This document shows positions 1 through 64,000 of a stretch of 64,000 nucleotides of DNA, one piece after another (position 1 is the stretch's first letter; the number at the start of each line of letters is the position of its first letter). Source of the DNA: Deltaproteobacteria bacterium (GTDB lineage: Bacteria > Desulfobacterota > Syntrophorhabdia > Syntrophorhabdales > Syntrophorhabdaceae); NCBI GenBank assembly GCA_022711595.1, contig JAKLET010000005.1:62001-126000 (forward strand), in the 5' to 3' direction. Position numbers and translations under genes: made by a program. The notes beneath the pieces were generated by a model. The model worked only from the letters and a program-made list of their open reading frames with translations. It searched no databases and had not been told where the DNA came from.

Positions 1-2
1 CT

Positions 3-407
3 CCGCTGAGGGAAAGACAACAAGACATAATCCCCCTGGCAAAAAGATTCCTTGCTTTCTTTGCACGGGATGCCAAGAAGACGGTCCCCGAATTGTCTGC
101 AAGCTCGCAGGAGGCCATTCTCTCCTATCACTGGCCTGGAAACGTCAGGGAGCTTCGCAACGCCATGGAAAGGGCTGTCATCCTGTGCCCCTCCATCATC
201 ATCGAGCCCGAATCCCTTCCCGAAAGGATAAGGCCCGGCGCTTCAAGCAGTGTACGGATAGGAGGAAGGCACTCTCTGGAAGAAGTGGAAAGAGAGCACA
301 TCGTTTCCGTAATAGCCTCATCTGCAAGCCTCGATGAGGCATCCCGCATACTTGGTGTCGACGCATCGACGCTGTGGCGCAAACGAAAGAAATACGAAGG
401 AACATAA
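3..407 (+). CDS. sigma-54-dependent response regulator, C-terminal end (partial)
   Basis: The reading frame is open from the window edge, so the N-terminal receiver and most of the AAA+ domain lie outside. What remains is the end of the sigma-54 interaction domain, with the family motif WPGNVREL about 40 residues in. A linker follows, then a Fis-type helix-turn-helix (core DEASRILGVDASTLWRKRKK) ending 3 residues before the stop. This is the NtrC family of enhancer-binding activators. It lies just upstream of the kdp genes on the same strand. A histidine kinase without a receiver closes that gene string (6344-8221), so the two are probably cognate; this is inference from position. OmpR-type KdpE, the usual kdp regulator, is not seen in the window. 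Confidence 0.88.
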   Translation, partial: PLRERQQDIIPLAKRFLAFFARDAKKTVPELSASSQEAILSYHWPGNVRELRNAMERAVILCPSIIIEPESLPERIRPGASSSVRIGGRHSLEEVEREHIVSVIASSASLDEASRILGVDASTLWRKRKKYEGT

Positions 408-537
408 GGCCCTCATACCCCCTACCTATTGCAATTTGCAATTCGAAGATGCCTGCGCCTTTCATTCTGCAATGCCAATTTCAAACCCTGCCCGGACAAC
501 ATACCGATATCATTATTTTAACCAATATCCGATCAAG

Positions 538-552
538 GGTATGCGGTTTGCT
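538..552 (+). promoter_or_regulatory. candidate sigma-54 (-24/-12) promoter before the kdp genes
   Basis: A GG-N10-GC arrangement is present, with a full TTGCT at the -12 element (548-552) and GG at 538-539. The -24 element is otherwise poor (gGGtatg against TGGCACG). It lies 33 bp before the first micro ORF and 130 bp after an NtrC-type regulator gene, which makes it more credible than the match alone. Confidence 0.35.
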
Positions 553-584
553 GTTATCCTGTCATGCTTATGGATGGGGCCGAT

Positions 585-668
585 ATGTTTGATAATTTGT
601 TTGCTCTGGCAATACTAGTTTTTTTCATCATTGCCTGGCTTTACATGATCCGTTTCGGAAAAAACTAA
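585..668 (+). CDS. 27-residue single-span membrane micro-protein before kdpF
   Basis: ATG at 585 opens a 27-codon ORF ending TAA at 668, preceded by a purine-rich GGATGGGG that could bind the ribosome. An in-frame ATG at 564 is a poorer start. The product is almost entirely one hydrophobic segment (LFALAILVFFIIAWLYMI) followed by a basic tail (RFGKN), the size and shape of a KdpF-like peptide, but without the YLVYAL core seen in the next ORF. It sits 21 bp before kdpF. It may be an extra small subunit or stabiliser of the Kdp complex; the function is not known. Confidence 0.5.
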   Translation: MFDNLFALAILVFFIIAWLYMIRFGKN

Positions 669-689
669 AAAGAAAAGGAGAACACTTCT

Positions 690-773
690 ATGGAATACCT
701 GGCCGGATCAGTTTTATCCTTACTGCTCGCCGTATACCTTGTCTACGCCCTGTGCAGGCCGGAGCGTTTTTAG
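690..773 (+). CDS. kdpF: K+-transporting ATPase small subunit KdpF
   Basis: A 27-codon ORF starts at ATG 690 behind a clear AAAAGGAGAA ribosome site. The peptide is one membrane helix containing YLVYAL and ending RPERF, which matches the KdpF pattern (about 29 residues in E. coli). KdpF stabilises the KdpABC potassium pump in the inner membrane. The stop codon is 11 bp before kdpA, so the two are co-transcribed. It is too short for routine gene calling and is often missed. Confidence 0.82.
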   Translation: MEYLAGSVLSLLLAVYLVYALCRPERF

Positions 774-784
774 AAGGGCGCGTC

Positions 785-2506
785 ATGAATGTTTACGGCT
801 GGGCACAGATATTCCTTTATTTCCTTGTAATACTCGCACTGACACGGCCTATGGGGAACTACCTCTACCGGGTGTTCGAGGGTGAAAGAAAGCCCTTTCC
901 CGGGATCTTCGGTGCGGCAGAGTATTTCGTATACCGCGCGTTGATGGTCGACAAAAACAAGGAGCAGACCTGGAAGGAATACGCCTTTTCGCTCTTCATC
1001 TTCAGCTTTTTCGGCATCCTTGCCCTTTACGCCCTGCAAAGGCTCCAGTTCTTCCTACCCTTCAACCCTCAAACATTAGAAGGGGTGACTCCAGAGCTTG
1101 CCTTCAATACCGCTGTAAGTTTCGTCACCAACACGAACTGGCAGGCATACCCTGGAGAGTCGACCATGGGCTACCTCGTCCAGATGGCGGGATTAGCCTG
1201 GCAGAACTTTCTTTCCGCCGGGGCTGGAATTGCAGTCGCCTTCGCTCTTGCACGGGGCCTCACCAGAAAGGCAAACCAAGCAAAAACTGCAACGATAGGT
1301 AATTTCTGGGTCGATATCACCCGCTGCACCATATATGTACTGCTTCCGCTTTCGCTCCTTGGCGCGCTCTTTCTGGTATCTCAGGGCGTCATTCAAAACA
1401 TAAATCCCTACCGCGAGATCGTGACCCTTGAAGGAACCCGCCAGAGTGTTGCCATGGGGCCCGTAGCATCGCAGGAAATCATCAAGGAACTGGGGACGAA
1501 TGGTGGAGGTTTTTTCAACGCCAACAGTTCCCATCCCTTCGAGAACCCCACGCCACTTACCAACTTCATCGAAATGGTGCTTATCTTCCTGATCCCTGCC
1601 GGCCTGACCTATACCTACGGAAGGATGTCGGGCAACAGACGGCAGGGATGGGTGCTCTTCTGTGCAATGGCGATCCTTTTCATGACGGGCACTGCCGCCT
1701 GCTATCAGGCGGAGTCACACCCCAACCCAATACTGGCAGGGTTGCCCCTTGATCACAGTCAGGGGAACATGGAAGGGAAAGAGGTGCGTTTCGGCACATC
1801 GGGATCGGCACTCTTCACCGTGATCACCACGGCGGCTTCCTGCGGGGCAGTGAACTCCATGCACGACAGTTACACGCCGATGGGCGGACTTGTCCCCCTT
1901 GTAAATATCATGCTCGGTGAGGTCGTCTTCGGCGGCACAGGCGCCGGGCTCTACGGTATGTTGATATACGCAATCCTTGCCGTTTTCATAGCAGGCCTCA
2001 TGGTGGGGCGCACCCCTGAATATCTTGGTAAAAAAATTGAGATCCGCGAGATGCAATATGCCATGGCTTACATCCTCATTTTCCCGGTGATCGTCCTTAT
2101 CACGGCTGCCTGGTCCGCCGCCGCTCCGTATGGAGCCGGTTCCGTAAGCAACGGCGGCCCCCATGGACTCAGCCAGATCCTCTATGCAGCGAGCAGCGCC
2201 GGAGGAAACAACGGTTCCGCCTTTGCGGGCCTCAACGCGAACACACCCTGGTGGAACATCATGCTTGGCATCGCCATGCTTGCCGGCAGGTTCCTCATGA
2301 TCGTCCCCGTCCTCGCCATCGGCGGTTCAATGGCGGCAAAGAAAGATATCCCTCCCGGTCCAGGCACGTTCCCCACGGATGGATTCCTTTTCGTGATCCT
2401 CCTCACGGGTGCCGTTATCATAATCGGTGCCCTCACCTTCTTTCCGGCACTTTCCATTGGGCCGATCGTGGAACACTTCATGGCACAGGCAGGCAGGAGG
2501 TTCTAA
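785..2506 (+). CDS. kdpA: K+-transporting ATPase, potassium-binding channel subunit KdpA
   Basis: KdpA (573 residues, against 557 in E. coli) is the channel-like subunit that selects and passes K+ in the KdpFABC high-affinity pump. The protein is highly hydrophobic with about ten membrane spans and carries the family selectivity-loop strings ([50 protein letters not shown]). I chose ATG 785 because GAAGGG sits a few bases upstream; a longer frame starting at 752 would overlap kdpF. kdpB follows after 1 bp. Expression is expected under K+ limitation. Confidence 0.96.
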
Positions 2507-2507
2507 A

Positions 2508-4562
2508 ATGACAAAAAGATCCAGGAAAAGTATATCCATTTTTGACGGCAATATCCTCCGGCAGGCCATCGTCGAGAGCCTGAAGAAGCTGTCGCCCCAC
2601 ATCATGGTCAAAAACCCCGTAATGTTCATCGTCGAGGTCGGATGTGCCGTGACGACGCTCCTTTTTGTTCGTGACATGCTCACTTCGGGACACGCTTCCG
2701 CTCCGCTGTGGTTTACGGTCTCGGTGAGCGTCTGGCTCTGGTTCACCGTCATTTTCGCAAATTTTGCGGAGGCGGTGGCGGAAGGCCGCGGAAGAGCACA
2801 GGCTGAAAGCCTGAGAAAGATCAGGAAAGACACCCTTGCCCACCTTATAAAAGACGGCATCGAAACAGATGTCTCTTCCACAATACTTGCCAGGGGTGAT
2901 ATAGTCGTCATACGGGCTGGAGAAGTGATACCTGGTGACGGCGAGGTCATCGAAGGTGTCGCGTCCGTAGATGAATCCGTTGTGACCGGAGAATCGGCGC
3001 CTGTAATCCGCGAGAGCGGCGGGGATCGATCTGCCGTGACAGGGGGCACACGCGTGCTTTCCGACGAGATCCATGTCAGGATAACAACGGATCCTGGCAG
3101 CTCTTTTCTCGACAGGATGATCTCCCTTGTGGAAGGCTCTTCAAGGCAGAAGACGCCTAACGAGGTGGCGCTCCATATTCTGCTTGTAGGATTGACCCTT
3201 GTCTTTCTCCTGGTGTCGGCAACCCTTGTTCCTCTGGCCAGGTATTCGGGCATTACTCTTTCCGTTACCGTCATAGCAGCGCTCCTTGTCTGTCTCATAC
3301 CGACAACGATCGGCGGCCTCATCTCCGCCATAGGGATCGCGGGCATGGACCGCCTCATCAGAAAGAATGTCCTTGCCATGAGCGGCAAGGCTGTTGAGGC
3401 GGCAGGGGACATCGACACGCTCCTTCTCGATAAAACAGGCACGATCACACTGGGGAACAGGATGGCAAGCGAGCTTATCCCGGTGGGCGGCGTGACCCAG
3501 GAAGATCTCGCGGAGTCGACCTTTCAGGCAAGCATTTCCGACGAAACCCCCGAAGGCAGGTCCATCGTCTCTCTCATCGGTTTGCAATATGACACGGCCG
3601 GATTTAAAAAAAAACTCAACGGAATGGTCGAATACATACCTTTCAGCGCCTATTCAAGAATGAGCGGGTGCGATTTTGACGGCATCATGATCCGCAAGGG
3701 AGCGGTTGACGCGATATGCGCATTCGTTGAGGGCTCAGGCGGCACTGTTTCGCCGCAGGTCCGTCAAACAGCCGAGCGGATAAGCGAGGGCGGCGGAACA
3801 CCGCTCGCGGTTTCAAGGAACGCAGATGTCCTCGGCATCATCCACCTAAAGGACATGGTCAAAGAAGGTATAGGTGACCGGTTCGACCGTTTCCGGGCGA
3901 TGGGCATAAAAACGGTCATGGTCACCGGTGACAATCCCAGAACGGCTGCTGCCATCGCAAAAGAGGCCAATGTCGACGGTTTCCTCGCCGAGGCAACCCC
4001 TGAAAAAAAGATGGCCCTCATCAAGGAGGAGCAGGCAAAGGGCAGACTGGTGGCGATGACGGGCGACGGCACGAACGACGCCCCTGCGCTGGCCCTGGCA
4101 GATGTGGGAATAGCCATGAACACAGGGACCCAGGCTGCCAAGGAGGCCGCCAACATGGTCGATCTCGATTCTGATCCCACAAAACTCCTGGAGGTGGTCG
4201 AGGTCGGAAAACAGCTTCTCATGACCAGGGGCACGCTGACCACCTTCTCTATCGCCAACGATGTGGCCAAATACTTCGCCATACTGCCGGCAATGTTCGC
4301 CGGCGTATATCCCGAGATCGCACCCTTGAACGTAATGCGCCTCACGTCGCCGGCAAGCGCGATCCTGTCAGCCGTTATCTTCAACGCGGTTATTATCATT
4401 CTCCTTATACCCCTTGCACTGCGCGGCGTCAAATACCGGCCGCTCGGCGCCGCGACGCTTCTGAGAAGATCCCTTATGATCTATGGGGTCGGAGGGATAA
4501 TCGTGCCATTCATAGGCATAAAGGCGATCGACATGGTCCTGAAGGCATTGGGGTTCATATGA
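2508..4562 (+). CDS. kdpB: K+-transporting P-type ATPase catalytic subunit KdpB
   Basis: This is the ATP-hydrolysing subunit of the Kdp pump, 684 residues (E. coli 682). The phosphorylation motif DKTGT is at Asp308, the actuator TGES motif is in VTGESAPV, and the hinge motifs MVTGDN and [10 protein letters not shown] are all intact, with membrane helices before and after. The frame is open further upstream into kdpA, but ATG 2508 just after the kdpA stop gives the standard N-terminus. Its stop overlaps the kdpC start (ATGA), indicating translational coupling. Confidence 0.97.
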
Positions 4563-5161
4563 AAAATATTTCCTTGAAAAAAGAACTGATCACAGCACTC
4601 TTGTTTACAGTGTTTTCAATGGTTGTCCTGGGGATTGTCTATCCTTTTTTTATGAACGCCGTTTCCGGTCTTCTTTTTCATTCACAGGCACATGGAAGTT
4701 TCATTGCCGGCGAGAACGGACGCATTGTGGGATCAACGCTCATAGCCCAAAGATTCGTGAATCCGGCATATTTTCAGCCCCGTCCTTCCACCGCGGGAGA
4801 TGATGGATACAACGCCTCCTCCTCTGGTGGTTCGAATCTCGGTCCAACATCAGAAAAATTGCGAAAGCGGGTCGCCGCGGAGATCGAACGGTTGCGAAAA
4901 GAAAACCCGGATGCCCCCTTTCCCATTCCAGTGGAACTCGTCACCGCATCGGCCAGCGGCCTCGACCCGCATCTGACGATCCCGGGGGCCCTCTGGCAAG
5001 TGCCCAGAATCGCAAAGGCCAGGAGGGTAACACAGGACAGGGTAAAGGATGTTGTATGCGTAAATGAGGAGAACAGAACCCTTTTCGTTCTCGGAGAGCC
5101 GCGCGTCAATGTACTTTTGCTGAACATCGCCCTCGACCGCCAATTTGGAAAAGCACGGTAA
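4559..5161 (+). CDS. kdpC: K+-transporting ATPase subunit KdpC
   Basis: KdpC (200 residues) has one N-terminal membrane helix (about residues 10-32) and a periplasmic domain that raises the ATP affinity of KdpB. Family motifs visible include [19 protein letters not shown] and the C-terminal ALWQVPRIA and [11 protein letters not shown]. It starts inside the kdpB stop codon. The next gene, the short kdpD, begins 34 bp later. Confidence 0.95.
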
Positions 5162-5172
5162 CGTGCTATAAT
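5145..5172 (+). promoter_or_regulatory. possible internal sigma-70 promoter before kdpD
   Basis: An exact TATAAT at 5167-5172 lies 16 bp after TTGGAA (4 of 6 for a -35 box). It would allow some expression of the sensor genes independently of kdpFABC. The -35 box is weak and overlaps the end of kdpC. Confidence 0.28.
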
Positions 5173-5195
5173 TGTGAAAAAAGGCCGTGACTATT

Positions 5196-6347
5196 ATGAA
5201 CAGGACAGACTCTCTTGACTTCATCGAACTCGTTGAGCAAACCAAGCGGGGCAGGCTGCGAGTGTACCTTGGTTTTGCCGCCGGTGTCGGCAAGACATAC
5301 CGGATGCTCAAAGAGGCTCATACCCTTCAAAAAAGAGGGGTCGATATCGTCGTCGGGTTTGTCGAAACCCACGGGAGGAGCGAAACGGCGGCCATTATAG
5401 ACGGACTGAAGGTGATACCCCGGAAAAAACACGAATATCGAGGTATCGTAGTGGAAGAAATGGACCTCGACGCAGTCCTCGCCCGGCACCCCCAGGTGGC
5501 CATTGTTGATGAAGTGGCCCACACGAACGTGCCCACATGCAGGAACAGGAAACGCTACCAGGACATTCTGGAGCTTCTTGATTCCGGCATCAACGTGATA
5601 TGCGCCTTCAACGTCCAGCACCTCGAAAGCCTCAACGACCTCGTCAAGGAAGCTGCCGATGTGAAGGTCAGAGAGACGATCCCGGACCCCTTTCTCAAGC
5701 AGGCCGACCAGGTGGTCACTCTTGACCTAACCGTAGAAGACCTTCTGCTGCGCCTTCGTGAGGGGAAGATATATGATGAGGACAAGATACCCTGGGCCCG
5801 GGAACATTTTTTTAAAAAAGAGAACCTCGATACCCTGAGAGAGCTTACCCTGAGAGAGGTGGTCGAGAACATTGAGCGGATAATCTCAAAAGGCTGGGGA
5901 CATGAAAAGACCGATGGGCCCCTTGTTACCTCAGACAGGGTCATGGTCTGCGTTGCATCGGCATCGCCCCAGGCCCACAACCTCCTATCCAGGGGTTCCC
6001 GTATGGCGGGCAGACTCAACACCCACTGGTTTGTCGTCTACGTGGAAACCCCCAGGGAATCCCCGCTCAGGATAGACGCTCAGGCACAGAGAGGCCTTCT
6101 CGATATCATAAACAGGGCCGGAGACCTCGGTGCCGAGTTCGTGAAACTCCGCGCAAAAGACCCCGTCACGGCAATACTGGATTTTGCGAACTCCCACTCA
6201 GTGAAGCACATCGTCATGGGTTATTCGCGTGAACCCTGGTGGAAAATGATCCTGGGAAGGTCGTTCCTCTTCAGGATGCTTCGTTATTCGGCATTCTTTG
6301 ACCTCTATATCATATCGACACCGGACCAAAAGGGAGAAACCGGATGA
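5196..6347 (+). CDS. kdpD: short KdpD: KdpD N-terminal nucleotide-binding domain plus USP domain, no kinase
   Basis: The 383-residue product matches only the cytoplasmic N-terminal half of KdpD. It has the KdpD domain with a Walker-A-like AAGVGKT near residue 30 and conserved DEVAHTN and FNVQHLES strings. A universal-stress-protein-like domain follows (about residues 245-375). The four membrane spans, GAF and histidine kinase of full KdpD (894 residues in E. coli) are absent. ATG 5196 has AAAAAAGG upstream; GTG 5187 is an alternative. The next gene starts in its stop codon (ATGA) and encodes a separate membrane kinase, so sensing and kinase functions appear split between two proteins. Short KdpD forms are known in some cyanobacteria and Deinococcus. 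Confidence 0.9.
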   Translation: MNRTDSLDFIELVEQTKRGRLRVYLGFAAGVGKTYRMLKEAHTLQKRGVDIVVGFVETHGRSETAAIIDGLKVIPRKKHEYRGIVVEEMDLDAVLARHPQVAIVDEVAHTNVPTCRNRKRYQDILELLDSGINVICAFNVQHLESLNDLVKEAADVKVRETIPDPFLKQADQVVTLDLTVEDLLLRLREGKIYDEDKIPWAREHFFKKENLDTLRELTLREVVENIERIISKGWGHEKTDGPLVTSDRVMVCVASASPQAHNLLSRGSRMAGRLNTHWFVVYVETPRESPLRIDAQAQRGLLDIINRAGDLGAEFVKLRAKDPVTAILDFANSHSVKHIVMGYSREPWWKMILGRSFLFRMLRYSAFFDLYIISTPDQKGETG

Positions 6348-8221
6348 CCCTGCGGATAAAACTGCTCATGGCCCAGACCCCTCTCATCGCGGCGCTTTTT
6401 TTCCTCGGCATCCTTTCAATGGCCACTACATCACGGATCGGTGACAGCAGCCAGATGATCCTGAAGGACAATTACCGGAGCGTCCTCGCCGTCCAGAAGA
6501 TGAAGGAATCACTGGAAAGAATGGATTCCGCGTCGTTGTTTGTGATGGAAGGGCTGCGCGGGGAAGCGGAACGGATATTCGCCGAACACCGGTCGCAATT
6601 CGAAGCCGAGCTTGCCGTCCAGTCGGGCAATATCACCGAAAAAGGCGAACATGATGCAACAAATGCGCTAAACGATTCCTGGCGACAGTACCGAAAAAAA
6701 CAGGACGAATTCCTTAATTTGCGCAGCCACACAAAAGAAAAGGCATTCTACTTCAGGGAGCTTTATCCCCTTTTCCAAACAATTAAGGCAACTGCAGACG
6801 GTATCCTCGCGACGAACCAGGATGCGATGGTCTTCAAGAGCGCCCTTGTCCACAAAAAGGCAAAAAATATGAACATCATCCTCGTCACGGCCTCCGCGTT
6901 GTTCATCGCCGCCGGCGTCTTTATCTCCGCGTTTCTCACCGCCTGGATCATCCGGCCCCTGGCAATATTGAGCCAGACAGCACAGCGGATAGGAGAAGGA
7001 GATCTGGGCGTCCGCGCCAATGTGAGAGGCTCTGATGAGATCGCTTCTCTGGCTGCGGATTTTAACAAAATGACGGAAAGCCTCTCAAGGTATCGGAGAA
7101 GTTCCCTTGGTGAGCTCATACTCACCCAGCAGTCATCCCAGGCAGTGATCGACAGCTTTGACGACCCGACCTTCGTATTCAGTGCTGAAGGGGGCCTGCT
7201 CATGACGAACAGGATGACCGAGACGATTTTCTCGACAAACTTTTCGTCCCCGCAAAATAATATTTTCGATGCTGTCCCTCCCGTTGCCAGGGATGCCATT
7301 AAAAAGGTGAAAGACCACATATTTTCCGGAAAGGGCCGCTACAATCCGAGAGGTTTCGATGAATCCTTCAAGACAGCTACAGCGAAAGGAGACATTGTCT
7401 TTCTCGCAAGGGGTGCGCCGGTTTATGAGATGGAGGGAGCCATCACCGGGGCGGTGATCATACTTCAGGACATCACAAAACTGACAAGACTGAGCGAACT
7501 GGGATATGACCTTGTCGCGACGGTGGCGCATGAGCTCAGAACTCCGCTCACTTCGCTCAGAATGGCCATATACATCTGCCTTGAACGCTCCGTCGGGGAC
7601 TTGAACGAAAAACAGCTTGACCTTCTCTATGCCGCGAGAGAGGATTGCGAAAGGCTTCAGACAATGGTCGACGAGCTCCTGGACATCTCTAGAATGAGCA
7701 CGGGCAAGATCGCCCTTGAGCTCAGACCCGTCGGTTCGGAAGAATTGCTGAAGGCCGTAAAAGTCCAATTCGATAATCTCGCGAAAGAACAATCCATACA
7801 GCTCAACTTTTCCGATCTGGCAAGGGGAGAGATGGTGCTCGCCGACCCTGAACGCATCCAGATGGTCCTGAACAACCTCGTGACCAACGCATTTCGTCAT
7901 ACGGCTCCCGGAGGTACCATAGAGGTCCGCAGCATACCCTGGACCGGCACTGTCAGGTTCGAAGTCGCTGATTCCGGTGCCGGCATTCCCGAAAAAGATC
8001 TTCCTCACATATTTGAAAGGTTCTTCAGAGGAACAGAAAACCCGGCGGGAGGGGTCGGATTAGGTCTCTCTATTGTGAAGAACATCGTTACCGCCCACAG
8101 GGGTGAGGTCGGCGTGGAGAGTGTCGAAGGGAAGGGAAGCACCTTCTGGTTCATCCTGCCCAAATATCATCCCGGATCCGACGTGGTGGACAGAGAGGAC
8201 AAGCGACGGGGAAAAGCCTGA
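6344..8221 (+). CDS. membrane histidine kinase (periplasmic sensor, HAMP, PAS, HisKA, HATPase) of the kdp cluster
   Basis: The 625-residue protein has two membrane helices (about residues 10-30 and 180-200) enclosing a mainly helical periplasmic region. HAMP, a PAS domain, a dimerisation domain with the phospho-acceptor His in VAHELRTPL and an ATPase domain (NNLVTNAFRH, DSGAGIP, GVGLGLSI) follow. It overlaps the short kdpD by 4 bp. There is no receiver domain; the NtrC-type regulator at the window start is the natural partner. The periplasmic region resembles chemoreceptor-type four-helix sensors rather than KdpD, so its signal may not be K+ itself. It ends the kdp gene string. Confidence 0.88.
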   Translation: MTLRIKLLMAQTPLIAALFFLGILSMATTSRIGDSSQMILKDNYRSVLAVQKMKESLERMDSASLFVMEGLRGEAERIFAEHRSQFEAELAVQSGNITEKGEHDATNALNDSWRQYRKKQDEFLNLRSHTKEKAFYFRELYPLFQTIKATADGILATNQDAMVFKSALVHKKAKNMNIILVTASALFIAAGVFISAFLTAWIIRPLAILSQTAQRIGEGDLGVRANVRGSDEIASLAADFNKMTESLSRYRRSSLGELILTQQSSQAVIDSFDDPTFVFSAEGGLLMTNRMTETIFSTNFSSPQNNIFDAVPPVARDAIKKVKDHIFSGKGRYNPRGFDESFKTATAKGDIVFLARGAPVYEMEGAITGAVIILQDITKLTRLSELGYDLVATVAHELRTPLTSLRMAIYICLERSVGDLNEKQLDLLYAAREDCERLQTMVDELLDISRMSTGKIALELRPVGSEELLKAVKVQFDNLAKEQSIQLNFSDLARGEMVLADPERIQMVLNNLVTNAFRHTAPGGTIEVRSIPWTGTVRFEVADSGAGIPEKDLPHIFERFFRGTENPAGGVGLGLSIVKNIVTAHRGEVGVESVEGKGSTFWFILPKYHPGSDVVDREDKRRGKA

Positions 8222-8226
8222 ACCGG

Positions 8227-8273
8227 CCGAACAGGAAAGTTATATATGGCCTCTCTGGTCAGTTCGGTTTTTC
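8227..8273 (+). terminator. possible terminator after the kdp-linked kinase
   Basis: CCGAAC (8227-8232) can pair with GTTCGG (8262-8267), directly followed by TTTTTC and then a longer T-rich stretch. The loop is long (29 nt), so the hairpin is weak. It lies between convergent genes. Confidence 0.35.
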
Positions 8274-8327
8274 TTATTTGTTTTTTTAAATAACCAAAAA
8301 ACTGTAAAAAAACCAGATTGAAAAGGT

Positions 8328-8822
8328 TTAATCGGTTTCCAGGAGCGACAGGAAGTATTCCTTTATCTCCGGCGTTGTTTCTGAAAAATCGAAGCGGTCG
8401 ATGAAGGCGGCGACGTCGAAGTCCTTGCCTTCCCGGAAAACGGCGTTCACGCGCGCGTAGACCTCACCCGCGGCATCTTCCACCCACGCCGTGGCAAGTA
8501 TGTTCTTTTCCTCTATCCCCAGGAGCTCGCCTTTGGCCCTGTAAAGGCTGTTGCACATGACGGGCTTGAAGAACTCCATCTCCACCTTTCTCGTCATGGC
8601 GATCTTTTTCGACCGCATGAATATAACATACCAGATGATCACGTCGAGGACACCGAAGATCATGCCGCCGTGGAGGACCTCCGCGTAGCCTTCGAAACGG
8701 TTATCGACAAAAAGATCACAGTAAACGATGCCGTCTTCGTAGAACATCTGCAGCTGGAGCCCGTCTTCCCTCTCAGGGCTTAAGAAAAATGATTTTTTGT
8801 ATGCGGGAAGCCTGCCGTTCAT
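8328..8822 (-). CDS. PaaI/4HBT-type hotdog thioesterase family protein
   Basis: The 164-residue protein has the single hotdog fold pattern of acyl-CoA thioesterases: the EVLHGGMIFGVLDVI helix near residue 50 (motif HGGM), then strands with EFFKPV and RAKGELLG. It lacks the usual Asp/Glu at the standard position of the central helix, so the substrate and activity cannot be stated. ATG follows AGAGGTGAC and overlaps the rlmN stop by 4 bp, so it is translated from the same mRNA. Confidence 0.75.
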   Translation of the reverse strand: MNGRLPAYKKSFFLSPEREDGLQLQMFYEDGIVYCDLFVDNRFEGYAEVLHGGMIFGVLDVIIWYVIFMRSKKIAMTRKVEMEFFKPVMCNSLYRAKGELLGIEEKNILATAWVEDAAGEVYARVNAVFREGKDFDVAAFIDRFDFSETTPEIKEYFLSLLETD

Positions 8823-9910
8823 GATGTCACCTCTGGAGATGTGGTCCGCTTCTTTCGCGGTGTATCGCCCTTGTCCGGAGCGCTCTCAAGGTAGCCCATG
8901 CCGAGCTGTCCGCAGGCCCCGCAGACATCCTGCCCTCGCGAATCGCGGATAATGGTCGTAAAGTAACGGTCGATGAGATGCTTGTGGAACCTGTCCACCT
9001 GCGCCCTCTCGGGTGTCTCGAATTCGGTATAGGATGATGCGTTGTAGGGTATGAGGTTGATCTTGCACTTTATGTCCTTTAAAAGGTCTGCAAGTTTTTT
9101 TGCGTCATCGAGGGAATCGTTGACACCCTTTATGAGGATATATTCGAAAGTGATCCTTGTCCTTTTGGTCCCCTTGAAATCCCTGACGAATTCCATTATC
9201 TTTCCAATGGAATAGAGCCTGTTGATGGGCATTAGCATTGAACGTGTCGCATCGTCGGCTGCATTGAGTGAGATGGCTATGACGGCCGATTTGGAGTCCA
9301 GGGCCCTGAGACCGTCGAGAAGCCCCACGGAAGAGAGGGTGATCTTGCGGTAGGAAAGATCGAGGCCGCCGGGGTCCTTCAGGATATCGAGGGCCGTCAT
9401 GACATTATCGATGTTGTCCATGGGCTCGCCCATACCCATGAAAACTATGTTGGTGACGGGACCCTTTTCGGTCTTTTTCAGGTGTTCCCTCACGGTAATG
9501 AGCTGCCCCACGATCTCGGCGGCATTCAAATTCCGCCTGAAACCCATCTTGCCCGTCACGCAGAACCTGCACCCCATCCTGCACCCTATCTGGGTGGAAA
9601 CACACAGGGTGGTACGTTTCTTTTCAGGCATGAGAACGCTTTCGATGATCTGGCCGTCATCGGCAACGAAGGCAAATTTTATCGAACCGTCACGGGAAGA
9701 AAGCGCCTGACTGATGGGCAGTGTCTTCAGCGAGAACATTTCACCGAAAATGGTGCGAAGCCCTTTCGGGATGTTGGTCATTTCGCTGAAATCAAGGTTG
9801 CCCAGATTATAGACCCAGCGAAACAGCTGTCGCGCACGGTATTTTTCCTTGCCCAGCGCGCCGATCTGCGCTTCGAGATTTGAAAGGGTGAGGCCGAAGA
9901 AATTTTCCAT
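8819..9910 (-). CDS. rlmN: 23S rRNA / tRNA adenine-C2 methyltransferase RlmN
   Basis: RlmN is a radical SAM enzyme that methylates A2503 of 23S rRNA and A37 of some tRNAs. At 363 residues it has the standard size. The cluster motif CRMGCRFCVTGKMGF near residue 115 holds the CxxxCxxC, MGMGEPMDN follows, and the two catalytic cysteines are expected at the Cys of the first motif region and in DVCGACGQLG near the C-terminus. GGAG lies 13 bp before the ATG. The gene lies downstream of two FecR-like genes on the same strand, 89 bp away. Confidence 0.95.
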   Translation of the reverse strand: MENFFGLTLSNLEAQIGALGKEKYRARQLFRWVYNLGNLDFSEMTNIPKGLRTIFGEMFSLKTLPISQALSSRDGSIKFAFVADDGQIIESVLMPEKKRTTLCVSTQIGCRMGCRFCVTGKMGFRRNLNAAEIVGQLITVREHLKKTEKGPVTNIVFMGMGEPMDNIDNVMTALDILKDPGGLDLSYRKITLSSVGLLDGLRALDSKSAVIAISLNAADDATRSMLMPINRLYSIGKIMEFVRDFKGTKRTRITFEYILIKGVNDSLDDAKKLADLLKDIKCKINLIPYNASSYTEFETPERAQVDRFHKHLIDRYFTTIIRDSRGQDVCGACGQLGMGYLESAPDKGDTPRKKRTTSPEVTS

Positions 9911-9999
9911 TGCGTTACAGGCTCTCCGGTGCGGATATTTGACCTTCAGACTGCTATACGATATCAGAAACGACTTGTTCTTTCAAGGTTTTCCGCGAA

Positions 10000-10947
10000 T
10001 CACCGTCTGTGATGGCGGCCATGATAGCCGCGGCCCGGACCAGGCCAGCCTCGATAAGGCCCCCGATACCTGTAGCCGCTGTACCAGTAACCGGGGCCGA
10101 TATAACCCCGATAACATGGGCCATACCAGCCGCCGCAGGGATATGACCGGTAATACCAGGGATAGTAATAGGTATTATAGACAGGCACGCTCTCTACGAT
10201 CACATACCCGCCTGCTGCCGGCTGCTGCCCGCTCACCGCTGGCCCTGAGGGGGAGACGGCCAGATCTCCCGCGGTGAGGCCCTGGCCCTGGCCGGGCGGG
10301 GGCTGTGCTTCCCTGTCCCTTGCCGCGTTCCACCTCTCCCATTCATCAGCAGGACTGGTTTTCGCATAAAGGGGGCTGTTTCCGTCCTTTTTCATGACAA
10401 GACGGTTCCCGGCGATGATCTTCATCTTGCCCTTCGGTTGCGCGACAAAAAGTTCCCCCGCGAGGACGGATACCTCCGTATCCCCTTTCGTGTTGACGTC
10501 AACACGGAAAACCGCCCTTTCGATGGCATCGATCTGTGCTGATGAGGTGCTGAGAAAGAGGGGGTACCCCTTGAGTCCCCTGAAGTTCACATGGGCCCTG
10601 CCTGCCTCCACGTAAAACTGGATGGCTGACCTTTCAACAGACAGGACCTTGATGCGGCTGCCCCTGGTTATCCGCATCAGGCTGCCGTCGCGCATCAAAA
10701 GCTCGGCATTTCCAGGATTGGTGATCCTCAGGGTATCTCCTTCAGCAAGGGACGTATTTACCGCGGCGGGGAGCCATCCTTTGGCGCCGGAAGGCAACAG
10801 CTGGACGCTTCCTTCGGTATAGCGCATATAGATAGAAACGCCTTCAGCGGCAAAAAGAGGTAAAGAAAGCAGAGTAAAGACAAGCCCTGCAATGAGTGTC
10901 CTGACGGTTGTGTTCACTATACCCTTTTCCTTTTCCAATTTTACCAT
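10000..10947 (-). CDS. secreted FecR-domain protein with Gly/Tyr/Pro-rich tail
   Basis: A signal peptide (core LIAGLVFTLLSLPLFAAEG) is followed by a FecR-like domain of about 130 residues, with the EGDTLRI and NAELLMRDGSLMRI strings. A linker comes next, and then a 60-residue tail very rich in Tyr, Gly, Arg and Trp. No FecA transporter or ECF sigma factor is nearby, so this is not a classical FecR. It is a shortened paralogue of the next gene upstream (10980-13262), with the same order of signal peptide, FecR domain and aromatic segment. The start is uncertain: a perfect AAGGAGGT lies 18 bp before ATG 10947, whereas GTG 10917 has AAAAGGG and would give a more typical signal peptide. Function unknown, perhaps envelope-associated. 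Confidence 0.7.
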   Translation of the reverse strand: MVKLEKEKGIVNTTVRTLIAGLVFTLLSLPLFAAEGVSIYMRYTEGSVQLLPSGAKGWLPAAVNTSLAEGDTLRITNPGNAELLMRDGSLMRITRGSRIKVLSVERSAIQFYVEAGRAHVNFRGLKGYPLFLSTSSAQIDAIERAVFRVDVNTKGDTEVSVLAGELFVAQPKGKMKIIAGNRLVMKKDGNSPLYAKTSPADEWERWNAARDREAQPPPGQGQGLTAGDLAVSPSGPAVSGQQPAAGGYVIVESVPVYNTYYYPWYYRSYPCGGWYGPCYRGYIGPGYWYSGYRYRGPYRGWPGPGRGYHGRHHRR

Positions 10948-10979
10948 CTTCGGCGTTAAATGTGTACCTCCTTCTCTCG

Positions 10980-13262
10980 CTAACGCCGTGCGGCATTCTG
11001 CTGTAATTGGGGTTTGCCGTCCTTGCCGGCTTCCGGCGGTTTTGCGCTTCCCGCTCCGGCGCCTTTGTTCGCTGGCGACACCGGCGCCTGCGGCGCGGGG
11101 GAGGAGACCGTGGCAGCCGGCAGGCTTTGCTTTACCATCTCGACCTTTTTCTGGACGGGTGTTTCCCTGCGCACATCGACGGGTTTTGCTTCAATACGCT
11201 GCGGGGCCTGGCGAGGCTGCTCCGGCACTTTAACGGTCTGTGCGGGCCGGGATTGGGCCGGGGCCTTGAAGGTCTGTGCGGGCGGCTGCGGATTCTGAGC
11301 CGGTCTCGTTGTCACCACGGCCGGTTTCTGCTGAACGGCAGTGGTCCTTGCGGGTGCCGGTACGCTCACCGTACTGTTAACGGGTACACTGCCCCGGACA
11401 GGTCCTGTTGCTGCAACAGGCGGTCTTTGCTGGATGGCCGCCCCCTGAGGCCCTGCCGTTCCAACCGCCGCATTATTATTCACATTCGGTGTGTTCGGCA
11501 GGCGTTTCTCTTCAACACGCACGGCAGCCGGCGTCGGAGGGACCGGCTTTGATGTCCCCTGGCCCTGTTTTTTGCCCTCGTCGATCCTCCTGACAACAGG
11601 AGTGTTCGGAACATTGCGTGCCTGCACACCCTGCTGTCCCGTCTTTACATCTGTATTGCGTGCATTATCGATACGGTCTTTAAGGGATACGGCCGCCTTG
11701 GGTGTCTGTACGTTCACCGGCACATCCTTCTCTTTAACAGCCATTCTGTTGTCGGGTGTGACCGTTGCCCTCCGGGCGGGCACAGACGGATCTTTTACCT
11801 TGCCGGACGCGGCTCCGGGCGTGCCAATGCCCTGTCCCTGTGTCGACGCGGCGGCGGGTCTTTGCAGCGCAGGTCTTTTCTCATCAACCTTTTGGACGGT
11901 TCCGGGACTTGTCTTTGCTATCGTCCCGTTCGTCCCGGGCTGACCGGCGGGTTTCTGCCCCGTGACAGCCTGACCCTGCGGTATTTTTGAACGGTCGAAA
12001 GCCTGCGGGGCGGCGGCCCTGGTGCGCGCGGGAACAACGTTTGCCGGCAGGCTCACCTTTTTCATACTGACCGGGCCGTTCTTTGCCACATTCACAGTGA
12101 CGGCCTTCTGCCGCAATAACCGGTCGCGTTCCACGGTCACCATGGAATTGGCAACACCGGCGTTCTTATAGGCGGTACGTGCCGTGCTCACAGACTTTGC
12201 CACGGTCACATTATTATAAATATTGTATATGTTCGTCTGGTTGATAACAGGCGCCTTGCGGCGGTCGTATGCCTCACCTGGGGCAAGCGGGACCCATCCT
12301 ACGTGTTTTGACGAATGCACCCATGCTACATGGGCCGGTTCCCACCGGACATGTCCTCTGGCGGGAGGCACCCAGCACCATCCGGCATGACGGTGATACG
12401 CCCAGCGTCCGTAATGATACGGCGCCCACCCCCAGGGTTCGTAACCTATCCACACATAGCTTCCCCTGATCCAGGCCCAACGGCCTGTCCGGTACGGGGA
12501 CCAGGTACCCACGGTGATGACAGTGGGGACCCAGACATAGCTGTATTCATCGGTATACACCCATTGTCCGTTGGTATCGAAATCAGATGAATATGTCCTG
12601 AGTTCCTCGGGAAGGTATGCGTTGCTTTCTCCGTAGCCGGCTGATGTCGATCCGTCCCTGTCCGTGTTCCAGCGCTGCCATTCGTCCGCACCGCGCAGTC
12701 CCGCAAGGACCGGTGCTGAACCATCCGCCCTCAGGACAATGCGCTCGCCAGCCTTGACGGGCATCTTGCCCTTTTGCTGCGCCGCGTACACCGTTCCCTT
12801 GTAGACCGATATCTCGCTTGTCCCGTCATCATAGGCATCGATCCGGAGAGTGGCGGGAGTTGCGATGTCCAGCGCCGCTGAAGAAGTGTCAAAGAAGATG
12901 GGCACCTCTTTGGAACCTTTCGCGTTGATATATGCCATGCCGCGGTCAAGCTTGAATTGTACGCCATTCTGTTCCACGGCTATGATCTTCATTGTGGAGC
13001 CCTTCCCGATGCGGACAAGGCTTCCGTCTTTCATTAAAAGCTCCGCCCTGCCTGTCGCGGCGGTCCGTATCGTGTCCCCTTCAATGAGAGGGGTATTGAC
13101 AGCCGCTCCCGTCCATTGTGATGATCCTGCCTCGGCAAGCTCCACGGCCCCTTCGATATAACGGACATAGAGGGTGTCCGGATCAGCCGCAAAGGCATGC
13201 ACCGCGACAAAGAGCAGCAAACCCGCCAGCATGCCCGCCTTCAACACATTCGAACGTTTCAT
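10980..13262 (-). CDS. secreted FecR-domain protein with Trp-rich (DUF6600-like) segment and long Pro/Ala/Gln tail
   Basis: The 760-residue protein has a signal peptide (residues 1-25) and a FecR-like domain (about 30-180). A strongly aromatic segment follows (about 240-330; repeated WxP and GRWAW-type strings such as YEPWGWAPYHYGRWAY), and then about 400 residues of low-complexity Pro, Ala, Val, Thr and Gln with the look of an extended surface spacer. The ATG is preceded by GGGG. It is the larger of two tandem paralogues, 32 bp apart. The Trp-rich segment resembles the DUF6600 proteins common in deltaproteobacteria; that name is from memory of the pattern. Function unknown. Confidence 0.75.
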   Translation of the reverse strand: MKRSNVLKAGMLAGLLLFVAVHAFAADPDTLYVRYIEGAVELAEAGSSQWTGAAVNTPLIEGDTIRTAATGRAELLMKDGSLVRIGKGSTMKIIAVEQNGVQFKLDRGMAYINAKGSKEVPIFFDTSSAALDIATPATLRIDAYDDGTSEISVYKGTVYAAQQKGKMPVKAGERIVLRADGSAPVLAGLRGADEWQRWNTDRDGSTSAGYGESNAYLPEELRTYSSDFDTNGQWVYTDEYSYVWVPTVITVGTWSPYRTGRWAWIRGSYVWIGYEPWGWAPYHYGRWAYHRHAGWCWVPPARGHVRWEPAHVAWVHSSKHVGWVPLAPGEAYDRRKAPVINQTNIYNIYNNVTVAKSVSTARTAYKNAGVANSMVTVERDRLLRQKAVTVNVAKNGPVSMKKVSLPANVVPARTRAAAPQAFDRSKIPQGQAVTGQKPAGQPGTNGTIAKTSPGTVQKVDEKRPALQRPAAASTQGQGIGTPGAASGKVKDPSVPARRATVTPDNRMAVKEKDVPVNVQTPKAAVSLKDRIDNARNTDVKTGQQGVQARNVPNTPVVRRIDEGKKQGQGTSKPVPPTPAAVRVEEKRLPNTPNVNNNAAVGTAGPQGAAIQQRPPVAATGPVRGSVPVNSTVSVPAPARTTAVQQKPAVVTTRPAQNPQPPAQTFKAPAQSRPAQTVKVPEQPRQAPQRIEAKPVDVRRETPVQKKVEMVKQSLPAATVSSPAPQAPVSPANKGAGAGSAKPPEAGKDGKPQLQQNAARR

Positions 13263-13574
13263 ATTTTCCCCCAGTCTCTTTCGTTATCCGTTACCATGAG
13301 CAATACACGTACCATGACGTGATATCATCATAATATACCGATATTTATGATGTTTTTCGGGATGAACCCTGCTGCTTCAAGGCAAGATGTGTCGATGGGG
13401 GTAAATCGGAGCGACAATAGTGTCGAGAAGAGAGGTGATGGGTGATGGGTGATGGGAAGAAAAGTTTAACGGCTTGAAAGTTTGAACGTTTAAAGTGCAG
13501 GAGAGACAAGAAGCCCCTCCTCCTTTTTTAACCGCTTCATAAACCTTCAAACTATCTTTCCCATCACCCATGAC
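13263..13574. repeat. nested inverted repeat and 8-bp periodic repeat (312-bp intergenic region)
   Basis: No gene is seen here. Besides the palindrome at 13326, the half next to the radical SAM gene holds a nested structure. The outer arms are three copies of TGATGGG (about 13435-13456) against CCCATCACCCAT (13560-13571). The inner arms are GTTTAACG/GCTTGAAA/GTTTGAAC/GTTTAAAG (13464-13495) against the inverted copy ACCGCTTCATAAACCTTC (13530-13547). A short G/C core with GGAG and CTCC lies between. It is one member of the dispersed repeat family described in the findings. Confidence 0.6.
13326..13352. promoter_or_regulatory. palindrome upstream of the FecR-domain gene pair
   Basis: CATCATAA (13326-13333) is repeated inverted as TTATGATG (13345-13352) around an 11-bp AT-rich centre. 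On the minus strand TATATT-like -10 sequences overlap it. It lies 64 bp before the start of the FecR gene and could be an operator. Confidence 0.35.
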
Positions 13575-15200
13575 CTATAACCCATTACCCGTCTCGTTTA
13601 CTTCTATTGAATGGTTTGTCCGGAATCCTTTGATCCTCTTTCCCTCCATCGCCTTGAAGAAGGCGGCGGCGAGGCGGCGGTCCTGGGGTTCTTCCACGTA
13701 TTCGTTGCCGCGCACATCGAACCAGACAAAACGTTTTTCCCTGATAAGCGTCGTAAAGATGTGCCTGTCTCTGGGGTTTTTACCCATTTTTCCGGCATCC
13801 GCCAGATCCTCCAGAAGTTTTGCGCCGGGATTGGCGTCGATCAGGCCCTTGACGACGTTGACAAACCTGAGCAGTTTCATGAAGGTGAACGTCGTTTCCC
13901 TGGGGAAAAGGGGGTTCACCGGCAGCATCACGCTTGAACGGGTCACGGGAAAAAGATCACTCCCCGGATCTTCGCCGCAGATATCGCCAAAGAGGGGGCT
14001 GCCCGGAGCGAGGTAATAGATGCTGGGTCCGGGGAGCATCCTCCTTCCCATGAGGTGGACCATTGTATCGATGATCTCTCCCGGCGTCTGTCCCGGCAGG
14101 CCTATGATAAAGTGGGTCTCCACGAGAAAGGGCGCCTCTTCGAGCCAATCGAAGAGGTGAAGCAGGTTTGCAGGATAGGCGCGGTGCTGGGAAACATGAA
14201 CGGCGGGCGAGGTGTCTACGAGAGAGAAATTAAGGCGCGAAAACCCGGCTTCATACATTTTTTCAAGGGTCTTCACGTCCAGGGTCTGGCTGTAGAGACC
14301 GTTCATTGCGGACAGGGTGAAACCGCCTCCTTTCAGAATATCCAGGATGCTGTGAAAAAAAGGGATGTCGAGGTTAAGCATATCGTCCTCGAGATCGATC
14401 GCCTTGATCCCAAGGTCTGTAACGTCCGATATCTCTTTCTCTATCGCGTTGAGACTGCGCCTGCGGTACGGTGCGGGGGGCTTTCCGCAAAAGGCGCATT
14501 GGAAGGGGCATCCCCTGGATGTGAGAAAGAACGTATAGGGCCGTTTACCTATGCGATAGCTCTCGACGGGAGCAAGATCCCGGGCCGGGATGATATCGAT
14601 ATCGTCCCCGGTATGGACATCCCCGATGTGAAAAACGTCCCCGCGCCGGAAAGACAGCCCGGGTATCGATGACAACCCCCTGGTGCCTTCATTGCTTAAA
14701 GCGCGGACAAGCTCGAAAAATGGTGTTTCCCCCTCGCCCCGGATCACATAGTCGACATTTTTGTCTTTCAGGACATTCCCGGGAAAGACCGTCGGGTGGG
14801 TACCACCGACAACGGTTGCGATATCCGCGTCCACCCCCTTCGCGATCGAGGCAATATCGAGCGCCTCCCGTGAGTATGCGGTGAAGGAAGAACTTATACC
14901 CAAAAGATCGGGGCCCTCGAACCTGATCGCTTCCGCTATTTCTTCCCTGCCCATTCCGTAGCGTGAATACCGTCCGAAGAGCGAAAAAGGCGTCTTCCTG
15001 TCATCCCTGTAAAAGGATGCCAGCTCCGGAAAATCCAGGTTCTCCATCTCCCTGGGCTTCACACCCGTTCTGCAGTCGAGAATGGAAACGTCGCAGATAT
15101 TCCTTATCTTCGAGGCAATGTAAAGAAGCGCCAGCGGATATGTCCTGACGGCCGTGTCGTAGAAATCCTCAATGGGCGGCTGAACGAGAAGGACCTTCAT
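13575..15200 (-). CDS. cobalamin-binding radical SAM protein
   Basis: The 541-residue protein has an N-terminal B12-binding fold (KVLLVQPP start, VVGGTHPTVFP and RGEGETPFFELV strings, about residues 1-150). A radical SAM domain follows with the cluster motif CPFQCAFC near residue 220 and GLPGQTPGEI further on. The C-terminal 150 residues are less recognisable. Enzymes of this architecture methylate unactivated carbons or rearrange lipids and antibiotics; the substrate cannot be told. No cluster partner is evident, since the neighbours are a small membrane protein and a diguanylate cyclase. Promoter-like sequences lie in the AT-rich 15200-15290 region. Confidence 0.85.
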   Translation of the reverse strand: MKVLLVQPPIEDFYDTAVRTYPLALLYIASKIRNICDVSILDCRTGVKPREMENLDFPELASFYRDDRKTPFSLFGRYSRYGMGREEIAEAIRFEGPDLLGISSSFTAYSREALDIASIAKGVDADIATVVGGTHPTVFPGNVLKDKNVDYVIRGEGETPFFELVRALSNEGTRGLSSIPGLSFRRGDVFHIGDVHTGDDIDIIPARDLAPVESYRIGKRPYTFFLTSRGCPFQCAFCGKPPAPYRRRSLNAIEKEISDVTDLGIKAIDLEDDMLNLDIPFFHSILDILKGGGFTLSAMNGLYSQTLDVKTLEKMYEAGFSRLNFSLVDTSPAVHVSQHRAYPANLLHLFDWLEEAPFLVETHFIIGLPGQTPGEIIDTMVHLMGRRMLPGPSIYYLAPGSPLFGDICGEDPGSDLFPVTRSSVMLPVNPLFPRETTFTFMKLLRFVNVVKGLIDANPGAKLLEDLADAGKMGKNPRDRHIFTTLIREKRFVWFDVRGNEYVEEPQDRRLAAAFFKAMEGKRIKGFRTNHSIEVNETGNGL

Positions 15201-15402
15201 GGAACAAGTATAATGGAAATAAAATGTGAATCATATCTTAATCAATAACCAATGATCAAATTATAATCACCGAATATGCAAAGAAATGACCGAATCTTAA
15301 CGACCATGCATAATGGTCATTTTTTAGTTTTTATCATTGGCTGTTTCGGGCAGGCTGTCTGGTTATTGGCAGATCGGCAGTCTTCTTCTTTTGATCGTTG
15401 CA

Positions 15403-15885
15403 TCAATCCATCGTTCCCCATTTCTTCTCTTCGAAATTATAGTAGGCCCTGCCGTAAGGGGGTTTTTTCACGTAGATCAGGATGTGCTGTTTTTCCCTGG
15501 CTATGTACTTGAAACCGTTGTCTAAAAATGTGTACTTCGCTGCGGGCACCTTCGGCAGGAATTCCGGGACAAGGTCTGAGAGCTGTCCCGGATAGGCGCC
15601 CGTTTTGCGTGCGTAGCTTTCCGCGGCCGCGATTATCCTGCCGGCGCTCCGCTTTGCGAAATAACCGTTGGCCGAGGTGATGCCCAGCGTTAACATGAAC
15701 ATGAGGAGATATATGACCACTTTTTTCATCCGCGTCTCTTTCGTGTGGTTCTTCCGAAAAAGGGCCGCCGCCGAAAGGATGGCGAACACCACAAATGCAG
15801 TCGGCGAAGATTCAAAGAAGAAGGCGAAGAGAATAAGAAGGACCGCGGCTATTACCGCGGTTTTCACAAGAACTGAATTTTCCAT
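15403..15885 (-). CDS. small membrane protein with pilin-like soluble domain, function unknown
   Basis: The 160-residue product has two closely spaced hydrophobic N-terminal segments (about residues 7-42) and a third (about 53-72). A soluble part follows with AAAESYARKTGAYPGQLSDLVPEF near residue 85. That string resembles the region after the transmembrane helix in type II secretion pseudopilins of the GspG type, but no prepilin peptidase site is present. The start follows GGGGAG. I cannot assign a function. Confidence 0.6.
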   Translation of the reverse strand: MENSVLVKTAVIAAVLLILFAFFFESSPTAFVVFAILSAAALFRKNHTKETRMKKVVIYLLMFMLTLGITSANGYFAKRSAGRIIAAAESYARKTGAYPGQLSDLVPEFLPKVPAAKYTFLDNGFKYIAREKQHILIYVKKPPYGRAYYNFEEKKWGTMD

Positions 15886-15963
15886 TTTAACTCCCCGCTG
15901 GCCGTTTTTGCATCTATTCTACCAGAGCCGCGGGATGAAATCCATTACCGAAAACAAGCTGCG

Positions 15964-16005
15964 GCCGCTTGAACGGCTTGCATGGTTCGTATGGTCTGTC
16001 TGGCT
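15964..16005. repeat. 9-bp periodic repeat 3' of the GGDEF gene
   Basis: Units CCGCTTGAA, CGGCTTGCA, TGGTTCGTA and TGGTCTGTC follow one another with a 9-bp period, 27 bp downstream of the stop codon of the minus-strand gene at 16032. The last units are degenerate. Confidence 0.4.
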
Positions 16006-16031
16006 GATCTTGTCAGCAATCAAAGAAACCG

Positions 16032-17987
16032 TTATTCCGGAACGGTTTTTCGCATATGGGGGGCGTAGACGGCGAATTTGTTCCTGCCGCTCATCTTGGC
16101 GTGATACATGGCGATGTCGGCGTTCTTAAGGAGCGTTTCCGTGTCATGACCGTCCTGTGGATACATTGAGACGCCAACGCTCGTTGTGACAAACAATTTG
16201 TGGCCTTCCAGTTCAAAACGGTCCTGGAATGCTGAAACGACCTTTTGCGCAACAATCGACACATCTTCCGGTTCAGACAGTTCGGGAAGGATGACCATGA
16301 ACTCGTCGCCGCCCATTCGGGCGACGGTGTCGCTCTTGCGGAACGTGTTTTCCAGCCTCTCCGCTACAGCTTTGAGAAGGAGGTCCCCTATATCGTGCCC
16401 TAAAACATCGTTCACTTCTTTGAACTTATCAAGATCGAGCATCATAACGGCAACGCTTTTACCGCTGCGAAGCGCGCCGGAGGCGGCCATGGTCAGGCGG
16501 TCATTGAAAAGGGCCCTGTTGGGAAGGCCGGTCAGGGTATCATGATAGGCCATGTGGCGTATGGTCTCCTCCGCCTTCTTTACCCTTGTGACATCACGTA
16601 TGATGCCGTGATAGCCAATGATCCCACCGTTCTTGTCTTTTTTTGTCGTCACCGTCACAAGGCAGTCCATCTGGCTGCCGTCCCTCTTTTTCAGCCTTAT
16701 CTGGTGGTCTTTAAGACACTCCGATGTCCTTATCATTTCTTTGAATCTGTTTCGTTCCTCATCATTCAGGTAGGCAACTTTCACATTGAGCCCGGAAAGT
16801 TCTTCCCTGGTAAACCCGAAAAGGTCCAGGAACGACTCGTTCACATCAACGAAGGACCCGTCCTTTTTTACTATATAAATAGCATCGCGGGTCTCGCCAA
16901 AGAGGGAGTGGTAGCGTTCTTCACTTTCACGCAATGCCTGTTCCCAGCGCTTTCTGGCGGTGACATCCCTGATGATGGCCTGGAGAAGGGCCTCTCCGCC
17001 GATCTCGATCCCGTTCAAGCTCACCTCTGCGTCGAAGAAGGTGCCGTCGCACGCCTGATGGCGCCATTCAAAATACTGCGGTCTGCCTTCAACCGCGGCT
17101 TTGGCCTTTTCAATGACCATTTCGCGCGATCTTGTTCCATCCGGCTGATACTGCGGGGAAAATTCGTGCGGACTGCGGCCTATGATCTCTTCACGGGCAC
17201 ATTTGAACATCTTCAACGTCCGTGAATTGCAGTCCATGAACTTTCCGTTCCTGATGATAAATATGGCGTCGTTGGCATATTCGAAGAGGACCCTGTACTT
17301 CGTGGCGCTTTCCTTGAGCTGCGCCTCCGCTTTTTTCTGGACGAAGGCGTTGGCAAAGAACTCGCCGATCATCCGAAGCAGCATGATCGTGTCGTCAGAC
17401 CAGGTCCTCCTGGTATTCACACTGTCAAATCCGAGAAAACCCACCAGAGAAAAACTGCGGGCCATGGGAACGACGATGAGGGACCGGATGCCTTCCCGTT
17501 CGAATTCCTCCCTCTCCCTGGCAGCTTCCGCGGGAAGCCCGGAGACATCGGGGACATGGATGATCTCGAGATTGTTCATCTTCTTGAGAAACCAGGGCAT
17601 GTCCTTGTATGTGATGCCCTGCAGCTTTTCGCGCTGGGATTCGATGCCGGGCGCGCACCATTCATGCGTGTTGTACATGGCATCGCCTGTCCCTCCGTTG
17701 GCCTGGAACACATAGCTCCTGTCCGCACCGGCATACTGGCCGATGATGCCCAGTATGTCGTTGACGCCGTCGTCGATATCCTCTGAAGGAAGATAGATAA
17801 AATTTGTTGACAGGTTGAAGATCAGCTTCAGGAGCTTTCTTGCATCATTGAGCGATCTCTCCAGAACATCGATGCGCTCATTCGGGGCCACTTTTGTGAC
17901 GGCCGGCGGCGGCGTCCGTACCTGGTTGACGCCATTTTTACGGTCCTTTTCAGAAAACAAAGCCTTTTTATCGCCCTTGTTTTCCAT
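16032..17987 (-). CDS. diguanylate cyclase with GAF and two PAS sensor domains
   Basis: Domains in the 651-residue protein run: a coiled linker, GAF (about 75-225), PAS (about 235-350), PAS (about 360-480), then GGDEF (about 490-645). The active-site loop is MGGDEF, and an RKSD inhibitory site lies five residues before it, so product inhibition by cyclic di-GMP is expected. There is no membrane span, so it is probably cytosolic and senses small molecules or redox through GAF/PAS. A PilZ receptor gene lies 15 kb away (32867-33568). ATG 17987 has only a modest ribosome site; a perfect AGGAGGT nearby serves a short upstream ORF instead (17968-18009). Confidence 0.92.
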   Translation of the reverse strand: MENKGDKKALFSEKDRKNGVNQVRTPPPAVTKVAPNERIDVLERSLNDARKLLKLIFNLSTNFIYLPSEDIDDGVNDILGIIGQYAGADRSYVFQANGGTGDAMYNTHEWCAPGIESQREKLQGITYKDMPWFLKKMNNLEIIHVPDVSGLPAEAAREREEFEREGIRSLIVVPMARSFSLVGFLGFDSVNTRRTWSDDTIMLLRMIGEFFANAFVQKKAEAQLKESATKYRVLFEYANDAIFIIRNGKFMDCNSRTLKMFKCAREEIIGRSPHEFSPQYQPDGTRSREMVIEKAKAAVEGRPQYFEWRHQACDGTFFDAEVSLNGIEIGGEALLQAIIRDVTARKRWEQALRESEERYHSLFGETRDAIYIVKKDGSFVDVNESFLDLFGFTREELSGLNVKVAYLNDEERNRFKEMIRTSECLKDHQIRLKKRDGSQMDCLVTVTTKKDKNGGIIGYHGIIRDVTRVKKAEETIRHMAYHDTLTGLPNRALFNDRLTMAASGALRSGKSVAVMMLDLDKFKEVNDVLGHDIGDLLLKAVAERLENTFRKSDTVARMGGDEFMVILPELSEPEDVSIVAQKVVSAFQDRFELEGHKLFVTTSVGVSMYPQDGHDTETLLKNADIAMYHAKMSGRNKFAVYAPHMRKTVPE

Positions 17988-18009
17988 GGTCCAAGCTTCC
18001 TGCTTTCAA
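17968..18009 (-). CDS. possible 13-codon upstream ORF overlapping the GGDEF gene start
   Basis: A TTG codon at 18009 lies 7 bp after a perfect AGGAGGT (18023-18017) and opens 13 codons ending TAA at 17968. It is out of frame with, and overlaps, the cyclase start at 17987. An in-frame stop upstream of 17987 excludes extending the cyclase to use this site. It could act by translational coupling or dampening. Confidence 0.3.
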   Translation of the reverse strand: MKAGSLDHGKQGR

Positions 18010-18276
18010 TGCAAATACCTCCTGCCCAGTTGTGGTCGACAATAGATGATCAGGTATCGGGCGCGGGCCGGCATCTTGCCTCATGCGTTTGTCACATATA
18101 GCGCATTCAGAACCGTGTCACCCCCGGCAGAACAGGGAACATATCTCCCGCATCCATTCTTTTTTATCGGTCCTTTGCTTCAAAAGATTAAGGGGCCGGC
18201 GCTGAAAAGGGCACCGCCGGTCAAGGAATTCATCCTTTTCAACGCCCTGTTTTTATGTTAAAAAAAGGAGCACTGC

Positions 18277-18381
18277 ATGAAGCTTAAAGGGGGTGCGGAA
18301 AAATACCCCTTAAAACCGGAAGGCCGACGGCACGGACCGGGACCGCGTGCAGGACAATTTAAGGCACACAATATTCCATGA
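18277..18381 (+). CDS. 34-residue leader peptide coupled to the following gene
   Basis: ATG 18277 lies 7 bp after AAAAAAGGAG, the best ribosome site in this part of the window. The 34-codon ORF is rich in Lys, Arg, Gly and Pro (starts MKLKGGAEKYP). Its stop overlaps the start of the downstream gene as ATGA (18378-18381), and that gene lacks a good ribosome site of its own. This arrangement indicates translational coupling. The peptide has no recognisable similarity. Confidence 0.5.
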   Translation: MKLKGGAEKYPLKPEGRRHGPGPRAGQFKAHNIP

Positions 18382-19304
18382 GACAACCGGCAAATTCTCA
18401 AAGAAGGGCCGAAAAGTTCTTCTATAACCAGATACTCCATCAACTCAAGGACCAATTCCTCGAGTTCATGAATGACCGATTTTCCGCACAGTTCCTCAAC
18501 GACAAGACAAAAAGGCTTGTTGACGATCTTATAAACAACATCGGCAACGTCCGCCTCGACAAGCTTAATTCCATACGCTTTTTTATCGAGCACGAGGATA
18601 TATTCGACAACGTTGCCGATGTTCTTCAGGGACTCCCTCAAAAAGACCGGATCAATGCCGTCCTCGGCAGCAGCGACATGTCGAGGAAATACTCCATCGC
18701 CCTCACCTTCAGGCCGCCAGGAGCGGAGCGTATGGCCGGAAAGCAGCTTGAGAATGACCCCGTCACGGTAAGCGTCATCATGGATGTGTTCATGCGATGG
18801 CTTGATTTTATCCGGCAACGCGAACAGTCTCTTGCCGGCATCCTTCGCGAACTCGAAAAAATAGAGATAAACGCCATCGAGCAATACAGCTGTCTTCCCG
18901 ACACCATAAGGGACATCACGCTGAATCTCAAGACCTATGGCGAACTGAGGGTCATCCTGGAAGATACCATGAACAAGACGCTGTCCCAGAACGACATGAA
19001 ACCCTCGGCAAAACGCTGGTTCTGGGAAAAGGTGATCGTCCAGGGCGTCGAACTTCTCAATGATTTTTGTCACGACGAACATTGTCCGCCTCAGGGTTGT
19101 ACGAAGGTCCACGATCTTGCCATAACGAAAACCGCCGAGATCCTTGCCATCCTTTACCCTCACCGTTATAACTGTGCCCCGGACTTGATCGCCTCCGAGA
19201 TAAAAGAGCTTTATTTCCGGATAAGATACCCTCGAAAAGACGAGGACAGCTTCATCAGGAACCTCTTTTCACGTTATGCCGACGAAGAAAAGAGAATGGC
19301 CTGA
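18378..19304 (+). CDS. unrecognised 308-residue soluble protein
   Basis: I do not recognise this family. The product is largely alpha-helical in character, rich in charged residues and Leu/Ile, with no signal peptide or membrane span. Near residue 230-245 is HDEHCPPQGCTKVHD, a His/Cys cluster that could bind a metal (H..HC..GC...H). The start is chosen because it overlaps the stop of a well-initiated leader ORF. The opposite strand also holds a long open frame (18258-19163), but its composition is less protein-like. No neighbour on the same strand suggests a role. Confidence 0.65.
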   Translation: MRQPANSQRRAEKFFYNQILHQLKDQFLEFMNDRFSAQFLNDKTKRLVDDLINNIGNVRLDKLNSIRFFIEHEDIFDNVADVLQGLPQKDRINAVLGSSDMSRKYSIALTFRPPGAERMAGKQLENDPVTVSVIMDVFMRWLDFIRQREQSLAGILRELEKIEINAIEQYSCLPDTIRDITLNLKTYGELRVILEDTMNKTLSQNDMKPSAKRWFWEKVIVQGVELLNDFCHDEHCPPQGCTKVHDLAITKTAEILAILYPHRYNCAPDLIASEIKELYFRIRYPRKDEDSFIRNLFSRYADEEKRMA

Positions 19305-19568
19305 TCATCACCTTATCCGGTTTTTCCACACCATCTGACTTTAAATAACGATCCCGATCCTGCAGAATTATTCCGTTATGATATGCTTCATCAGACATGA
19401 GCGGTCGGGGGGACCAAAACAATTTTCTTCATGGCTTCAGAGGATGCGCTCACTTCGGTGTACATTGAAATACCCTTTAATGACCGGTGCCGGATAAAAA
19501 ACGTTCCTGTTTTTTCTTGCCTCCTGGCCCTCACATCCGGGGCCTAAGAAACCCTCCGGGGCCGGCAT
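19305..19568. other. intergenic region without recognisable gene
   Basis: Between the unknown protein and the terminator of the nfnAB gene I see no open frame with a ribosome site, no promoter of note and no repeat. Confidence 0.6.
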
Positions 19569-19606
19569 AAAAAAAGGCGGGGCTGTCAGATGCCCCGCCT
19601 TTTTGA
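19569..19606 (-). terminator. bidirectional rho-independent terminator
   Basis: A 13-bp perfect stem AAAAAGGCGGGGC / GCCCCGCCTTTTT (19571-19583 and 19592-19604) with an 8-nt loop is flanked by A and T runs. It terminates the nfnAB transcript and can also serve the plus-strand gene ending at 19304. Confidence 0.92.
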
Positions 19607-19624
19607 CTCTATGATATTTTCAGT

Positions 19625-21892
19625 CTACTTCTTCAGTGTCGCAAGATATTCGTCGATCGCCTTTGCCGCCTTTCGTCCCGCACCCATGGCGAGGATGACG
19701 GTTGCCGCGCCTGTTACGATGTCGCCGCCGGCGAATACACCCTTGCGGCTTGTCTGGCCGGTCTCCTCATCAGCCACTATGTTGCCGGATTTCTTGAGTT
19801 CCAAGTTCGGGGTCGTAGATGTGAGGATCGGGTTCGGACCCTGGCCGATGGCGACGATGACAACGTCGACGTCGAGGATAAAGTTGGAACCTTTGATCTC
19901 CACCGGTCTTCTCCTGCCTGACGCATCCGGCTCACCGAGTTCCATCTTCACGCACTCCAATCCTTTGACCCAGCCTGCTTCATCGCCGACCACCCTGATG
20001 GGGTTCGTCAACAGCCTGAAATCGATCCCTTCTTCTTCCGCGTGATGCGCTTCTTCCGCACGGGCCGGCATCTCATCGCGGCTGCGGCGGTAGACGAGGT
20101 ACACATCGGCTCCGAGGCGCTTGGAAACCCTTGCGGAGTCCATGGCGACATTGCCGCCGCCGATAACGGCCACCTTGCTGCCTACCCTGATCGGCGTATC
20201 ATACTCAGGGAAGAGGTATGCCTTCATGAGATTCGCCCTGGTAAGGAACTCGTTGGCGGAATAGACGCCGTTCAGGTTCTCGCCGGGTATGTTGAGGAAG
20301 TAAGGAAGACCTGCGCCTGTTCCGATGAACGCGGCATCATAGCCCTGTGCGAAAAGCTCGTCCAGGGTCACGGTCTGGCCGACGATAGAGTCGACCTTTA
20401 CTTTGGCGCCAAGCTTTTCCAGATAGTCCACTTCACGCTGCACGATCGCCTTGGGAAGACGGAATTCGGGAATACCGTAAACCAGAACGCCGCCCGCCTT
20501 GTGGAGCGCTTCATAAATGGAGACTTCGTGACCTTTCTTCGTGAGCTCGCCCGCGACGGTGAGACCGGCCGGGCCGGCGCCGATGATGGCCACTTTCTTG
20601 CCCGTTTTCTTCGGTTTGGCCGGGACCCTCACATCGCCGAGACCGAGTTCATAGTCAGCCGCAAAACGCTCGAGGCGCCCGATGGCGACAGGTTCCGATT
20701 TCTTGCCGAGGATACATTTTGACTCACACTGCGATTCCTGGGGGCAGACCCTTCCGCAGACGGCGGGAAGGCTGTTCGTTTCTTTAATAGTATGGATGGC
20801 GCCCATGAAATCGCCTTCCTTGATCTTCTGGATGAACTGCGGTATCTGGACGTTGACGGGGCAGCCCTCAACGCACGGGGGCTTCTTGCAGCCCAGGCAG
20901 CGCTGTGCCTCCATCATGGCATTCTCTTTCGTGTAGCCAAGCGCAACCTCTGCGAAGTTCTGGATCCTCTGCTTCGGGGCCTGCTCCGGCATCTTCACCC
21001 GCTTGCGGGCCTTCTTTATTGCCTTTTCCTGCGCCTCGATCTTGCACTTGTGGTCCCAGAGGGCGCGCCTTTCTTCACGGTTGTACATCTTCTGGCGAAG
21101 CACCAGTTCCGGGAAATCAACGGCGTGGCCGTCGAATTCAGGTCCGTCCACGCAGACGAACTTTGTTTCGCCGCCGATGGTGGCACGGCAGCATCCGCAC
21201 ATGCCGGTACCGTCAACCATGATGGTATTGAGGCTGACCACGGTCTTGATCCCCGTCGGACGGGTCACGTCGCTGACGGCCTTCATCATGATGACCGGGC
21301 CGATGCCCACAACGAGGGCGATGTTGTTCGCACCGCGCTCTTCGATTATCTTCTTCAGGACATCGGTAACGAAACCATGGTGTCCGTAAGTGCCGTCATC
21401 AGTGGTAACGTGAACTGTTGTGCTCGCTTTTTTCATCTCCTCTTCAAGTATGAGCATTCCCTGGGTGCGGGCGCCGATTATGGAGATGACCTCATTGCCC
21501 GCCTCAAGGAGCGCCTTGGCGATGGGAAGGACCGGCGCAACGCCGACGCCGCCGCCCACGCAGACAACGGTGCCGAATTTCTCAATATGGCTCGGCTTGC
21601 CCAGGGGGCCGACAACGTCGATGAGCGCACTGCCCTGCTCGAACTTTGCGAGTTTCTGGGTTGACGTTCCCACTTCCTGGAAGATAATGGTGATGGTGCC
21701 TTTCTTGCGGTCGAAATCTGCAACGGTGAGCGGGATACGCTCCGCCATGTCGTCGCCGCGGACGACAACGAACTGTCCTGCCTTCACCTTTTTCGCGATG
21801 TCCGGTACGTAGAGCCTGTACATGGTGATCGAGGGAGCCAGAATGCGCTTCTCCACGATCTCGTTCAATTTGGTTGCTTTCTTAGTAGCCAT
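19625..21892 (-). CDS. fused NfnA-NfnB: NADH-dependent reduced ferredoxin:NADP+ oxidoreductase
   Basis: One 755-residue chain joins two normally separate subunits. Residues 1 to about 285 match NfnA (ferredoxin-NADP reductase-like, FAD and NAD folds, with the [2Fe-2S] string DGTGMCGCCRATIGG). Residues about 310-755 match NfnB, the GltD-like subunit: Cys-rich CLGCKKPPCVEGCP and CGRVCPQESQCESKC for two [4Fe-4S] clusters, FAD site IGAGPAGL and NADPH site IGGGNVAMD. Nfn couples NADH and reduced ferredoxin to NADP+ reduction by flavin-based electron bifurcation. Sulfide dehydrogenase (SudAB) is a close alternative. The start follows AAAAGGAG. It is last in line after the redox sensor genes and ends at a strong terminator. 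Confidence 0.88.
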   Translation of the reverse strand: MATKKATKLNEIVEKRILAPSITMYRLYVPDIAKKVKAGQFVVVRGDDMAERIPLTVADFDRKKGTITIIFQEVGTSTQKLAKFEQGSALIDVVGPLGKPSHIEKFGTVVCVGGGVGVAPVLPIAKALLEAGNEVISIIGARTQGMLILEEEMKKASTTVHVTTDDGTYGHHGFVTDVLKKIIEERGANNIALVVGIGPVIMMKAVSDVTRPTGIKTVVSLNTIMVDGTGMCGCCRATIGGETKFVCVDGPEFDGHAVDFPELVLRQKMYNREERRALWDHKCKIEAQEKAIKKARKRVKMPEQAPKQRIQNFAEVALGYTKENAMMEAQRCLGCKKPPCVEGCPVNVQIPQFIQKIKEGDFMGAIHTIKETNSLPAVCGRVCPQESQCESKCILGKKSEPVAIGRLERFAADYELGLGDVRVPAKPKKTGKKVAIIGAGPAGLTVAGELTKKGHEVSIYEALHKAGGVLVYGIPEFRLPKAIVQREVDYLEKLGAKVKVDSIVGQTVTLDELFAQGYDAAFIGTGAGLPYFLNIPGENLNGVYSANEFLTRANLMKAYLFPEYDTPIRVGSKVAVIGGGNVAMDSARVSKRLGADVYLVYRRSRDEMPARAEEAHHAEEEGIDFRLLTNPIRVVGDEAGWVKGLECVKMELGEPDASGRRRPVEIKGSNFILDVDVVIVAIGQGPNPILTSTTPNLELKKSGNIVADEETGQTSRKGVFAGGDIVTGAATVILAMGAGRKAAKAIDEYLATLKK

Positions 21893-21930
21893 AACGTCTC
21901 CTTTTCAAAAGTTTAATTCTATCAAAACAG

Positions 21931-23433
21931 TTACTTTCCATTTACCTGTTTTAAAGGCAGCTTAACGGTAAAGGTCGTGCCCTTCCCGATCTTGCTCTCA
22001 ACCTCTATGCGCCCGAAATGTGATTCAACGATCCTCTTTACGATGGACAATCCCAGTCCGGTGCCGGTCGTGTAACGCGTGCTTTCCCCCTGCACACGAT
22101 AGAACTCGTCAAAGATGCAGGGGAGACATTCTTCTTCAATGCCTATGCCCGTATCGCTTACGCTTATGCTAAGGTAATGCGCATCCGGCACGGCCCTGAC
22201 AACGACCTTGCCGTTCTTCACATTGTATTTCATGGCATTGGATACAAGGTTTGTGAGGAGCTGTTCCATCTCGGCCCTGTCGGCCTCGATGAGCGGCAGC
22301 TTTTCAGGTATGTCCGAAGCAAAGGAAACATCCTTCGTGGAGCCCTGAACCTTGAAAAGCTCGATGGTATTTCCTATGATCTCCGTCATATCGAGGAGCT
22401 CTTTTTTCCTTACCACCTTTTTTGTTTCCAGCTTCGCAAAGAGCAGGAGGTCATTGACAAGGTCCATGAGCGACCTTGCGCGGAGCTTTGCCCGCTCCAG
22501 CATCTGCTTGTTGAATTGCGGGTCTGTCCCCGCGACACCCGTGAGATAGGCATTGAGGTATCCCTCGATAGCCCCCAGCGGCGCCCGGAGCTCATGCGCC
22601 ACCATCCTCACGAACTGCGACTTCACCTCTTCGACCTCCTTGAGGCCGGAAATATCACGGAAGGTGCAGACAACGCCAAGATTCTGGCCTTTTTCATCGC
22701 GCACTCCCGCAACATTGACCATTAAGGTCTTCGGCGTCTCCCCGGAAAGCACCACCTCTTCCGAGATGATCGTATACTGGGAAAAATCAGGGGAAAACGC
22801 CTTGCTGATCACTTCAATAAGGTCCTTCTGTCTTATCGCCTTCTGAAAATCCATCCCTACCCCGGAGTCATCCACCCTGCCTGTTACGTTGAGCATCTTA
22901 AGTACGGCCGGGTTCCACAGCACAAGCTGGTGTTCGCGGTTTATGACCAGTATGCCGTCGGCCATGGAGTTGACGATGGTATGGAGCTTCGATTTCTCGC
23001 TTGCCACCTCGAGAAGCCTCTGGTCGCGCTCTTCGCGCAGCTTTTCCTTCTCTATGGTGAGCCGCCTCTTGTCAAGGCCCCGGTTCAGGACTGCCAGAAG
23101 CTGGTCCGGATTGAAAGGTTTGGGGATATAATCGTAGGCGCCGTGCTTCATCGCCTCAACGGCCGTCTCCACGGTCGCAAAACCCGTGATGACCACCAGA
23201 ATGATCCCCGGATCGATCTGTCTCACCTGTTCCATCAGCTCAAGTCCGCCCATGACGGGCATCATGAGGTCGACAAGGATCAGGTCATAGGGTTTCCCCC
23301 TGACCATTTCGAGCCCGGCCTTGCCGTTCTCGGCGACATCGACACCGTAACCCTCTGATGAGAGTATCCTCCGGCATCCTTCGCGGATCCCTTTTTCATC
23401 GTCTACAACAAGGATGTTGACAGTTTCCGTCAT
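21931..23433 (-). CDS. receiver-PAS-histidine kinase (REC-HK hybrid)
   Basis: This 500-residue cytosolic protein begins with a receiver domain (acceptor Asp55 in LILVDLMMP, KPF at about 104). A coiled linker and PAS domain (about 150-255) follow, then HisKA with His in VAHELRAPLG and an ATPase domain (NLVSNAMKYN, DTGIGIE, GTGLGLSI). A receiver placed before a kinase usually lets one kinase be tuned by another. It starts 16 bp after the lone receiver gene and ends 38 bp before nfnAB, so the set is likely one transcript. Confidence 0.92.
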   Translation of the reverse strand: MTETVNILVVDDEKGIREGCRRILSSEGYGVDVAENGKAGLEMVRGKPYDLILVDLMMPVMGGLELMEQVRQIDPGIILVVITGFATVETAVEAMKHGAYDYIPKPFNPDQLLAVLNRGLDKRRLTIEKEKLREERDQRLLEVASEKSKLHTIVNSMADGILVINREHQLVLWNPAVLKMLNVTGRVDDSGVGMDFQKAIRQKDLIEVISKAFSPDFSQYTIISEEVVLSGETPKTLMVNVAGVRDEKGQNLGVVCTFRDISGLKEVEEVKSQFVRMVAHELRAPLGAIEGYLNAYLTGVAGTDPQFNKQMLERAKLRARSLMDLVNDLLLFAKLETKKVVRKKELLDMTEIIGNTIELFKVQGSTKDVSFASDIPEKLPLIEADRAEMEQLLTNLVSNAMKYNVKNGKVVVRAVPDAHYLSISVSDTGIGIEEECLPCIFDEFYRVQGESTRYTTGTGLGLSIVKRIVESHFGRIEVESKIGKGTTFTVKLPLKQVNGK

Positions 23434-23449
23434 CGACGTTCCCGGAAGA

Positions 23450-23851
23450 CTACCCCTTTTTCGCCTTCTCGATGAGGGCGTTTATCCTTTTTACCAGTTC
23501 TTCCGGCTCCACGGGCTTGCTTACAAAGTCGTCCGTTTTCATCCAGTAGCCGTCCTGGTCCTGAGTGAAATCATACCCGGTCTCGCCGGCGACGGCAGAG
23601 ATCATCAGGATGGGGATCTCTTTGTAACGGGGGTCCGCCTTGATGGATTTGGCGAAACTGAAACCTGTGTCGTGCTTCTCCAGCATAAGGTCGAGGAGGA
23701 TGAGATCGGGCGCGTCGAATTGCACCTTGTCCATGCCCTCCCGGGCGGAGAAAGCTGTTTCGACCTCGAAGCCGTTGTTTACCAGGACTGCCTTGTTGAG
23801 ATCAACGAAATCGACGTCGTCATCAATGATTAAGATTCTTTTTTGTGCCAT
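23450..23851 (-). CDS. single-domain response regulator (receiver only)
   Basis: A CheY-like receiver of 133 residues with the acidic pair IIDDD at 8-12, acceptor Asp54 (ILLDLMLEK) and the conserved Lys in VSKPVEPEE. There is no output domain, so it is a phospho-relay intermediate or acts by protein contact. Its start lies 29 bp inside the 3' end of the sensor-kinase gene in another frame, which implies tight co-translation. Confidence 0.92.
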   Translation of the reverse strand: MAQKRILIIDDDVDFVDLNKAVLVNNGFEVETAFSAREGMDKVQFDAPDLILLDLMLEKHDTGFSFAKSIKADPRYKEIPILMISAVAGETGYDFTQDQDGYWMKTDDFVSKPVEPEELVKRINALIEKAKKG

Positions 23852-25952
23852 AGTTCCTTCTCCCTGTGTTTATATTTTGAGTTGCCGCTAAAACTTTAGC
23901 CTTTGTCTGCGTCCTCCCGCCGCTTACGTCCACGGGCAGGGTGATAATGAACGTGCTTCCTTTCCCCATCTCCGTCTCGACGTCTATCTGGCCGAAGTGC
24001 CGCTCCACGATGCCATAGGAAATGGCGAGCCCGAGCCCGGTCCCTTTCTCCTTGGTGGTGAAAAAGGGGTTGAAGAGCTTGCTGACGTGTTCGGGCGTGA
24101 TACCTGGTCCCGTGTCCTTGATCTTGATGCTGATCACGCCGGCATCATGGGCCGTGGTGATCGCGAGAGACCCTCTTCCCTCCATCGCCTGGGCCGCGTT
24201 GAGCATGATGTTGAGAATTACCTGCTTGAGCTGTGTGGCATCGGCAAAGAGCGTGGGGATATTGCTGCCGAAGGTCTTTTTGATCTTGATGTTTTGGAAC
24301 AGGACCTGGTTCGCTATAAGACTCAACGTTTCCTCGATGAGGTCGTTGATGTCGGTGTCTCCCGGTTTGAGCTTCGTCTCCCGGGCAAAGCTCAAAAGCC
24401 CCTGAACGATCTCCTTTGTCCTGTTCGCCTCGCTGATTATCAGATCGATGTCTTCCTTTCTCGGGTCATCGGCATCGAGCGACTTATTGAGAATATGGGC
24501 ATATATGGTGATCGTGCCGAGGGGGTTGTTGATCTCGTGGGCCACACCCGCGGCGAGCTGCCCAAGGGCGGCAAGCTTTTCCGTCCTGATGAGCTGGAAC
24601 TGGGCCTGCTCCAGTTCCTGGTGCGACCGCTGGAGCTCCTTGTGAGATTTTTCAAGCTGCTGGTAGATAAGCTTGCTCTCTTCCAGCAGATAAGGAAGGC
24701 AGTATTCGGCCTCCGATATCCCCTGAGCAACGGCAACCGCTTTTTCCCAGCATGTCTGGTAGCCACAGGCGCGGCAATCGAGGTTGTTGTGCGGAGGCAG
24801 CTTGATGATCTTCTTCAGCACGGAGCGTATCTGTTCCTCCGTGGGAATGGGAAGCTGCTGGACATCGGGCTTGAAGGTGCGTGTGAGTCCGACGGCGGAA
24901 TACTCTTTCATGATCTTTTGCAGCATCAGGGCGCTCCGGGGATTGATCTGCGACTTGGCGTAACGCGATACGATCTGTCTGCGTCCCAGTATGGAGAGCT
25001 CCCGGTCGACAAAGGGGCCGTCCACACAGCCGTCACAAAAGACAAGGTCGAGGAATTTTGCCTGAATATATCCTTTCGCAAGCTGGTTGAGCGCGGCAAT
25101 GACCCTTCTCCGCCCGTAGGCGACGCTCACCTGGTCGACAAGTACATCGAAGCTGTGCCCAAGGGCCCTGTTGACACCGCCGATAACGGAAATGATCCTC
25201 CCGAGGGCGGGCACATCGCCGTCAAACGGTGCCTCGTCAACCTTTCTCGGGTCGATCCCTGCCTCGGCAAACATGAGCCTCACATCACGGAAGGTGATGA
25301 CATGGTCCACAGAGTCGGCTATTTCCCTGATGCTTATCTCTCCCATCCGCGCGAGGCACGGGGAGATATAGACGACCCGCCAACCGCTTCCCTTCGCCTT
25401 CTTGATGATCCTTCCAGCGGCCACCATGGGGGACACGATGGGGGCCAGGTTGCCGATAAGCTGCGGGAGGTATTTCTGGATATAGAAAACAATGACGGGA
25501 CAGAAAGAAGAAATGACGGGGTGCTCCACATTACTTGCGAGAAACTTTCTGTAAGCCACGCTGGTCAGCTCCGCGCCAACGGCGCCTTCCCATACCTCGC
25601 TGAATCCCAGCTCCTTTAGGGCAAAGCTGAGTTGACCGGGACTCACGCTGTCAAAAACAGCCGGGAAAGCAGGGTCGATACAGGCGATGACATTTTCGTT
25701 CGCCTCGATCGACCTCCTGACCGTACCGGCATCGCTCTCATATGCCATCGCCTGGTGCGGGCAGGCGGTGATGCAGTTGCCGCAGAGTATGCAGCGCTCC
25801 GGAATGATCCTGATGGATTCTTTCTCCAGCTTGATTGCCTTTGCGGGGCAGAGCTGGACGCAGTAGAAACACCTGCGGCACTTGTGGTTGTTGACCTCCA
25901 CCCTGGGATATGCCCGGCGTTCTTCTGTTATTGGATCGCGCACCGTATTCAT
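23823..25952 (-). CDS. [FeFe]-hydrogenase-like iron-sulfur sensor histidine kinase
   Basis: The 709-residue protein starts with a 2[4Fe-4S] ferredoxin (Cys25, 28, 31, 35 and 54, 57, 60, 64). An [FeFe]-hydrogenase large-subunit-like domain follows (about 85-345) with the degenerate motifs SSFCP (Cys151), SPCLARMGE (Cys199) and FCDGC (Cys306, Cys309). A four-Cys Fe-S domain (393, 396, 401, 418), a coiled coil (about 420-455) and a kinase with His472 in AHEINNP come next. The Cys equivalent to the proton-transfer residue of active hydrogenases is Phe150, so it is more likely a redox or H2 sensor than an enzyme. It has its own promoter and heads a string of receiver, REC-kinase and nfnAB. Confidence 0.88.
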   Translation of the reverse strand: MNTVRDPITEERRAYPRVEVNNHKCRRCFYCVQLCPAKAIKLEKESIRIIPERCILCGNCITACPHQAMAYESDAGTVRRSIEANENVIACIDPAFPAVFDSVSPGQLSFALKELGFSEVWEGAVGAELTSVAYRKFLASNVEHPVISSFCPVIVFYIQKYLPQLIGNLAPIVSPMVAAGRIIKKAKGSGWRVVYISPCLARMGEISIREIADSVDHVITFRDVRLMFAEAGIDPRKVDEAPFDGDVPALGRIISVIGGVNRALGHSFDVLVDQVSVAYGRRRVIAALNQLAKGYIQAKFLDLVFCDGCVDGPFVDRELSILGRRQIVSRYAKSQINPRSALMLQKIMKEYSAVGLTRTFKPDVQQLPIPTEEQIRSVLKKIIKLPPHNNLDCRACGYQTCWEKAVAVAQGISEAEYCLPYLLEESKLIYQQLEKSHKELQRSHQELEQAQFQLIRTEKLAALGQLAAGVAHEINNPLGTITIYAHILNKSLDADDPRKEDIDLIISEANRTKEIVQGLLSFARETKLKPGDTDINDLIEETLSLIANQVLFQNIKIKKTFGSNIPTLFADATQLKQVILNIMLNAAQAMEGRGSLAITTAHDAGVISIKIKDTGPGITPEHVSKLFNPFFTTKEKGTGLGLAISYGIVERHFGQIDVETEMGKGSTFIITLPVDVSGGRTQTKAKVLAATQNINTGRRNYGTKKNLNH

Positions 25953-25987
25953 CCGAATTGCTCTGGAAATTTAATAAATTACCACAA

Positions 25988-26017
25988 ATATTACAGTAAA
26001 TGAGAGTCCTTTGTCAA
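25988..26017 (-). promoter_or_regulatory. sigma-70 promoter of the sensor-kinase/nfnAB gene string
   Basis: On the minus strand a perfect TTGACA (26017-26012) is followed after 18 bp by TAATAT (25993-25988; 4 of 6), 36 bp before the kinase start. The region is otherwise AT-rich and non-coding. Confidence 0.55.
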
Positions 26018-26037
26018 TTAAAGGAAGAGATGCACTT

Positions 26038-26748
26038 CTACGGGAAGCTGATGGCCCCTTTCGGACATGTTTTCACGCAAAGCCCGCATTTGAGGCAATC
26101 GCCCTTGAAGGCCATGGCATCGCCCTGTTTCATCTCATGGGGGGCAAGCTGCATCGGACAGGTCTTTGAACAAAGTTTGCAGTCAATGCAGGCGTCCTTG
26201 TCCATTTTCAGCAGGTAGCGGTCCTTTCCCACCCAGCTCGAAAGGCTTCCTATGGGACAGATGGAGCACCAGGCGCGCTGGTGCAGGAAAAGGGCCAGGA
26301 AAACACCGACAACGGTTGTGACGGTGAGCAGAATGACGAAGAACCTGCCGATCGCATAGGGGTCGGGCCAGAGCCGCAGGACCTGGAAGGCGAGCATGGC
26401 CATGAGAAAGGCGAGCACCCCCGCCCTAACGGGCGTGGACCTGAGCCAGTCCGGGATCTTTCGCCCGGGACTGATCGCCTTCATGTACGTATCGGCAAAA
26501 GACCCCCGGGGACACATCCAGTTGCACCATTTTCTCCCGCGCACGGCTGCGAGACCGACACCTGCCACCATGCACAGGGGGATGAAATAACCTATGAGGG
26601 AATAGAACCAGCCCGCGACAAGAAGGACAAGGAAAAGGGTGCCAAAAATGACCTGCTTGACCATTCTCGACCGTTTTACCTGCTCAAAGGCTTTCTTTCT
26701 CTCCTGTACAGGCTTTTCCTGTTCTGCGTTTTTTTTCATCTCTTCCAT
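26038..26748 (-). CDS. membrane-bound 4Fe-4S polyferredoxin (NapH/CcoG/RdxA-like)
   Basis: The 236-residue protein has about four membrane helices and two cytosolic-edge CxxxCP motifs (CNWMCP near 75, CSICP near 165). Two [4Fe-4S] ferredoxin motifs lie at the C-terminus (CIDCKLCSKTCP and CLKCGLCVKTCP). Such proteins pass electrons between the membrane quinone pool and soluble partners or help assemble metal centres. The N-terminal 30 residues are highly charged. It lies 43 bp after an ArsR-type repressor on the same strand and is likely controlled by it. Confidence 0.85.
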   Translation of the reverse strand: MEEMKKNAEQEKPVQERKKAFEQVKRSRMVKQVIFGTLFLVLLVAGWFYSLIGYFIPLCMVAGVGLAAVRGRKWCNWMCPRGSFADTYMKAISPGRKIPDWLRSTPVRAGVLAFLMAMLAFQVLRLWPDPYAIGRFFVILLTVTTVVGVFLALFLHQRAWCSICPIGSLSSWVGKDRYLLKMDKDACIDCKLCSKTCPMQLAPHEMKQGDAMAFKGDCLKCGLCVKTCPKGAISFP

Positions 26749-26791
26749 GGGGCCCCTCTCTTCTTATACCATTACTATATATATAAAGCGG

Positions 26792-27139
26792 TCATGCCGC
26801 CGCGGTCTCCTGCATGTTTTTCGAAAGGCGCTCCTTCGCGCGCAGGGTCTCAAGGAGAACTTCGCGCATTGCGCCGCAGGCCTCGGTGATCCTCGGGCTT
26901 GAAAGCCGGTAATAGACGGCGGTGCCTTCCCTGCGTGACAGCAGCAGCCCTTTCTGTTTAAGGATCGAGAGGTGCTGGGAGATATTCGCCTTGTTTACGT
27001 CGATCCCCTTGAGCATCTGGCTGACCGGCATCTCGCCATCCTTGAGAAGGCTCAATATCTGAAGCCTCTTCGGGTTGGCAAGGGCGAGGCACACATCCGC
27101 CTGCAGCTCAAATATCTCTGTTTCCCTGTCGTGTTCCAT
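26792..27139 (-). CDS. ArsR/SmtB-family transcriptional repressor
   Basis: ATG 27139 behind GGAGACAAAGGG gives 115 residues. The frame is open further upstream, but that extension runs through the promoter and is not protein-like. The winged helix-turn-helix is clear: LALANPKRLQILSLL, then NKANISQHLSILKQKGLLLSR as recognition helix and the wing with AVYYRL. The CxC metal site of alpha-3 sensors is absent; one Cys lies in DVCLALANP. It may sense a thiol/redox signal or a metal at another site. It precedes the polyferredoxin gene. Confidence 0.88.
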   Translation of the reverse strand: MEHDRETEIFELQADVCLALANPKRLQILSLLKDGEMPVSQMLKGIDVNKANISQHLSILKQKGLLLSRREGTAVYYRLSSPRITEACGAMREVLLETLRAKERLSKNMQETAAA

Positions 27140-27196
27140 AATCCCTTTGTCTCCTTTATAAGTTGCTATGTTTCTTAGTTTCTTATTTTCGAATCT

Positions 27197-27225
27197 ATTA
27201 TAAATCCTTAACCTGAATCTGTCAA
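27197..27225 (-). promoter_or_regulatory. consensus sigma-70 promoter of the ArsR-polyferredoxin unit
   Basis: A perfect TTGACA (27225-27220) and perfect TATAAT (27202-27197) are separated by exactly 17 bp on the minus strand. It is the best promoter match I found in the window. Between it and the start codon (27139) lie the direct repeats AAGAAAC and an ATAAG...CTTAT inverted repeat that could be the repressor's operator. Confidence 0.85.
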
Positions 27226-27444
27226 GACGCTGGGTGTGCGGAGGGGGTTTTTGTGAGGTGCGACTTCGAGCACGGCCAAAGCACCCACTAGGCCAGGAAG
27301 AACGTTCCGTCAGGACGGCCCGTTTGTTCTTGGTCCCATCCCTGACCCCGCGAACTCGCGCAGTCGGAAAGACCAGGTTCGTCAACAGACCGTCTGCCCT
27401 TTAAACGGTCCTCAAACCCTGAAACTTTGAAACTGTCTTTTGTT
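27226..27444. repeat. intergenic region with an arm of the periodic repeat
   Basis: No gene is supported upstream of the ArsR promoter. Next to the stop of the flavin reductase gene (27400-27440) is one arm of the dispersed repeat: TTTAAACGG, CTCAAACC, CTGAAACTT and TGAAACTGTC in succession. It ends in the same AACTTTxAAACTGTCTT string found before the stop at 50346. The remaining 170 bp show nothing recognisable. Confidence 0.5.
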
Positions 27445-27951
27445 TCACCTTTCCAGGCAGCGGATGATCTCGCCGAAATACGCCCTGTGATAGTCCTTTT
27501 TAGGATAAAAGCCCTTGATCTCGGGGATTAGGAAGTTTCCCGGCATGATGTCCTGGTAATAGATCTTTCTGCATTCGATGACAAGGCTGGCCTGCGCGAA
27601 ATAGATGGAATCTTCCCCGAAGACAGGCGTGAGCCCGGTCTCGGCCGCCTTGTCCACGTCCCTTCCCGATCTCGTGCCGCAGTACGTGAGGATATCCCGG
27701 TACTGCTCGTCGAAGAAGCTGAGGCTGAAACCGGCCGAGCTTTCCATGAACTTATACGTATGACGGTTGGGCCGTATGACACAGACGGCGATCCGTCTGT
27801 CCCACATGATGCCGAAACCTCCCCATGCGCCGGTCATGGTATTGAAGGAATCCTTCGTTCCCGCCGTGATAAGCATCCAGTCGGAACCGATGAGCTTGAA
27901 AGGATTCCCCCCTATGTCCTCAGGCCTTATTTCCTTAAATACGCTCTCCAT
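27445..27951 (-). CDS. flavin reductase-like FMN-binding protein
   Basis: ATG 27951 lies a few bases after CGGAGGAC and gives 168 residues; a longer frame to 28005 has no ribosome site. The split-barrel flavin-binding pattern is visible: DWMLITAGTKDSFNTMTGAWGG at the N-terminus, CVIRPNRHTYKFM, then FSLSFFDE. Proteins of this kind bind FMN and reduce or carry flavin, and are common in anaerobes as NADH-flavin or ferredoxin-linked reductases. The partner cannot be stated. Periodic repeats flank the gene on both sides. Confidence 0.85.
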   Translation of the reverse strand: MESVFKEIRPEDIGGNPFKLIGSDWMLITAGTKDSFNTMTGAWGGFGIMWDRRIAVCVIRPNRHTYKFMESSAGFSLSFFDEQYRDILTYCGTRSGRDVDKAAETGLTPVFGEDSIYFAQASLVIECRKIYYQDIMPGNFLIPEIKGFYPKKDYHRAYFGEIIRCLER

Positions 27952-27976
27952 ATGTCCTCCGGGGTAAAAAAGTTTT

Positions 27977-28065
27977 AGCCGTCCAAGCTGTTTCAACCGT
28001 TTCAATGGTCAAAAGACCGTAAAGCGTTTATAAGCCGTGAAGCGTGAAGAATGAAACGTAAGGCG
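27977..28065. repeat. 9-bp periodic repeat 5' of the flavin reductase gene
   Basis: CCGTCCAAG, CTGTTTCAA, CCGTTTCAA and TGGTCAAAA follow with a 9-bp period. Looser copies then continue (CGTTTATAAG, CCGTGAAG, CGTGAAG, ATGAAACG). Unlike the other members this one lies 5' of the minus-strand gene. Confidence 0.5.
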
Positions 28066-28205
28066 TTTTGTCTATTTTAACACCTGCAAGCGGGATCCTG
28101 AAACCTCTTTTTTAAGTTTTCACATGTCCATCCGATTACTTATTCGTACAGCACCCTCCAGGGATAGGTGTTTGTACGGGGTGGAGGCAAAGGAAATGTT
28201 AAGGT

Positions 28206-28811
28206 ATGATCGTTCGGGAAGAATCATACGGGAAACGGGTCATACTCTTTCCCGGAGATTATTATGTCACAGACAAGCAGATAAGGATATCGACCCTTCT
28301 CGGTTCGTGCGTTTCCGCGTGCCTTTATGACCCGGTAAACAAGATCGTCGGTATGAACCACTTCCTTTTGAGCAACAGGCGTTACTCACACACGGCTCCC
28401 CTTGTCATGACCGAGGCCGGCCGTTACGGCGTTCATGCCATGGAGATCATCATAAACGGCATGTTAAAGCTCGGCGCCCAGAAAAAGTATATCAACGCCA
28501 AGGTCTGCGGGGGCAGTTCCCTGAGCATCACAAGAGAAAAAAGGGACAATTTCCACTGCGTTGGCGAGGTCAACTGCAGGTTCATCAAGGAATTTCTGCA
28601 AAATGACGGGATCAAGATCGTTGCTTCGGACCTTGGCGGCGACACCGGCAGGGTCATTCATTTCGATACCCACGACTTCACACTCTACATAAGAAAAATA
28701 AAGAAGGTCTCTCTCAAGGGCCTCGGCATAAGGGACAAGGAATACTGGAAACGGGAACTCAAACGCCACCGCGAAGAAGAAGTGCAGGCGGAACCGGAAC
28801 TCTGGGGATAG
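28206..28811 (+). CDS. cheD: chemoreceptor glutamine deamidase CheD (orphan)
   Basis: The 201-residue protein carries the CheD catalytic pattern: Cys in LGSCVSACLYDP, His in MNHFLL and the KVCGGS loop. CheD deamidates chemoreceptors and interacts with CheC in chemotaxis. Its last 40 residues are a charged extension (Lys/Arg/Glu) beyond the usual 160-residue length. No other chemotaxis gene is in the window. AAGG lies just before the ATG. Upstream to 28066 I see no promoter worth naming. Confidence 0.9.
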   Translation: MIVREESYGKRVILFPGDYYVTDKQIRISTLLGSCVSACLYDPVNKIVGMNHFLLSNRRYSHTAPLVMTEAGRYGVHAMEIIINGMLKLGAQKKYINAKVCGGSSLSITREKRDNFHCVGEVNCRFIKEFLQNDGIKIVASDLGGDTGRVIHFDTHDFTLYIRKIKKVSLKGLGIRDKEYWKRELKRHREEEVQAEPELWG

Positions 28812-28864
28812 AAATAATGAGGGAGATCCGGGCAACAGGCCGTAATGATTTGACCGCTTATTTC

Positions 28865-28892
28865 CCAATATTTCTTTAATTTGTCATATTGG
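28865..28892. promoter_or_regulatory. inverted repeat in the AOR promoter region
   Basis: CCAATAT (28865-28871) and ATATTGG (28886-28892) form a perfect 7-bp inverted repeat with 14-bp spacing, about 80 bp upstream of the AOR promoter. It could be an activator or repressor site. Confidence 0.3.
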
Positions 28893-28974
28893 TCATTATA
28901 TTTCTCTATTTTCTGTTCCCCGCGCGCCGTCCTTTGTCTTATCTCACTTTCCCGATTGCGAAAACCGCTGTTCG

Positions 28975-29004
28975 GTGACACAATAAGTAATATATGAGTA
29001 TAAA
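28975..29004 (+). promoter_or_regulatory. sigma-70 promoter of the AOR gene
   Basis: GTGACA (28975-28980; 5 of 6) and TATAAA (28999-29004; 5 of 6) are separated by 18 bp, 24 bp before the AOR start codon. Confidence 0.55.
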
Positions 29005-29028
29005 ACAACTCCAACACGAGGTGACATC

Positions 29029-30765
29029 ATGGAAAAAATACTCAGGATCAACATGGGGGCCGAGGGCGGCCCCAGCTTCAGCGAAGCTCCCATAGGTGAA
29101 CTTGCAGGTCTTGGAGGCAGGGGCCTCACGTCGGCCATCATCTCTAAGGAAGTGCCCCCCACATGCCATCCCCTCGGCGCCGAGAACAAGCTCGTCATCG
29201 CACCGGGACTTTTAAGCGGCACCATGGCGGCCATGTCGGGGAGGATATCCATCGGCTGCAAAAGCCCGCTGACGGGGGGCATCAAGGAATCCAATTCCGG
29301 CGGCCAGCCGGCCCAGGTCCTGGCAAGGCTCGGATATGCCGCCATCGTGCTTGAAGGAAAGCCGGCAGGCGACGATCTATACAAGATATTCATCAATAAG
29401 GACGGGGTCAGGATATCTGTGGACAACAGCCTGAAAATGCTCGGCAACTACGCCCTGATAGAAAGGATGAAGGGCGAGTTCGGCGACAAGATCGCCTGCA
29501 TCTCCATAGGGCAGGCCGGAGAGATGAGACTGCCCGCCGCGTCCGTGGCGTGCACCGACGTGGAGGTGCGCCCCGCCCGTCACGCAGGGCGCGGAGGCCC
29601 CGGCGCCGTCATGGGCTCCAAGGGCGTCAAGGTCATCGTCCTCGACGACAACGGCGTGACCATGCGTCAACCCAAAGACCCCGATAAATTCAGAGAGGCA
29701 AACAAGGCATTCATCGAAGGCTTGAGGAAACATGGAGTCACAGGAGAGGCCCTGCCTGCGTACGGAACAAATGTCCTCACCAACATCCTCAACGAAGCCG
29801 GCGGATACCCCACGTATAACTTCAAGGAAGGCCGTTTCGCCGGCGCGTCAAGGATAAGCGGCGAAACGATGGCCGGTGTCGAAACCGAGCGCGGCGGCGT
29901 TCCCACTCACGGGTGCCACCGGGGATGCGTGATCCGCTGCTCCGGTATATACAACGACAAGGACGGCCATTACCTGAGCAAACAGCCGGAATACGAAACG
30001 GTCTGGGCCCACGGGGGCAACTGCGGTATCGACGACATGGACAAGATAGCGTTGATGGACTTTATAGACGATGACACCGGGCTCGACACCATCGAAATGG
30101 GTGTGACCATCGGTATTGCCATGGAGGCGGGGCTTCTCAAGTTCGGCGATGCCTCCGCCGCCGTCGACCTGCTCAGGGAAGTGGGCAAGGGAACGCCCCT
30201 GGGGAGGATAATAGGCAGCGGCGCCGCGGTGGCCGGAAAGGTCTTCGGAGTGGAACGCGTCCCTGTCGTCAAGGGCCAGGCCCTGCCTGCCTATGACCCG
30301 CGTGCCGTAAAAGGCATGGGCGTAACATACGCCACTAGCACAATGGGCGCAGACCACACCGCGGGATACGCAACAGCGACAAACATCCTGAAATCGGGCG
30401 GATACGTGGACCCTCTGAAAACCGAGGGGCAAGTGGAGCTCTCGAGGAACCTCCAGATCGCGACGGCAGCCATCGATTCGACGGGCATGTGCCTCTTCAT
30501 CGCCTTTGCCGTGCTCGACCAGCCGGAGACCTTCCAGGCGCTTCTCGACCTGCTCAATTCCTTCTATGGGCTCAACCTCACCGCGGACAATGTCGCGGAG
30601 CTTGGAAAATCCATCCTAAAGCTGGAGCGGGATTTCAATTTCCGTGCCGGGTTTACCAAAGAGCAGGATCGTCTGCCCGGGTTTTTCAAGTCACAGTTTG
30701 TCCAGCCGCACAATGTAAACTTCGACGTCACCGATGAGGAACTCGACCAGGTGTTCAACTTCTAG
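29029..30765 (+). CDS. tungsten-type aldehyde:ferredoxin oxidoreductase family enzyme
   Basis: The 578-residue enzyme belongs to the AOR family: pterin-cofactor (W or Mo), one [4Fe-4S] cluster, oxidising aldehydes to acids with ferredoxin or reducing acids in reverse. The N-terminal cofactor-binding domain shows GGRGLTSAII, APGLLSGTMAAMSGR, SPLTGGIKESNSGG and RHAGRGGPGAVMGSKGVK. The cluster motif near residue 290 is CHRGCVIRC, a CX3CX3C rather than the CX2CX3C of the archaeal enzyme, with a later Cys in STGMC. GAGGTG precedes the start and a promoter lies upstream. A terminator follows, then an unknown gene. The substrate is not predictable. Confidence 0.92.
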   Translation: MEKILRINMGAEGGPSFSEAPIGELAGLGGRGLTSAIISKEVPPTCHPLGAENKLVIAPGLLSGTMAAMSGRISIGCKSPLTGGIKESNSGGQPAQVLARLGYAAIVLEGKPAGDDLYKIFINKDGVRISVDNSLKMLGNYALIERMKGEFGDKIACISIGQAGEMRLPAASVACTDVEVRPARHAGRGGPGAVMGSKGVKVIVLDDNGVTMRQPKDPDKFREANKAFIEGLRKHGVTGEALPAYGTNVLTNILNEAGGYPTYNFKEGRFAGASRISGETMAGVETERGGVPTHGCHRGCVIRCSGIYNDKDGHYLSKQPEYETVWAHGGNCGIDDMDKIALMDFIDDDTGLDTIEMGVTIGIAMEAGLLKFGDASAAVDLLREVGKGTPLGRIIGSGAAVAGKVFGVERVPVVKGQALPAYDPRAVKGMGVTYATSTMGADHTAGYATATNILKSGGYVDPLKTEGQVELSRNLQIATAAIDSTGMCLFIAFAVLDQPETFQALLDLLNSFYGLNLTADNVAELGKSILKLERDFNFRAGFTKEQDRLPGFFKSQFVQPHNVNFDVTDEELDQVFNF

Positions 30766-30789
30766 GCAGCCAGGCGACGCAAGCACAAG

Positions 30790-30819
30790 AGGGGGCCTGA
30801 AACGCCCCCTTCTTTTTTT
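30790..30819 (+). terminator. rho-independent terminator after the AOR gene
   Basis: AGGGGGC / GCCCCCT stem (30790-30796 and 30804-30810) with a 7-nt loop, followed by TCTTTTTTT. The downstream gene begins 25 bp later, so it may be reached by read-through or have its own start. Confidence 0.88.
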
Positions 30820-30843
30820 GACGGATAAAGAGGATAATACAGG

Positions 30844-31461
30844 ATGATGTCTGATCCGGACCGTGCACGGGAACTGCGGGTCGTCATGAAGCGGGCGGAT
30901 GCCGGCGTTTTCATGCCCCTGCTCCAGGAAGGGTTCATAGTGAGATGCAAAACGGGGATCACCATCGAAGATCTTTTAAGGGAAGACTTCGGCATCGCAC
31001 GGGACTATATGGAGAAAAGGCTGAGCACCGTGTTTCTCGACGGGCAATGCATCGACGATATTGACAGCGCCATCGTGCACGGCGGTGCGGTGCTCGCCCT
31101 CTCATCCGCCATGCCCGGCCTTGTGGGGGCAACGCTCAGACGAAAGGGCATCCTGGCTTCAATGCGGGCCTCCATCACGCATCGCGGACAGACCGGGCAA
31201 GCCGTTTCCGCCGGTGAAGGTTTTGTCACCATAAAGCTCTTCAATGTCCTCGCCGGAGAGTTGGGCCCGGTCTTTCTCGCGCGGGGAATATATGTTAAAG
31301 CCGCCGGAATGAAGGATTTCCTTCAGAAACGGGGCGGGCCTTTCTGGTCTGCTATCAGCCGGACCATCTTTGACGGGCGCCAAATAGACCGCGAAAAGCT
31401 CCCTGATGCCCTGGGCGACGAGGCCGGCGCGCTGATAATGCTCCGCCTGGCGGCCCCGTAG
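30844..31461 (+). CDS. unrecognised 205-residue protein next to AOR
   Basis: No family is recognised. The N-terminal 100 residues look like a small beta-rich fold with VFLDGQCIDDIDSAIV and GAVLALSSAMPGLVGATLRR. The pattern of a short strand, helix, LDG turn and GA-containing strand recalls beta-grasp (ThiS/MoaD) domains, but that is a weak impression. The second half is more helical. ATG 30844 and 30847 are adjacent. It lies directly behind the AOR terminator and could be an AOR accessory protein. There is no signal peptide. Confidence 0.6.
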   Translation: MMSDPDRARELRVVMKRADAGVFMPLLQEGFIVRCKTGITIEDLLREDFGIARDYMEKRLSTVFLDGQCIDDIDSAIVHGGAVLALSSAMPGLVGATLRRKGILASMRASITHRGQTGQAVSAGEGFVTIKLFNVLAGELGPVFLARGIYVKAAGMKDFLQKRGGPFWSAISRTIFDGRQIDREKLPDALGDEAGALIMLRLAAP

Positions 31462-31759
31462 AACAACAGGACGATTGCCGGGGCTGGTCCCCGAGCCTCT
31501 TTCCGCGCCTGCTGTCCGCTGTGTGTTTGCGGAGAATAAAGAACCCCCCGCAACAGTGCCTCGCTGATGCCGGAAGGTTGCAAAAACGTTGTCTTCGTTG
31601 TGTCTTCCTCCTTTTTCCTGGCCCGGTAACCATATTTTCTCCTTTGATTTCAGGTGAATAATGACAGTAAATCAGGAATCCCCCTATTGCCGGTGATCTT
31701 GAGGAAGTCTACACTTAATGCAGATGCAATGATCCACCGTAACGGAGGTATGTGTAATT
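31462..31759. other. 298-bp leader region before the TerC gene
   Basis: No gene is supported. A minor CGGGG/CCCCG hairpin and a GCAAC...GTTGC pair are present. TerC-family genes are often preceded by a yybP-ykoY manganese riboswitch, but I do not see its conserved core here. An 11-codon ORF behind CAGGTGAATA (start near 31660) is too short to judge. Confidence 0.45.
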
Positions 31760-32497
31760 ATGGACCTGTCGCAAATATTTAATGTCACTTTCCTTTTTGC
31801 CCTGCTCAACATTATATTTATCAACATTGTCCTGTCGGGTGATAACGCTGTGGTCATCGCCATGGCAGTCCGCTGCCTTCCGCCAGAACAAAGGAAAAGG
31901 GGCATTATGCTGGGGACCGCGGGAGCGGTGTTGATGAGGATCGGCCTTACCTTTATTGCCGCCCGCCTTCTCGAAGTGCCCCTCGTTAAGCTGCTCGGGG
32001 GCCTGTTGATCCTCTGGATCGCCTTCAAGCTCCTCGCAGGCGATACCGGGGAGAACAGAACGAAGAAGGTGAACGGTCTCCTTCAGGCCATTACGACCAT
32101 ACTGATGGCCGATCTTGTTATGAGCCTTGACAATGTGCTTGGTGTGGCAGGCGCCTCCAATGGAGATTTCCTGCTCCTCATGACCGGTCTTGCCACAAGC
32201 ATTCCCATAGTGATATTCGCGAGCAGGGTCATCACGACAATGATGGACAGGTTCCCTGTCATTGTCGTTTTTGGAGCCGCGATCCTCGGAAGGGTGGCAG
32301 GCGAAATGATAGCAAGCGACCCATTCGTAGTCAGGGCATTCAATCACCCGGGGCACCTTGCCGCATATTTTGTTCAGGCGGTCATGGCCGTCGGGGTTGT
32401 CGTGGCGGCCAGGGTATGGATAAGATACAGACCGCACCCCATTATGGCCGGGGAAACGGAGAGCCCTTTCCTGCTCAATGACTGGGACCTCAGATAA
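31760..32497 (+). CDS. TerC/YjbE-family integral membrane protein
   Basis: The 245-residue protein has about seven membrane helices and the two TerC signature motifs with acidic residues inside the membrane: LSGDNAVVIAMA (about 26-37) and SLDNVLGVAG (about 120-130). Several members export Mn2+ or protect against metal stress. TAACGGAGG precedes the ATG. A dodecin-like gene follows 32 bp later. Confidence 0.9.
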   Translation: MDLSQIFNVTFLFALLNIIFINIVLSGDNAVVIAMAVRCLPPEQRKRGIMLGTAGAVLMRIGLTFIAARLLEVPLVKLLGGLLILWIAFKLLAGDTGENRTKKVNGLLQAITTILMADLVMSLDNVLGVAGASNGDFLLLMTGLATSIPIVIFASRVITTMMDRFPVIVVFGAAILGRVAGEMIASDPFVVRAFNHPGHLAAYFVQAVMAVGVVVAARVWIRYRPHPIMAGETESPFLLNDWDLR

Positions 32498-32529
32498 ATT
32501 GCACAGTGAACACCAAAAGAGGAGGACAT

Positions 32530-32748
32530 ATGACAGAATCCGAAGGGAGGGTCGCACGGGTGACAGAGGTTATTGCCGATTCAAAGAAAAGCTTTGAAGA
32601 TGCAATCCTGATCGGTTTTCGCAGGGCTTCAAAGACCCTGCGGGGTATCACGGGTGTGCGCGTGAAAGATCAGTATGCCCAGGTTGAAAACGGGACGATC
32701 CTGAAATTCCGCGTTACCCTGGACATAATTTTCGTTCTCGATGCCTGA
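32530..32748 (+). CDS. dodecin-like small protein lacking the flavin-stacking Trp
   Basis: ATG 32530 directly behind GAGGAGGACAT gives 72 residues. The dodecin pattern is clear: VARVTEVIADSKKSFEDAI, RASKTLRGITG and the closing VTLDIIFVLDA. Dodecins are flavin-storing dodecamers in which a Trp in the segment after TLR sandwiches the flavin. Here that position is Gly (RGITGVRV), so flavin binding of the usual kind is doubtful; other ligands such as CoA or calcium-type oligomers are possible. It is in line with terC. Confidence 0.82.
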   Translation: MTESEGRVARVTEVIADSKKSFEDAILIGFRRASKTLRGITGVRVKDQYAQVENGTILKFRVTLDIIFVLDA

Positions 32749-32849
32749 TACGAAAAGGACTTTATTTGTGCGTCGCTGATCCTGATCGACCCCGCTGGAC
32801 GAGGGGTTGTTCGGTATGCGGCGCTGTAGCCCCCTTTAACGTTTGGGAG

Positions 32850-32890
32850 ACCCGGGGGCACATTTTTTAGTCCCCGGGTTCTTCTTCTTT
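32850..32890 (+). terminator. hairpin between convergent dodecin and PilZ genes
   Basis: CCCGGGG (32851-32857) pairs with CCCCGGG (32872-32878) over a 14-nt loop, followed on the plus strand by TTCTTCTTTCTTTT. It overlaps the last codons of the PilZ gene. Confidence 0.5.
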
Positions 32891-33568
32891 CTTTTCCAGT
32901 TCCAGCGCGGTCACATACTGCATGATAATTTTATAAGCGTCTTCGGATATATGGGAGAACTCCACACCGATCCTGGTAATATCCATGAGGTGAATGACGT
33001 TTCTCACCGCCGCCAGGGCATAAAGGTTGCCGTACTTCGGCAGACTTATATCCAGGTACAGTTCATCGCCGGTCTTAAAATGGCGCTCTTCTTCCGTCAT
33101 CACGAAGGACACGCCGCCCCTGCTTATGTCCATGGTCTCGACATCAATAAAATCGCTGTCGGGCCTGGCAAGCCTGAGCTGGATCGGGTTTGATTCTGTG
33201 GGTTCCACCCTTATATGCTTGCGTCTCTCCTCCTTGAGGATATTTTCGGGGAACTGTATCTTGAGGTGCATGTGCTGCGGATCGACTATCTCCAGTTCCA
33301 CTATCCTGCTCTTGAAGGAATAAAGGGAATTCAAATATGCGCATGTGAGGCTTACATCACCTGACTGTGGATAATCACCGGGTTTTGCCTGGATAAAGAG
33401 CTCTTTTTCCTTTTCGGTCCTGCAAACAAGCCTGCAGTCGTCAAGGATGATGTTGTCATTGATGACAACCCTGACGGGTATATCCTGTCCGGTTATCTCC
33501 CGGACATAATCGTCAACGTCATGCCGGCCCTTAATACCGGAGCCGCCTTTTTTTTGTTTTTTCTCCAT
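32867..33568 (-). CDS. PilZ-domain cyclic di-GMP receptor (YcgR-like)
   Basis: The 233-residue protein has a YcgR-N-like beta domain (about 20-125) and a C-terminal PilZ domain (about 125-225). The ligand motifs are intact: RRKHIRV and, 30 residues later, DISRGGVSF. It should bind the second messenger made by GGDEF enzymes such as that at 16032-17987 and act on motility or exopolysaccharide; the target is not in the window. The N-terminus is Lys/Gly-rich. Confidence 0.92.
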   Translation of the reverse strand: MEKKQKKGGSGIKGRHDVDDYVREITGQDIPVRVVINDNIILDDCRLVCRTEKEKELFIQAKPGDYPQSGDVSLTCAYLNSLYSFKSRIVELEIVDPQHMHLKIQFPENILKEERRKHIRVEPTESNPIQLRLARPDSDFIDVETMDISRGGVSFVMTEEERHFKTGDELYLDISLPKYGNLYALAAVRNVIHLMDITRIGVEFSHISEDAYKIIMQYVTALELEKKEEEPGD

Positions 33569-33715
33569 ATGTCCCTTACTCCCCGCGCATGCGGCCTCAT
33601 CAAACCCTTTGCCATTCTTGAAACTGGCGTCCGTAGTAATTTTCTTTCAATTCATGTCGATTTTCAAGAAGAAAGTGGGTGCGGAACGTTCTTATGCAGA
33701 AAACAGCGGTTCATA

Positions 33716-33749
33716 CAAAGGGTCTCCGAATCAAGACAGAGACCCTTTG
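33716..33749. terminator. strong hairpin downstream of the GlcG-like gene
   Basis: An 11-bp perfect stem CAAAGGGTCTC / GAGACCCTTTG (33716-33726 and 33739-33749) with a 12-nt loop lies 45 bp past the stop of the minus-strand gene. It lacks a long T run, so termination is likely but not certain. Confidence 0.5.
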
Positions 33750-33793
33750 CGCTGTGAGGGGTGTTCCGGATACAAGGGGGAGTTAATTCAAGG

Positions 33794-34282
33794 TCACTGG
33801 ACAACCGCTGCGCCAGCTCTTGCCACGACGCCGTCCTGTGCGGACGACCCCCCGGATACGCCGACGGCGCCGATGATCTTGCCGTTCTCTATGATAGGAA
33901 CGCCGCCTTCAATGGCCCGTATGCCGTCAAGGGTGAGGTAGGTCATGTTCCCGCCGCTGCTGAGGATGTTCTCAAAGGCCTTGGTGGGCCTTTTGAACAT
34001 GACGGAGCTTTTTGCCTTGTTGACCGCCACGTCAACGCTGCCCCACTGGACCACATCAAACCTTTCCAGATAGACCAGGTTGCCGCCCGTGTCGACGACG
34101 GCTATAACGACGTTTATCTTGAGCTTCGCCGCTTCAGCCGCCGCGGCGGCCGCGGCCTTTTTCGCCGTTGCCAGATTGACATTGGGGCCGTAAGGGTTCG
34201 GCATTTGCTGTGCCATTGCGAAGCCGGTCATGATAAAGAGGGCCATAATACTGAAAAGAGTTATTCTTTTTAACGCGCGCAT
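33794..34282 (-). CDS. secreted GlcG/HbpS-family protein
   Basis: ATG 34282 behind AAAGGAGGCT gives 162 residues with a signal peptide (LFSIMALFIMTGFAMA). The mature part is a GlcG/HbpS fold: the helix LATAKKAAAAAAAEAAKL, VVDTGGNLVYLERFD and the closing GGVPIIENGKIIGAVGVSGG. HbpS binds haem in Streptomyces; GlcG-type proteins otherwise have unknown roles. Here it would be periplasmic. Confidence 0.88.
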   Translation of the reverse strand: MRALKRITLFSIMALFIMTGFAMAQQMPNPYGPNVNLATAKKAAAAAAAEAAKLKINVVIAVVDTGGNLVYLERFDVVQWGSVDVAVNKAKSSVMFKRPTKAFENILSSGGNMTYLTLDGIRAIEGGVPIIENGKIIGAVGVSGGSSAQDGVVARAGAAVVQ

Positions 34283-34374
34283 TCCTGAGCCTCCTTTTTT
34301 TATTAACCCCGTCCAGTGATGGGGGAGTGTCGACATGAACCTGTTTTTCGCGCCTTTTTACCGGCTGACTGGTT

Positions 34375-34812
34375 TTAGGCCTCCAAAAGCGCTTTTAATC
34401 TGGGAATGCGGCCGCTTCTCTTTTTGACTACAAGATTGAACGACCTCGGCACGTCAGCCATCAGGTGCTTCGATTGCTCGGCGGCCTCCTTATAATAATT
34501 GATGATCTTTTCTTCCATCTCAATGGCGATCTTCAGTGCGTCAGCACGGCCGGTCTGACCTGAAAAGGCGTCTCCAAGTTCGTAGCCGTCTGTTTCGAGG
34601 TCGAAGGCGAAACAGCCCTCAATGGCATCGGTGATAACGCCGTAATATGCCCGTTCTATCTGGGTTATGAACTTCTTGTTCTCTATGGCAAAAGAAGAGA
34701 ACATTTCGGCGTCCCCGGAAAAATGACCAGCTGCCGCTTCGTAAAATGCCGCAGACTCTGTTTCGAGCTTCCTTGAAAAGCTGATGGCACCAGAACAGGT
34801 GTTAATTATCAT
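34375..34812 (-). CDS. ferritin-like (rubrerythrin-type) four-helix protein
   Basis: The 145-residue protein has the spacing of ferritin-like di-iron helices: SRKLETESAAFYEAAA near residue 13 and IAIEMEEKIINYYKEAAE near 100, with further Glu residues between. It lacks the C-terminal rubredoxin of rubrerythrin. It may protect against oxygen or peroxide. GGGAGG precedes the ATG. It lies 15 bp behind the dehydrogenase gene and ends at the GntR-controlled string. Confidence 0.62.
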   Translation of the reverse strand: MIINTCSGAISFSRKLETESAAFYEAAAGHFSGDAEMFSSFAIENKKFITQIERAYYGVITDAIEGCFAFDLETDGYELGDAFSGQTGRADALKIAIEMEEKIINYYKEAAEQSKHLMADVPRSFNLVVKKRSGRIPRLKALLEA

Positions 34813-34827
34813 AATCTCCCTCCCTTA

Positions 34828-36318
34828 TTAAAACCACCTCTGGATCACCACCTTGCTTTCCGTGAAGAAGCGGATCGCCTCTTTACCCTGCGTATGGAGG
34901 TCACCGAAAAAAGAATCCTTCATACCGCTGAACGGGAAGAAAGCAACTGGTGCGACAACGCCGATGTTCGTGCCCACGTTGCCGCTCTCGATGTTATATG
35001 TGAAGTACTTTGCGGACCTCCCGTTTTGAGTGAATATCGAATGTCCATTGCCAAAAGGATTATTATTGCAGATCTCGATCGCCTCATCGAGGTCTTTTGC
35101 CCTCATGACGCTCATGACAGGTCCGAATATCTCTTCCGAACCGATACGGCTTTCAGGATCCACACCCTCAAAGATCGTGGGCCCCAGAAAGCAGTCTTCC
35201 GGATAGTCGCCGGTTATCTTCGGTTTCCTTCCGTCGAGGAGCATTTTTGCGCCCTCGTTGATCCCGATCTCTATGTATCTCAATATATTTGCCTTCTTAT
35301 CCTGGTCTCTGACCGGCCCCATCTGGGTGTTGTCATCCAGTCCGTAGCCGATCCTTATCTTTGCCGCCATTTCGGTCATTCTGGTGACGAAATCTCTGTA
35401 AAAGGCCTCATCCTCGCCGACTATCAGCAGGTTTGCGGCGGCAAGGCATCTCTGGCCGGCATTTCCGAAAAATGATGTCATGCAGGCGGCGATGGTTGCC
35501 TGGACGTTGCAATCGGGCATCACCACCATAAAGTTCTTCGCGCCGCACTGGGCGATGACCCTCTTTCCCGTTTCCCCGCACCTTCTGTAGATCACGTCAC
35601 GGCCGGTAGGTGTTGAACCGACGAAGGTGATACCCTTGATATCGCGGTGATCGAGCATCCCTTCAACAACTGTCCTGCCGCCGTTCACCACGTTCCACAC
35701 TCCGGGCGGGAACCCGGCTTCATCAGCCAGCTCCGCCAGGCGCATCTGGCTGAATGGGACCTCGCTGGAAGGCTTGATGACGACCGTATTCCCCGTTGCC
35801 ACCGCGTACGGAGCGGACCACAAGGGTATCATAAAGGGGAAATTGAAAGGTCCGATAATACCGAAAACCCCCATGGGGGTGGGTATGACCCATTCATCGA
35901 TACCGGAGGCGATATCTTCGGAATAATACCCCTGCATCAAGGTGGGGATACCGCAGGCAACTTCCACGTTCTCGATACCCCTTCGCGTTTCGCCTCTCGA
36001 TTCGTCAATGGTCTTGCCGTGCTCCATGGTCTGGATACGGCTCACCTCTTCAAAATTCTCCTCGAGGAGTTCTTTCAACCTGAAAAGGATCCTGGTGCGG
36101 GCCAGAGGCGTTGTCCTTCTCCAGTCCGGATAGGCCTCTTTCGCCGCCTCAACAGCTTCGTTTATCTCTTCTTTCGTGGAAATAGGACATTTGCCCATCA
36201 CTTTACCCGTTGCCGGATTCACAACGTCGACTATCCTGCCCTTTGAATCGACCCATTCCCCGTTGATATAATTTTTGACCTCTTTAATACCCTTGATCGG
36301 TTCTTCCAGAATGGCCAT
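34828..36318 (-). CDS. mmsA: CoA-acylating methylmalonate-semialdehyde dehydrogenase
   Basis: The 496-residue enzyme is an aldehyde dehydrogenase of the MMSDH (MmsA/IolA) branch: catalytic Cys in NAGQRCLAA near 286, IGPFNFPFMIPLW, and the branch-specific FFPFSGMKDSFFGDLHTQG near the end. The general-base Glu of other ALDHs is missing (AQCGAKN), as in CoA-dependent members. It converts methylmalonate or malonate semialdehyde to propionyl- or acetyl-CoA in valine or inositol breakdown. It starts 1 bp after the GntR stop codon. Other short-chain aldehydes are possible substrates. Confidence 0.9.
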   Translation of the reverse strand: MAILEEPIKGIKEVKNYINGEWVDSKGRIVDVVNPATGKVMGKCPISTKEEINEAVEAAKEAYPDWRRTTPLARTRILFRLKELLEENFEEVSRIQTMEHGKTIDESRGETRRGIENVEVACGIPTLMQGYYSEDIASGIDEWVIPTPMGVFGIIGPFNFPFMIPLWSAPYAVATGNTVVIKPSSEVPFSQMRLAELADEAGFPPGVWNVVNGGRTVVEGMLDHRDIKGITFVGSTPTGRDVIYRRCGETGKRVIAQCGAKNFMVVMPDCNVQATIAACMTSFFGNAGQRCLAAANLLIVGEDEAFYRDFVTRMTEMAAKIRIGYGLDDNTQMGPVRDQDKKANILRYIEIGINEGAKMLLDGRKPKITGDYPEDCFLGPTIFEGVDPESRIGSEEIFGPVMSVMRAKDLDEAIEICNNNPFGNGHSIFTQNGRSAKYFTYNIESGNVGTNIGVVAPVAFFPFSGMKDSFFGDLHTQGKEAIRFFTESKVVIQRWF

Positions 36319-36319
36319 G

Positions 36320-37132
36320 TTATTCTTTCTCCTTTGTCTTGAATTTACTTTTCCGGGACCCTGTCAATAAACCGTCATCGGCTCCCTGATTTTCCTTTAC
36401 ATTTTCCTTCAGGTAGTACTCGACATTCTTAAGGTGGGAGACCATCATCTTCTCGGCAGACGCGCCCTTCCTCTTCTTCAACTGGTCCAGTATAAGCTTG
36501 TGGTCCTTGATAATACTGTTGGAAAATTCGCTGCTCGGGACAAGCGTCGTCTTTTTGAAGCTGAACATGAAATCGAGCACGTAATCCATCGTCAGCACAA
36601 GGACAGGGTTCTGTGTGGCCTCTCCGATGATGCTGTGAAATTCTATGTTGCTCTCTTCGAGCCTGAAAAAATCATCCTTCGACAGTATACCGCCGGTCCT
36701 TTCGATCAGCGATTCGCAATATCCGATGTTCCTTTCCAGCTTGGCGATCTCTGTCTCCGATATGCGCTTGGAGGCGATCTTACACGCAACCGGTTCGATG
36801 ATCATCCTGAGCTCAGAGAGGTCTCTCGATGTGAATTTCTTATGGTTCAGGAAATGAAAGAGCGTGGTCTTGACGTAATCACTCCTTGGTTCAGCGACGA
36901 ATATGCCGCCGCCTTTGCCTTTGCGCTTTTCAATGAGGCCGAAGGTCTCAAGGCCCTTCAGGGCCTCTCTTACCGTAACGAGGCTTACACCGAACTGTTT
37001 CCCTATCTCGAATTCGTTGGGTAGCCTGCTGCCGGGAGGGAATTCTCCTTCGAGAATGCGGTCCTTGATGCTGTTCTCGATGAGAAGGGAGAGCTTCTTA
37101 TAATTGATCGGTTCAAATGTTGAATATTTCAT
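36320..37132 (-). CDS. GntR-family (FadR subfamily) transcriptional regulator
   Basis: The 270-residue protein has an N-terminal winged helix (PPGSRLPNEFEIGKQFGVSLVTVREALKGLE, about residues 30-75) and a C-terminal FCD ligand-binding helical domain (about 95-235). The last 35 residues are a charged tail. CAGGAAAAAA precedes the ATG. Members bind acids such as acyl-CoA, pyruvate or dicarboxylates. It is co-transcribed with mmsA and follows the livF gene by 87 bp. An AT-rich palindrome just upstream could be its own operator. Confidence 0.9.
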   Translation of the reverse strand: MKYSTFEPINYKKLSLLIENSIKDRILEGEFPPGSRLPNEFEIGKQFGVSLVTVREALKGLETFGLIEKRKGKGGGIFVAEPRSDYVKTTLFHFLNHKKFTSRDLSELRMIIEPVACKIASKRISETEIAKLERNIGYCESLIERTGGILSKDDFFRLEESNIEFHSIIGEATQNPVLVLTMDYVLDFMFSFKKTTLVPSSEFSNSIIKDHKLILDQLKKRKGASAEKMMVSHLKNVEYYLKENVKENQGADDGLLTGSRKSKFKTKEKE

Positions 37133-37152
37133 GCAGTTTTTTCCTGTTTTCC

Positions 37153-37174
37153 TATAATATTGATGTTTAATATT
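37153..37174. promoter_or_regulatory. AT-rich inverted repeat before the GntR gene (candidate operator)
   Basis: Two AATATT boxes (37156-37161 and 37169-37174) flank GATGTTT, with TATAATATT on one side, 21 bp before the regulator's start codon. The TATAATAT half recurs in the larger palindrome in front of the importer genes at 41835-41870, as expected for a shared regulator. Confidence 0.35.
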
Positions 37175-37219
37175 TTTGAGTCGTGCAAATATAGGAACCT
37201 CAGCATTTTCAATGTATGT

Positions 37220-37921
37220 CTATATCCCAAGATAGGCGCATCTCACGTGTTCATTTCCCAAAAGCTCGTTCCCGGCGCCTTCAAGGACGATCTTGCCGTT
37301 CTCGAGAACGTAGCCTCTGTTTGCGAGTTCCAGGGCCTCATGGACGTTCTGCTCGACCAGAAGTACCGTGACCCCTTCCTGGTGTATCTTCATGACAGCT
37401 TCAAATATCCTTTCAACAACCAGGGGCGCCAGTCCGAGAGACGGTTCATCGAGCATGAGAAGTCTGGGGCCCGCCATGAGGCCGCGTGCCAGCGCGACCA
37501 TCTGCTGTTCACCGCCGGACAGGGTGCCTGCCAGCTGCTTCATTCTTTCTTTCAACACCGGGAACAATGTGAACACCTGGTCGAGCCTTTTTTCTCTCTC
37601 CTGTTTTGGTACTTTATAGGCCCCCATCATGAGGTTCTCCAGTATGCTCATCTCCGGGAACAGCTTTCTTCCTTCAGGCACATGAACGATGCCCATTTTA
37701 ACGATATCACGGGAACTCAGCTTGTCGAAAGGCTTTCCATCGTAGCTGATCTTTCCGGATCTCTGTTTCACGATCCCCGATATTGTTTTCAATAATGTTG
37801 TTTTGCCGGCTCCGTTGGCCCCGACAAGTGCGATTATCTCGCCTTCATTGATATTCAGGGACACACCCCAGAGTACCTGGGCTCTTCCATAGGAGACTTC
37901 AAGATTTTCGATCGTTAGCAT
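37220..37921 (-). CDS. livF: branched-chain amino acid-type ABC transporter ATPase LivF
   Basis: At 233 residues this has LivF length, with Walker A GANGAGKTTL, signature LSGGEQQMVALAR and Walker B LMLDEPSLGLAP. Together with LivG it powers uptake by the LivHM channel. It starts 7 bp inside the livG end. Substrates of Liv-type importers include branched-chain amino acids, amides and aromatic acids; the neighbouring dehydrogenase points to a carboxylic or branched-chain compound. Confidence 0.94.
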   Translation of the reverse strand: MLTIENLEVSYGRAQVLWGVSLNINEGEIIALVGANGAGKTTLLKTISGIVKQRSGKISYDGKPFDKLSSRDIVKMGIVHVPEGRKLFPEMSILENLMMGAYKVPKQEREKRLDQVFTLFPVLKERMKQLAGTLSGGEQQMVALARGLMAGPRLLMLDEPSLGLAPLVVERIFEAVMKIHQEGVTVLLVEQNVHEALELANRGYVLENGKIVLEGAGNELLGNEHVRCAYLGI

Positions 37922-38661
37922 ATTGGTTCGCCTTTTTTGTAAGAATTCGCCTTTTTGCCGAGATACGCCTCGATCACTACAGGGTTTATCACTATCTGTT
38001 CCGGCGGCATATCCGCTATCTTTTCCCCGTGATGTATGACTATGACCCTGTGGCAGGAGTTCATGATGGCCTTCAGGACGTGCTCCACCCAGACGATCGT
38101 CACACCGCTCTTGCAGATGTCCCTCACGAGGATCGACGCGTGGTCGATCTCTGTGGGATTGAGTCCTCCCATGGGTTCATCGAGAAGCAGGACCTTGGGG
38201 TTTGTTGCAAGTGCGCGGGCGATCTCGAGCCTTTTTTGTTCGCTCAATGTCAGATCGGAGGCGTATGAGGCGGCTTTGTCGATCAGCTCAACTCTTTCCA
38301 ATACCCGGCGCGCTTCCGCCTCTGCCTCCTTTCTCGCAGAATGTCTCAGGAAGGCTGCGAGACTTACATTTTCAAGAACCGTTAATTTTCGGAAAGGTTT
38401 AACGATCTGGAACGTCCGTGCTACCCCTTTATGCGCGATCGAATACGGTTTCAACCCCACAATGTCTTTTCCTTCAAGGAGGACCTTGCCTTCATTGGGA
38501 GGAACGAAACCGGTTATCAGGCTGAAGACCGTGGTCTTTCCCGCACCGTTGGGCCCGATAAGGCCGAGGATCTCCCCCTCATTCACCTGAAAAGAAAGGT
38601 TGGAAACCGCTTTCAAACCGCCGAAACATTTTGTAAGCCCTTCCACATCAAGCAGTGCCAT
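37915..38661 (-). CDS. livG: branched-chain amino acid-type ABC transporter ATPase LivG
   Basis: The 248-residue ATPase has Walker A GPNGAGKTTVF, Walker B LLLDEPMGGLNP and a signature region LTLSEQKRLEIARAL, in which the canonical SGGQ is replaced by LSEQ as is usual in LivG. The C-terminal IEAYLG is typical. Overlaps both neighbours (livM by 14 bp, livF by 7 bp). Confidence 0.94.
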   Translation of the reverse strand: MALLDVEGLTKCFGGLKAVSNLSFQVNEGEILGLIGPNGAGKTTVFSLITGFVPPNEGKVLLEGKDIVGLKPYSIAHKGVARTFQIVKPFRKLTVLENVSLAAFLRHSARKEAEAEARRVLERVELIDKAASYASDLTLSEQKRLEIARALATNPKVLLLDEPMGGLNPTEIDHASILVRDICKSGVTIVWVEHVLKAIMNSCHRVIVIHHGEKIADMPPEQIVINPVVIEAYLGKKANSYKKGEPIC

Positions 38662-39625
38662 GATTTACATCCTTCTTTAAGCGAAGTTTTTTGAACAGGG
38701 TGTTTATGCGTCCCCACACTCCATCGGGCATGTACCTGATGGCAAGCATCATAAAAAAACCGTAGAAGATAAGGTGGCCCGAGAGGAAATGCTCACGGAA
38801 GCTCTCGCCGAGCGTCACCAGCACGATCGCGCCGATCAGGGGCCCTCCAACCGTTGCCAGTCCGCCGACAACGGCGATAAAAAGCATCTCGACGGAAAGA
38901 CCGATGGAAAAGACGGCATCAGGATCGACGTAGCGCAGGTACATCGCATAAAAACCTCCGGCTATGCCGGCCAGGAACGCCGAAAGCGCGAGCGCCACCA
39001 CTCTTGCCTTCACCGTGTTTATTCCGATGGACTCGGCGCTGTCAATGTCCTCCCTCAGCGCAAGGAGGTACGCGCCGACCCGGGTCCTCGAAACTATATA
39101 CGTAATGATCAAAGCGATCAAGGTGATAATGGCAATAATGTAATAGAAGGGAACCTTGCTTTCCCAGTTAATGGCCTTGCCGAAAAAACTTACCTGGGGA
39201 AGGGTTGTGATAAGCAGGCCCACAGGGCCGGCAGTCAACGATTCCCAGTTCAGTGCCACAAGCCTCACTATCTCGGCAACCGCGAGGGTGGACAGTGAAA
39301 AGTAGGGGCCTCGGAGCCTGAAACATATGAAGCCGATCGGCAGGGAGATCAGTACGGCAACGATGCCGCCGATGAAAATGCCGTACCATGGGTCTACGCC
39401 GCAGCTCAGGTAAAGGATCATGGTGGTGTAGGCCCCGGCACCCAGGAAGGTTGCATGGCCGAACGAAACCTGTCCCGCATAGCCCCCGAGAATGTTCCAT
39501 GATGCACCGAGAACGGTCCACATGAGCACCATTATCATGAGATGCACAAAGAATGGCGAGCGGACAACGAGCGGGGCTATTCCCAGAACGATCAACCCTA
39601 TAATGATCAACACTGTTTTCTTCAT
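38648..39625 (-). CDS. livM: branched-chain amino acid-type ABC transporter permease LivM
   Basis: ATG 39625, overlapping the livH stop (ATGA), gives 325 residues with about nine membrane helices; the frame is open further upstream but inside livH. Family strings include NILGGYAGQVSFGHATFLGAGAY and RTRVGAYLLALREDIDSAESIGIN, the EAA-like coupling loop for the ATPases. The tail is basic and contacts the cytosol. Confidence 0.94.
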   Translation of the reverse strand: MKKTVLIIIGLIVLGIAPLVVRSPFFVHLMIMVLMWTVLGASWNILGGYAGQVSFGHATFLGAGAYTTMILYLSCGVDPWYGIFIGGIVAVLISLPIGFICFRLRGPYFSLSTLAVAEIVRLVALNWESLTAGPVGLLITTLPQVSFFGKAINWESKVPFYYIIAIITLIALIITYIVSRTRVGAYLLALREDIDSAESIGINTVKARVVALALSAFLAGIAGGFYAMYLRYVDPDAVFSIGLSVEMLFIAVVGGLATVGGPLIGAIVLVTLGESFREHFLSGHLIFYGFFMMLAIRYMPDGVWGRINTLFKKLRLKKDVNHGTA

Positions 39626-40488
39626 GATTTGCCAACCCCGAAAAGTCCTGAAGGTCTGAAAAGCAGAACGAGCAGGAAGATTACAAAACCTATTGCGTCC
39701 TTGTAAGGAACCGATACATAAACCGCCCCCAGGGATTCCACGACCCCGAGAAGCAGTCCTCCCGCGATCGCACCCTGTACGGAGCCGAGACCGCCAAGTA
39801 CAACGATCACGAAACACTTCGCCACCAGGATCTCCCCGACCGTAGGATAAAGATAAAGAGAAGGGGCCAGCAAAACACCGGCACCGCATGCCAGTGCCGT
39901 CCCCAGGCCGAATGTCAGCATTTCCATCTGGGCGGCGTTCACGCCCATCAATGCTGCCGCCATCGGTTCCTGGCTGGTTGCCCTGATGGCCCTGCCGGTA
40001 TCGGTCTTCACGAGGAACCAGTAAAGAAGTGCGGTGATCAGGATAGCCATACCGAATGCTATTGCAAGCGGGATCGGTACGGCTATCCCGAAAGGCCTAA
40101 GAGGCATAACCGCATAGTCAAGTTTGATCGTACGATAGTCACCTGTCCAGACAAGCAGTGCCAGGTTTGATACAAAGAGCGAAAGGCCCGCCGTGTAAAG
40201 CAGGGTGTTCAATTCGCCTGCGGGCACGATCTTTTTAAGAAGGAAACGGTATGTGAGCATACCGATGAGAAAAGCGACAGGCACCCAGAAAACGATCGAC
40301 ACAAAGGGATCGATATTCCAGAGGGTCAACGCCCAGAAAGAGCTGTACATGCCAAGCATGACCATGTCGCCATGGGCCATGTTGATGATGCGCATCACCC
40401 CGAATATTATCGTGAGTCCTACCCCTATCATCGCGTACAGGGATCCTGTCAATATGCCGCTTACTAAACTCTGGACAAGTGTCTCCAT
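39622..40488 (-). CDS. livH: branched-chain amino acid-type ABC transporter permease LivH
   Basis: The 288-residue permease has about eight membrane helices, the N-terminal GILTGSLYAMIGVGLTIIFGVM and NMAHGDMVMLGMYSSF strings, and the coupling loop TGRAIRATSQEPMAAALMGVN. It begins 14 bp after the binding-protein gene and overlaps livM. Confidence 0.94.
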   Translation of the reverse strand: METLVQSLVSGILTGSLYAMIGVGLTIIFGVMRIINMAHGDMVMLGMYSSFWALTLWNIDPFVSIVFWVPVAFLIGMLTYRFLLKKIVPAGELNTLLYTAGLSLFVSNLALLVWTGDYRTIKLDYAVMPLRPFGIAVPIPLAIAFGMAILITALLYWFLVKTDTGRAIRATSQEPMAAALMGVNAAQMEMLTFGLGTALACGAGVLLAPSLYLYPTVGEILVAKCFVIVVLGGLGSVQGAIAGGLLLGVVESLGAVYVSVPYKDAIGFVIFLLVLLFRPSGLFGVGKS

Positions 40489-40502
40489 ATTCTACCCGCT
40501 TG

Positions 40503-41735
40503 CTATTTTTTTGTGGATGGATCCGGGAAAACCGCCTTAACTTCCGCGTTTGCCTTGGGATACACGTTCAGTAATTTTCCGTCGCGCCACTGGGCAAGCA
40601 CGGAATGGTCCGGTGAATAGATGTTCTGGTTCGTATATTTGTCTCCGAGCGGGCCCTTCCAGTTGCCGAATTTCACCTTTCCGAAAACCGTTGTCATATC
40701 GGTCTTCAGCAAGGACTGGCGAAGCAGGTCGCGGTCTTTTTCGAGGTTGCCGGTGAATTTAGTCCTTTTCATGGCATCGGCGATTATATAAACGATCGCG
40801 TACCCTTCCACCTCGTGTTCTTTGGGGTGGAAACCGTATTTTTTCTCGAACTTCTGATAGAATGCCTTTGTCTTGGGATCGTTGGGATTGCCGGACCAGG
40901 CTGCGGACGAGAAGACGTTGTCACTCAGCTTGCGAAGCTCGGTAGCGAAGTCCGCGACGCCGAAACCGCCGCCGAAACCTACAAAGGCCCTGGGTGAAAC
41001 ACCCATTTCTTTCGCGTGACGGGTAAGCAGGATGGCATCGGTTGTCGAAACGGCCACCATCAGGAGATAGTCGGGATTGTTCGCCTTTACCTTTGTCATG
41101 ATGGGCTTGAAGTCAAGAGTATTGACCGGATAGGCCTCGTCGTTGACGATCTTGACATTCTTCGATTTCAGGAACGCCATGGCGGAATTGGCGATCGATT
41201 TGCCGAAAACGGTATTGTCGTAAACCACTGCCGCGGATTTCGGCAGGGCGCCGGGGGTCTCGCTGATGAACTTGTTGAAGGCCTGGGGATAGATCGTCCC
41301 CGTAGGGTTGTTCCTGAAGATCCATTCGAACCCCTTTGAAGTTATGATGTCCGCCGAAGGGTGATCAACGACGTAGGGTGTTTTGAGCCTTTGGGCAACC
41401 GAGGCGATCTCCACCGCCTGTCCCGAGGCGCGCCCCCCTGTCAGCACGAGGACCTTGTACTGGTTGATGAGTTTTTCAGTGACCGTTGCGGCAAGCGGGT
41501 TTTTTGCCTGGTGGTCTTCTATGACCACCGCGATCTTGACACCGTTTATGCCGCCGGCCTGATTGATCTCTTCAACAGCAAGATCATACGCTTTTTTGAA
41601 TTTGGCTCCGAAGGGGGCATCCGAACCGGTCATGGGCTGCGGCGCACCTATCTTGAGCGTATCATAAGACATTGCCGGTGTTGTTAAGAAAAGGACCGAA
41701 AAACAGAATAATGCAAGTACCAACAACTTTTTCAT
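40503..41735 (-). CDS. periplasmic substrate-binding protein of the Liv-type importer
   Basis: The 410-residue protein has a signal peptide (LALFCFSVLFLTTPAMS) and a type I periplasmic binding fold: IGAPQPMTGSDAPFGAKFK, then VLTGGRASGQAVEIASVAQ. The ligand pocket residues differ from LivJ/LivK, where the usual GxxxS segment binds the amino-acid carboxylate, so the ligand is open (amino acid, amide, aromatic or other acid). GGGGAGGTAG precedes the ATG. A promoter with a large palindrome lies upstream. It leads the livHMGF genes. Confidence 0.92.
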   Translation of the reverse strand: MKKLLVLALFCFSVLFLTTPAMSYDTLKIGAPQPMTGSDAPFGAKFKKAYDLAVEEINQAGGINGVKIAVVIEDHQAKNPLAATVTEKLINQYKVLVLTGGRASGQAVEIASVAQRLKTPYVVDHPSADIITSKGFEWIFRNNPTGTIYPQAFNKFISETPGALPKSAAVVYDNTVFGKSIANSAMAFLKSKNVKIVNDEAYPVNTLDFKPIMTKVKANNPDYLLMVAVSTTDAILLTRHAKEMGVSPRAFVGFGGGFGVADFATELRKLSDNVFSSAAWSGNPNDPKTKAFYQKFEKKYGFHPKEHEVEGYAIVYIIADAMKRTKFTGNLEKDRDLLRQSLLKTDMTTVFGKVKFGNWKGPLGDKYTNQNIYSPDHSVLAQWRDGKLLNVYPKANAEVKAVFPDPSTKK

Positions 41736-41834
41736 GACTACCTCCCCACAGTGTTTATTTGATGAAACACGTTAAGTTTCCGGATAAACGATCATAAGGT
41801 ATTCATGCTCTCAGTGTGTGTTTTGAATGTCTGA

Positions 41835-41876
41835 ACTTTATAATATATTAAATTATGATATTATAAAAGTTGTCAA
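41835..41876 (-). promoter_or_regulatory. promoter with overlapping palindromic operator of the Liv-type importer genes
   Basis: On the minus strand TTGACA (41876-41871) and TTTAAT (41852-41847) have an 18-bp spacer. Across this promoter lies the inverted repeat ACTTTATAATAT (41835-41846) / ATATTATAAAAGT (41858-41870), identical apart from one inserted A. A regulator binding here would cover the -10 box and spacer. The GntR product of this cluster is the obvious candidate. Confidence 0.55.
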
Positions 41877-41923
41877 GAAATTTTTTTCAGGAACCCTATT
41901 TTCTTTATTTGAGACAGTAAAAC

Positions 41924-42535
41924 CTATTTGTTTGCCGTTGCCAGCGCGGCGCCGAAGAAGATGAGCACGGTGCCCCCCGCTTTGTTCACGGCGCGGCTGC
42001 CGGCAGGTGAGGTGAACCATTTTTTCGTTCTCCCGGCCAAAAGTGCATACATGAAATGGATGGCAATGACCAGGCAGCTGTATGTCAGCACGAGGGTGAA
42101 GAACTGTGCAGTATAGCTGGCGGTGCCGTCGATGAACTGGGGGAAGATTGAAACGAAGAAAAAGATCGCCTTCGGGTTGGAAAACTGCAGGGAGATGCCT
42201 TCAATGAAACGTATCTTCATGTTCGACCTTTTCACGGGGCCTTCGTTGAACGCGGCCGGCGTGGAGCGCCACATTTTTATCCCCAGATAGATCAGGTAGG
42301 CCGCGCCAATGTATTTCATGACGGTGAAGGCAAGCGAGGAGGCGACAAGTATGAGCCCTACGCCTGTTGCCGAAACTGCCGCCACTATCAGGGCGCCCAG
42401 GGCAATTCCAAGGATCCCTCCGAAGGTGTCCCTGACGCCATAGCGCAGAGAATTCGTGATCGTCAGCGTGACTCCCGGTCCGGGGCTAAGCACCGCGGCA
42501 GCGGCAACTGCTAAAAAAAGAAGGTAATGTTCCAT
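41924..42535 (-). CDS. LysE/RhtB-family amino-acid exporter
   Basis: The 203-residue protein has six membrane helices and the family N-terminus AAAAVLSPGPGVTLTITNSLRYG, with LQFSNPKAIFFFVSIFPQF in the middle. Such proteins export amino acids, for example Lys, Thr or homoserine lactones. It lies alone upstream of the importer genes. Confidence 0.92.
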   Translation of the reverse strand: MEHYLLFLAVAAAAVLSPGPGVTLTITNSLRYGVRDTFGGILGIALGALIVAAVSATGVGLILVASSLAFTVMKYIGAAYLIYLGIKMWRSTPAAFNEGPVKRSNMKIRFIEGISLQFSNPKAIFFFVSIFPQFIDGTASYTAQFFTLVLTYSCLVIAIHFMYALLAGRTKKWFTSPAGSRAVNKAGGTVLIFFGAALATANK

Positions 42536-42596
42536 GTTCTCCGCCTGTCGATATAACGATATACTTTAGCACAACTCCATATCATTTTTCCTGACA

Positions 42597-42625
42597 TTGA
42601 CATTTCACGCGCTTTTCTCTACGCT
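42597..42625 (+). promoter_or_regulatory. possible sigma-70 promoter of the PLD nuclease gene
   Basis: A perfect TTGACA (42597-42602) is followed after 17 bp by TACGCT (42620-42625; 3 of 6), 22 bp before the start codon. The -10 box is poor. Confidence 0.35.
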
Positions 42626-42647
42626 ATGGCAGTTTGAGGGGTTTGCC

Positions 42648-43199
42648 GTGAACAATAAAGTGTCTTTTCTCTTCTTTCTCTTTCTGTGCCTGGCTGCTCT
42701 TGCCGTACTCCCTGTCACCGCTTTTTCCGATCAGTACGGTAAAGATGTCAGTGTGCGCCTGTGCTTCACGCCCGGCGGAGACTGCACTGAAAAGATCGTA
42801 AGGGAGATCGCCTCGGCACGCTCCGAGATACTTATCCAGGCATATTCCTTCACCTCCGCTCCCATCGCGAAGGCCCTTATCGAAGCCCATAAGCGCGGTA
42901 TAAAAGTGGCCGCCATTCTCGACAAGAGCCAGCGCACGGCGAAATACACCTCCGCCGCGTTCCTTGCCAACATGCGCATTCCCACCTACATCGACGGTAA
43001 ACACGCCATAGCCCACAACAAGATCATGATCATAGACGCCGCCAGGGTCATCACCGGTTCGTTCAATTTTACGAAGGCAGCCGAGGAGAAGAACGCCGAA
43101 AACCTCCTGATTATCGAATCGAAGGAGATCGCGAAGGCCTACAGGAAAAACTGGTTCGAGCACCTGGAACATTCAGAGAAATACGAACCCAGGTACTGA
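42648..43199 (+). CDS. secreted phospholipase D-like nuclease (Nuc family)
   Basis: GTG 42648 behind GAGGGG gives 183 residues with a signal peptide (VSFLFFLFLCLAALAVLPVTAFS). An upstream TTG at 42597 would put the -35 box inside the gene. One HKD motif is present (HNKIMIIDAARVITGSFN), with the family lead-in IQAYSFTSAPIAKALIEAHKRGIKVAAILD. Nuc-type enzymes work as dimers with one HKD each and cut DNA in the periplasm or outside. There is no neighbour of related function. Confidence 0.9.
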   Translation: MNNKVSFLFFLFLCLAALAVLPVTAFSDQYGKDVSVRLCFTPGGDCTEKIVREIASARSEILIQAYSFTSAPIAKALIEAHKRGIKVAAILDKSQRTAKYTSAAFLANMRIPTYIDGKHAIAHNKIMIIDAARVITGSFNFTKAAEEKNAENLLIIESKEIAKAYRKNWFEHLEHSEKYEPRY

Positions 43200-43275
43200 G
43201 CCGGGCGGTTTCTCTGGTTTCTTTCCCATTTTTCCTTGGTTTTGATGGGTCAAAAGGTTACAATGAACGCATACA

Positions 43276-44172
43276 ATGAAAAAGATCCTTGAAACTGTGC
43301 CGAACTTCAGCGAAGGGCGGGACAAGGCGAAGATCAAAAAGATCCTCGGTTGTTTCGACGGTGTGAAAGACGTCAGGCTTCTTGGCCACCATAAGGACAA
43401 AGACCACAACCGCCTCGTCGTCTCCGCTGCCGGCGAACCTGCACGCTTGAAAAAAGCGGTCCTCGAGGCCGTCAGGATCGCCGTCGATATCATAGACATG
43501 CGCAAACACAAGGGGGAACACCCCAGGATGGGCGCCGTGGACGTCATACCTTTCATTCCCATAAAAGACATGTCCATGGAGGACGCCGTCAAGGTATCGA
43601 AAGATGTTGCCAGGTCGATATGGCAGGACCTGCGCCTTCCTGTCTTTTTGTACGAAGAATCCGCACAGCGGCCGGAGAGGAAAAGCCTTGCCGATATACG
43701 CAGGGGCCAGTTCGAGGGGATGAAGGCAAAGATCAAAAAACCCGAATGGAAGCCTGACTTTGGCACCGCCGCTATACATCCCACGGCCGGTGTAGTCGCG
43801 GTCGGCGCCAGAAAACCCCTTGTCGCATTCAACGTGAATCTCGATACCGAAAGCATGGTCATCGCGAACGCCATTGCCCGGGCCGTCCGGCATCAGAACG
43901 GCGGATTGCGTTACTGCCGTGCCATCGCCATCGATCTGAAGGAACGGGGCATAGTCCAGGTGTCCATGAACATGACCGATTACACCCAAACCCCCCTTTA
44001 CCGTGCCCTCGAGATGGTCAGAATGGAAGCAAAGCGCTACGGGGTCAACGTGGCGGGCAGCGAGATAGTCGGTCTCGTCCCGGCCGACGCCCTCGTTGAA
44101 AGCGCCTCGTACTACATGGGCCTCGAAAACTTCACCACCGATCAGGTCCTGGAGATGAAGCTCATCGAATAA
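43276..44172 (+). CDS. ftcD: glutamate formimidoyltransferase FtcD (formiminotransferase domain only)
   Basis: The 298-residue protein begins with the family N-terminus ETVPNFSEGRD and continues with LLGHHKDKDHNRLVVS and GEHPRMGAVDVIPFIPI. It transfers formimino from formiminoglutamate to tetrahydrofolate in histidine breakdown or purine fermentation. The cyclodeaminase half found in the animal enzyme is absent. A 9-codon ORF with AAAGG starts at 43263 and overlaps this start out of frame. Confidence 0.93.
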   Translation: MKKILETVPNFSEGRDKAKIKKILGCFDGVKDVRLLGHHKDKDHNRLVVSAAGEPARLKKAVLEAVRIAVDIIDMRKHKGEHPRMGAVDVIPFIPIKDMSMEDAVKVSKDVARSIWQDLRLPVFLYEESAQRPERKSLADIRRGQFEGMKAKIKKPEWKPDFGTAAIHPTAGVVAVGARKPLVAFNVNLDTESMVIANAIARAVRHQNGGLRYCRAIAIDLKERGIVQVSMNMTDYTQTPLYRALEMVRMEAKRYGVNVAGSEIVGLVPADALVESASYYMGLENFTTDQVLEMKLIE

Positions 44173-44173
44173 A

Positions 44174-44296
44174 GGCGGCTTGAATGCTTGAACCGCTCGA
44201 GCCGCTTGAGCGTTAAAAACCAAATAAATCATCTTTTTTAAGAATTTTTTTTTGAACGTTCAAACGGTTTAAACCGTTCAAGCGGTTAAAGCTGTT
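44174..44296. repeat. 9-bp periodic repeat and palindrome between ftcD and TauE genes
   Basis: The left part has CGGCTTGAA, TGCTTGAA, CCGCTCGAG and CCGCTTGAG (44176-44211). The right part has GAACGTTCAA, ACGGTTTAA, ACCGTTCAA and GCGGTTAAA (44253-44289), itself a strong palindrome around GGTTTAAACC. Both genes end here, so it could terminate either. Confidence 0.6.
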
Positions 44297-44299
44297 TTT

Positions 44300-45082
44300 T
44301 CAGGCCCTGATGTAACGGATTCCCATCCAGATGCTGACGATCGCAAAGATGAGCTTCAGGTGGAACTCGGGCATGAAATGGGCCAAGTTCGCGCCGAAAT
44401 ATCCGCCGATGGCGGCGCCCGCGGCCAGCCCCGGGGCGATCTTTTTCGCCACGTTGCCCAGTTTGTAATGCGTTGCGGCGCCCATCGCGCTGCCCGGCAC
44501 CATGGCCAGCAGCGATGTCCCCTGTGCGAGGTGCTGCGGCATACCTATAAGGATCACCAGCGGCGGCACCATGATGCCCCCTCCCCCTACACCCATCATC
44601 CCGGAAACAAAACCCGTGAAGATGCCCGTGAGGAAAAGGATGATGTAGTACATAACGGACCCGGCATGATAGGACGACCCCATGATGAAATCCTTCGAGA
44701 TAAGAAAGAGCGCGACAAAGACAAGAAAGAAGCCGAAGGCCTTCTTGAGCTTTTTTTCCGGCAGGGAGTGGGCGTAAAGGGCTCCCACGCGTGCCGTACA
44801 CACAGCGCACACCGCGAGGATCAGCGAAGCCCTCCAATCAACATAACCGTGGAGAAAATAGGCGATGGCCCCGATGAGGCCGGTGAAGACAATGGCGACA
44901 AGGCTCGTTCCATGGGCCGCGTGCTGGGTGAGCTTTCCGACAAGCACCATGAGGGGGATCATGACGACACCCCCTCCAAGGCCCACGAGACCGCCGAAGA
45001 CACCTCCCGCAAGCCCGATGACAAGGCCTTTTGCCTGATCCTTATAGAACGGTCCTGCCGGCATGCGAAACCAATATAACAT
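44300..45082 (-). CDS. TauE/SafE-family (sulfite exporter) permease
   Basis: The 260-residue protein has about eight membrane helices in two repeats, each with the family string (GGVFGGLVGLGGGVVMIPLMV and SGMMGVGGGGIMVPPLVIL). Members export sulfite, sulfoacetate or other organic anions. No ribosome site is obvious before ATG 45082; Met7 is an alternative. Confidence 0.9.
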   Translation of the reverse strand: MLYWFRMPAGPFYKDQAKGLVIGLAGGVFGGLVGLGGGVVMIPLMVLVGKLTQHAAHGTSLVAIVFTGLIGAIAYFLHGYVDWRASLILAVCAVCTARVGALYAHSLPEKKLKKAFGFFLVFVALFLISKDFIMGSSYHAGSVMYYIILFLTGIFTGFVSGMMGVGGGGIMVPPLVILIGMPQHLAQGTSLLAMVPGSAMGAATHYKLGNVAKKIAPGLAAGAAIGGYFGANLAHFMPEFHLKLIFAIVSIWMGIRYIRA

Positions 45083-45201
45083 GCCGGGATATATTTATCC
45101 ACGCGCCATATGATCTTTAAAAGCAAACAGGTTCATGGAAGAAGGCGAAAAGGCGCGGGCGGGCACGCGGGCATATTTTTGCGCTCCTGCCCTGTCATGG
45201 C

Positions 45202-47208
45202 TCAGCCGCCGGTCAAGGCCTTTCTGGCTTCCTCCTTGCTTTCATAGATGTGCGGGGCAACGCCCCGCTTCCGGAGCTCATCACCGAGCTTCATCCTGAG
45301 AAAGGTGCTCGTCGTGTAACGGGTGACACTCTCGTAGAAACCCGCCGCGTATTTCACCATCTCCACGTATTCGTCGATCAGGTGGGGAGAGACATTGAAA
45401 TTATCATAGTTTGCTATGGTATGGACCTTTTTGCCGATGGGCTCCAGTATCCCCCCCACTATCTCTTTCATCTTCTGCACCTCGTCGCTGGTCTTCATGT
45501 AATAGTTCTCGAGATTGATGAAGAAGATGTTGTCCTCCGCGTGGTAAACGAAACGATCCTCCATGGGGATGGTGAGAAGGTCGTCTTTAATTCCCATGGG
45601 AGGGAGCCCGAATATCCTCGGGTCCATGAGCTTCGGCGGCCTGCGCATGACGGGCTTGAAATCAATGAGCGCCAGGACCTGGGTCTCCAGGTCTATCCCC
45701 GGGGCGATCTCGATGAGTTCCAACCCCTCCTCGCACAGGGAAAAAACACAGCGTTCGGTGATATACAGCACCGACTGTTTCATTTTCGCAGCATAACCGC
45801 CGCTGAACGTTTTCTGCTCCACCTCCCTGACAAACTTTCTTTCCCGGCCTTCATGAAGGATCTTCAGCTTGCCGTCTTCAACTGATACCTCGAGACCGCC
45901 GGCGGTGAACAATCCGACGAAACAAACCTTTTTGGCATTCTGGCTGATGTCTATGAACCCCCCGGGACCGGTAAAGCGAGGGCCGAACTTGCTCACGTTC
46001 ACGTTTCCCTTCTCGTCCGTCTGCGCCATGCCCAGAAAGGCGATGTCAAGGCCGCCTCCATCATAGAAGTCAAACTGATGGTTCTCCTCGATGAGCGCGT
46101 CCATGTTTATGCCAGCCCCGAAATCCAATCCCCCCATGGGAAGCCCGCCGATAGCCCCCGATTCCGTCGTGAGGGTGGCGTATTCCAGTATCCTTTCTTC
46201 GTTTGCAACACGGGAAACCCCTTCGGGCATTCCGATGCCAAGGTTCACGATGCTGTTCGGCTTGAGTTCGAAGGCGGCCCGCCTGACAACGATCTTGCGG
46301 GGACCCATTTCCAGGGGAGGGATCGACAACATGGGCACCTTGATCTCACAGCTGAATGCCGGGCTGTATGGCTCACCAAAGGTCTGCCAGTGGTTTTCGG
46401 GCTTTGCCACCACCACGCAGTCGACCATGATCCCGGGGATCTTTACCTCGCGGGGGTTGAGCGTTCCACGGTCGGCCAGCCTTTCGACCTGCACGATCAC
46501 GATGCCTCCGCAGTTCCTGACAGCCATCGCCATGGGAAGGGCATCGAGGGTAAGGGCCTCTTTTTCCATGGTGATGTTGCCGTCGGGATCTGCCGTCGTA
46601 CCCCTCAGGAAGGCCACATTGATGGGAAAAGCTTTGTAGAAGAGATAGTCCTTTCCATCGATATTCATCAATGTGACGATGTCCTCTCCCCGGGATCTTG
46701 TGAGCTCGTTGAGCTTGCCGCCATCGACCCTGGGATCGCAGAAAGTGCCGAGGCCGACATGCGTCAGGTTGCCCGGCTTACCGGCGGCGATGTCCCTGAA
46801 GAGCTGGACCAGGGCCCCCATGGGAATGTTGTATGCAAGGATCTTGTTGTCGTTGGCCAACTCCCCCAGCCCCGGGGTGAGCCCTGTGTGCCCGCAGATG
46901 AATCTTCCCACCAGGCCTTCAAGGGCAAGGTGGTTCAGCCCCTTCAGTTTCCCGTCCCCCTGGCCCGCCGGATATGTCAGGGTCAAATTCCTTGGTGCGC
47001 CGGTCTTCAGGAACCGCTCTTTAAGCGCAATGGCAAGCTCCTCGGCAAATCCTGCCCCCACAAATCCGGCCGTCACGATCGTGTCGCCGGTGCGTATGAG
47101 TTCCACGGCCTGCTGAGCGGTGACGATCTTGCCCTTCTTGATATGCATGGCCCTCATCGGGTCAAGCATGGGGTGCTTTAATTCTTTTTCGGGTGCATTT
47201 TCTGTCAT
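45202..47208 (-). CDS. fused acyl-CoA:acetate/3-ketoacid CoA-transferase with C-terminal extension
   Basis: A 668-residue family I CoA-transferase with the alpha part (about 25-290; GFVGAGFAEELAIAL) and beta part (about 305-530; IVNLGIGMPEGV and the active-site Glu in TTESGAIGG) on one chain. YdiF-type fused enzymes are about 530 residues; here 130 further residues follow with FFINLENYYMKTSDEVQ and a mixed alpha/beta look, not recognised. It would exchange CoA between short-chain acids. AAAGGAGGGAT precedes the ATG. No cluster partner is adjacent. Confidence 0.88.
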   Translation of the reverse strand: MTENAPEKELKHPMLDPMRAMHIKKGKIVTAQQAVELIRTGDTIVTAGFVGAGFAEELAIALKERFLKTGAPRNLTLTYPAGQGDGKLKGLNHLALEGLVGRFICGHTGLTPGLGELANDNKILAYNIPMGALVQLFRDIAAGKPGNLTHVGLGTFCDPRVDGGKLNELTRSRGEDIVTLMNIDGKDYLFYKAFPINVAFLRGTTADPDGNITMEKEALTLDALPMAMAVRNCGGIVIVQVERLADRGTLNPREVKIPGIMVDCVVVAKPENHWQTFGEPYSPAFSCEIKVPMLSIPPLEMGPRKIVVRRAAFELKPNSIVNLGIGMPEGVSRVANEERILEYATLTTESGAIGGLPMGGLDFGAGINMDALIEENHQFDFYDGGGLDIAFLGMAQTDEKGNVNVSKFGPRFTGPGGFIDISQNAKKVCFVGLFTAGGLEVSVEDGKLKILHEGRERKFVREVEQKTFSGGYAAKMKQSVLYITERCVFSLCEEGLELIEIAPGIDLETQVLALIDFKPVMRRPPKLMDPRIFGLPPMGIKDDLLTIPMEDRFVYHAEDNIFFINLENYYMKTSDEVQKMKEIVGGILEPIGKKVHTIANYDNFNVSPHLIDEYVEMVKYAAGFYESVTRYTTSTFLRMKLGDELRKRGVAPHIYESKEEARKALTGG

Positions 47209-47458
47209 GGCCCGATCCCTCCTTTATCCCGACCGTGAGCAGTTGCTGATTTCGCCTGCTATGTTTCTATTGTCCACGCATTCCGGCACATTTGCAAGGA
47301 TAAAACTGCCAATCACCGGGTACTGAAAAATACACGTTTCAGCCTGATCTGTGCGGATCTCCAGTTTGCTTAAAGCACCCGGGCGCACGTGAAACACAGA
47401 CGCAAAAAGGAAAAGGAACGGTCCCATCCAGGATGCTCAGACAACTGAAAGGGAAGGT
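47209..47458. other. intergenic region before the CoA-transferase gene
   Basis: 250 bp without a supported gene. A TGGCAG...TTGC pair has the wrong spacing for a sigma-54 promoter. No terminator with a T run was seen behind the methyltransferase. Confidence 0.5.
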
Positions 47459-48301
47459 TCAGGTTCTGCCTGTCGCGATCACCTCCTCACAGGGTATCCT
47501 GATGGTGTCTCCGGCACGAAACCCTTCCGCCGTTTTCAGGACGGCTGTCTTTATCTGCGCGGCCGCCTCGGGCGGAATGCTCCTGAGGAGCATCTGGAGG
47601 CGTCCGCTTATACCCACGACTGTTTCCCAGTATTCTTCGGCGGTTGCGGTTTCGAGCGCGACGCTGAAACGATCCGTGCGGATATTCTTGAAGCCCCTTT
47701 CCGCGAGTGTCTTTTCAATTGAACCTTCCGGTCCGAAATCGAACCACATAGGCGCGCCGGGAACGAGTGCGGCCGGCCATGCCTCCAGGATCGCCTTTGC
47801 CGCGATCCCGATGACAAGGGCGCGGTCGGGCGTGCTCCAGACGGAGAGCGCCAGCATGCCGCCGTTTTTTTTCAGGACGCGGCGCATCTCATCGAGGGCC
47901 CTGTTCCTGTCTGTGGTGTGCACCAGTCCGTGGCTGCACAGGACAACATCAAAGGATTCGTCAGGCAGAGGAAGCGCCTCGGTGTCGGCTTCCTGAAAAG
48001 TGGTGTTCGCAATACCCATCTCCCAGGCCTTTTTTCTCGCCAGCTCGACCATGCCCGGCGCGATGTCGATGCCTGTTACCCATCCCCCGGGCGCCACAAG
48101 GGACGCCGCTGCCAAAGAGGGGATCCCCGGCCCGCAGGCGATATCGATCACGCGCTGGCCGGACTTAAGGCCCGCGGCATCGAGCAGCGGCTTCGCGTAT
48201 GCCTCAAAGGCCGCGCTTCCGTATCTTTCATAGCCAGGCGCGGTGATGCTGTATACTTCCCTCTCGGTCTTTTTATATTGTACCGGATCGAAATCTGCCA
48301 T
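47459..48301 (-). CDS. UbiE/MenG-like SAM-dependent methyltransferase
   Basis: ATG 48301 behind AAAGGAGGTG gives 280 residues. Motif I is VIDIACGPGIPSLAAA near 50, GIDIAPGMVELARKKA and the acidic loop DTEALPLPDESFDVVLCSHGLVH follow. It is a class I methyltransferase; the substrate (quinone, lipid or small molecule) is unknown. It lies behind a PAS-LuxR regulator, separated by a hairpin. Confidence 0.88.
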   Translation of the reverse strand: MADFDPVQYKKTEREVYSITAPGYERYGSAAFEAYAKPLLDAAGLKSGQRVIDIACGPGIPSLAAASLVAPGGWVTGIDIAPGMVELARKKAWEMGIANTTFQEADTEALPLPDESFDVVLCSHGLVHTTDRNRALDEMRRVLKKNGGMLALSVWSTPDRALVIGIAAKAILEAWPAALVPGAPMWFDFGPEGSIEKTLAERGFKNIRTDRFSVALETATAEEYWETVVGISGRLQMLLRSIPPEAAAQIKTAVLKTAEGFRAGDTIRIPCEEVIATGRT

Positions 48302-48338
48302 GGAGCACCTCCTTTCCTTAGAGGATAAATGAGGGCCC

Positions 48339-48376
48339 GGCAGTGCGACAATCACCCGGATGGGTGATGTGCTGCA
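48339..48376. promoter_or_regulatory. hairpin or operator between the LuxR-type regulator and the methyltransferase
   Basis: ATCACCC-GGAT-GGGTGAT (48351-48368) is a perfect 7-bp stem, extended outwards by imperfect GCAGTGC / GTGCTGC pairing to about 15 bp. It is 38 bp from the methyltransferase start and 6 bp from the end of the regulator gene. With no T run it may act as an attenuator or operator. Confidence 0.45.
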
Positions 48377-48381
48377 CAATA

Positions 48382-49071
48382 TTAAATAATGTTGTTTGAA
48401 ACGGCAAATACCGCCGCGCGGGTCCGGTCAGAGGTGCCGGTCTTCGAGAAGATGTTGCGAAGATGGGTCTTGACCGTATCGTGGCTGATGAGGAGGATAT
48501 CGGCTATCCCCCTGTTGGAAAATCCCTGCGCCACAAGGCGGAGGACTTCTTTTTCCCGCCGGGTGAGGACAATTGCCGGACCCTCATTGGCGATGGTTTT
48601 CCGGTCTGACGGCGCAGCCCCGCTTATTTTCCTCAAAGTCTCTTCGAGGGATTCGACGTAGCGCATGCGGCGAAGTTCGTCCTTCTTTTCTTTTGTGATG
48701 GGGACAAGGATCTCGAAGACGTGTTTGACCGACCCTTTTTCATCAAAGACAGGATATGCCCGCACCTGTGCGTAGCGGCGTTCCTTGCCGGGAAGATCGA
48801 GCCAGCGCTCCATGATGCAGGGCCTTTTAGTATCCGAGACGATCTTCAGCATGCAGACCGGGCAGGGAGCGCTCCTCCTGCGCCATACCTCGTAACAGGG
48901 CTTTCCGATCATCTCGTCAAGGGGCCTCTCTACGTTGACAGCCATGGTCCTGTTGGCCCAGAGAACCGTGAAATCATTGTTCAGCAGATTGACGGCGATG
49001 TCGGCGACATTCTCAAAGACCTCTTTGAAGAGGTTCAGCGATGTATCGAAGGAAAGGTCCGATTGTTTCAT
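48382..49071 (-). CDS. PAS-LuxR transcriptional regulator
   Basis: ATG 49071 behind AGGGGAC gives 229 residues: a PAS domain (about 10-130) and a LuxR-type helix-turn-helix (about 165-225; LTRREKEVLRLVAQGFSNRG and VKTHLRNIFSKTG). In the PAS domain CYEVW is followed by APCPVC, a Cys pattern found in redox- or cluster-linked PAS sensors. There is no receiver, so it is a one-component regulator. The downstream methyltransferase is a plausible target. Confidence 0.9.
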   Translation of the reverse strand: MKQSDLSFDTSLNLFKEVFENVADIAVNLLNNDFTVLWANRTMAVNVERPLDEMIGKPCYEVWRRRSAPCPVCMLKIVSDTKRPCIMERWLDLPGKERRYAQVRAYPVFDEKGSVKHVFEILVPITKEKKDELRRMRYVESLEETLRKISGAAPSDRKTIANEGPAIVLTRREKEVLRLVAQGFSNRGIADILLISHDTVKTHLRNIFSKTGTSDRTRAAVFAVSNNII

Positions 49072-49078
49072 GTGTCCC

Positions 49079-49897
49079 CTATAATTCGAATGTTTCAATG
49101 GTCATGTCGAGGAGGTTGATAAAGAGCATGCGGTCATCGAGGGTCGGGCCTTCGCCGGTTAAGAGCTTGCAGACCTCGGCAGCTTCGATGCTCGCGGCGA
49201 TGGCCGGGGTGAAAGAAGGGCTGCCGAGGGTCTCCTCGATGCCTTTCGCACCCTTTGTGCCCCCGTAGAGACGGCGGATGCCGGCCGACCCTTCGCGCTG
49301 AGTGAGCACAACGGCGTACCACCCGCCTATGGCCCCATGAACAAGAGGTGTGCGGAGGCGTGTGCATGCGTCTGCCAGTTCGAGGCGCGCGGGGATGCTG
49401 TCAAGCCCGTCGACGGCGACATCTGCACCGCCAAGGAGGACCGGGGCATTCTCCGTGGTCAGGGCGGTCTGGAGGGAAAAGACCTCGCAGGCCGGGTTTA
49501 TGGCTGCGACACGGTCCCTGGCTGCTTCTACCTTTGCCCTTCCCAGTGAAGAAAGGGTGCAGGTGACCTGTCGGTTGAGGTTGTGCTCCTCAAAGACGTC
49601 GGGGTCAATGGCCTTTATCGTTCCCACGCCGAGGCGGGCCAGCTCCTCGATGACGTATCCGCCGAGACCCCCGCAGCCGACAACAGCCACGGTGCCGTCA
49701 AAGAGCCTTCTTTGCTGCGCGATGCCGATCATCTCCCGGTTCTTCGCGTATCTGGCGGGTAAAAGGCCCATGGAAAGGATAACACCCTCCACATGATGCG
49801 GCGTCGTCCCGAACCGCGATGCCGCCTCCCGCTGTACCTCCCAGGCCACGAGATCGCCCCTGGCATTCTCCTTAAGGAATTGAGCGGCCGGGTCCAT
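49079..49897 (-). CDS. ThiF/MoeB/HesA-family E1-like adenylating enzyme
   Basis: ATG 49897 gives 272 residues; TTG 49906 is a poorer start. The GGAGGGGG ribosome site lies over the last Gly codons of the MoaD-like gene. The nucleotide site VVGCGGLGGYVIEELARLGVG (near 70) and EEHNLNRQ are present. The paired CxxC zinc site of MoeB and ThiF is absent, as in HesA-like members. It would activate the C-terminus of the sulfur carrier encoded immediately upstream, probably for molybdopterin (W/Mo) cofactor synthesis. Confidence 0.88.
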   Translation of the reverse strand: MDPAAQFLKENARGDLVAWEVQREAASRFGTTPHHVEGVILSMGLLPARYAKNREMIGIAQQRRLFDGTVAVVGCGGLGGYVIEELARLGVGTIKAIDPDVFEEHNLNRQVTCTLSSLGRAKVEAARDRVAAINPACEVFSLQTALTTENAPVLLGGADVAVDGLDSIPARLELADACTRLRTPLVHGAIGGWYAVVLTQREGSAGIRRLYGGTKGAKGIEETLGSPSFTPAIAASIEAAEVCKLLTGEGPTLDDRMLFINLLDMTIETFEL

Positions 49898-49902
49898 ATT
49901 CG

Positions 49903-50127
49903 TCAACCCCCTCCAACGGGCGGAAAGAGGGCAAGGGTGTCACCGTCGGAAAGGCCCGTTTCGAACTCACCGTGACGCCCGTTTATGAAGATGAGCGTCA
50001 CATCTTTTTCGGGAACGCCGTAATGACGGACGATATCGCCCACAGTCGTGCCTTCGGGGAACTCGCCTTCGATAACACCAAAACGATCCTTCTGAAGCGT
50101 CGCGAAGAGCTTCACAGTCACACGCAT
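49903..50127 (-). CDS. MoaD/ThiS-family sulfur-carrier protein
   Basis: A 74-residue beta-grasp protein: VTVKLFATLQKDRFG, GTTVGDIV, FINGRHG and the closing LALFPPVGGG. The double-Gly terminus is adenylated and thiocarboxylated, and MoaD gives sulfur to molybdopterin. The FPPVxGG ending favours MoaD over ThiS. Its enzyme partner follows directly. The cofactor may serve the AOR at 29029-30765. Confidence 0.9.
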   Translation of the reverse strand: MRVTVKLFATLQKDRFGVIEGEFPEGTTVGDIVRHYGVPEKDVTLIFINGRHGEFETGLSDGDTLALFPPVGGG

Positions 50128-50233
50128 AATGAAAAAATATCATATGCGGAAGGAAAAGAAAAAGACAAAAACCTTTGTCTCACGCCCGCTTCGCCCTTCG
50201 GGCTTCGCTTGAGCCCGCGGAGAACGCGTAAAA

Positions 50234-50343
50234 ACAGTTTCAAAGTTTGAATGTTTGAAAGTTTATAAAGCGATACAGAAAAAGGATTCCTTCCCTTTAA
50301 ACGTTTCACAAACTCTCAAACGCCTCATGAACTTTCAAACTGT
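50234..50343. repeat. 8-bp periodic repeat with hairpin core, 3' of the RsbW-like gene
   Basis: GTTTCAAA, GTTTGAAT, GTTTGAAA and GTTTATAA (50237-50268) run with an exact 8-bp period. The core AAAGGATTCCTT follows, then the inverted arm (TTTAAACG, CACAAAC, CTCAAACG, GAACTTTC, AAACTG; 50297-50342). The right end abuts the stop codon of the minus-strand gene. A second good copy of the left arm is at 57455-57486. Confidence 0.65.
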
Positions 50344-50345
50344 CT

Positions 50346-50831
50346 TCAGGCTTTCCCGCTTTTCATATCCCTTGCCAGGGTGATGATGAGGTGGTTTTTG
50401 TTCTCCAGGCGCTTGTATTCGATATTGCTGGAGAGGCGCTTCATGGTCCTTGTCGTCGGTCGCGGCTTGTCGTTTGCGGCTTCCATGGCACCGATGAAAG
50501 GGTCATCCTCCAGGAGCATATTAAAGGGCTTCCCCGAATCCACGATGGCCAGGACAAACTTGCCGAACTTGTCAAGGTTGCAGGAGACCTTGATCTCGCC
50601 CGGCCCCCTGTCAAAGGTGAAATTGATGATGTTGGTGAGGACCTCCCTCAGGACCCGGTCGATCTCGTCTATCCTGTCGCCGGTGAACTGCCGGTCCCTT
50701 GCGTGAGAGGCGGCGAATTCGATAAAGGTATCAATGGAGGCGGTCTTTGCTTCACCGGTGTATTCACCGAGAACCTGGTAGCGCCCCTGCTGCTGCTTGT
50801 TATCGCTGGTGCCGTTCTCTCCTTCCATCAC
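50346..50831 (-). CDS. RsbW-like anti-sigma / serine-kinase ATPase domain protein
   Basis: The 161-residue protein is a lone HATPase (GHKL) domain: LREVLTNIINFTF (N box) and IVDSGKPFNML (G1 box), with a degenerate remainder. Such domains act as anti-sigma factors or switch-protein kinases in partner-switching systems. No anti-sigma antagonist or sigma factor is adjacent. Periodic repeats lie on both sides. Confidence 0.8.
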   Translation of the reverse strand: MMEGENGTSDNKQQQGRYQVLGEYTGEAKTASIDTFIEFAASHARDRQFTGDRIDEIDRVLREVLTNIINFTFDRGPGEIKVSCNLDKFGKFVLAIVDSGKPFNMLLEDDPFIGAMEAANDKPRPTTRTMKRLSSNIEYKRLENKNHLIITLARDMKSGKA

Positions 50832-50870
50832 GTCTTCCTCCCAAGAAGATATTTCCGTTGTTTTTTACCC

Positions 50871-50902
50871 CGAAACGGTTCTCAAACTTTGAAACCGCTT
50901 TT
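50871..50902. repeat. short copy of the periodic repeat before the RsbW-like gene
   Basis: CGAAACGGTTCTCAAACTTTGAAACCGC holds 9-bp units ACGGTTCTC, AAACTTTGA and AACCGC, closing as a GCGGTTT/AAACGG-type inverted pair. It is 38 bp past the hflX stop. Confidence 0.4.
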
Positions 50903-50939
50903 TCATGTCGTGAGATTGTAATCGAGAACGCGAAAAAAA

Positions 50940-52625
50940 TCAATGGACAGGGAGGTCCCCGGCGGGGTCTTCTGCCCCGAGAGTATCCTCTATCACTCCC
51001 ATGAGGCGTCCGATGCCTTCTTTTTTAAGGGAGGAGATGGACACGGCGCCGTAGCGTTTCTCGATGTTCGCGATGAGACCCGGGTCGACGCGGTCTGCCT
51101 TGTTGAAAACGATGATCCGCCTCTTGTCACCCAGACCGAGACCTCCAAGGACATGCTCGACAGACTCGATGCGGTCCTCCAGGTCCGGGACGCTTATATC
51201 GACAAGGTGGAGCAGCAGATGGGCGTCACCGAGCTCCTCCAGGGTGGCTATGAAGGCGCGCAGCAGCACCTCCGGCAGCTTGTTGATGAACCCGACGGTA
51301 TCGGTGAGGATGATCCTTTTTCGTTCAGGGTATTTTATCGTGCGCGTTGTGGGATTGAGGGTGGAAAAAGGCTTGTCCTCAACTTCCACCTTGCTCCTGG
51401 TGAGCAGGTTGAGGAGCGTCGACTTCCCCGAATTCGTATAGCCAACGATGGAGACTATGGGGATCGAAGAGGCGCGGCGGCGCTCACGTTTCTTTTCGCG
51501 GACCTTTCTGACCTCCGAGAGCTTGCGATCCAGGAAGGCGATCTTGTCCCTGATCCTCCGGCGGTCGACCTCAAGCTTCTGTTCACCGGGGCCGCGTCCT
51601 CCGATGCCTCCCATGAGGCGGGAGAATGCCGTGCTCTTCTCGGTCAGCCGGGGAAGGATATAGCGCAGCTGCGCAAGCTCCACCTGTATCTTTGATTCCG
51701 TTGTATTGGCCCTGCCCGCAAATATATCGAGGATGAGCTGGTTGCGGTCTATGACCTTCAGCTCCGTCAGTTCAGATATGTTCTTGATCTGGCCGGGCGT
51801 CAGCCCTTCATCGAAGACAAGAAGATCCGCTCCAAGCTGCTGGCATTTCATCACGATCTCCTCGATCTTGCCCCTGCCGATAAGGTACTTTGGATGAAGT
51901 TCCTTCGGCCTCTGGACCACGGCATCAAGGACCGCGATACCGGCGGAGCGGCAAAGGTCCTTCATCTCGGCCACATGATCGTCGACATTCTTTTCCCTTC
52001 CAGGCATAACGACACTCACAACGATGCACTGGTCGTGCTCTTTTTTTGTTACGTAAAATCTGCCGCGTTCGCGTACAAACTCGCCCTCAAGCTCGTTTAT
52101 GAATTCTATGAAGTCAATGTCAAGCTCTGAAACGGCCCCGGGCTCCATGAAGTCCCAGGCCTTTCCGGCCTTGTTCCCTGGCACCAGGTATCCGATATGG
52201 ATCGTTTCGCCCCGCTCCCACCTCATCTCGGTGATGCAGGCCACAAGATCGAACTGCAGCAGGGCCAGGTCTGTAAGGTCTTCCCTGGAAAGAAGCTCTC
52301 CGTTAAGATGGGTATGGACCAGCCTCACACCTCTGAAGCGGGCCCTTCCGGTACGCTCCGTTGAAAGAGGAGGGATCTCGATGCGGCGGTTGTCCCCCAC
52401 GATCACGTATTCGATAAGCCCGCGCCTGTTGATGATGATCCCCAGCTGGCGGGACATATCCTTTGATATCTCCATAAGCTGCCGGGCCATATCTGCCGTG
52501 ATGACGGCATGCGGGGGGAGCCGTTTTTTGTAAAGATTGGTGAGACGTCTTTTTATAAGATGATTGAGCCCCTGGGTATTTCCGTAAAGCTCTATAATAC
52601 GCCCCTGTTTTTCACGCGCTTGCAA
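50940..52625 (-). CDS. hflX: ribosome-associated GTPase HflX
   Basis: HflX splits stalled ribosomes and binds GTP. At 561 residues it is longer than the E. coli protein (426) through an N-terminal domain of about 180 residues, a form common in deltaproteobacteria. The HflX-specific domain (GRGKIEEI, LVFDEGLTPGQIKN, GRANTTESKIQVELAQL) precedes the G domain: GYTNSGKS (G1), DTVGF (G3) and NKAD (G4). The first 14 bp overlap the NusG-like gene. Confidence 0.95.
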   Translation of the reverse strand: MQAREKQGRIIELYGNTQGLNHLIKRRLTNLYKKRLPPHAVITADMARQLMEISKDMSRQLGIIINRRGLIEYVIVGDNRRIEIPPLSTERTGRARFRGVRLVHTHLNGELLSREDLTDLALLQFDLVACITEMRWERGETIHIGYLVPGNKAGKAWDFMEPGAVSELDIDFIEFINELEGEFVRERGRFYVTKKEHDQCIVVSVVMPGREKNVDDHVAEMKDLCRSAGIAVLDAVVQRPKELHPKYLIGRGKIEEIVMKCQQLGADLLVFDEGLTPGQIKNISELTELKVIDRNQLILDIFAGRANTTESKIQVELAQLRYILPRLTEKSTAFSRLMGGIGGRGPGEQKLEVDRRRIRDKIAFLDRKLSEVRKVREKKRERRRASSIPIVSIVGYTNSGKSTLLNLLTRSKVEVEDKPFSTLNPTTRTIKYPERKRIILTDTVGFINKLPEVLLRAFIATLEELGDAHLLLHLVDISVPDLEDRIESVEHVLGGLGLGDKRRIIVFNKADRVDPGLIANIEKRYGAVSISSLKKEGIGRLMGVIEDTLGAEDPAGDLPVH

Positions 52626-53106
52626 TCAGTTCGCGGTCTATCTCCATACGCGCGCAATAGTCGACGCCTTCGAGGAGGATGGCGATCCTCTCCTTCCCGT
52701 CGAGCTCTTTTTCGAAGATGCCGCTGAAACCCTTGAAAGGCCCTTCCTGGATTATGATCTTCTCTCCCTTGCGGAACTCTTTCTTTTCCACGGTGGCGAC
52801 TCCGTCGACAAGGCGCTCCTGGATGAACGAGATGAGATCGTCTGCGAGGGGGATGATCCTGCCGTTGAAGTTGACGATGGTTTTGATGCCCCGTGTGTAC
52901 TTCACAAGGCGGAACTCGTCCACGGGGTGGAATTTGACAAAGATATAACCGGGGAACATGGGTTCGGTGATCTCAACAAACTTTCCCTCGCGCCACCGGC
53001 GGAACTTGAGCCTCGGCGCCAGGACCTCGATGCCCCCCTGGGCAAGGTTTGCCGCGGAGCGGTCCTCGTTCCTCGCCTTTGTGCTCACAACGTACCAATG
53101 TTTCAT
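52612..53106 (-). CDS. NusG/RfaH-family transcription antitermination paralogue
   Basis: ATG 53106 gives 164 residues with AGAGG 6 bp upstream; ATG 53112 abuts that site. The NGN domain is clear (WYVVSTKARNEDRSAANL and MFPGYIFVKF) and the C-terminal KOW motif reads IIQEGPFKGFSGIFEKEL. Specialised NusG paralogues (RfaH, LoaP) usually control long polysaccharide or antibiotic operons; the linked gene here is hflX instead. Confidence 0.9.
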   Translation of the reverse strand: MKHWYVVSTKARNEDRSAANLAQGGIEVLAPRLKFRRWREGKFVEITEPMFPGYIFVKFHPVDEFRLVKYTRGIKTIVNFNGRIIPLADDLISFIQERLVDGVATVEKKEFRKGEKIIIQEGPFKGFSGIFEKELDGKERIAILLEGVDYCARMEIDRELIASA

Positions 53107-53166
53107 ATCCATCCTCTATTATGGTGGAAAAAGGATCATTTTTCAAGTATGCAGAATATAAAGATG

Positions 53167-53195
53167 TTGACAGGGTAGTATGCGTTGTTTAACAT
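53167..53195 (+). promoter_or_regulatory. sigma-70 promoter of the efflux operon
   Basis: TTGACA (53167-53172, perfect) and TAACAT (53190-53195; 4 of 6) are 17 bp apart, 33 bp before the adaptor start. It is divergent from the NusG-like gene. Confidence 0.6.
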
Positions 53196-53228
53196 TTATT
53201 GCTTTTTAAACACATTCCGGATGACATT

Positions 53229-54446
53229 ATGGCGGACGACGACCTTTCGAAACTGAAGATAGACAAATCACAGCCCGCATTCCGCAAGGCGAGGGGCCGC
53301 AAAAAGACCATCTATATTGCTGCGGGTATATCTGTCCTCATTATCATCATCCTTGTCGCCACGGGCGTCTTCTCGCCGGCCGTCAAGGTGGACGCGGCCA
53401 GCGTGGTTCAGGTCTACCCGTCGCAGTCCTTTACGCTTCTCAATGCGAGCGGCTACGTGGTGCCCCAGCGCAAGGCTGCCGTCGCATCGAAGGTGACGGG
53501 AAGGCTCGTCGAGCTTTTTGTGGAGGAGGGCAGCAGGATAAAGAACGGTCAGATCGTTGCACGGCTCGAAAATGACGACCTTACTGCCTCCCTGCGGCAG
53601 GCCGAGGCGAACCTCAAGGTCTCCTCTTCCTCTGTTGACCAGGCAAAGGCCGAGCTTAACGATGCAAAGGTGAATTACGAAAGGGAAAAACGGCTCCTCG
53701 CGAAGGAGTTCACCACAAAGGCCTCGCATGATGTTGCCGAGGCCCGTTATAAAAAAGCCCTCGCTGGCCTCGCCGGAGCCGAGGCGTCGGTCAGGGCAAG
53801 CCAGGCGGCCGCCAGGGGTGCCAGGGTCTCCCTGGATTACACATACATCCGTGCCCCTTTTGACGCGGTGGTGCTCACAAAGAGCGCCGACGTCGGCGAT
53901 ATAGTGACTCCCATAGGGGCGGCCACCAACGCAAAGGCCTCCGTCGTGACCATAGCCGACATGTCGTCGCTGCAGGTGGAGGCAGACGTCGCGGAATCAA
54001 ACATCGGTAAACTGAAGGTTGGGCAGCCATGCCAGATACAGCTTGACGCCATCGCAGACACCCGTTTCGACGGTACCATACATATGATAGTCCCCACGGC
54101 GGACAGGACCAAGGCGACCGTCATGGTGAAGGTAAAGTTCAACAACCTCGACAGCAGGGTCCTTCCGGAAATGAGCGCAAAGGTGGCCTTCCTCTCCCGC
54201 GAGGTCAAGGAGAACGAAAAAAAACCGAGAACGGCCGTAAACCGCAACGCCATCGTAGAGCACAGCGGAAAGAAGTATGTCTTCCTCATCAGGCAGGGGC
54301 GGACCGTCCTCGCGCCTGTGACCACGGGGACCGACCTTGGCGATATGGTCGAGTTGACCGGCGGCGGCGCATCGGGTGACAAGGTGGTCCTCAATCCCCC
54401 GAAGAGGCTCTCGGGCGGAGCACGCGTCAGGATCAACGAGCAATAG
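53229..54446 (+). CDS. periplasmic adaptor (membrane fusion) protein of a MacB-like efflux pump
   Basis: ATG 53229 gives 405 residues; a start 30 bp upstream adds residues without a ribosome site. One membrane anchor (about 33-52) is followed by the adaptor core: barrel-sandwich half SGYVVPQRKAAVASKVTGRLVEL, a helical hairpin (about 130-200) and the second lipoyl half TYIRAPFDAVVL. It links the inner-membrane ABC part to an outer-membrane channel, which is not in the window. Confidence 0.9.
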   Translation: MADDDLSKLKIDKSQPAFRKARGRKKTIYIAAGISVLIIIILVATGVFSPAVKVDAASVVQVYPSQSFTLLNASGYVVPQRKAAVASKVTGRLVELFVEEGSRIKNGQIVARLENDDLTASLRQAEANLKVSSSSVDQAKAELNDAKVNYEREKRLLAKEFTTKASHDVAEARYKKALAGLAGAEASVRASQAAARGARVSLDYTYIRAPFDAVVLTKSADVGDIVTPIGAATNAKASVVTIADMSSLQVEADVAESNIGKLKVGQPCQIQLDAIADTRFDGTIHMIVPTADRTKATVMVKVKFNNLDSRVLPEMSAKVAFLSREVKENEKKPRTAVNRNAIVEHSGKKYVFLIRQGRTVLAPVTTGTDLGDMVELTGGGASGDKVVLNPPKRLSGGARVRINEQ

Positions 54447-55148
54447 ATGGGATCGTCCGCCATTGTCTCCATAGAGAACCTCTTTAAGTCCTACCATCGG
54501 GGGGACCAGGTGATCCCCGTGCTTCAGGACATCACCTTCGATATCGCCGAGGGAGAGTTCCTCGCCCTCATGGGTCCTTCGGGGTCCGGGAAGAGCACCC
54601 TTCTTAACCTCATCGCCGGGATAGACCAGCCGGACAGCGGTTCCATCACCATAGGCGGCGTCGATGTGACGGCCCTTTCCGAGACGGAACTGGCTAAATG
54701 GCGGGCCATCAACGTGGGTTTCATATTCCAGTTCTACAACCTCATACCCGTTCTCACCGCCTTCGAGAATGTGGAGCTTCCCCTGCTCCTGACACCGCTC
54801 GCAAAGGCTCAGCGCAGGGAACATGTGGAAATGGCCCTTCGCGTCGTTGGTCTGGCCGACCGGATGGACCACTACCCGGGACAGCTCTCTGGCGGGCAGG
54901 AGCAGCGGGTTGCCATCGCCCGGGCGATCGTCACGGACCCCACCATCCTTGTCGCCGATGAACCGACGGGCGATCTCGACCGCAAGTCTGCGGAAGAGAT
55001 CATGGACCTCATGGACCGTCTCAATGAGGAGTCCATGAAGACCATCATCATGGTCACCCACGATCCAAGGGCCGCGAAAAAAGCACACGTCATCAGACAC
55101 CTCGACAAAGGTATCCTGAACAATGCACATTCTCAAGATACTCTTTAA
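54447..55148 (+). CDS. MacB/LolD-type ABC transporter ATPase
   Basis: The 233-residue ATPase has Walker [10 protein letters not shown], signature [15 protein letters not shown] and Walker [13 protein letters not shown], the sequence class of LolD/MacB/FtsE. The start codon directly follows the adaptor stop with no gap. It ends 26 bp inside the first permease gene. Confidence 0.94.
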
Positions 55149-56280
55149 GAACGCCTTTCGGCACAAGCTGCGCACGGGGTTGACAATCCTTTCCATCACC
55201 ATAGCCATTCTGGCCTTCGGGCTCCTTCGGACCGTCATCGGCGCATGGTACGCCGGTGTTGAGGCCTCATCGGCCTACAGGCTCGTGACGCGAAACGCTG
55301 TCTCCATCATCTTTTCCCTGCCCCTGTCCTACAAAGAAAAGATACGCCAGGTCGACGGTGTGGCGACGGTGTCCTACGGCAACTGGTTCGGCGGCATTTA
55401 CATCGACGAAAAGAACTTCTTCGCCAATTTCGCCGTCGACGCGAAGACCTATTTCGACCTCTACAAGGAGTACGCCATCAACGACGCGGAAAAGGCCGCC
55501 TTCCTGCGCGACCGGAAAAGCTTTGTGGCGGGGCGAAAGCTTGCCTCACGCTTCGGCTGGAAGATCGGAGATACGGTGGTCCTCAAGGGAACCATCTTCC
55601 CCGGCAACTGGGAATTTGTCATGCGCGGGATCTACAGGGGGAAGGAACCCAACACCGACGAGACGGTCTTTGTCTTCCACTGGGATTATCTCAACGAGAC
55701 CCTGAAAAAGAACGCCTCGACCAGGGCGGATCAGGTGGGTTTTTACATGATAGGCATCAAAGACCCGTCACAGGCGGTCCGGGTCACCCACGACATAGAC
55801 GGCCTTTTCAGGAACTCCTTCGCCGAAACCCTGACAGAAACGGAAAAGGCCTTCACCCTCGGGTTCGTCGCCATGTCGGACACGATCATCACGGCCATCA
55901 GGCTTGTCTCCTTTGTCGTCATCATTATCATCCTTGCTGTTGTGGCAAACACGGTGGCAATGTCCGTGAGGGAAAGGACGAATGAGTACGCGGTCTTCAA
56001 GACGCTCGGTTTCGGCGGATGGCGCATAGCAGGACTGATCTTCGGTGAATCCCTTGTTATTACGCTGATGGGCTGTGCCTTCGGAGTAGCGGCGACCTTC
56101 CCGGCGGCGGCCGCTTTCGGCAAGGCCATGGGGGCATATTTCCCCGTTTTCAGCGTGGAGATGGAGACAGTCTGGCTGGACGCCGCCTTCTCTCTCATTG
56201 TGGGGCTTCTTGCCGCCATCGTCCCGACGTATCGATCGCTCAGGATCAGCATCGCCGACGGGCTGAGGATGGTGGAGTAA
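55123..56280 (+). CDS. MacB/FtsX-type ABC permease, first
   Basis: The 385-residue permease has an N-terminal helix (about 20-38), a large periplasmic MacB-like domain (about 45-255) and three C-terminal helices with the FtsX strings [17 protein letters not shown] and [17 protein letters not shown]. It overlaps the ATPase gene by 26 bp and the next permease by 1 bp. Confidence 0.92.
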
Positions 56281-57446
56281 TGAGGATCCCCTTTTCATAC
56301 AGCCTGAGGAACCTCTGGACACGCCGGCTTACCACAATACTCACAGCGTCCGGCATGGCCCTCGTTGTTTTCGTTTTCACGACGATCCTCATGCTTGCCC
56401 AGGGTCTCCAGCAGACACTCGTCGAGACGGGTTCTTACGACAACGTCATTGTCATAAGGAAAGGCTCCGGCAGCGAGGTCCAGAGCTGGATAGACCGCGC
56501 CCAATCATCGATCGTGGAAACGGACCCCCTCGTTGCGACCGGCACCGACGGAAAACCCCTTGTTTCGAAAGAGCTTATCGTGCTAATCGGCCTTCCCAAA
56601 AAGGACACCGACCGGATCTCGAACGTGACCATCCGGGGAATAAAAGAAAGCTCTCTGAGCTTGAGGCCCCAGGTGAAGCTCATCCGGGGGAGGATGCCCA
56701 GGATGGGTTCGACAGAGATCGCCGTCGGTACTAGCATCGCCAAGCGCTTCAAGGGGGCGGACCTCGGAGGAGAGCTTCGCTTCGGCATGCGGCTCTGGCG
56801 CATAGTGGGAATCTTCGATGCCGGGAACACGGGCTTCTCATCGGAGATCTGGGGTGATGTTGAGCAGCTCATGCCCGCTTTCAGGCGCCCCGTTTTTTCT
56901 TCCATGATCTTTCGCATAAGCGATCCGTCACAGTTCGATGCCCTGAAAAAAAGGATCGAAACAGACCCGAGGCTCACCCAGGAAGTAAAGCGTGAGACCC
57001 GCTACTACCTGGAACAGTCAGAGATGATGGCGAAGTTCCTTCGCATCCTGGGGATATCGCTGACGCTCATCTTTTCAATGGGGGCAATAATAGGGGCAAT
57101 GATCACCATGTACGCGGCCGTGGCCAACAGGACAAGTGAGATCGGCACGCTCAGGGCCCTCGGCTTCGAGCGAAAAAGCATCCTCGTCTCCTTCCTCATA
57201 GAGGCCCTGCTCCTTGGTCTGTGCGGCGGCGTGACGGGGCTCTTTTTCGCTTCCTTCATGCAGCTCGTGACGGTATCGACGGTCAATTTCCAGACCTTCT
57301 CCGAGCTGGCCTTCAGGTTCTCGCTGACCCCGGACATCACAGTGAAGGCCCTTTTCTTCGCGATTGTAATGGGGTTCGTAGGCGGCGTTCTCCCGGCGAT
57401 AAGGGCGGCGCACATGAACATTGTCGAAGCCCTCCGAACCAAGTAG
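56280..57446 (+). CDS. MacB/FtsX-type ABC permease, second
   Basis: The 388-residue paralogue has the same layout: an N-terminal helix (about 15-37), a periplasmic domain and C-terminal helices with NRTSEIGTLRALGFERKS and GVLPAIRAAHMNIVEALR. With two different permeases the transporter is probably a heterodimer. It ends the operon; a periodic repeat follows. Confidence 0.92.
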   Translation: MRIPFSYSLRNLWTRRLTTILTASGMALVVFVFTTILMLAQGLQQTLVETGSYDNVIVIRKGSGSEVQSWIDRAQSSIVETDPLVATGTDGKPLVSKELIVLIGLPKKDTDRISNVTIRGIKESSLSLRPQVKLIRGRMPRMGSTEIAVGTSIAKRFKGADLGGELRFGMRLWRIVGIFDAGNTGFSSEIWGDVEQLMPAFRRPVFSSMIFRISDPSQFDALKKRIETDPRLTQEVKRETRYYLEQSEMMAKFLRILGISLTLIFSMGAIIGAMITMYAAVANRTSEIGTLRALGFERKSILVSFLIEALLLGLCGGVTGLFFASFMQLVTVSTVNFQTFSELAFRFSLTPDITVKALFFAIVMGFVGGVLPAIRAAHMNIVEALRTK

Positions 57447-57451
57447 GAAAA

Positions 57452-57613
57452 ACCGTTTGAAAGTTTGAATGTTTAAAAGTTTGTGAAGCGATTTAAAAAA
57501 GAAGGAACTTCTTTCCCTCCCCCGTTCAAGCATTCAGGCTGTAAAATATTCAGGCCGCCTTTGCCTTTCCCGCTGGAACGGTTGAAACAGCTCAAACGGC
57601 TGAAACTGTTCTT
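57452..57613. repeat. 8/9-bp periodic repeat between convergent genes
   Basis: The left arm is GTTTGAAA, GTTTGAAT, GTTTAAAA and GTTTGTGA (57455-57486), nearly the same as at 50237. The core GAAGGAACTTCTTTC follows. The right arm is ACGGTTGAA, ACAGCTCAA, ACGGCTGAA and ACTGTTC (57579-57611) with a 9-bp period. The right end abuts the stop of the kinase gene. Confidence 0.65.
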
Positions 57614-59155
57614 TCAGTTTCCCGACATCACCGTTCGCAGGACTTTGCCCAGCTCTTCAATGTCGTATGGTTTCGCTATGACGCTCTTGAACCCGTACTG
57701 TCTGAAATCGGACATGATGGGGTCATTGGAATAACCGCTTGATACGATGGCACGAACCGCGGGGTCGATCTTCAGAAGCTCTTTCATGGCCTCCTTGCCG
57801 CCCATGCCGCCCGGAACGGTGAGATCGAGGATCACCGCGTCGTACCCTTTTTCCTGATAAAGAGAGAGGGCCTCCTCTCCGTCGCGGGCAAAATCCGCAG
57901 TAAAGCCGTGATATTCCAGGATATCCCCCACGATCTCCAGTATTGCCTCTTCGTCATCCATGACAAGTACGCATCCCCCTGCAGCTGTCAACATGTCTTC
58001 CTGTTTTCTCCTCTCAGCGTATTTTCCCTCAACTACGGGAAGAAATATGTGAAAAGTGCTTCCCACTCCAAGTATAGATTCCGCGGTTATATGGCCGTGG
58101 TGGTTTTTGATGATGGAATAGCAGATGGCAAGCCCCAGACCGCTGCCTTTCTGTTTTGTGGTAAAGTATGGGTCGAATATCAGGTCAAGATGCTCTTCCG
58201 GTATCCCGATACCCCTGTCGGTGAATGAGATCTTCACATAACTGCCCGCAGTGAGGTTGGGCGTCGGGGTTTCGATGGTGACGTTCCTCGCACTGATAAG
58301 CAGGGCTCCGCCCTCGGGCATGGCCTGATGGGCATTGATCACGATGTGGCCGATGGCCTGGTTCATCTGGCCCTCATCGATGGCAACGGGGAGGAGATTT
58401 GGGTCGATATCGAACCTGCATGTCACCCCGGTGCCTGTCAGGGTAAACCTGGTTGTTTTCTCAAGATGGTCTGCGATGGATGAGACCTTTGTTATCGGCG
58501 CCCCTCCCCTGGAAAAGGTGAGCAGCTGCTGGGTCAGGTCCTTTGCCCGCGTGATGGCCTGCTCCGCAAGGGCAAGTTTTTCCTGTGCTTTCGCAGGGTC
58601 CATTGCCATATACATCTTTCCGAGGGAGATGTTGCCGAGGATCATCGTGAGGATATTGTTGAAATCGTGGGCGATCCCGCCGGCAAGGACCCCCAGGGAT
58701 TCGAGCTTGTCTATCTTTGCCTGTTCCCTCTCAGCCCGGGCCCGGTGTGTTATGTCAGTTACGGTGACGATGTGGGATGCCTCATCCACAGGTGCGGCCT
58801 GCGCAAGGATGTCAATGGTGGTGCCGTCCTTTTTCCTGAACGTTGTTTCAACCCATCCCTGGCCGTAAAGAACATCCCCTGTTCGTATGTATTCTTCGTC
58901 CCTTTCAAACAGAAAACGGCTGTTCTTGCCGTAGAAATCTCCTATCGAATAGCCTGTCATCCGGCACATCGCATCGTTGACCCATTCGAATACCCTGCTG
59001 CGGACCCGGCAGATCCCTATGGGAGAGGCAAAAAGAATGGCCCTGAGTGATCTCTCAGACTCACCGGTCTGCGCCTCGGCATTGCGGTCGGTAATATCAT
59101 GGATGATGGATAAGGGTGTGTCTTCGTCACTCACAGGCATGTCCTTCGGTTCCAT
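57614..59155 (-). CDS. hybrid histidine kinase: PAS, HisKA, HATPase, receiver
   Basis: From ATG 59155 the protein has 513 residues: PAS (about 30-145), HisKA with the acceptor His in GGIAHDFNNIL, ATPase (INAHQAM, DRGIGIP, GSGLGLAI), and a C-terminal receiver with Asp in VILDLTVPGGMGG. The start is uncertain, since no ribosome site is clear and an open frame runs up to 59242 across the previous gene's stop. It is cytosolic. It follows the LeuA-type domain gene by 28 bp, but a functional link is not evident. Confidence 0.88.
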   Translation of the reverse strand: MEPKDMPVSDEDTPLSIIHDITDRNAEAQTGESERSLRAILFASPIGICRVRSRVFEWVNDAMCRMTGYSIGDFYGKNSRFLFERDEEYIRTGDVLYGQGWVETTFRKKDGTTIDILAQAAPVDEASHIVTVTDITHRARAEREQAKIDKLESLGVLAGGIAHDFNNILTMILGNISLGKMYMAMDPAKAQEKLALAEQAITRAKDLTQQLLTFSRGGAPITKVSSIADHLEKTTRFTLTGTGVTCRFDIDPNLLPVAIDEGQMNQAIGHIVINAHQAMPEGGALLISARNVTIETPTPNLTAGSYVKISFTDRGIGIPEEHLDLIFDPYFTTKQKGSGLGLAICYSIIKNHHGHITAESILGVGSTFHIFLPVVEGKYAERRKQEDMLTAAGGCVLVMDDEEAILEIVGDILEYHGFTADFARDGEEALSLYQEKGYDAVILDLTVPGGMGGKEAMKELLKIDPAVRAIVSSGYSNDPIMSDFRQYGFKSVIAKPYDIEELGKVLRTVMSGN

Positions 59156-59183
59156 ACTATGAAAAAGGCGAACCTTTAAATTG

Positions 59184-59651
59184 TCACTTCTTCCGTGAGC
59201 CTGCAGCATTTTTTGCGAGGATCGCGTATTCAAAACCATCAATCAGCGCCATGAAGGACGCCATATTGATATTTTCCGAGATAGCGACGACGCTCCAGAT
59301 CGTATCGCCGTCGGTGAAGATGATGTTCACTTCCACATTTGCCGATGTCCCAGACCGCGAATCATGGATACGTGAGGAAAAATCGACAAGCTTGACACCC
59401 TGGATCACAGGGAATATGGATGAAAGGGATTTTTTCAGGACATTGGCCAGGGCGTCGACGGGGCCGACCCCTGTTGACGCCTCATGCATCTCTTTCCTTT
59501 CCGTCCTGATTATTACCGTTGCCTCGGGCCTCAGGCCGTCGTCGATGAGACGGTAGGTGCCCACGACCGAGAAGGGACCCTTGTAGTTCTTTTTCGACCT
59601 CAGGATGTTCAGTTCCTTCGTAGCATCGATGATGCTGACCAGTTTTTTCAC
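59184..59651 (-). CDS. free-standing LeuA-type allosteric (dimer) domain protein
   Basis: The 155-residue product matches only the C-terminal regulatory domain of isopropylmalate/citramalate synthases. Aligned with the last 120 residues of the adjacent CimA, it shares the order GxGPVxALxNxLxKxL, KLVDFSSR against DLVDYKVR, and [20 protein letters not shown] against [20 protein letters not shown]. No catalytic domain is present. Its start overlaps the cimA stop (ATGA). In LeuA and CimA this domain binds the feedback inhibitor (Leu or Ile). It may add a second allosteric input to CimA or sense a related amino acid. Confidence 0.82.
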
Positions 59652-61219
59652 GGCTTCTTTTCCTCTTCAATGAGAAGCTTGTAATCAATGCTGTCGACGA
59701 GCGCCCTCCAGCTTGCCTCGATGATGTTCTCGGAAACGCCGACCGTCCCCCAGGTGTGCTTGCCGTCGCTGCTCTCGATGAGGACCCGCGTGGCGGCTCC
59801 GGTGCCGTCCTTTGTTGAAAGGACCCTGACCTTGTAGTCGACGAGGTCCATCTTTTTCAGATCGGGGTAGAATTTATGAAGCGCTTTTCTCAAGGCGTTA
59901 TCGAGGGCATTGACAGGGCCTTTCCCGAGGGCCGCCGTGTGTTCAACCTTGTCGCCGACCTTGACAAGGATCGTCGCCTCCGTTACGGGGTGGGACTTCT
60001 CTTTCTTTTCGACGATGATCCTGAAACCGATAAGATCGAAATACGACCTGTGTATGCCGAGCTTCTTCTTGATCAGAAGCTCCAGGGAACCTTCAGCGCC
60101 CTCGAATTGGTATCCGTGCATCTCAAGGTCCTTGATCCTCTTTACGATATCTTTGGCTATCTTCCGGTCCTTTTCGATGTCGATATTGAATTCTTTCGCC
60201 TTGTACAGGATACTGCTCTCACCGGAGAGGTCCGATATGAGCACGCGCTGGGAATTACCTACAAGCTCCGGTTTGATATGCTCGTACGTTTCGGGATTCT
60301 TCCTGATGGCGCTGACATGGATGCCGCCCTTGTGGGCAAAGGCGCTCTCTCCCACATAGGGCCTGTGCTTGTCGGGTATGAAATTGGCCATCTCGTCGAC
60401 GAAGAGGCTAAGCTCCCGGAGACGGGCGATCTTATCCTTCCCGATGCCTGTGTGATCCATCTTTAATATGATATTGGGGATGATGGAGCAGAGGTTCGCG
60501 TTCCCGCAGCGCTCCCCGTACCCGTTGATCGTCCCCTGTACGAGGCTGCACCCGGCCCTGACGGCCATGAGCGAGTTTGCGACACCCAGTTCGGTATCGT
60601 TGTGGGTATGGATCCCCAGCTTCGTTTTGACGCGCTTTCTCACGGCCGCGGTGATGTCGAATATCTCGTAAGGCATAGCGCCGCCGTTGGTATCGCACAG
60701 GACGATGACGTCGGCACCGGCATCGCGGGCCCTTTCAATGACTGCCATGGCGTATTCGCCGTTATGCCTGTAGCCGTCGTAGAAATGCTCCGCGTCGAAG
60801 AAGACGGTCTTGCCGAGCTTCTTCAGATGGCTGATCGTGGTGCCGATCATCTTGAGATTCGTCTCAAGGCTCACCCGGAGGGCGTCCCGGACATGGAGGT
60901 CCCAGCTTTTTCCTACAATGGCCGTGCAGTCTGTTCCCGCTTCGAGAAGGGCCTTCATTGTGGGATCCATCCCGGGCTTCGAATTCGGTTTAACGGTGCT
61001 GGAGAATGCCACGATGCGGGCGTTCTTCAGCGGAAGCTCTTTTACTCTCCTGAAGTACTGCAGGTCCTTTGGGTTTGAACCGGGCCAGCCGCCCTCGATA
61101 TAATGGATGCCGAAATCATCGAGCTTTTCCGTTATCCTGAGCTTGTCGGTGAGGGTAAAGGAGATGTCCTCCGACTGTGCCCCGTCCCTGAGAGTGGTGT
61201 CGTAAAAATCGACCCTCAA
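59648..61219 (-). CDS. cimA: (R)-citramalate synthase CimA
   Basis: CimA joins pyruvate and acetyl-CoA to citramalate, the first step of threonine-independent isoleucine synthesis. The 523-residue protein has the N-terminal [17 protein letters not shown] and the CimA-typical [12 protein letters not shown], the metal-site HTHNDTELG near 205, and a C-terminal LeuA-dimer domain (about 400-520). It overlaps lysC by 4 bp upstream and the free-standing regulatory domain by 4 bp downstream. Confidence 0.94.
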
Positions 61220-62448
61220 CTCTCCTCCCTGACGTCCTCGGCATCAAGGCCGAAATGCTTATGGAGGGCCCTTACGGCGAGCTCCCCGTACTTGCTTTCG
61301 ATGACGCAGGAGATCTTGATCTCCGAGGTGGATATGAGCTCTATATTGATGCCCTCACCGGCGAGTATGGTGAACATCTTTGACGCGATCCCCGCGTGGG
61401 AACGCATTCCGATGCCCACTATGGACACCTTGGCAATATCTTCATCCATTGCGACCTTTGCCGATATCTCTTTCCCGATCTCCTCGGTTATCTTGAAGGC
61501 CTTCTTTGCGTCTGCCTTGACGACGGTAAAGGTAATGTCGTTGTAATTGTCGTGGCTCACGTTCTGGACGATCATATCGACGACTATATTGGCATCGCTG
61601 AGCGAGCTGAATATCCTCGATGCGATCCCCGGTTTGTCCGGCACCCGGTTGATCGTTATCTTCACCTCATTTTTATTGTATGTGACGCCTGAGATCACTA
61701 CTTTTTCCATCACGATCATCTCCTCCTTGCAAACAAGCGTTCCCTTTCCCTCCATAAGTGATGACTTGACCATGATAGGGACATTGTATTTCTGTGCAAG
61801 CTCGACGGACCTGATCTGGAGCACCTTCGCCCCGAGAGAGGCCATCTCGAGCATCTCGTCATATGATATCTTGTCAAGGCGCCTGGCCTTATCACATATA
61901 TTGGGATCCGTGGTATAGACACCATCCACATCGGTATATATCTCGCAAAGATCGGCCCTCAGGGCCGCCGCGAGAGCAACGGCCGTAGTGTCCGACCCTC
62001 CCCTGCCGAGAGTGGTTATGTTCCCGTCCCTGTCAACACCCTGGAAACCGGGTACGACTATGATGTTGCCTTCTTTCAATGCCCCGCGGATCTTTTCTTC
62101 CTCGATGCTTGCAATCCTTGCGGTACCGTAGCTTGAATCGCTGATTATCCTGATCTGGTCCGCCAGAAGCGACACGGCTTTGTGTCCCATCTCCCGGAGC
62201 GTGATGGCAAGCAGCGCCGACGTCACCTGTTCGCCTGTTGATATGAGCACGTCCACTTCCCTTTCGTCGGGAAATTTGGCTGCCTCATGGGCAAGATTGA
62301 GCAACCTGTCCGTCTCTCCGGACATGGCCGATACGACGATTATGACATCCATGCCGCGGCCTTTGTATTCTATGGCGCGTTTTGCAACATTTTTTATCCT
62401 CTCTACGTCTCTGACCGACGTGCCTCCGTACTTCTGAACAACGAGCAT
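61216..62448 (-). CDS. lysC: aspartate kinase LysC
   Basis: ATG 62448 behind GGAGGAAC gives 410 residues, the usual length of the single-chain type II-like enzyme. The catalytic motifs [35 protein letters not shown] are present, followed by two ACT domains (about 265-405; [17 protein letters not shown] and [15 protein letters not shown]). It starts the aspartate pathway to Lys, Thr and Met. It is coupled to cimA, whose product branch also leads to Ile. Confidence 0.95.
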
Positions 62449-62540
62449 TGGTTCCTCCGATGGTAGTATTTCCGGCAAGTGAAAAAGCGCCTGAAGCTCA
62501 CCTCTTAGCTGTCCGGCCGATGGCTGTTAACCTGTTTTTA

Positions 62541-62954
62541 CTATCTGATAATAACAATTTTTCGTTCCATTTCTCCACTAATTTCTATATGGACCTCAAC
62601 GGCCCCCTCCCACCAGCTGGCACGTTCGGCCCACTCTACCGCCGCGACGCCGTGATCGAGGAACTCTTCTATGTTCAGACAGCTCAGGTCGCCGTCCTCA
62701 AGACGGTACAGGTCCACATGACAGAGCGTCATATTTCCTTCATAGATGTTCATGATCGTGAAGGAGGGACTTACGACGTATTCCCAATCGGGAATACCCA
62801 TGCCGCGGGCCATTCCCTTCACGAACTGGGTCTTCCCGGCCCCCAGCCCGCCGTGGATGGCGTACAGTTCCCCGGCCTTTGCCTGCCTTGCCACCTTCTC
62901 GCCGATATCGAGGGTTTCAGAGGGACCGTTCGATATATATTCGGTCCGTTCCAT
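62541..62954 (-). CDS. tsaE: tRNA threonylcarbamoyladenosine biosynthesis ATPase TsaE
   Basis: TsaE works with TsaB and TsaD to make t6A37 in tRNA. The 137-residue protein has Walker A HGGLGAGKTQFVKG near 36, the VSPSFTIMNIY string, HVDLYRLED and VAAVEWAERA. ATG 62954 is preceded by GGAG. Its start overlaps the end of nnr by 38 bp. The 92 bp to lysC hold no hairpin. Confidence 0.93.
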   Translation of the reverse strand: MERTEYISNGPSETLDIGEKVARQAKAGELYAIHGGLGAGKTQFVKGMARGMGIPDWEYVVSPSFTIMNIYEGNMTLCHVDLYRLEDGDLSCLNIEEFLDHGVAAVEWAERASWWEGAVEVHIEISGEMERKIVIIR

Positions 62955-64000
62955 CACGGATCTCCTCTATCGCATCCCCCAGCCCTGTCAGAAGGTCAAG
63001 GGCAAGAAGGTCCATGTCTGAATGGTCCTGAACCCATGTGTCCGCCATGTAGCCATGGAGATATGTCCCGAGAAGCACTGCCTCCGTAAGGGTATAACCC
63101 TGTGAGGCAAGGCCTCCGATAAAACCGGTGAGTATGTCGCCGCTCCCGCCTTTCGCAAGCGACGGGTTGCCCGTGGGGTTTATGAACATCTGACCGTCTG
63201 TTGTGCAAAGGATACTCCCGGCCCCCTTGAGAAGGAGGTTGATCTTGCACTCACCGGTAAAAGCGGCGGCTGTCTCTATCCTGTTTTCGTTGATCTCCCC
63301 CGGGGTCTTGCCGATGAGCCTTGCAAGTTCTCCCGGGTGAGGCGTGAGGACCGCCGTCCTCTTTGCTTTTTTGAAAATGGCCGTATGCCCTGCGAATGCG
63401 TTGATGCCATCCGCGTCGATGACGAAGGGCCTGTCTATCTCCCGGTATATCCTTCTTGCCAGTTTCATGGTCTCTTCGTCCTGGGAGAGCCCGGGGCCCA
63501 TTATCACCACATCCTTGTCTTCGATGAAAGAAGCTATCTCCCCGAAGGAGCCGGCGTTGAAAAAACCCCTGCCGTTGTCCTTCACCGGATATGTCATGAC
63601 CTCTGTCGTCTTTGCCTCCAGGATGGGATTCAACGTCTCCGGCGTTATAAGGGTGACAAGGCCCGCCCCGATCTTGAGCGCCGCGAGCGACGCCATGTGG
63701 GCCGCGCCTGTCTTGCCTGGTGAGCCCGCTATGACAACGGCGTGACCGAAGGTCCCCTTGTGCGACCATGGCGTGCGCTTTTTCAAAAAGCCCCTTAGCA
63801 TTTCGCCGTCCACAATGTGTCCGTCAAAGCCAACCTTGTCTTCAATAAAAGGCGGGATGGAGATGTCGATGACGGTGAGCCGTCCCGTGTAACCCGCGCC
63901 GGGGTGGAGCACCTGGCCAGGCTTCGGGTACGCATAGGTAAACGTGTGAATTGCGCGCACGGCTGTGCCGAGGGGTGCGCCGGTCCTGCCGTCGATGCCG
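62917..64000 (-). CDS. nnr: bifunctional NAD(P)HX epimerase/dehydratase (partial, N-terminus outside)
   Basis: The frame is open to the window end. At the edge the end of the YjeF_N epimerase domain is visible (GIDGRTGAPLGTAVRA and PKPGQVLHPG). The ADP-dependent dehydratase domain (NnrD) follows, with HKGTFGHAVVIAGSPGKTGAA, MGPGLSQ, VIDADGINAFAG, LTPHPGELARL and GNPSLAKGGSGDILTGFIGG. It repairs hydrated NADH and NADPH. It is followed by tsaE, a neighbour pair seen in many bacteria. Confidence 0.93.
   Translation of the reverse strand, partial: GIDGRTGAPLGTAVRAIHTFTYAYPKPGQVLHPGAGYTGRLTVIDISIPPFIEDKVGFDGHIVDGEMLRGFLKKRTPWSHKGTFGHAVVIAGSPGKTGAAHMASLAALKIGAGLVTLITPETLNPILEAKTTEVMTYPVKDNGRGFFNAGSFGEIASFIEDKDVVIMGPGLSQDEETMKLARRIYREIDRPFVIDADGINAFAGHTAIFKKAKRTAVLTPHPGELARLIGKTPGEINENRIETAAAFTGECKINLLLKGAGSILCTTDGQMFINPTGNPSLAKGGSGDILTGFIGGLASQGYTLTEAVLLGTYLHGYMADTWVQDHSDMDLLALDLLTGLGDAIEEIRDGTDRIYIERSL

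Follow-up and report, generated by a model that had tools for sequence, protein, structure and literature searches.

We describe a 308-codon gene within a 64,000-nucleotide stretch (the window) of contig JAKLET010000005.1, from a Deltaproteobacteria bacterium of the family Syntrophorhabdaceae. It is best read as an accessory gene of mobile-element origin that probably encodes a zinc protein binding nucleic acid; its 5' end would have been replaced, and its translation perhaps depends on reinitiation. We put the probability of this reading at about one half. The case connects an orphan gene with an as yet unnamed module found in integrative elements, and offers a testable example of an upstream ORF with an ATGA overlap arising and possibly rescuing a gene that had lost its start.

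The initial annotation had described a 34-codon ORF with a strong AAGGAG ribosome site, ending in an ATGA overlap with a 308-residue ORF that has no ribosome site of its own. The coordinates and the Shine–Dalgarno (SD) sequence check out (Table 1): the ATG at 18378 overlaps the leader TGA as ATGA, and no SD-like stretch was found ahead of it. On the opposite strand, a 301-codon frame (18258-19163) is also open. On the plus strand of 17950-19650, neither a promoter-like nor a terminator-like site turned up in a simple scan.

Table 1. Features of the window and of related loci (window coordinates unless a locus is named).
Feature	Position	Strand	Remark
Upstream neighbor, GAF/PAS/GGDEF protein	16032..17987	-	V-type ATPase operon in this place in relatives
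AAGGAG SD of the 34-codon ORF	18265-18270	+	six bases ahead of ATG
Upstream ORF (leader), 34 codons	18277..18381	+	TGA (18379-18381) inside ATGA; not conserved
308-codon gene with C-terminal zinc-type module	18378..19304	+	homologues; dN/dS about 0.2; no family match
Gene part with recognizable DNA homology to same-genus genes	18399..19304	+	blastn against G011; against G002 from 18408
Module at the C-terminus (residues 205-281) with a helix, a (C)H-x3-C-x4-C-x3-H loop, a second helix that ends near YP and a third helix	18990..19220	+	seven-row alignment, model, profile controls
Putative metal ligands C231, H232, C236, C241, H245	19068..19112	+	alignment
Convergent neighbor, Fer4_20 / pyridine-nucleotide oxidoreductase with DHODB-type Fe-S domain	19625..21892	-	conserved neighbor in the genus
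Conserved V-ATPase 5' region, minus-strand loci	L034 8543-8632, L009 5682-5771, L035 3376-3465, L085 6086-6175	-	
Conserved V-ATPase 5' region, plus-strand loci	L033 10858-10947, L086 748-837, L087 797-886	+	

Homologues of the long ORF were found in five of the 60 genomes searched (the window genome counted), all of one genus; a search of 12 genomes of the genus returned the same five, and 46 genomes of the order returned these plus one weak match, G020. The four other genus genomes match over the full length (G002, 56% identity to the window protein), in two pieces each (G011, 68 and 60%; G006, 52 and 62%) or as a remnant (G007), and G006 also carries a distant 252-codon relative elsewhere (locus L030, entered also as L008). 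A scan of genome contigs matched ten stretches, one of them a relative, L009, from the MAG Deltaproteobacteria bacterium UBA5756. Nei–Gojobori dN/dS in the gene frame, calculated with our own script on synonymous sites near or at saturation and with two of nine pairs giving no value, was 0.206 for window–G002, 0.208 for G002–G011N, 0.209 for window–G011C, and 0.110 and 0.274 for the two window–G006 pieces. Changes between the window and G002 are distributed 90/75/155 over the three codon positions. The opposite-strand ORF was rejected as a real gene, with values of 1.03, 0.98 and 1.75 in its frame; another minus-strand frame gave 0.29-0.40, yet it contains 5 to 16 stops and has its third positions in common with the gene frame.

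The same-genus homologues, together with a dN/dS of about 0.2 against 1.0-1.7 in the opposite frame, indicate that the 308-codon ORF is a real, narrowly distributed bacterial gene. Lack of any homologue combined with a coding potential below that of the opposite strand had been named beforehand as grounds for abandoning it; homologues exist, and the plus frame is favored. No family in Pfam, NCBIfam, PHROGs or PADLOC fits the window protein (best PHROG E 0.17), and no Rfam family reached its gathering score in the window or in four loci. Phage and plasmid records held no match for the window, L031 and L032 proteins, nor phage records for the L030 protein, and viral contigs yielded no relative of the window or L030 protein. 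With homologues, constraint and no family match, the earlier view of the product as a real protein of no nameable family with a His/Cys cluster stands.

The 5' end differs from that of the relatives. Between 17988 and 18398, blastn finds no DNA similarity to the same-genus loci. Ahead of a conserved QRRAE the proteins of G002, G011 and G006 have 24, 24 and 23 residues, against seven in the window, where the relatives' starts are placed at a common MTxxKLA; the G002 frame is open further upstream, with GTG and ATG codons. The three relatives thus appear to start 16–17 codons further upstream than the window gene. None of them has a counterpart of the 34-residue leader, so that the long gene of the "real two-gene unit" proposed earlier finds support and a conserved pairing does not. 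Neither the leader DNA nor the interval 18020-18420 has any other match at E <0.1 in the 12 genus genomes. In G002 and G011, the frames that stop at the start of the gene or shortly ahead of it offer GTG as their only start codon, 2–15 codons back; in G006, a 21-codon ATG ORF ends in ATGA, with no clear SD and in a frame different from that of the corresponding G002 ATG. The ATGA arrangement is accordingly not conserved in these three relatives.

Several origins of the leader were considered and set aside. Homology of its peptide to the relatives' N-termini was rejected, since shuffles matched the score 613 to 1953 of 2000 times, and a repeat was rejected as its source, there being no second copy in the genome. 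A frame-0 similarity upstream of the ATG is weak and broken by a TAA at 18360; of 5000 shuffles, 262 reached the joint score and 116, 821 and 1190 the scores for G011, G002 and G006, and it was judged too weak to serve as evidence. Because DNA similarity starts only at 18399, the upstream gene differs and the three relatives have no leader, the leader is a local feature, most simply the result of a replaced 5' end.

How often such a layout arises by chance was estimated from ATG-started frames of at least 100 codons on both strands, scored for an upstream ATG ORF of 20–60 codons with an SD-like stretch, ending in ATGA. In the window, 42 of 121 frames begin with ATGA, and at eight of those 42 a 20–60 codon ATG ORF ends there; only the ORF at 18378 itself also has an SD-like stretch on the short upstream ORF. 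The same layout occurs once among 257 frames in 11 fetched loci, in a shadow frame opposite the conserved redox gene. With 2 of 378 frames showing it, the layout is uncommon, but chance could reach as far. This bears on the proposal that the 34-residue ORF is a functional regulatory leader peptide of attenuator type, or a genuine small partner protein. Attenuator peptides have a run of one amino acid. The strong SD, its good spacing and the exact ATGA overlap would suit such a role, but the ORF has no such run, no Pfam match, no counterpart in the three relatives and no DNA match at E <0.1 in the genus besides itself, and the RNA structure of 18230-18420 is ordinary (z -0.47); we regard the proposal as quite improbable.

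In the relatives, the slot of the gene is flanked on one side by a V-type ATPase operon (with V_ATPase_I and AC39 subunits) and on the other by the redox gene, which we take to be Nfn-like. The window genome has a single match to the ATPase C subunit, on another contig and at 45% identity. Across the 12 genus genomes, the gene is uninterrupted in two (the window genome, G000, and G002), broken in two (G011 by a frameshift, G006 by an out-of-frame deletion in its interior), left only as 3' scars in three and untraced in three, and two are without data. The scars measure about 190 nt in G007 and about 40 nt each in G010 and G005, the latter lengths being taken from where blastn similarity to G002 begins. 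No recognized trace of the gene occurs in G003, G008 and G009; the two without data are G004, which ends at a contig end, and G001, in which no orthologue of the redox gene was recovered. An assembly error could account for the single-base shift in G011, and is a less likely cause of the deletions. The tally indicates that the gene is being lost in the genus, and the window copy may be decaying too, as the gene is broken or a scar in five of the nine other inspectable genus genomes and untraced in three.

The window copy could indeed be an early pseudogene, untranslated since a rearrangement removed its start region, in which case the leader with its ribosome site and its ATGA would be coincidence. 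Its N-terminus is shorter than those of the relatives, the faint upstream similarity is cut by the TAA at 18360 (though joint shuffles reach it 262 of 5000 times), the gene is often broken in the genus, no SD precedes 18378, and the layout has a chance rate of 2/378. Against decay, all 308 codons are still open although synonymous sites are near saturation, dN/dS for window–G002 equals that for G002–G011N, and the metal ligands are kept. On balance we consider a pseudogene rather unlikely, and prefer a gene that would still be translated behind a replaced 5' end.

Two further features, one in related loci and one in the window, were observed in passing. The 5' region of the V-ATPase operon is strongly conserved in seven genus genomes (CTCTTATCACTCCTGCATCCG...AAAGGGTGATGAGAAATGTGG; Table 1) and folds into a long hairpin; because 15 of its 21 predicted pairs never vary and only one shows a two-sided change, the hairpin is without covariation support. 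Rfam returned no match over this region (at the gathering score in L009 and L035-type loci; at E up to 1 in L085 and L035), and the window contains no exact copy of its core. It is possibly a riboswitch-like or operator element. Within the window, one minus-strand protein (23823-25952) fuses Fe_hyd_lg_C, the large-subunit domain of iron-only hydrogenase, to HisKA and HATPase_c of histidine kinases, and adjoins a response-regulator kinase (21931-23433); the two look like a sensory hydrogenase pair.

The protein ends in a probable zinc-binding module. The Cys/His cluster had been noted near residue 230 as H-x2-HC-x4-GC-x3-H; the cluster is there, but its spacing was misread, since the window has HC-x3-GC, and the full motif is C231-H232-x2-H235-C236-x4-C241-x3-H245. 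The putative ligands also require revision: position 235 varies across the seven aligned modules (H, G, E, A, T, G and K), and C231, which had been omitted, is Cys in six of seven and Ser in L031. C236 aligns in six modules, with the Cys of L032 one position later, and K212, H232, C241, H245, Y260 and P261 are invariant in all seven. The general pattern is (C)H-x3/4-C-x3-5-C-x3-H between two predicted helices, followed by YP. AlphaFold2 models the module at a mean pLDDT of 84, falling to about 70 in the loop, and arranges three helices around the Cys/His loop (module positions 7-27, 38-55 and 64-75); its model of the whole protein is unreliable (pLDDT 47).

The module recurs in three distant proteins, at L030, L031 (genome G020) and L032 (genome G122). 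A profile of the four genus modules alone, its rows drawn from the joint alignment of all seven, recovers L030 at E 4e-14, L032 at 1.2e-11 and L031 at 0.026; the last falls to 4.9e-5 once L030 joins the profile (2161 frames searched). None of 5000 shuffles of L031 exceeds 14.3 bits, and L031 itself reaches 23.0. Among 395 sampled genomes of the phylum, ten matched the module profile at E 0.01, of which G000, G020 and G122 are convincing, and six matched profile A1 at that level; for G122, family and class comprise the same two genomes each. Matches of profile A1 in G231, G346 and G411 (E 0.003-0.009) were dropped as no such motif was seen on reading, and seven matches of profile A2 (E 3.6e-5 to 0.009) were dropped as most are interrupted or unlike the motif. 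Short frames in two distant genomes (L044 1501-1659 and L049 1501-1599) carry CH..C..C..H-like strings, CHEKPCRPRCDKIH and CHGYIVCTGCNRIH, which are perhaps old remnants of the module or chance. PDB sequences gave a best E of 0.2 with profile A1, searching PDB and viral folds with the model of the module gave no match at E 0.001 or below, and in a second fold comparison of 87 chains the best Z was 5.3, a common level. We infer that the module probably binds one zinc ion and acts on nucleic acid.

Relatives of the module point to integrative elements. At L030, a tyrosine integrase gene (Pfam 1.4e-18) adjoins a tRNA-Leu (2315-2398) whose 3' end is repeated, 2344-2399 at 9568-9623 and 2351-2400 at 11971-12020 (98% each), so that attachment repeats, integrase and tRNA gene occur together. 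The module gene (8639-9394) lies inside the 7.2-kb element, just within its far end, and upstream of small genes and a CHC2-primase-type gene (zinc finger 1.4e-23). The interval 2300-12020 holds two tandem integrations at tRNA-Leu. The 7.2-kb element, which carries the integrase, HTH and CHC2-primase-type genes, comes first; behind it, between the second and third repeat, lies a segment that contains an AbiE-like pair (AbiEi_2 5.9e-12; AbiEii below the cut-off). At L031, the module gene follows a small HTH_17-like gene (below the cut-off) near a serine recombinase (4.1e-30) and precedes a gene for 80 residues that has a homologue within the L030 element (43% over 75 residues, E 8e-17); the next gene has no family match. 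L032 ends at a contig end and gives no context. Around the window gene, the ten neighboring proteins (8.8-26.7 kb of the window) include no integrase or other mobility family, and no attachment repeats with an integrase were found, repeats being sought within 17900-19650. As the module is common to proteins encoded in or near integrative elements, an element of this kind would be the most likely source of the window gene.

The element kin, and the patchy presence and scars of the gene, would also fit a regulator or defense factor of satellite-like elements that hosts keep for a while, for example against other elements, and this would account for the repeated loss. No PADLOC model matches the window protein, and it carries no functional signature; we give this role only a slim chance. 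The preferred account is of an accessory gene of one bacterial genus, derived from an integrative element, whose product would be helical (in the low-confidence model) and whose C-terminal module of helix, Cys/His loop and helix would bind zinc and act on nucleic acid. In the window species, the original 5' end, roughly the first 17 codons and the promoter region, would have been lost and unrelated DNA placed in front, as the missing DNA similarity upstream suggests. A short ORF that has a strong ribosome site, and that probably arose by chance, ends in ATGA at the first remaining ATG, and since the ATGA lies exactly there, termination–reinitiation from the 34-codon ORF would be the most likely route to the protein. 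The fuller version, in which an element-borne zinc-module family was taken over by the host lineage and a chance short ORF rescued the lost start by reinitiation, we hold to be unlikely. If true, the rescue would be a snapshot of the birth of a leader ORF; the seven-sequence alignment can seed a new family model.

Three known systems invite comparison. Coupling through ATGA overlaps is established: a study of overlapping gene pairs reports strict coupling in 13 of 14 tested pairs, an SD contribution that varies widely between genes and, at one point, substantially lowered reinitiation upon SD removal (PMC6728339). The window pair resembles ATGA pairs coupled by termination–reinitiation in its four-base stop/start overlap and the SD at its first ORF, but the first ORF has only 34 codons and is not conserved, and the second start has no SD.

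The CCCH zinc finger has three Cys and one His in the order C-x4-15-C-x4-6-C-x3-H. The window order C-x4-C-x4-C-x3-H comes close to these eukaryotic RNA-binding fingers, such as those of Nab2 (PMC3874189). The spacing also fits L030 and L032, and L031 matches zf-C3H1 below the threshold (12.9 bits, cut-off 20.9, E 0.099). The module differs in being a single copy between two predicted helices, in the C-x4-C-x3-C-x3-H spacing of three genus members and in the Ser that replaces the first Cys in one of seven modules (L031); neither the window protein nor its module matches a Pfam family, and no match to a curated CCCH model exceeds the cut-off. A literature search on prokaryotic CCCH fingers found no paper, a negative that carries little weight.

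The third comparison is with small tRNA-integrating elements of satellite or island type. The window gene differs in standing alone between housekeeping-type genes, whereas its relative at L030 lies inside such an element, upstream of a primase-type gene, and that at L031 lies near a serine recombinase.
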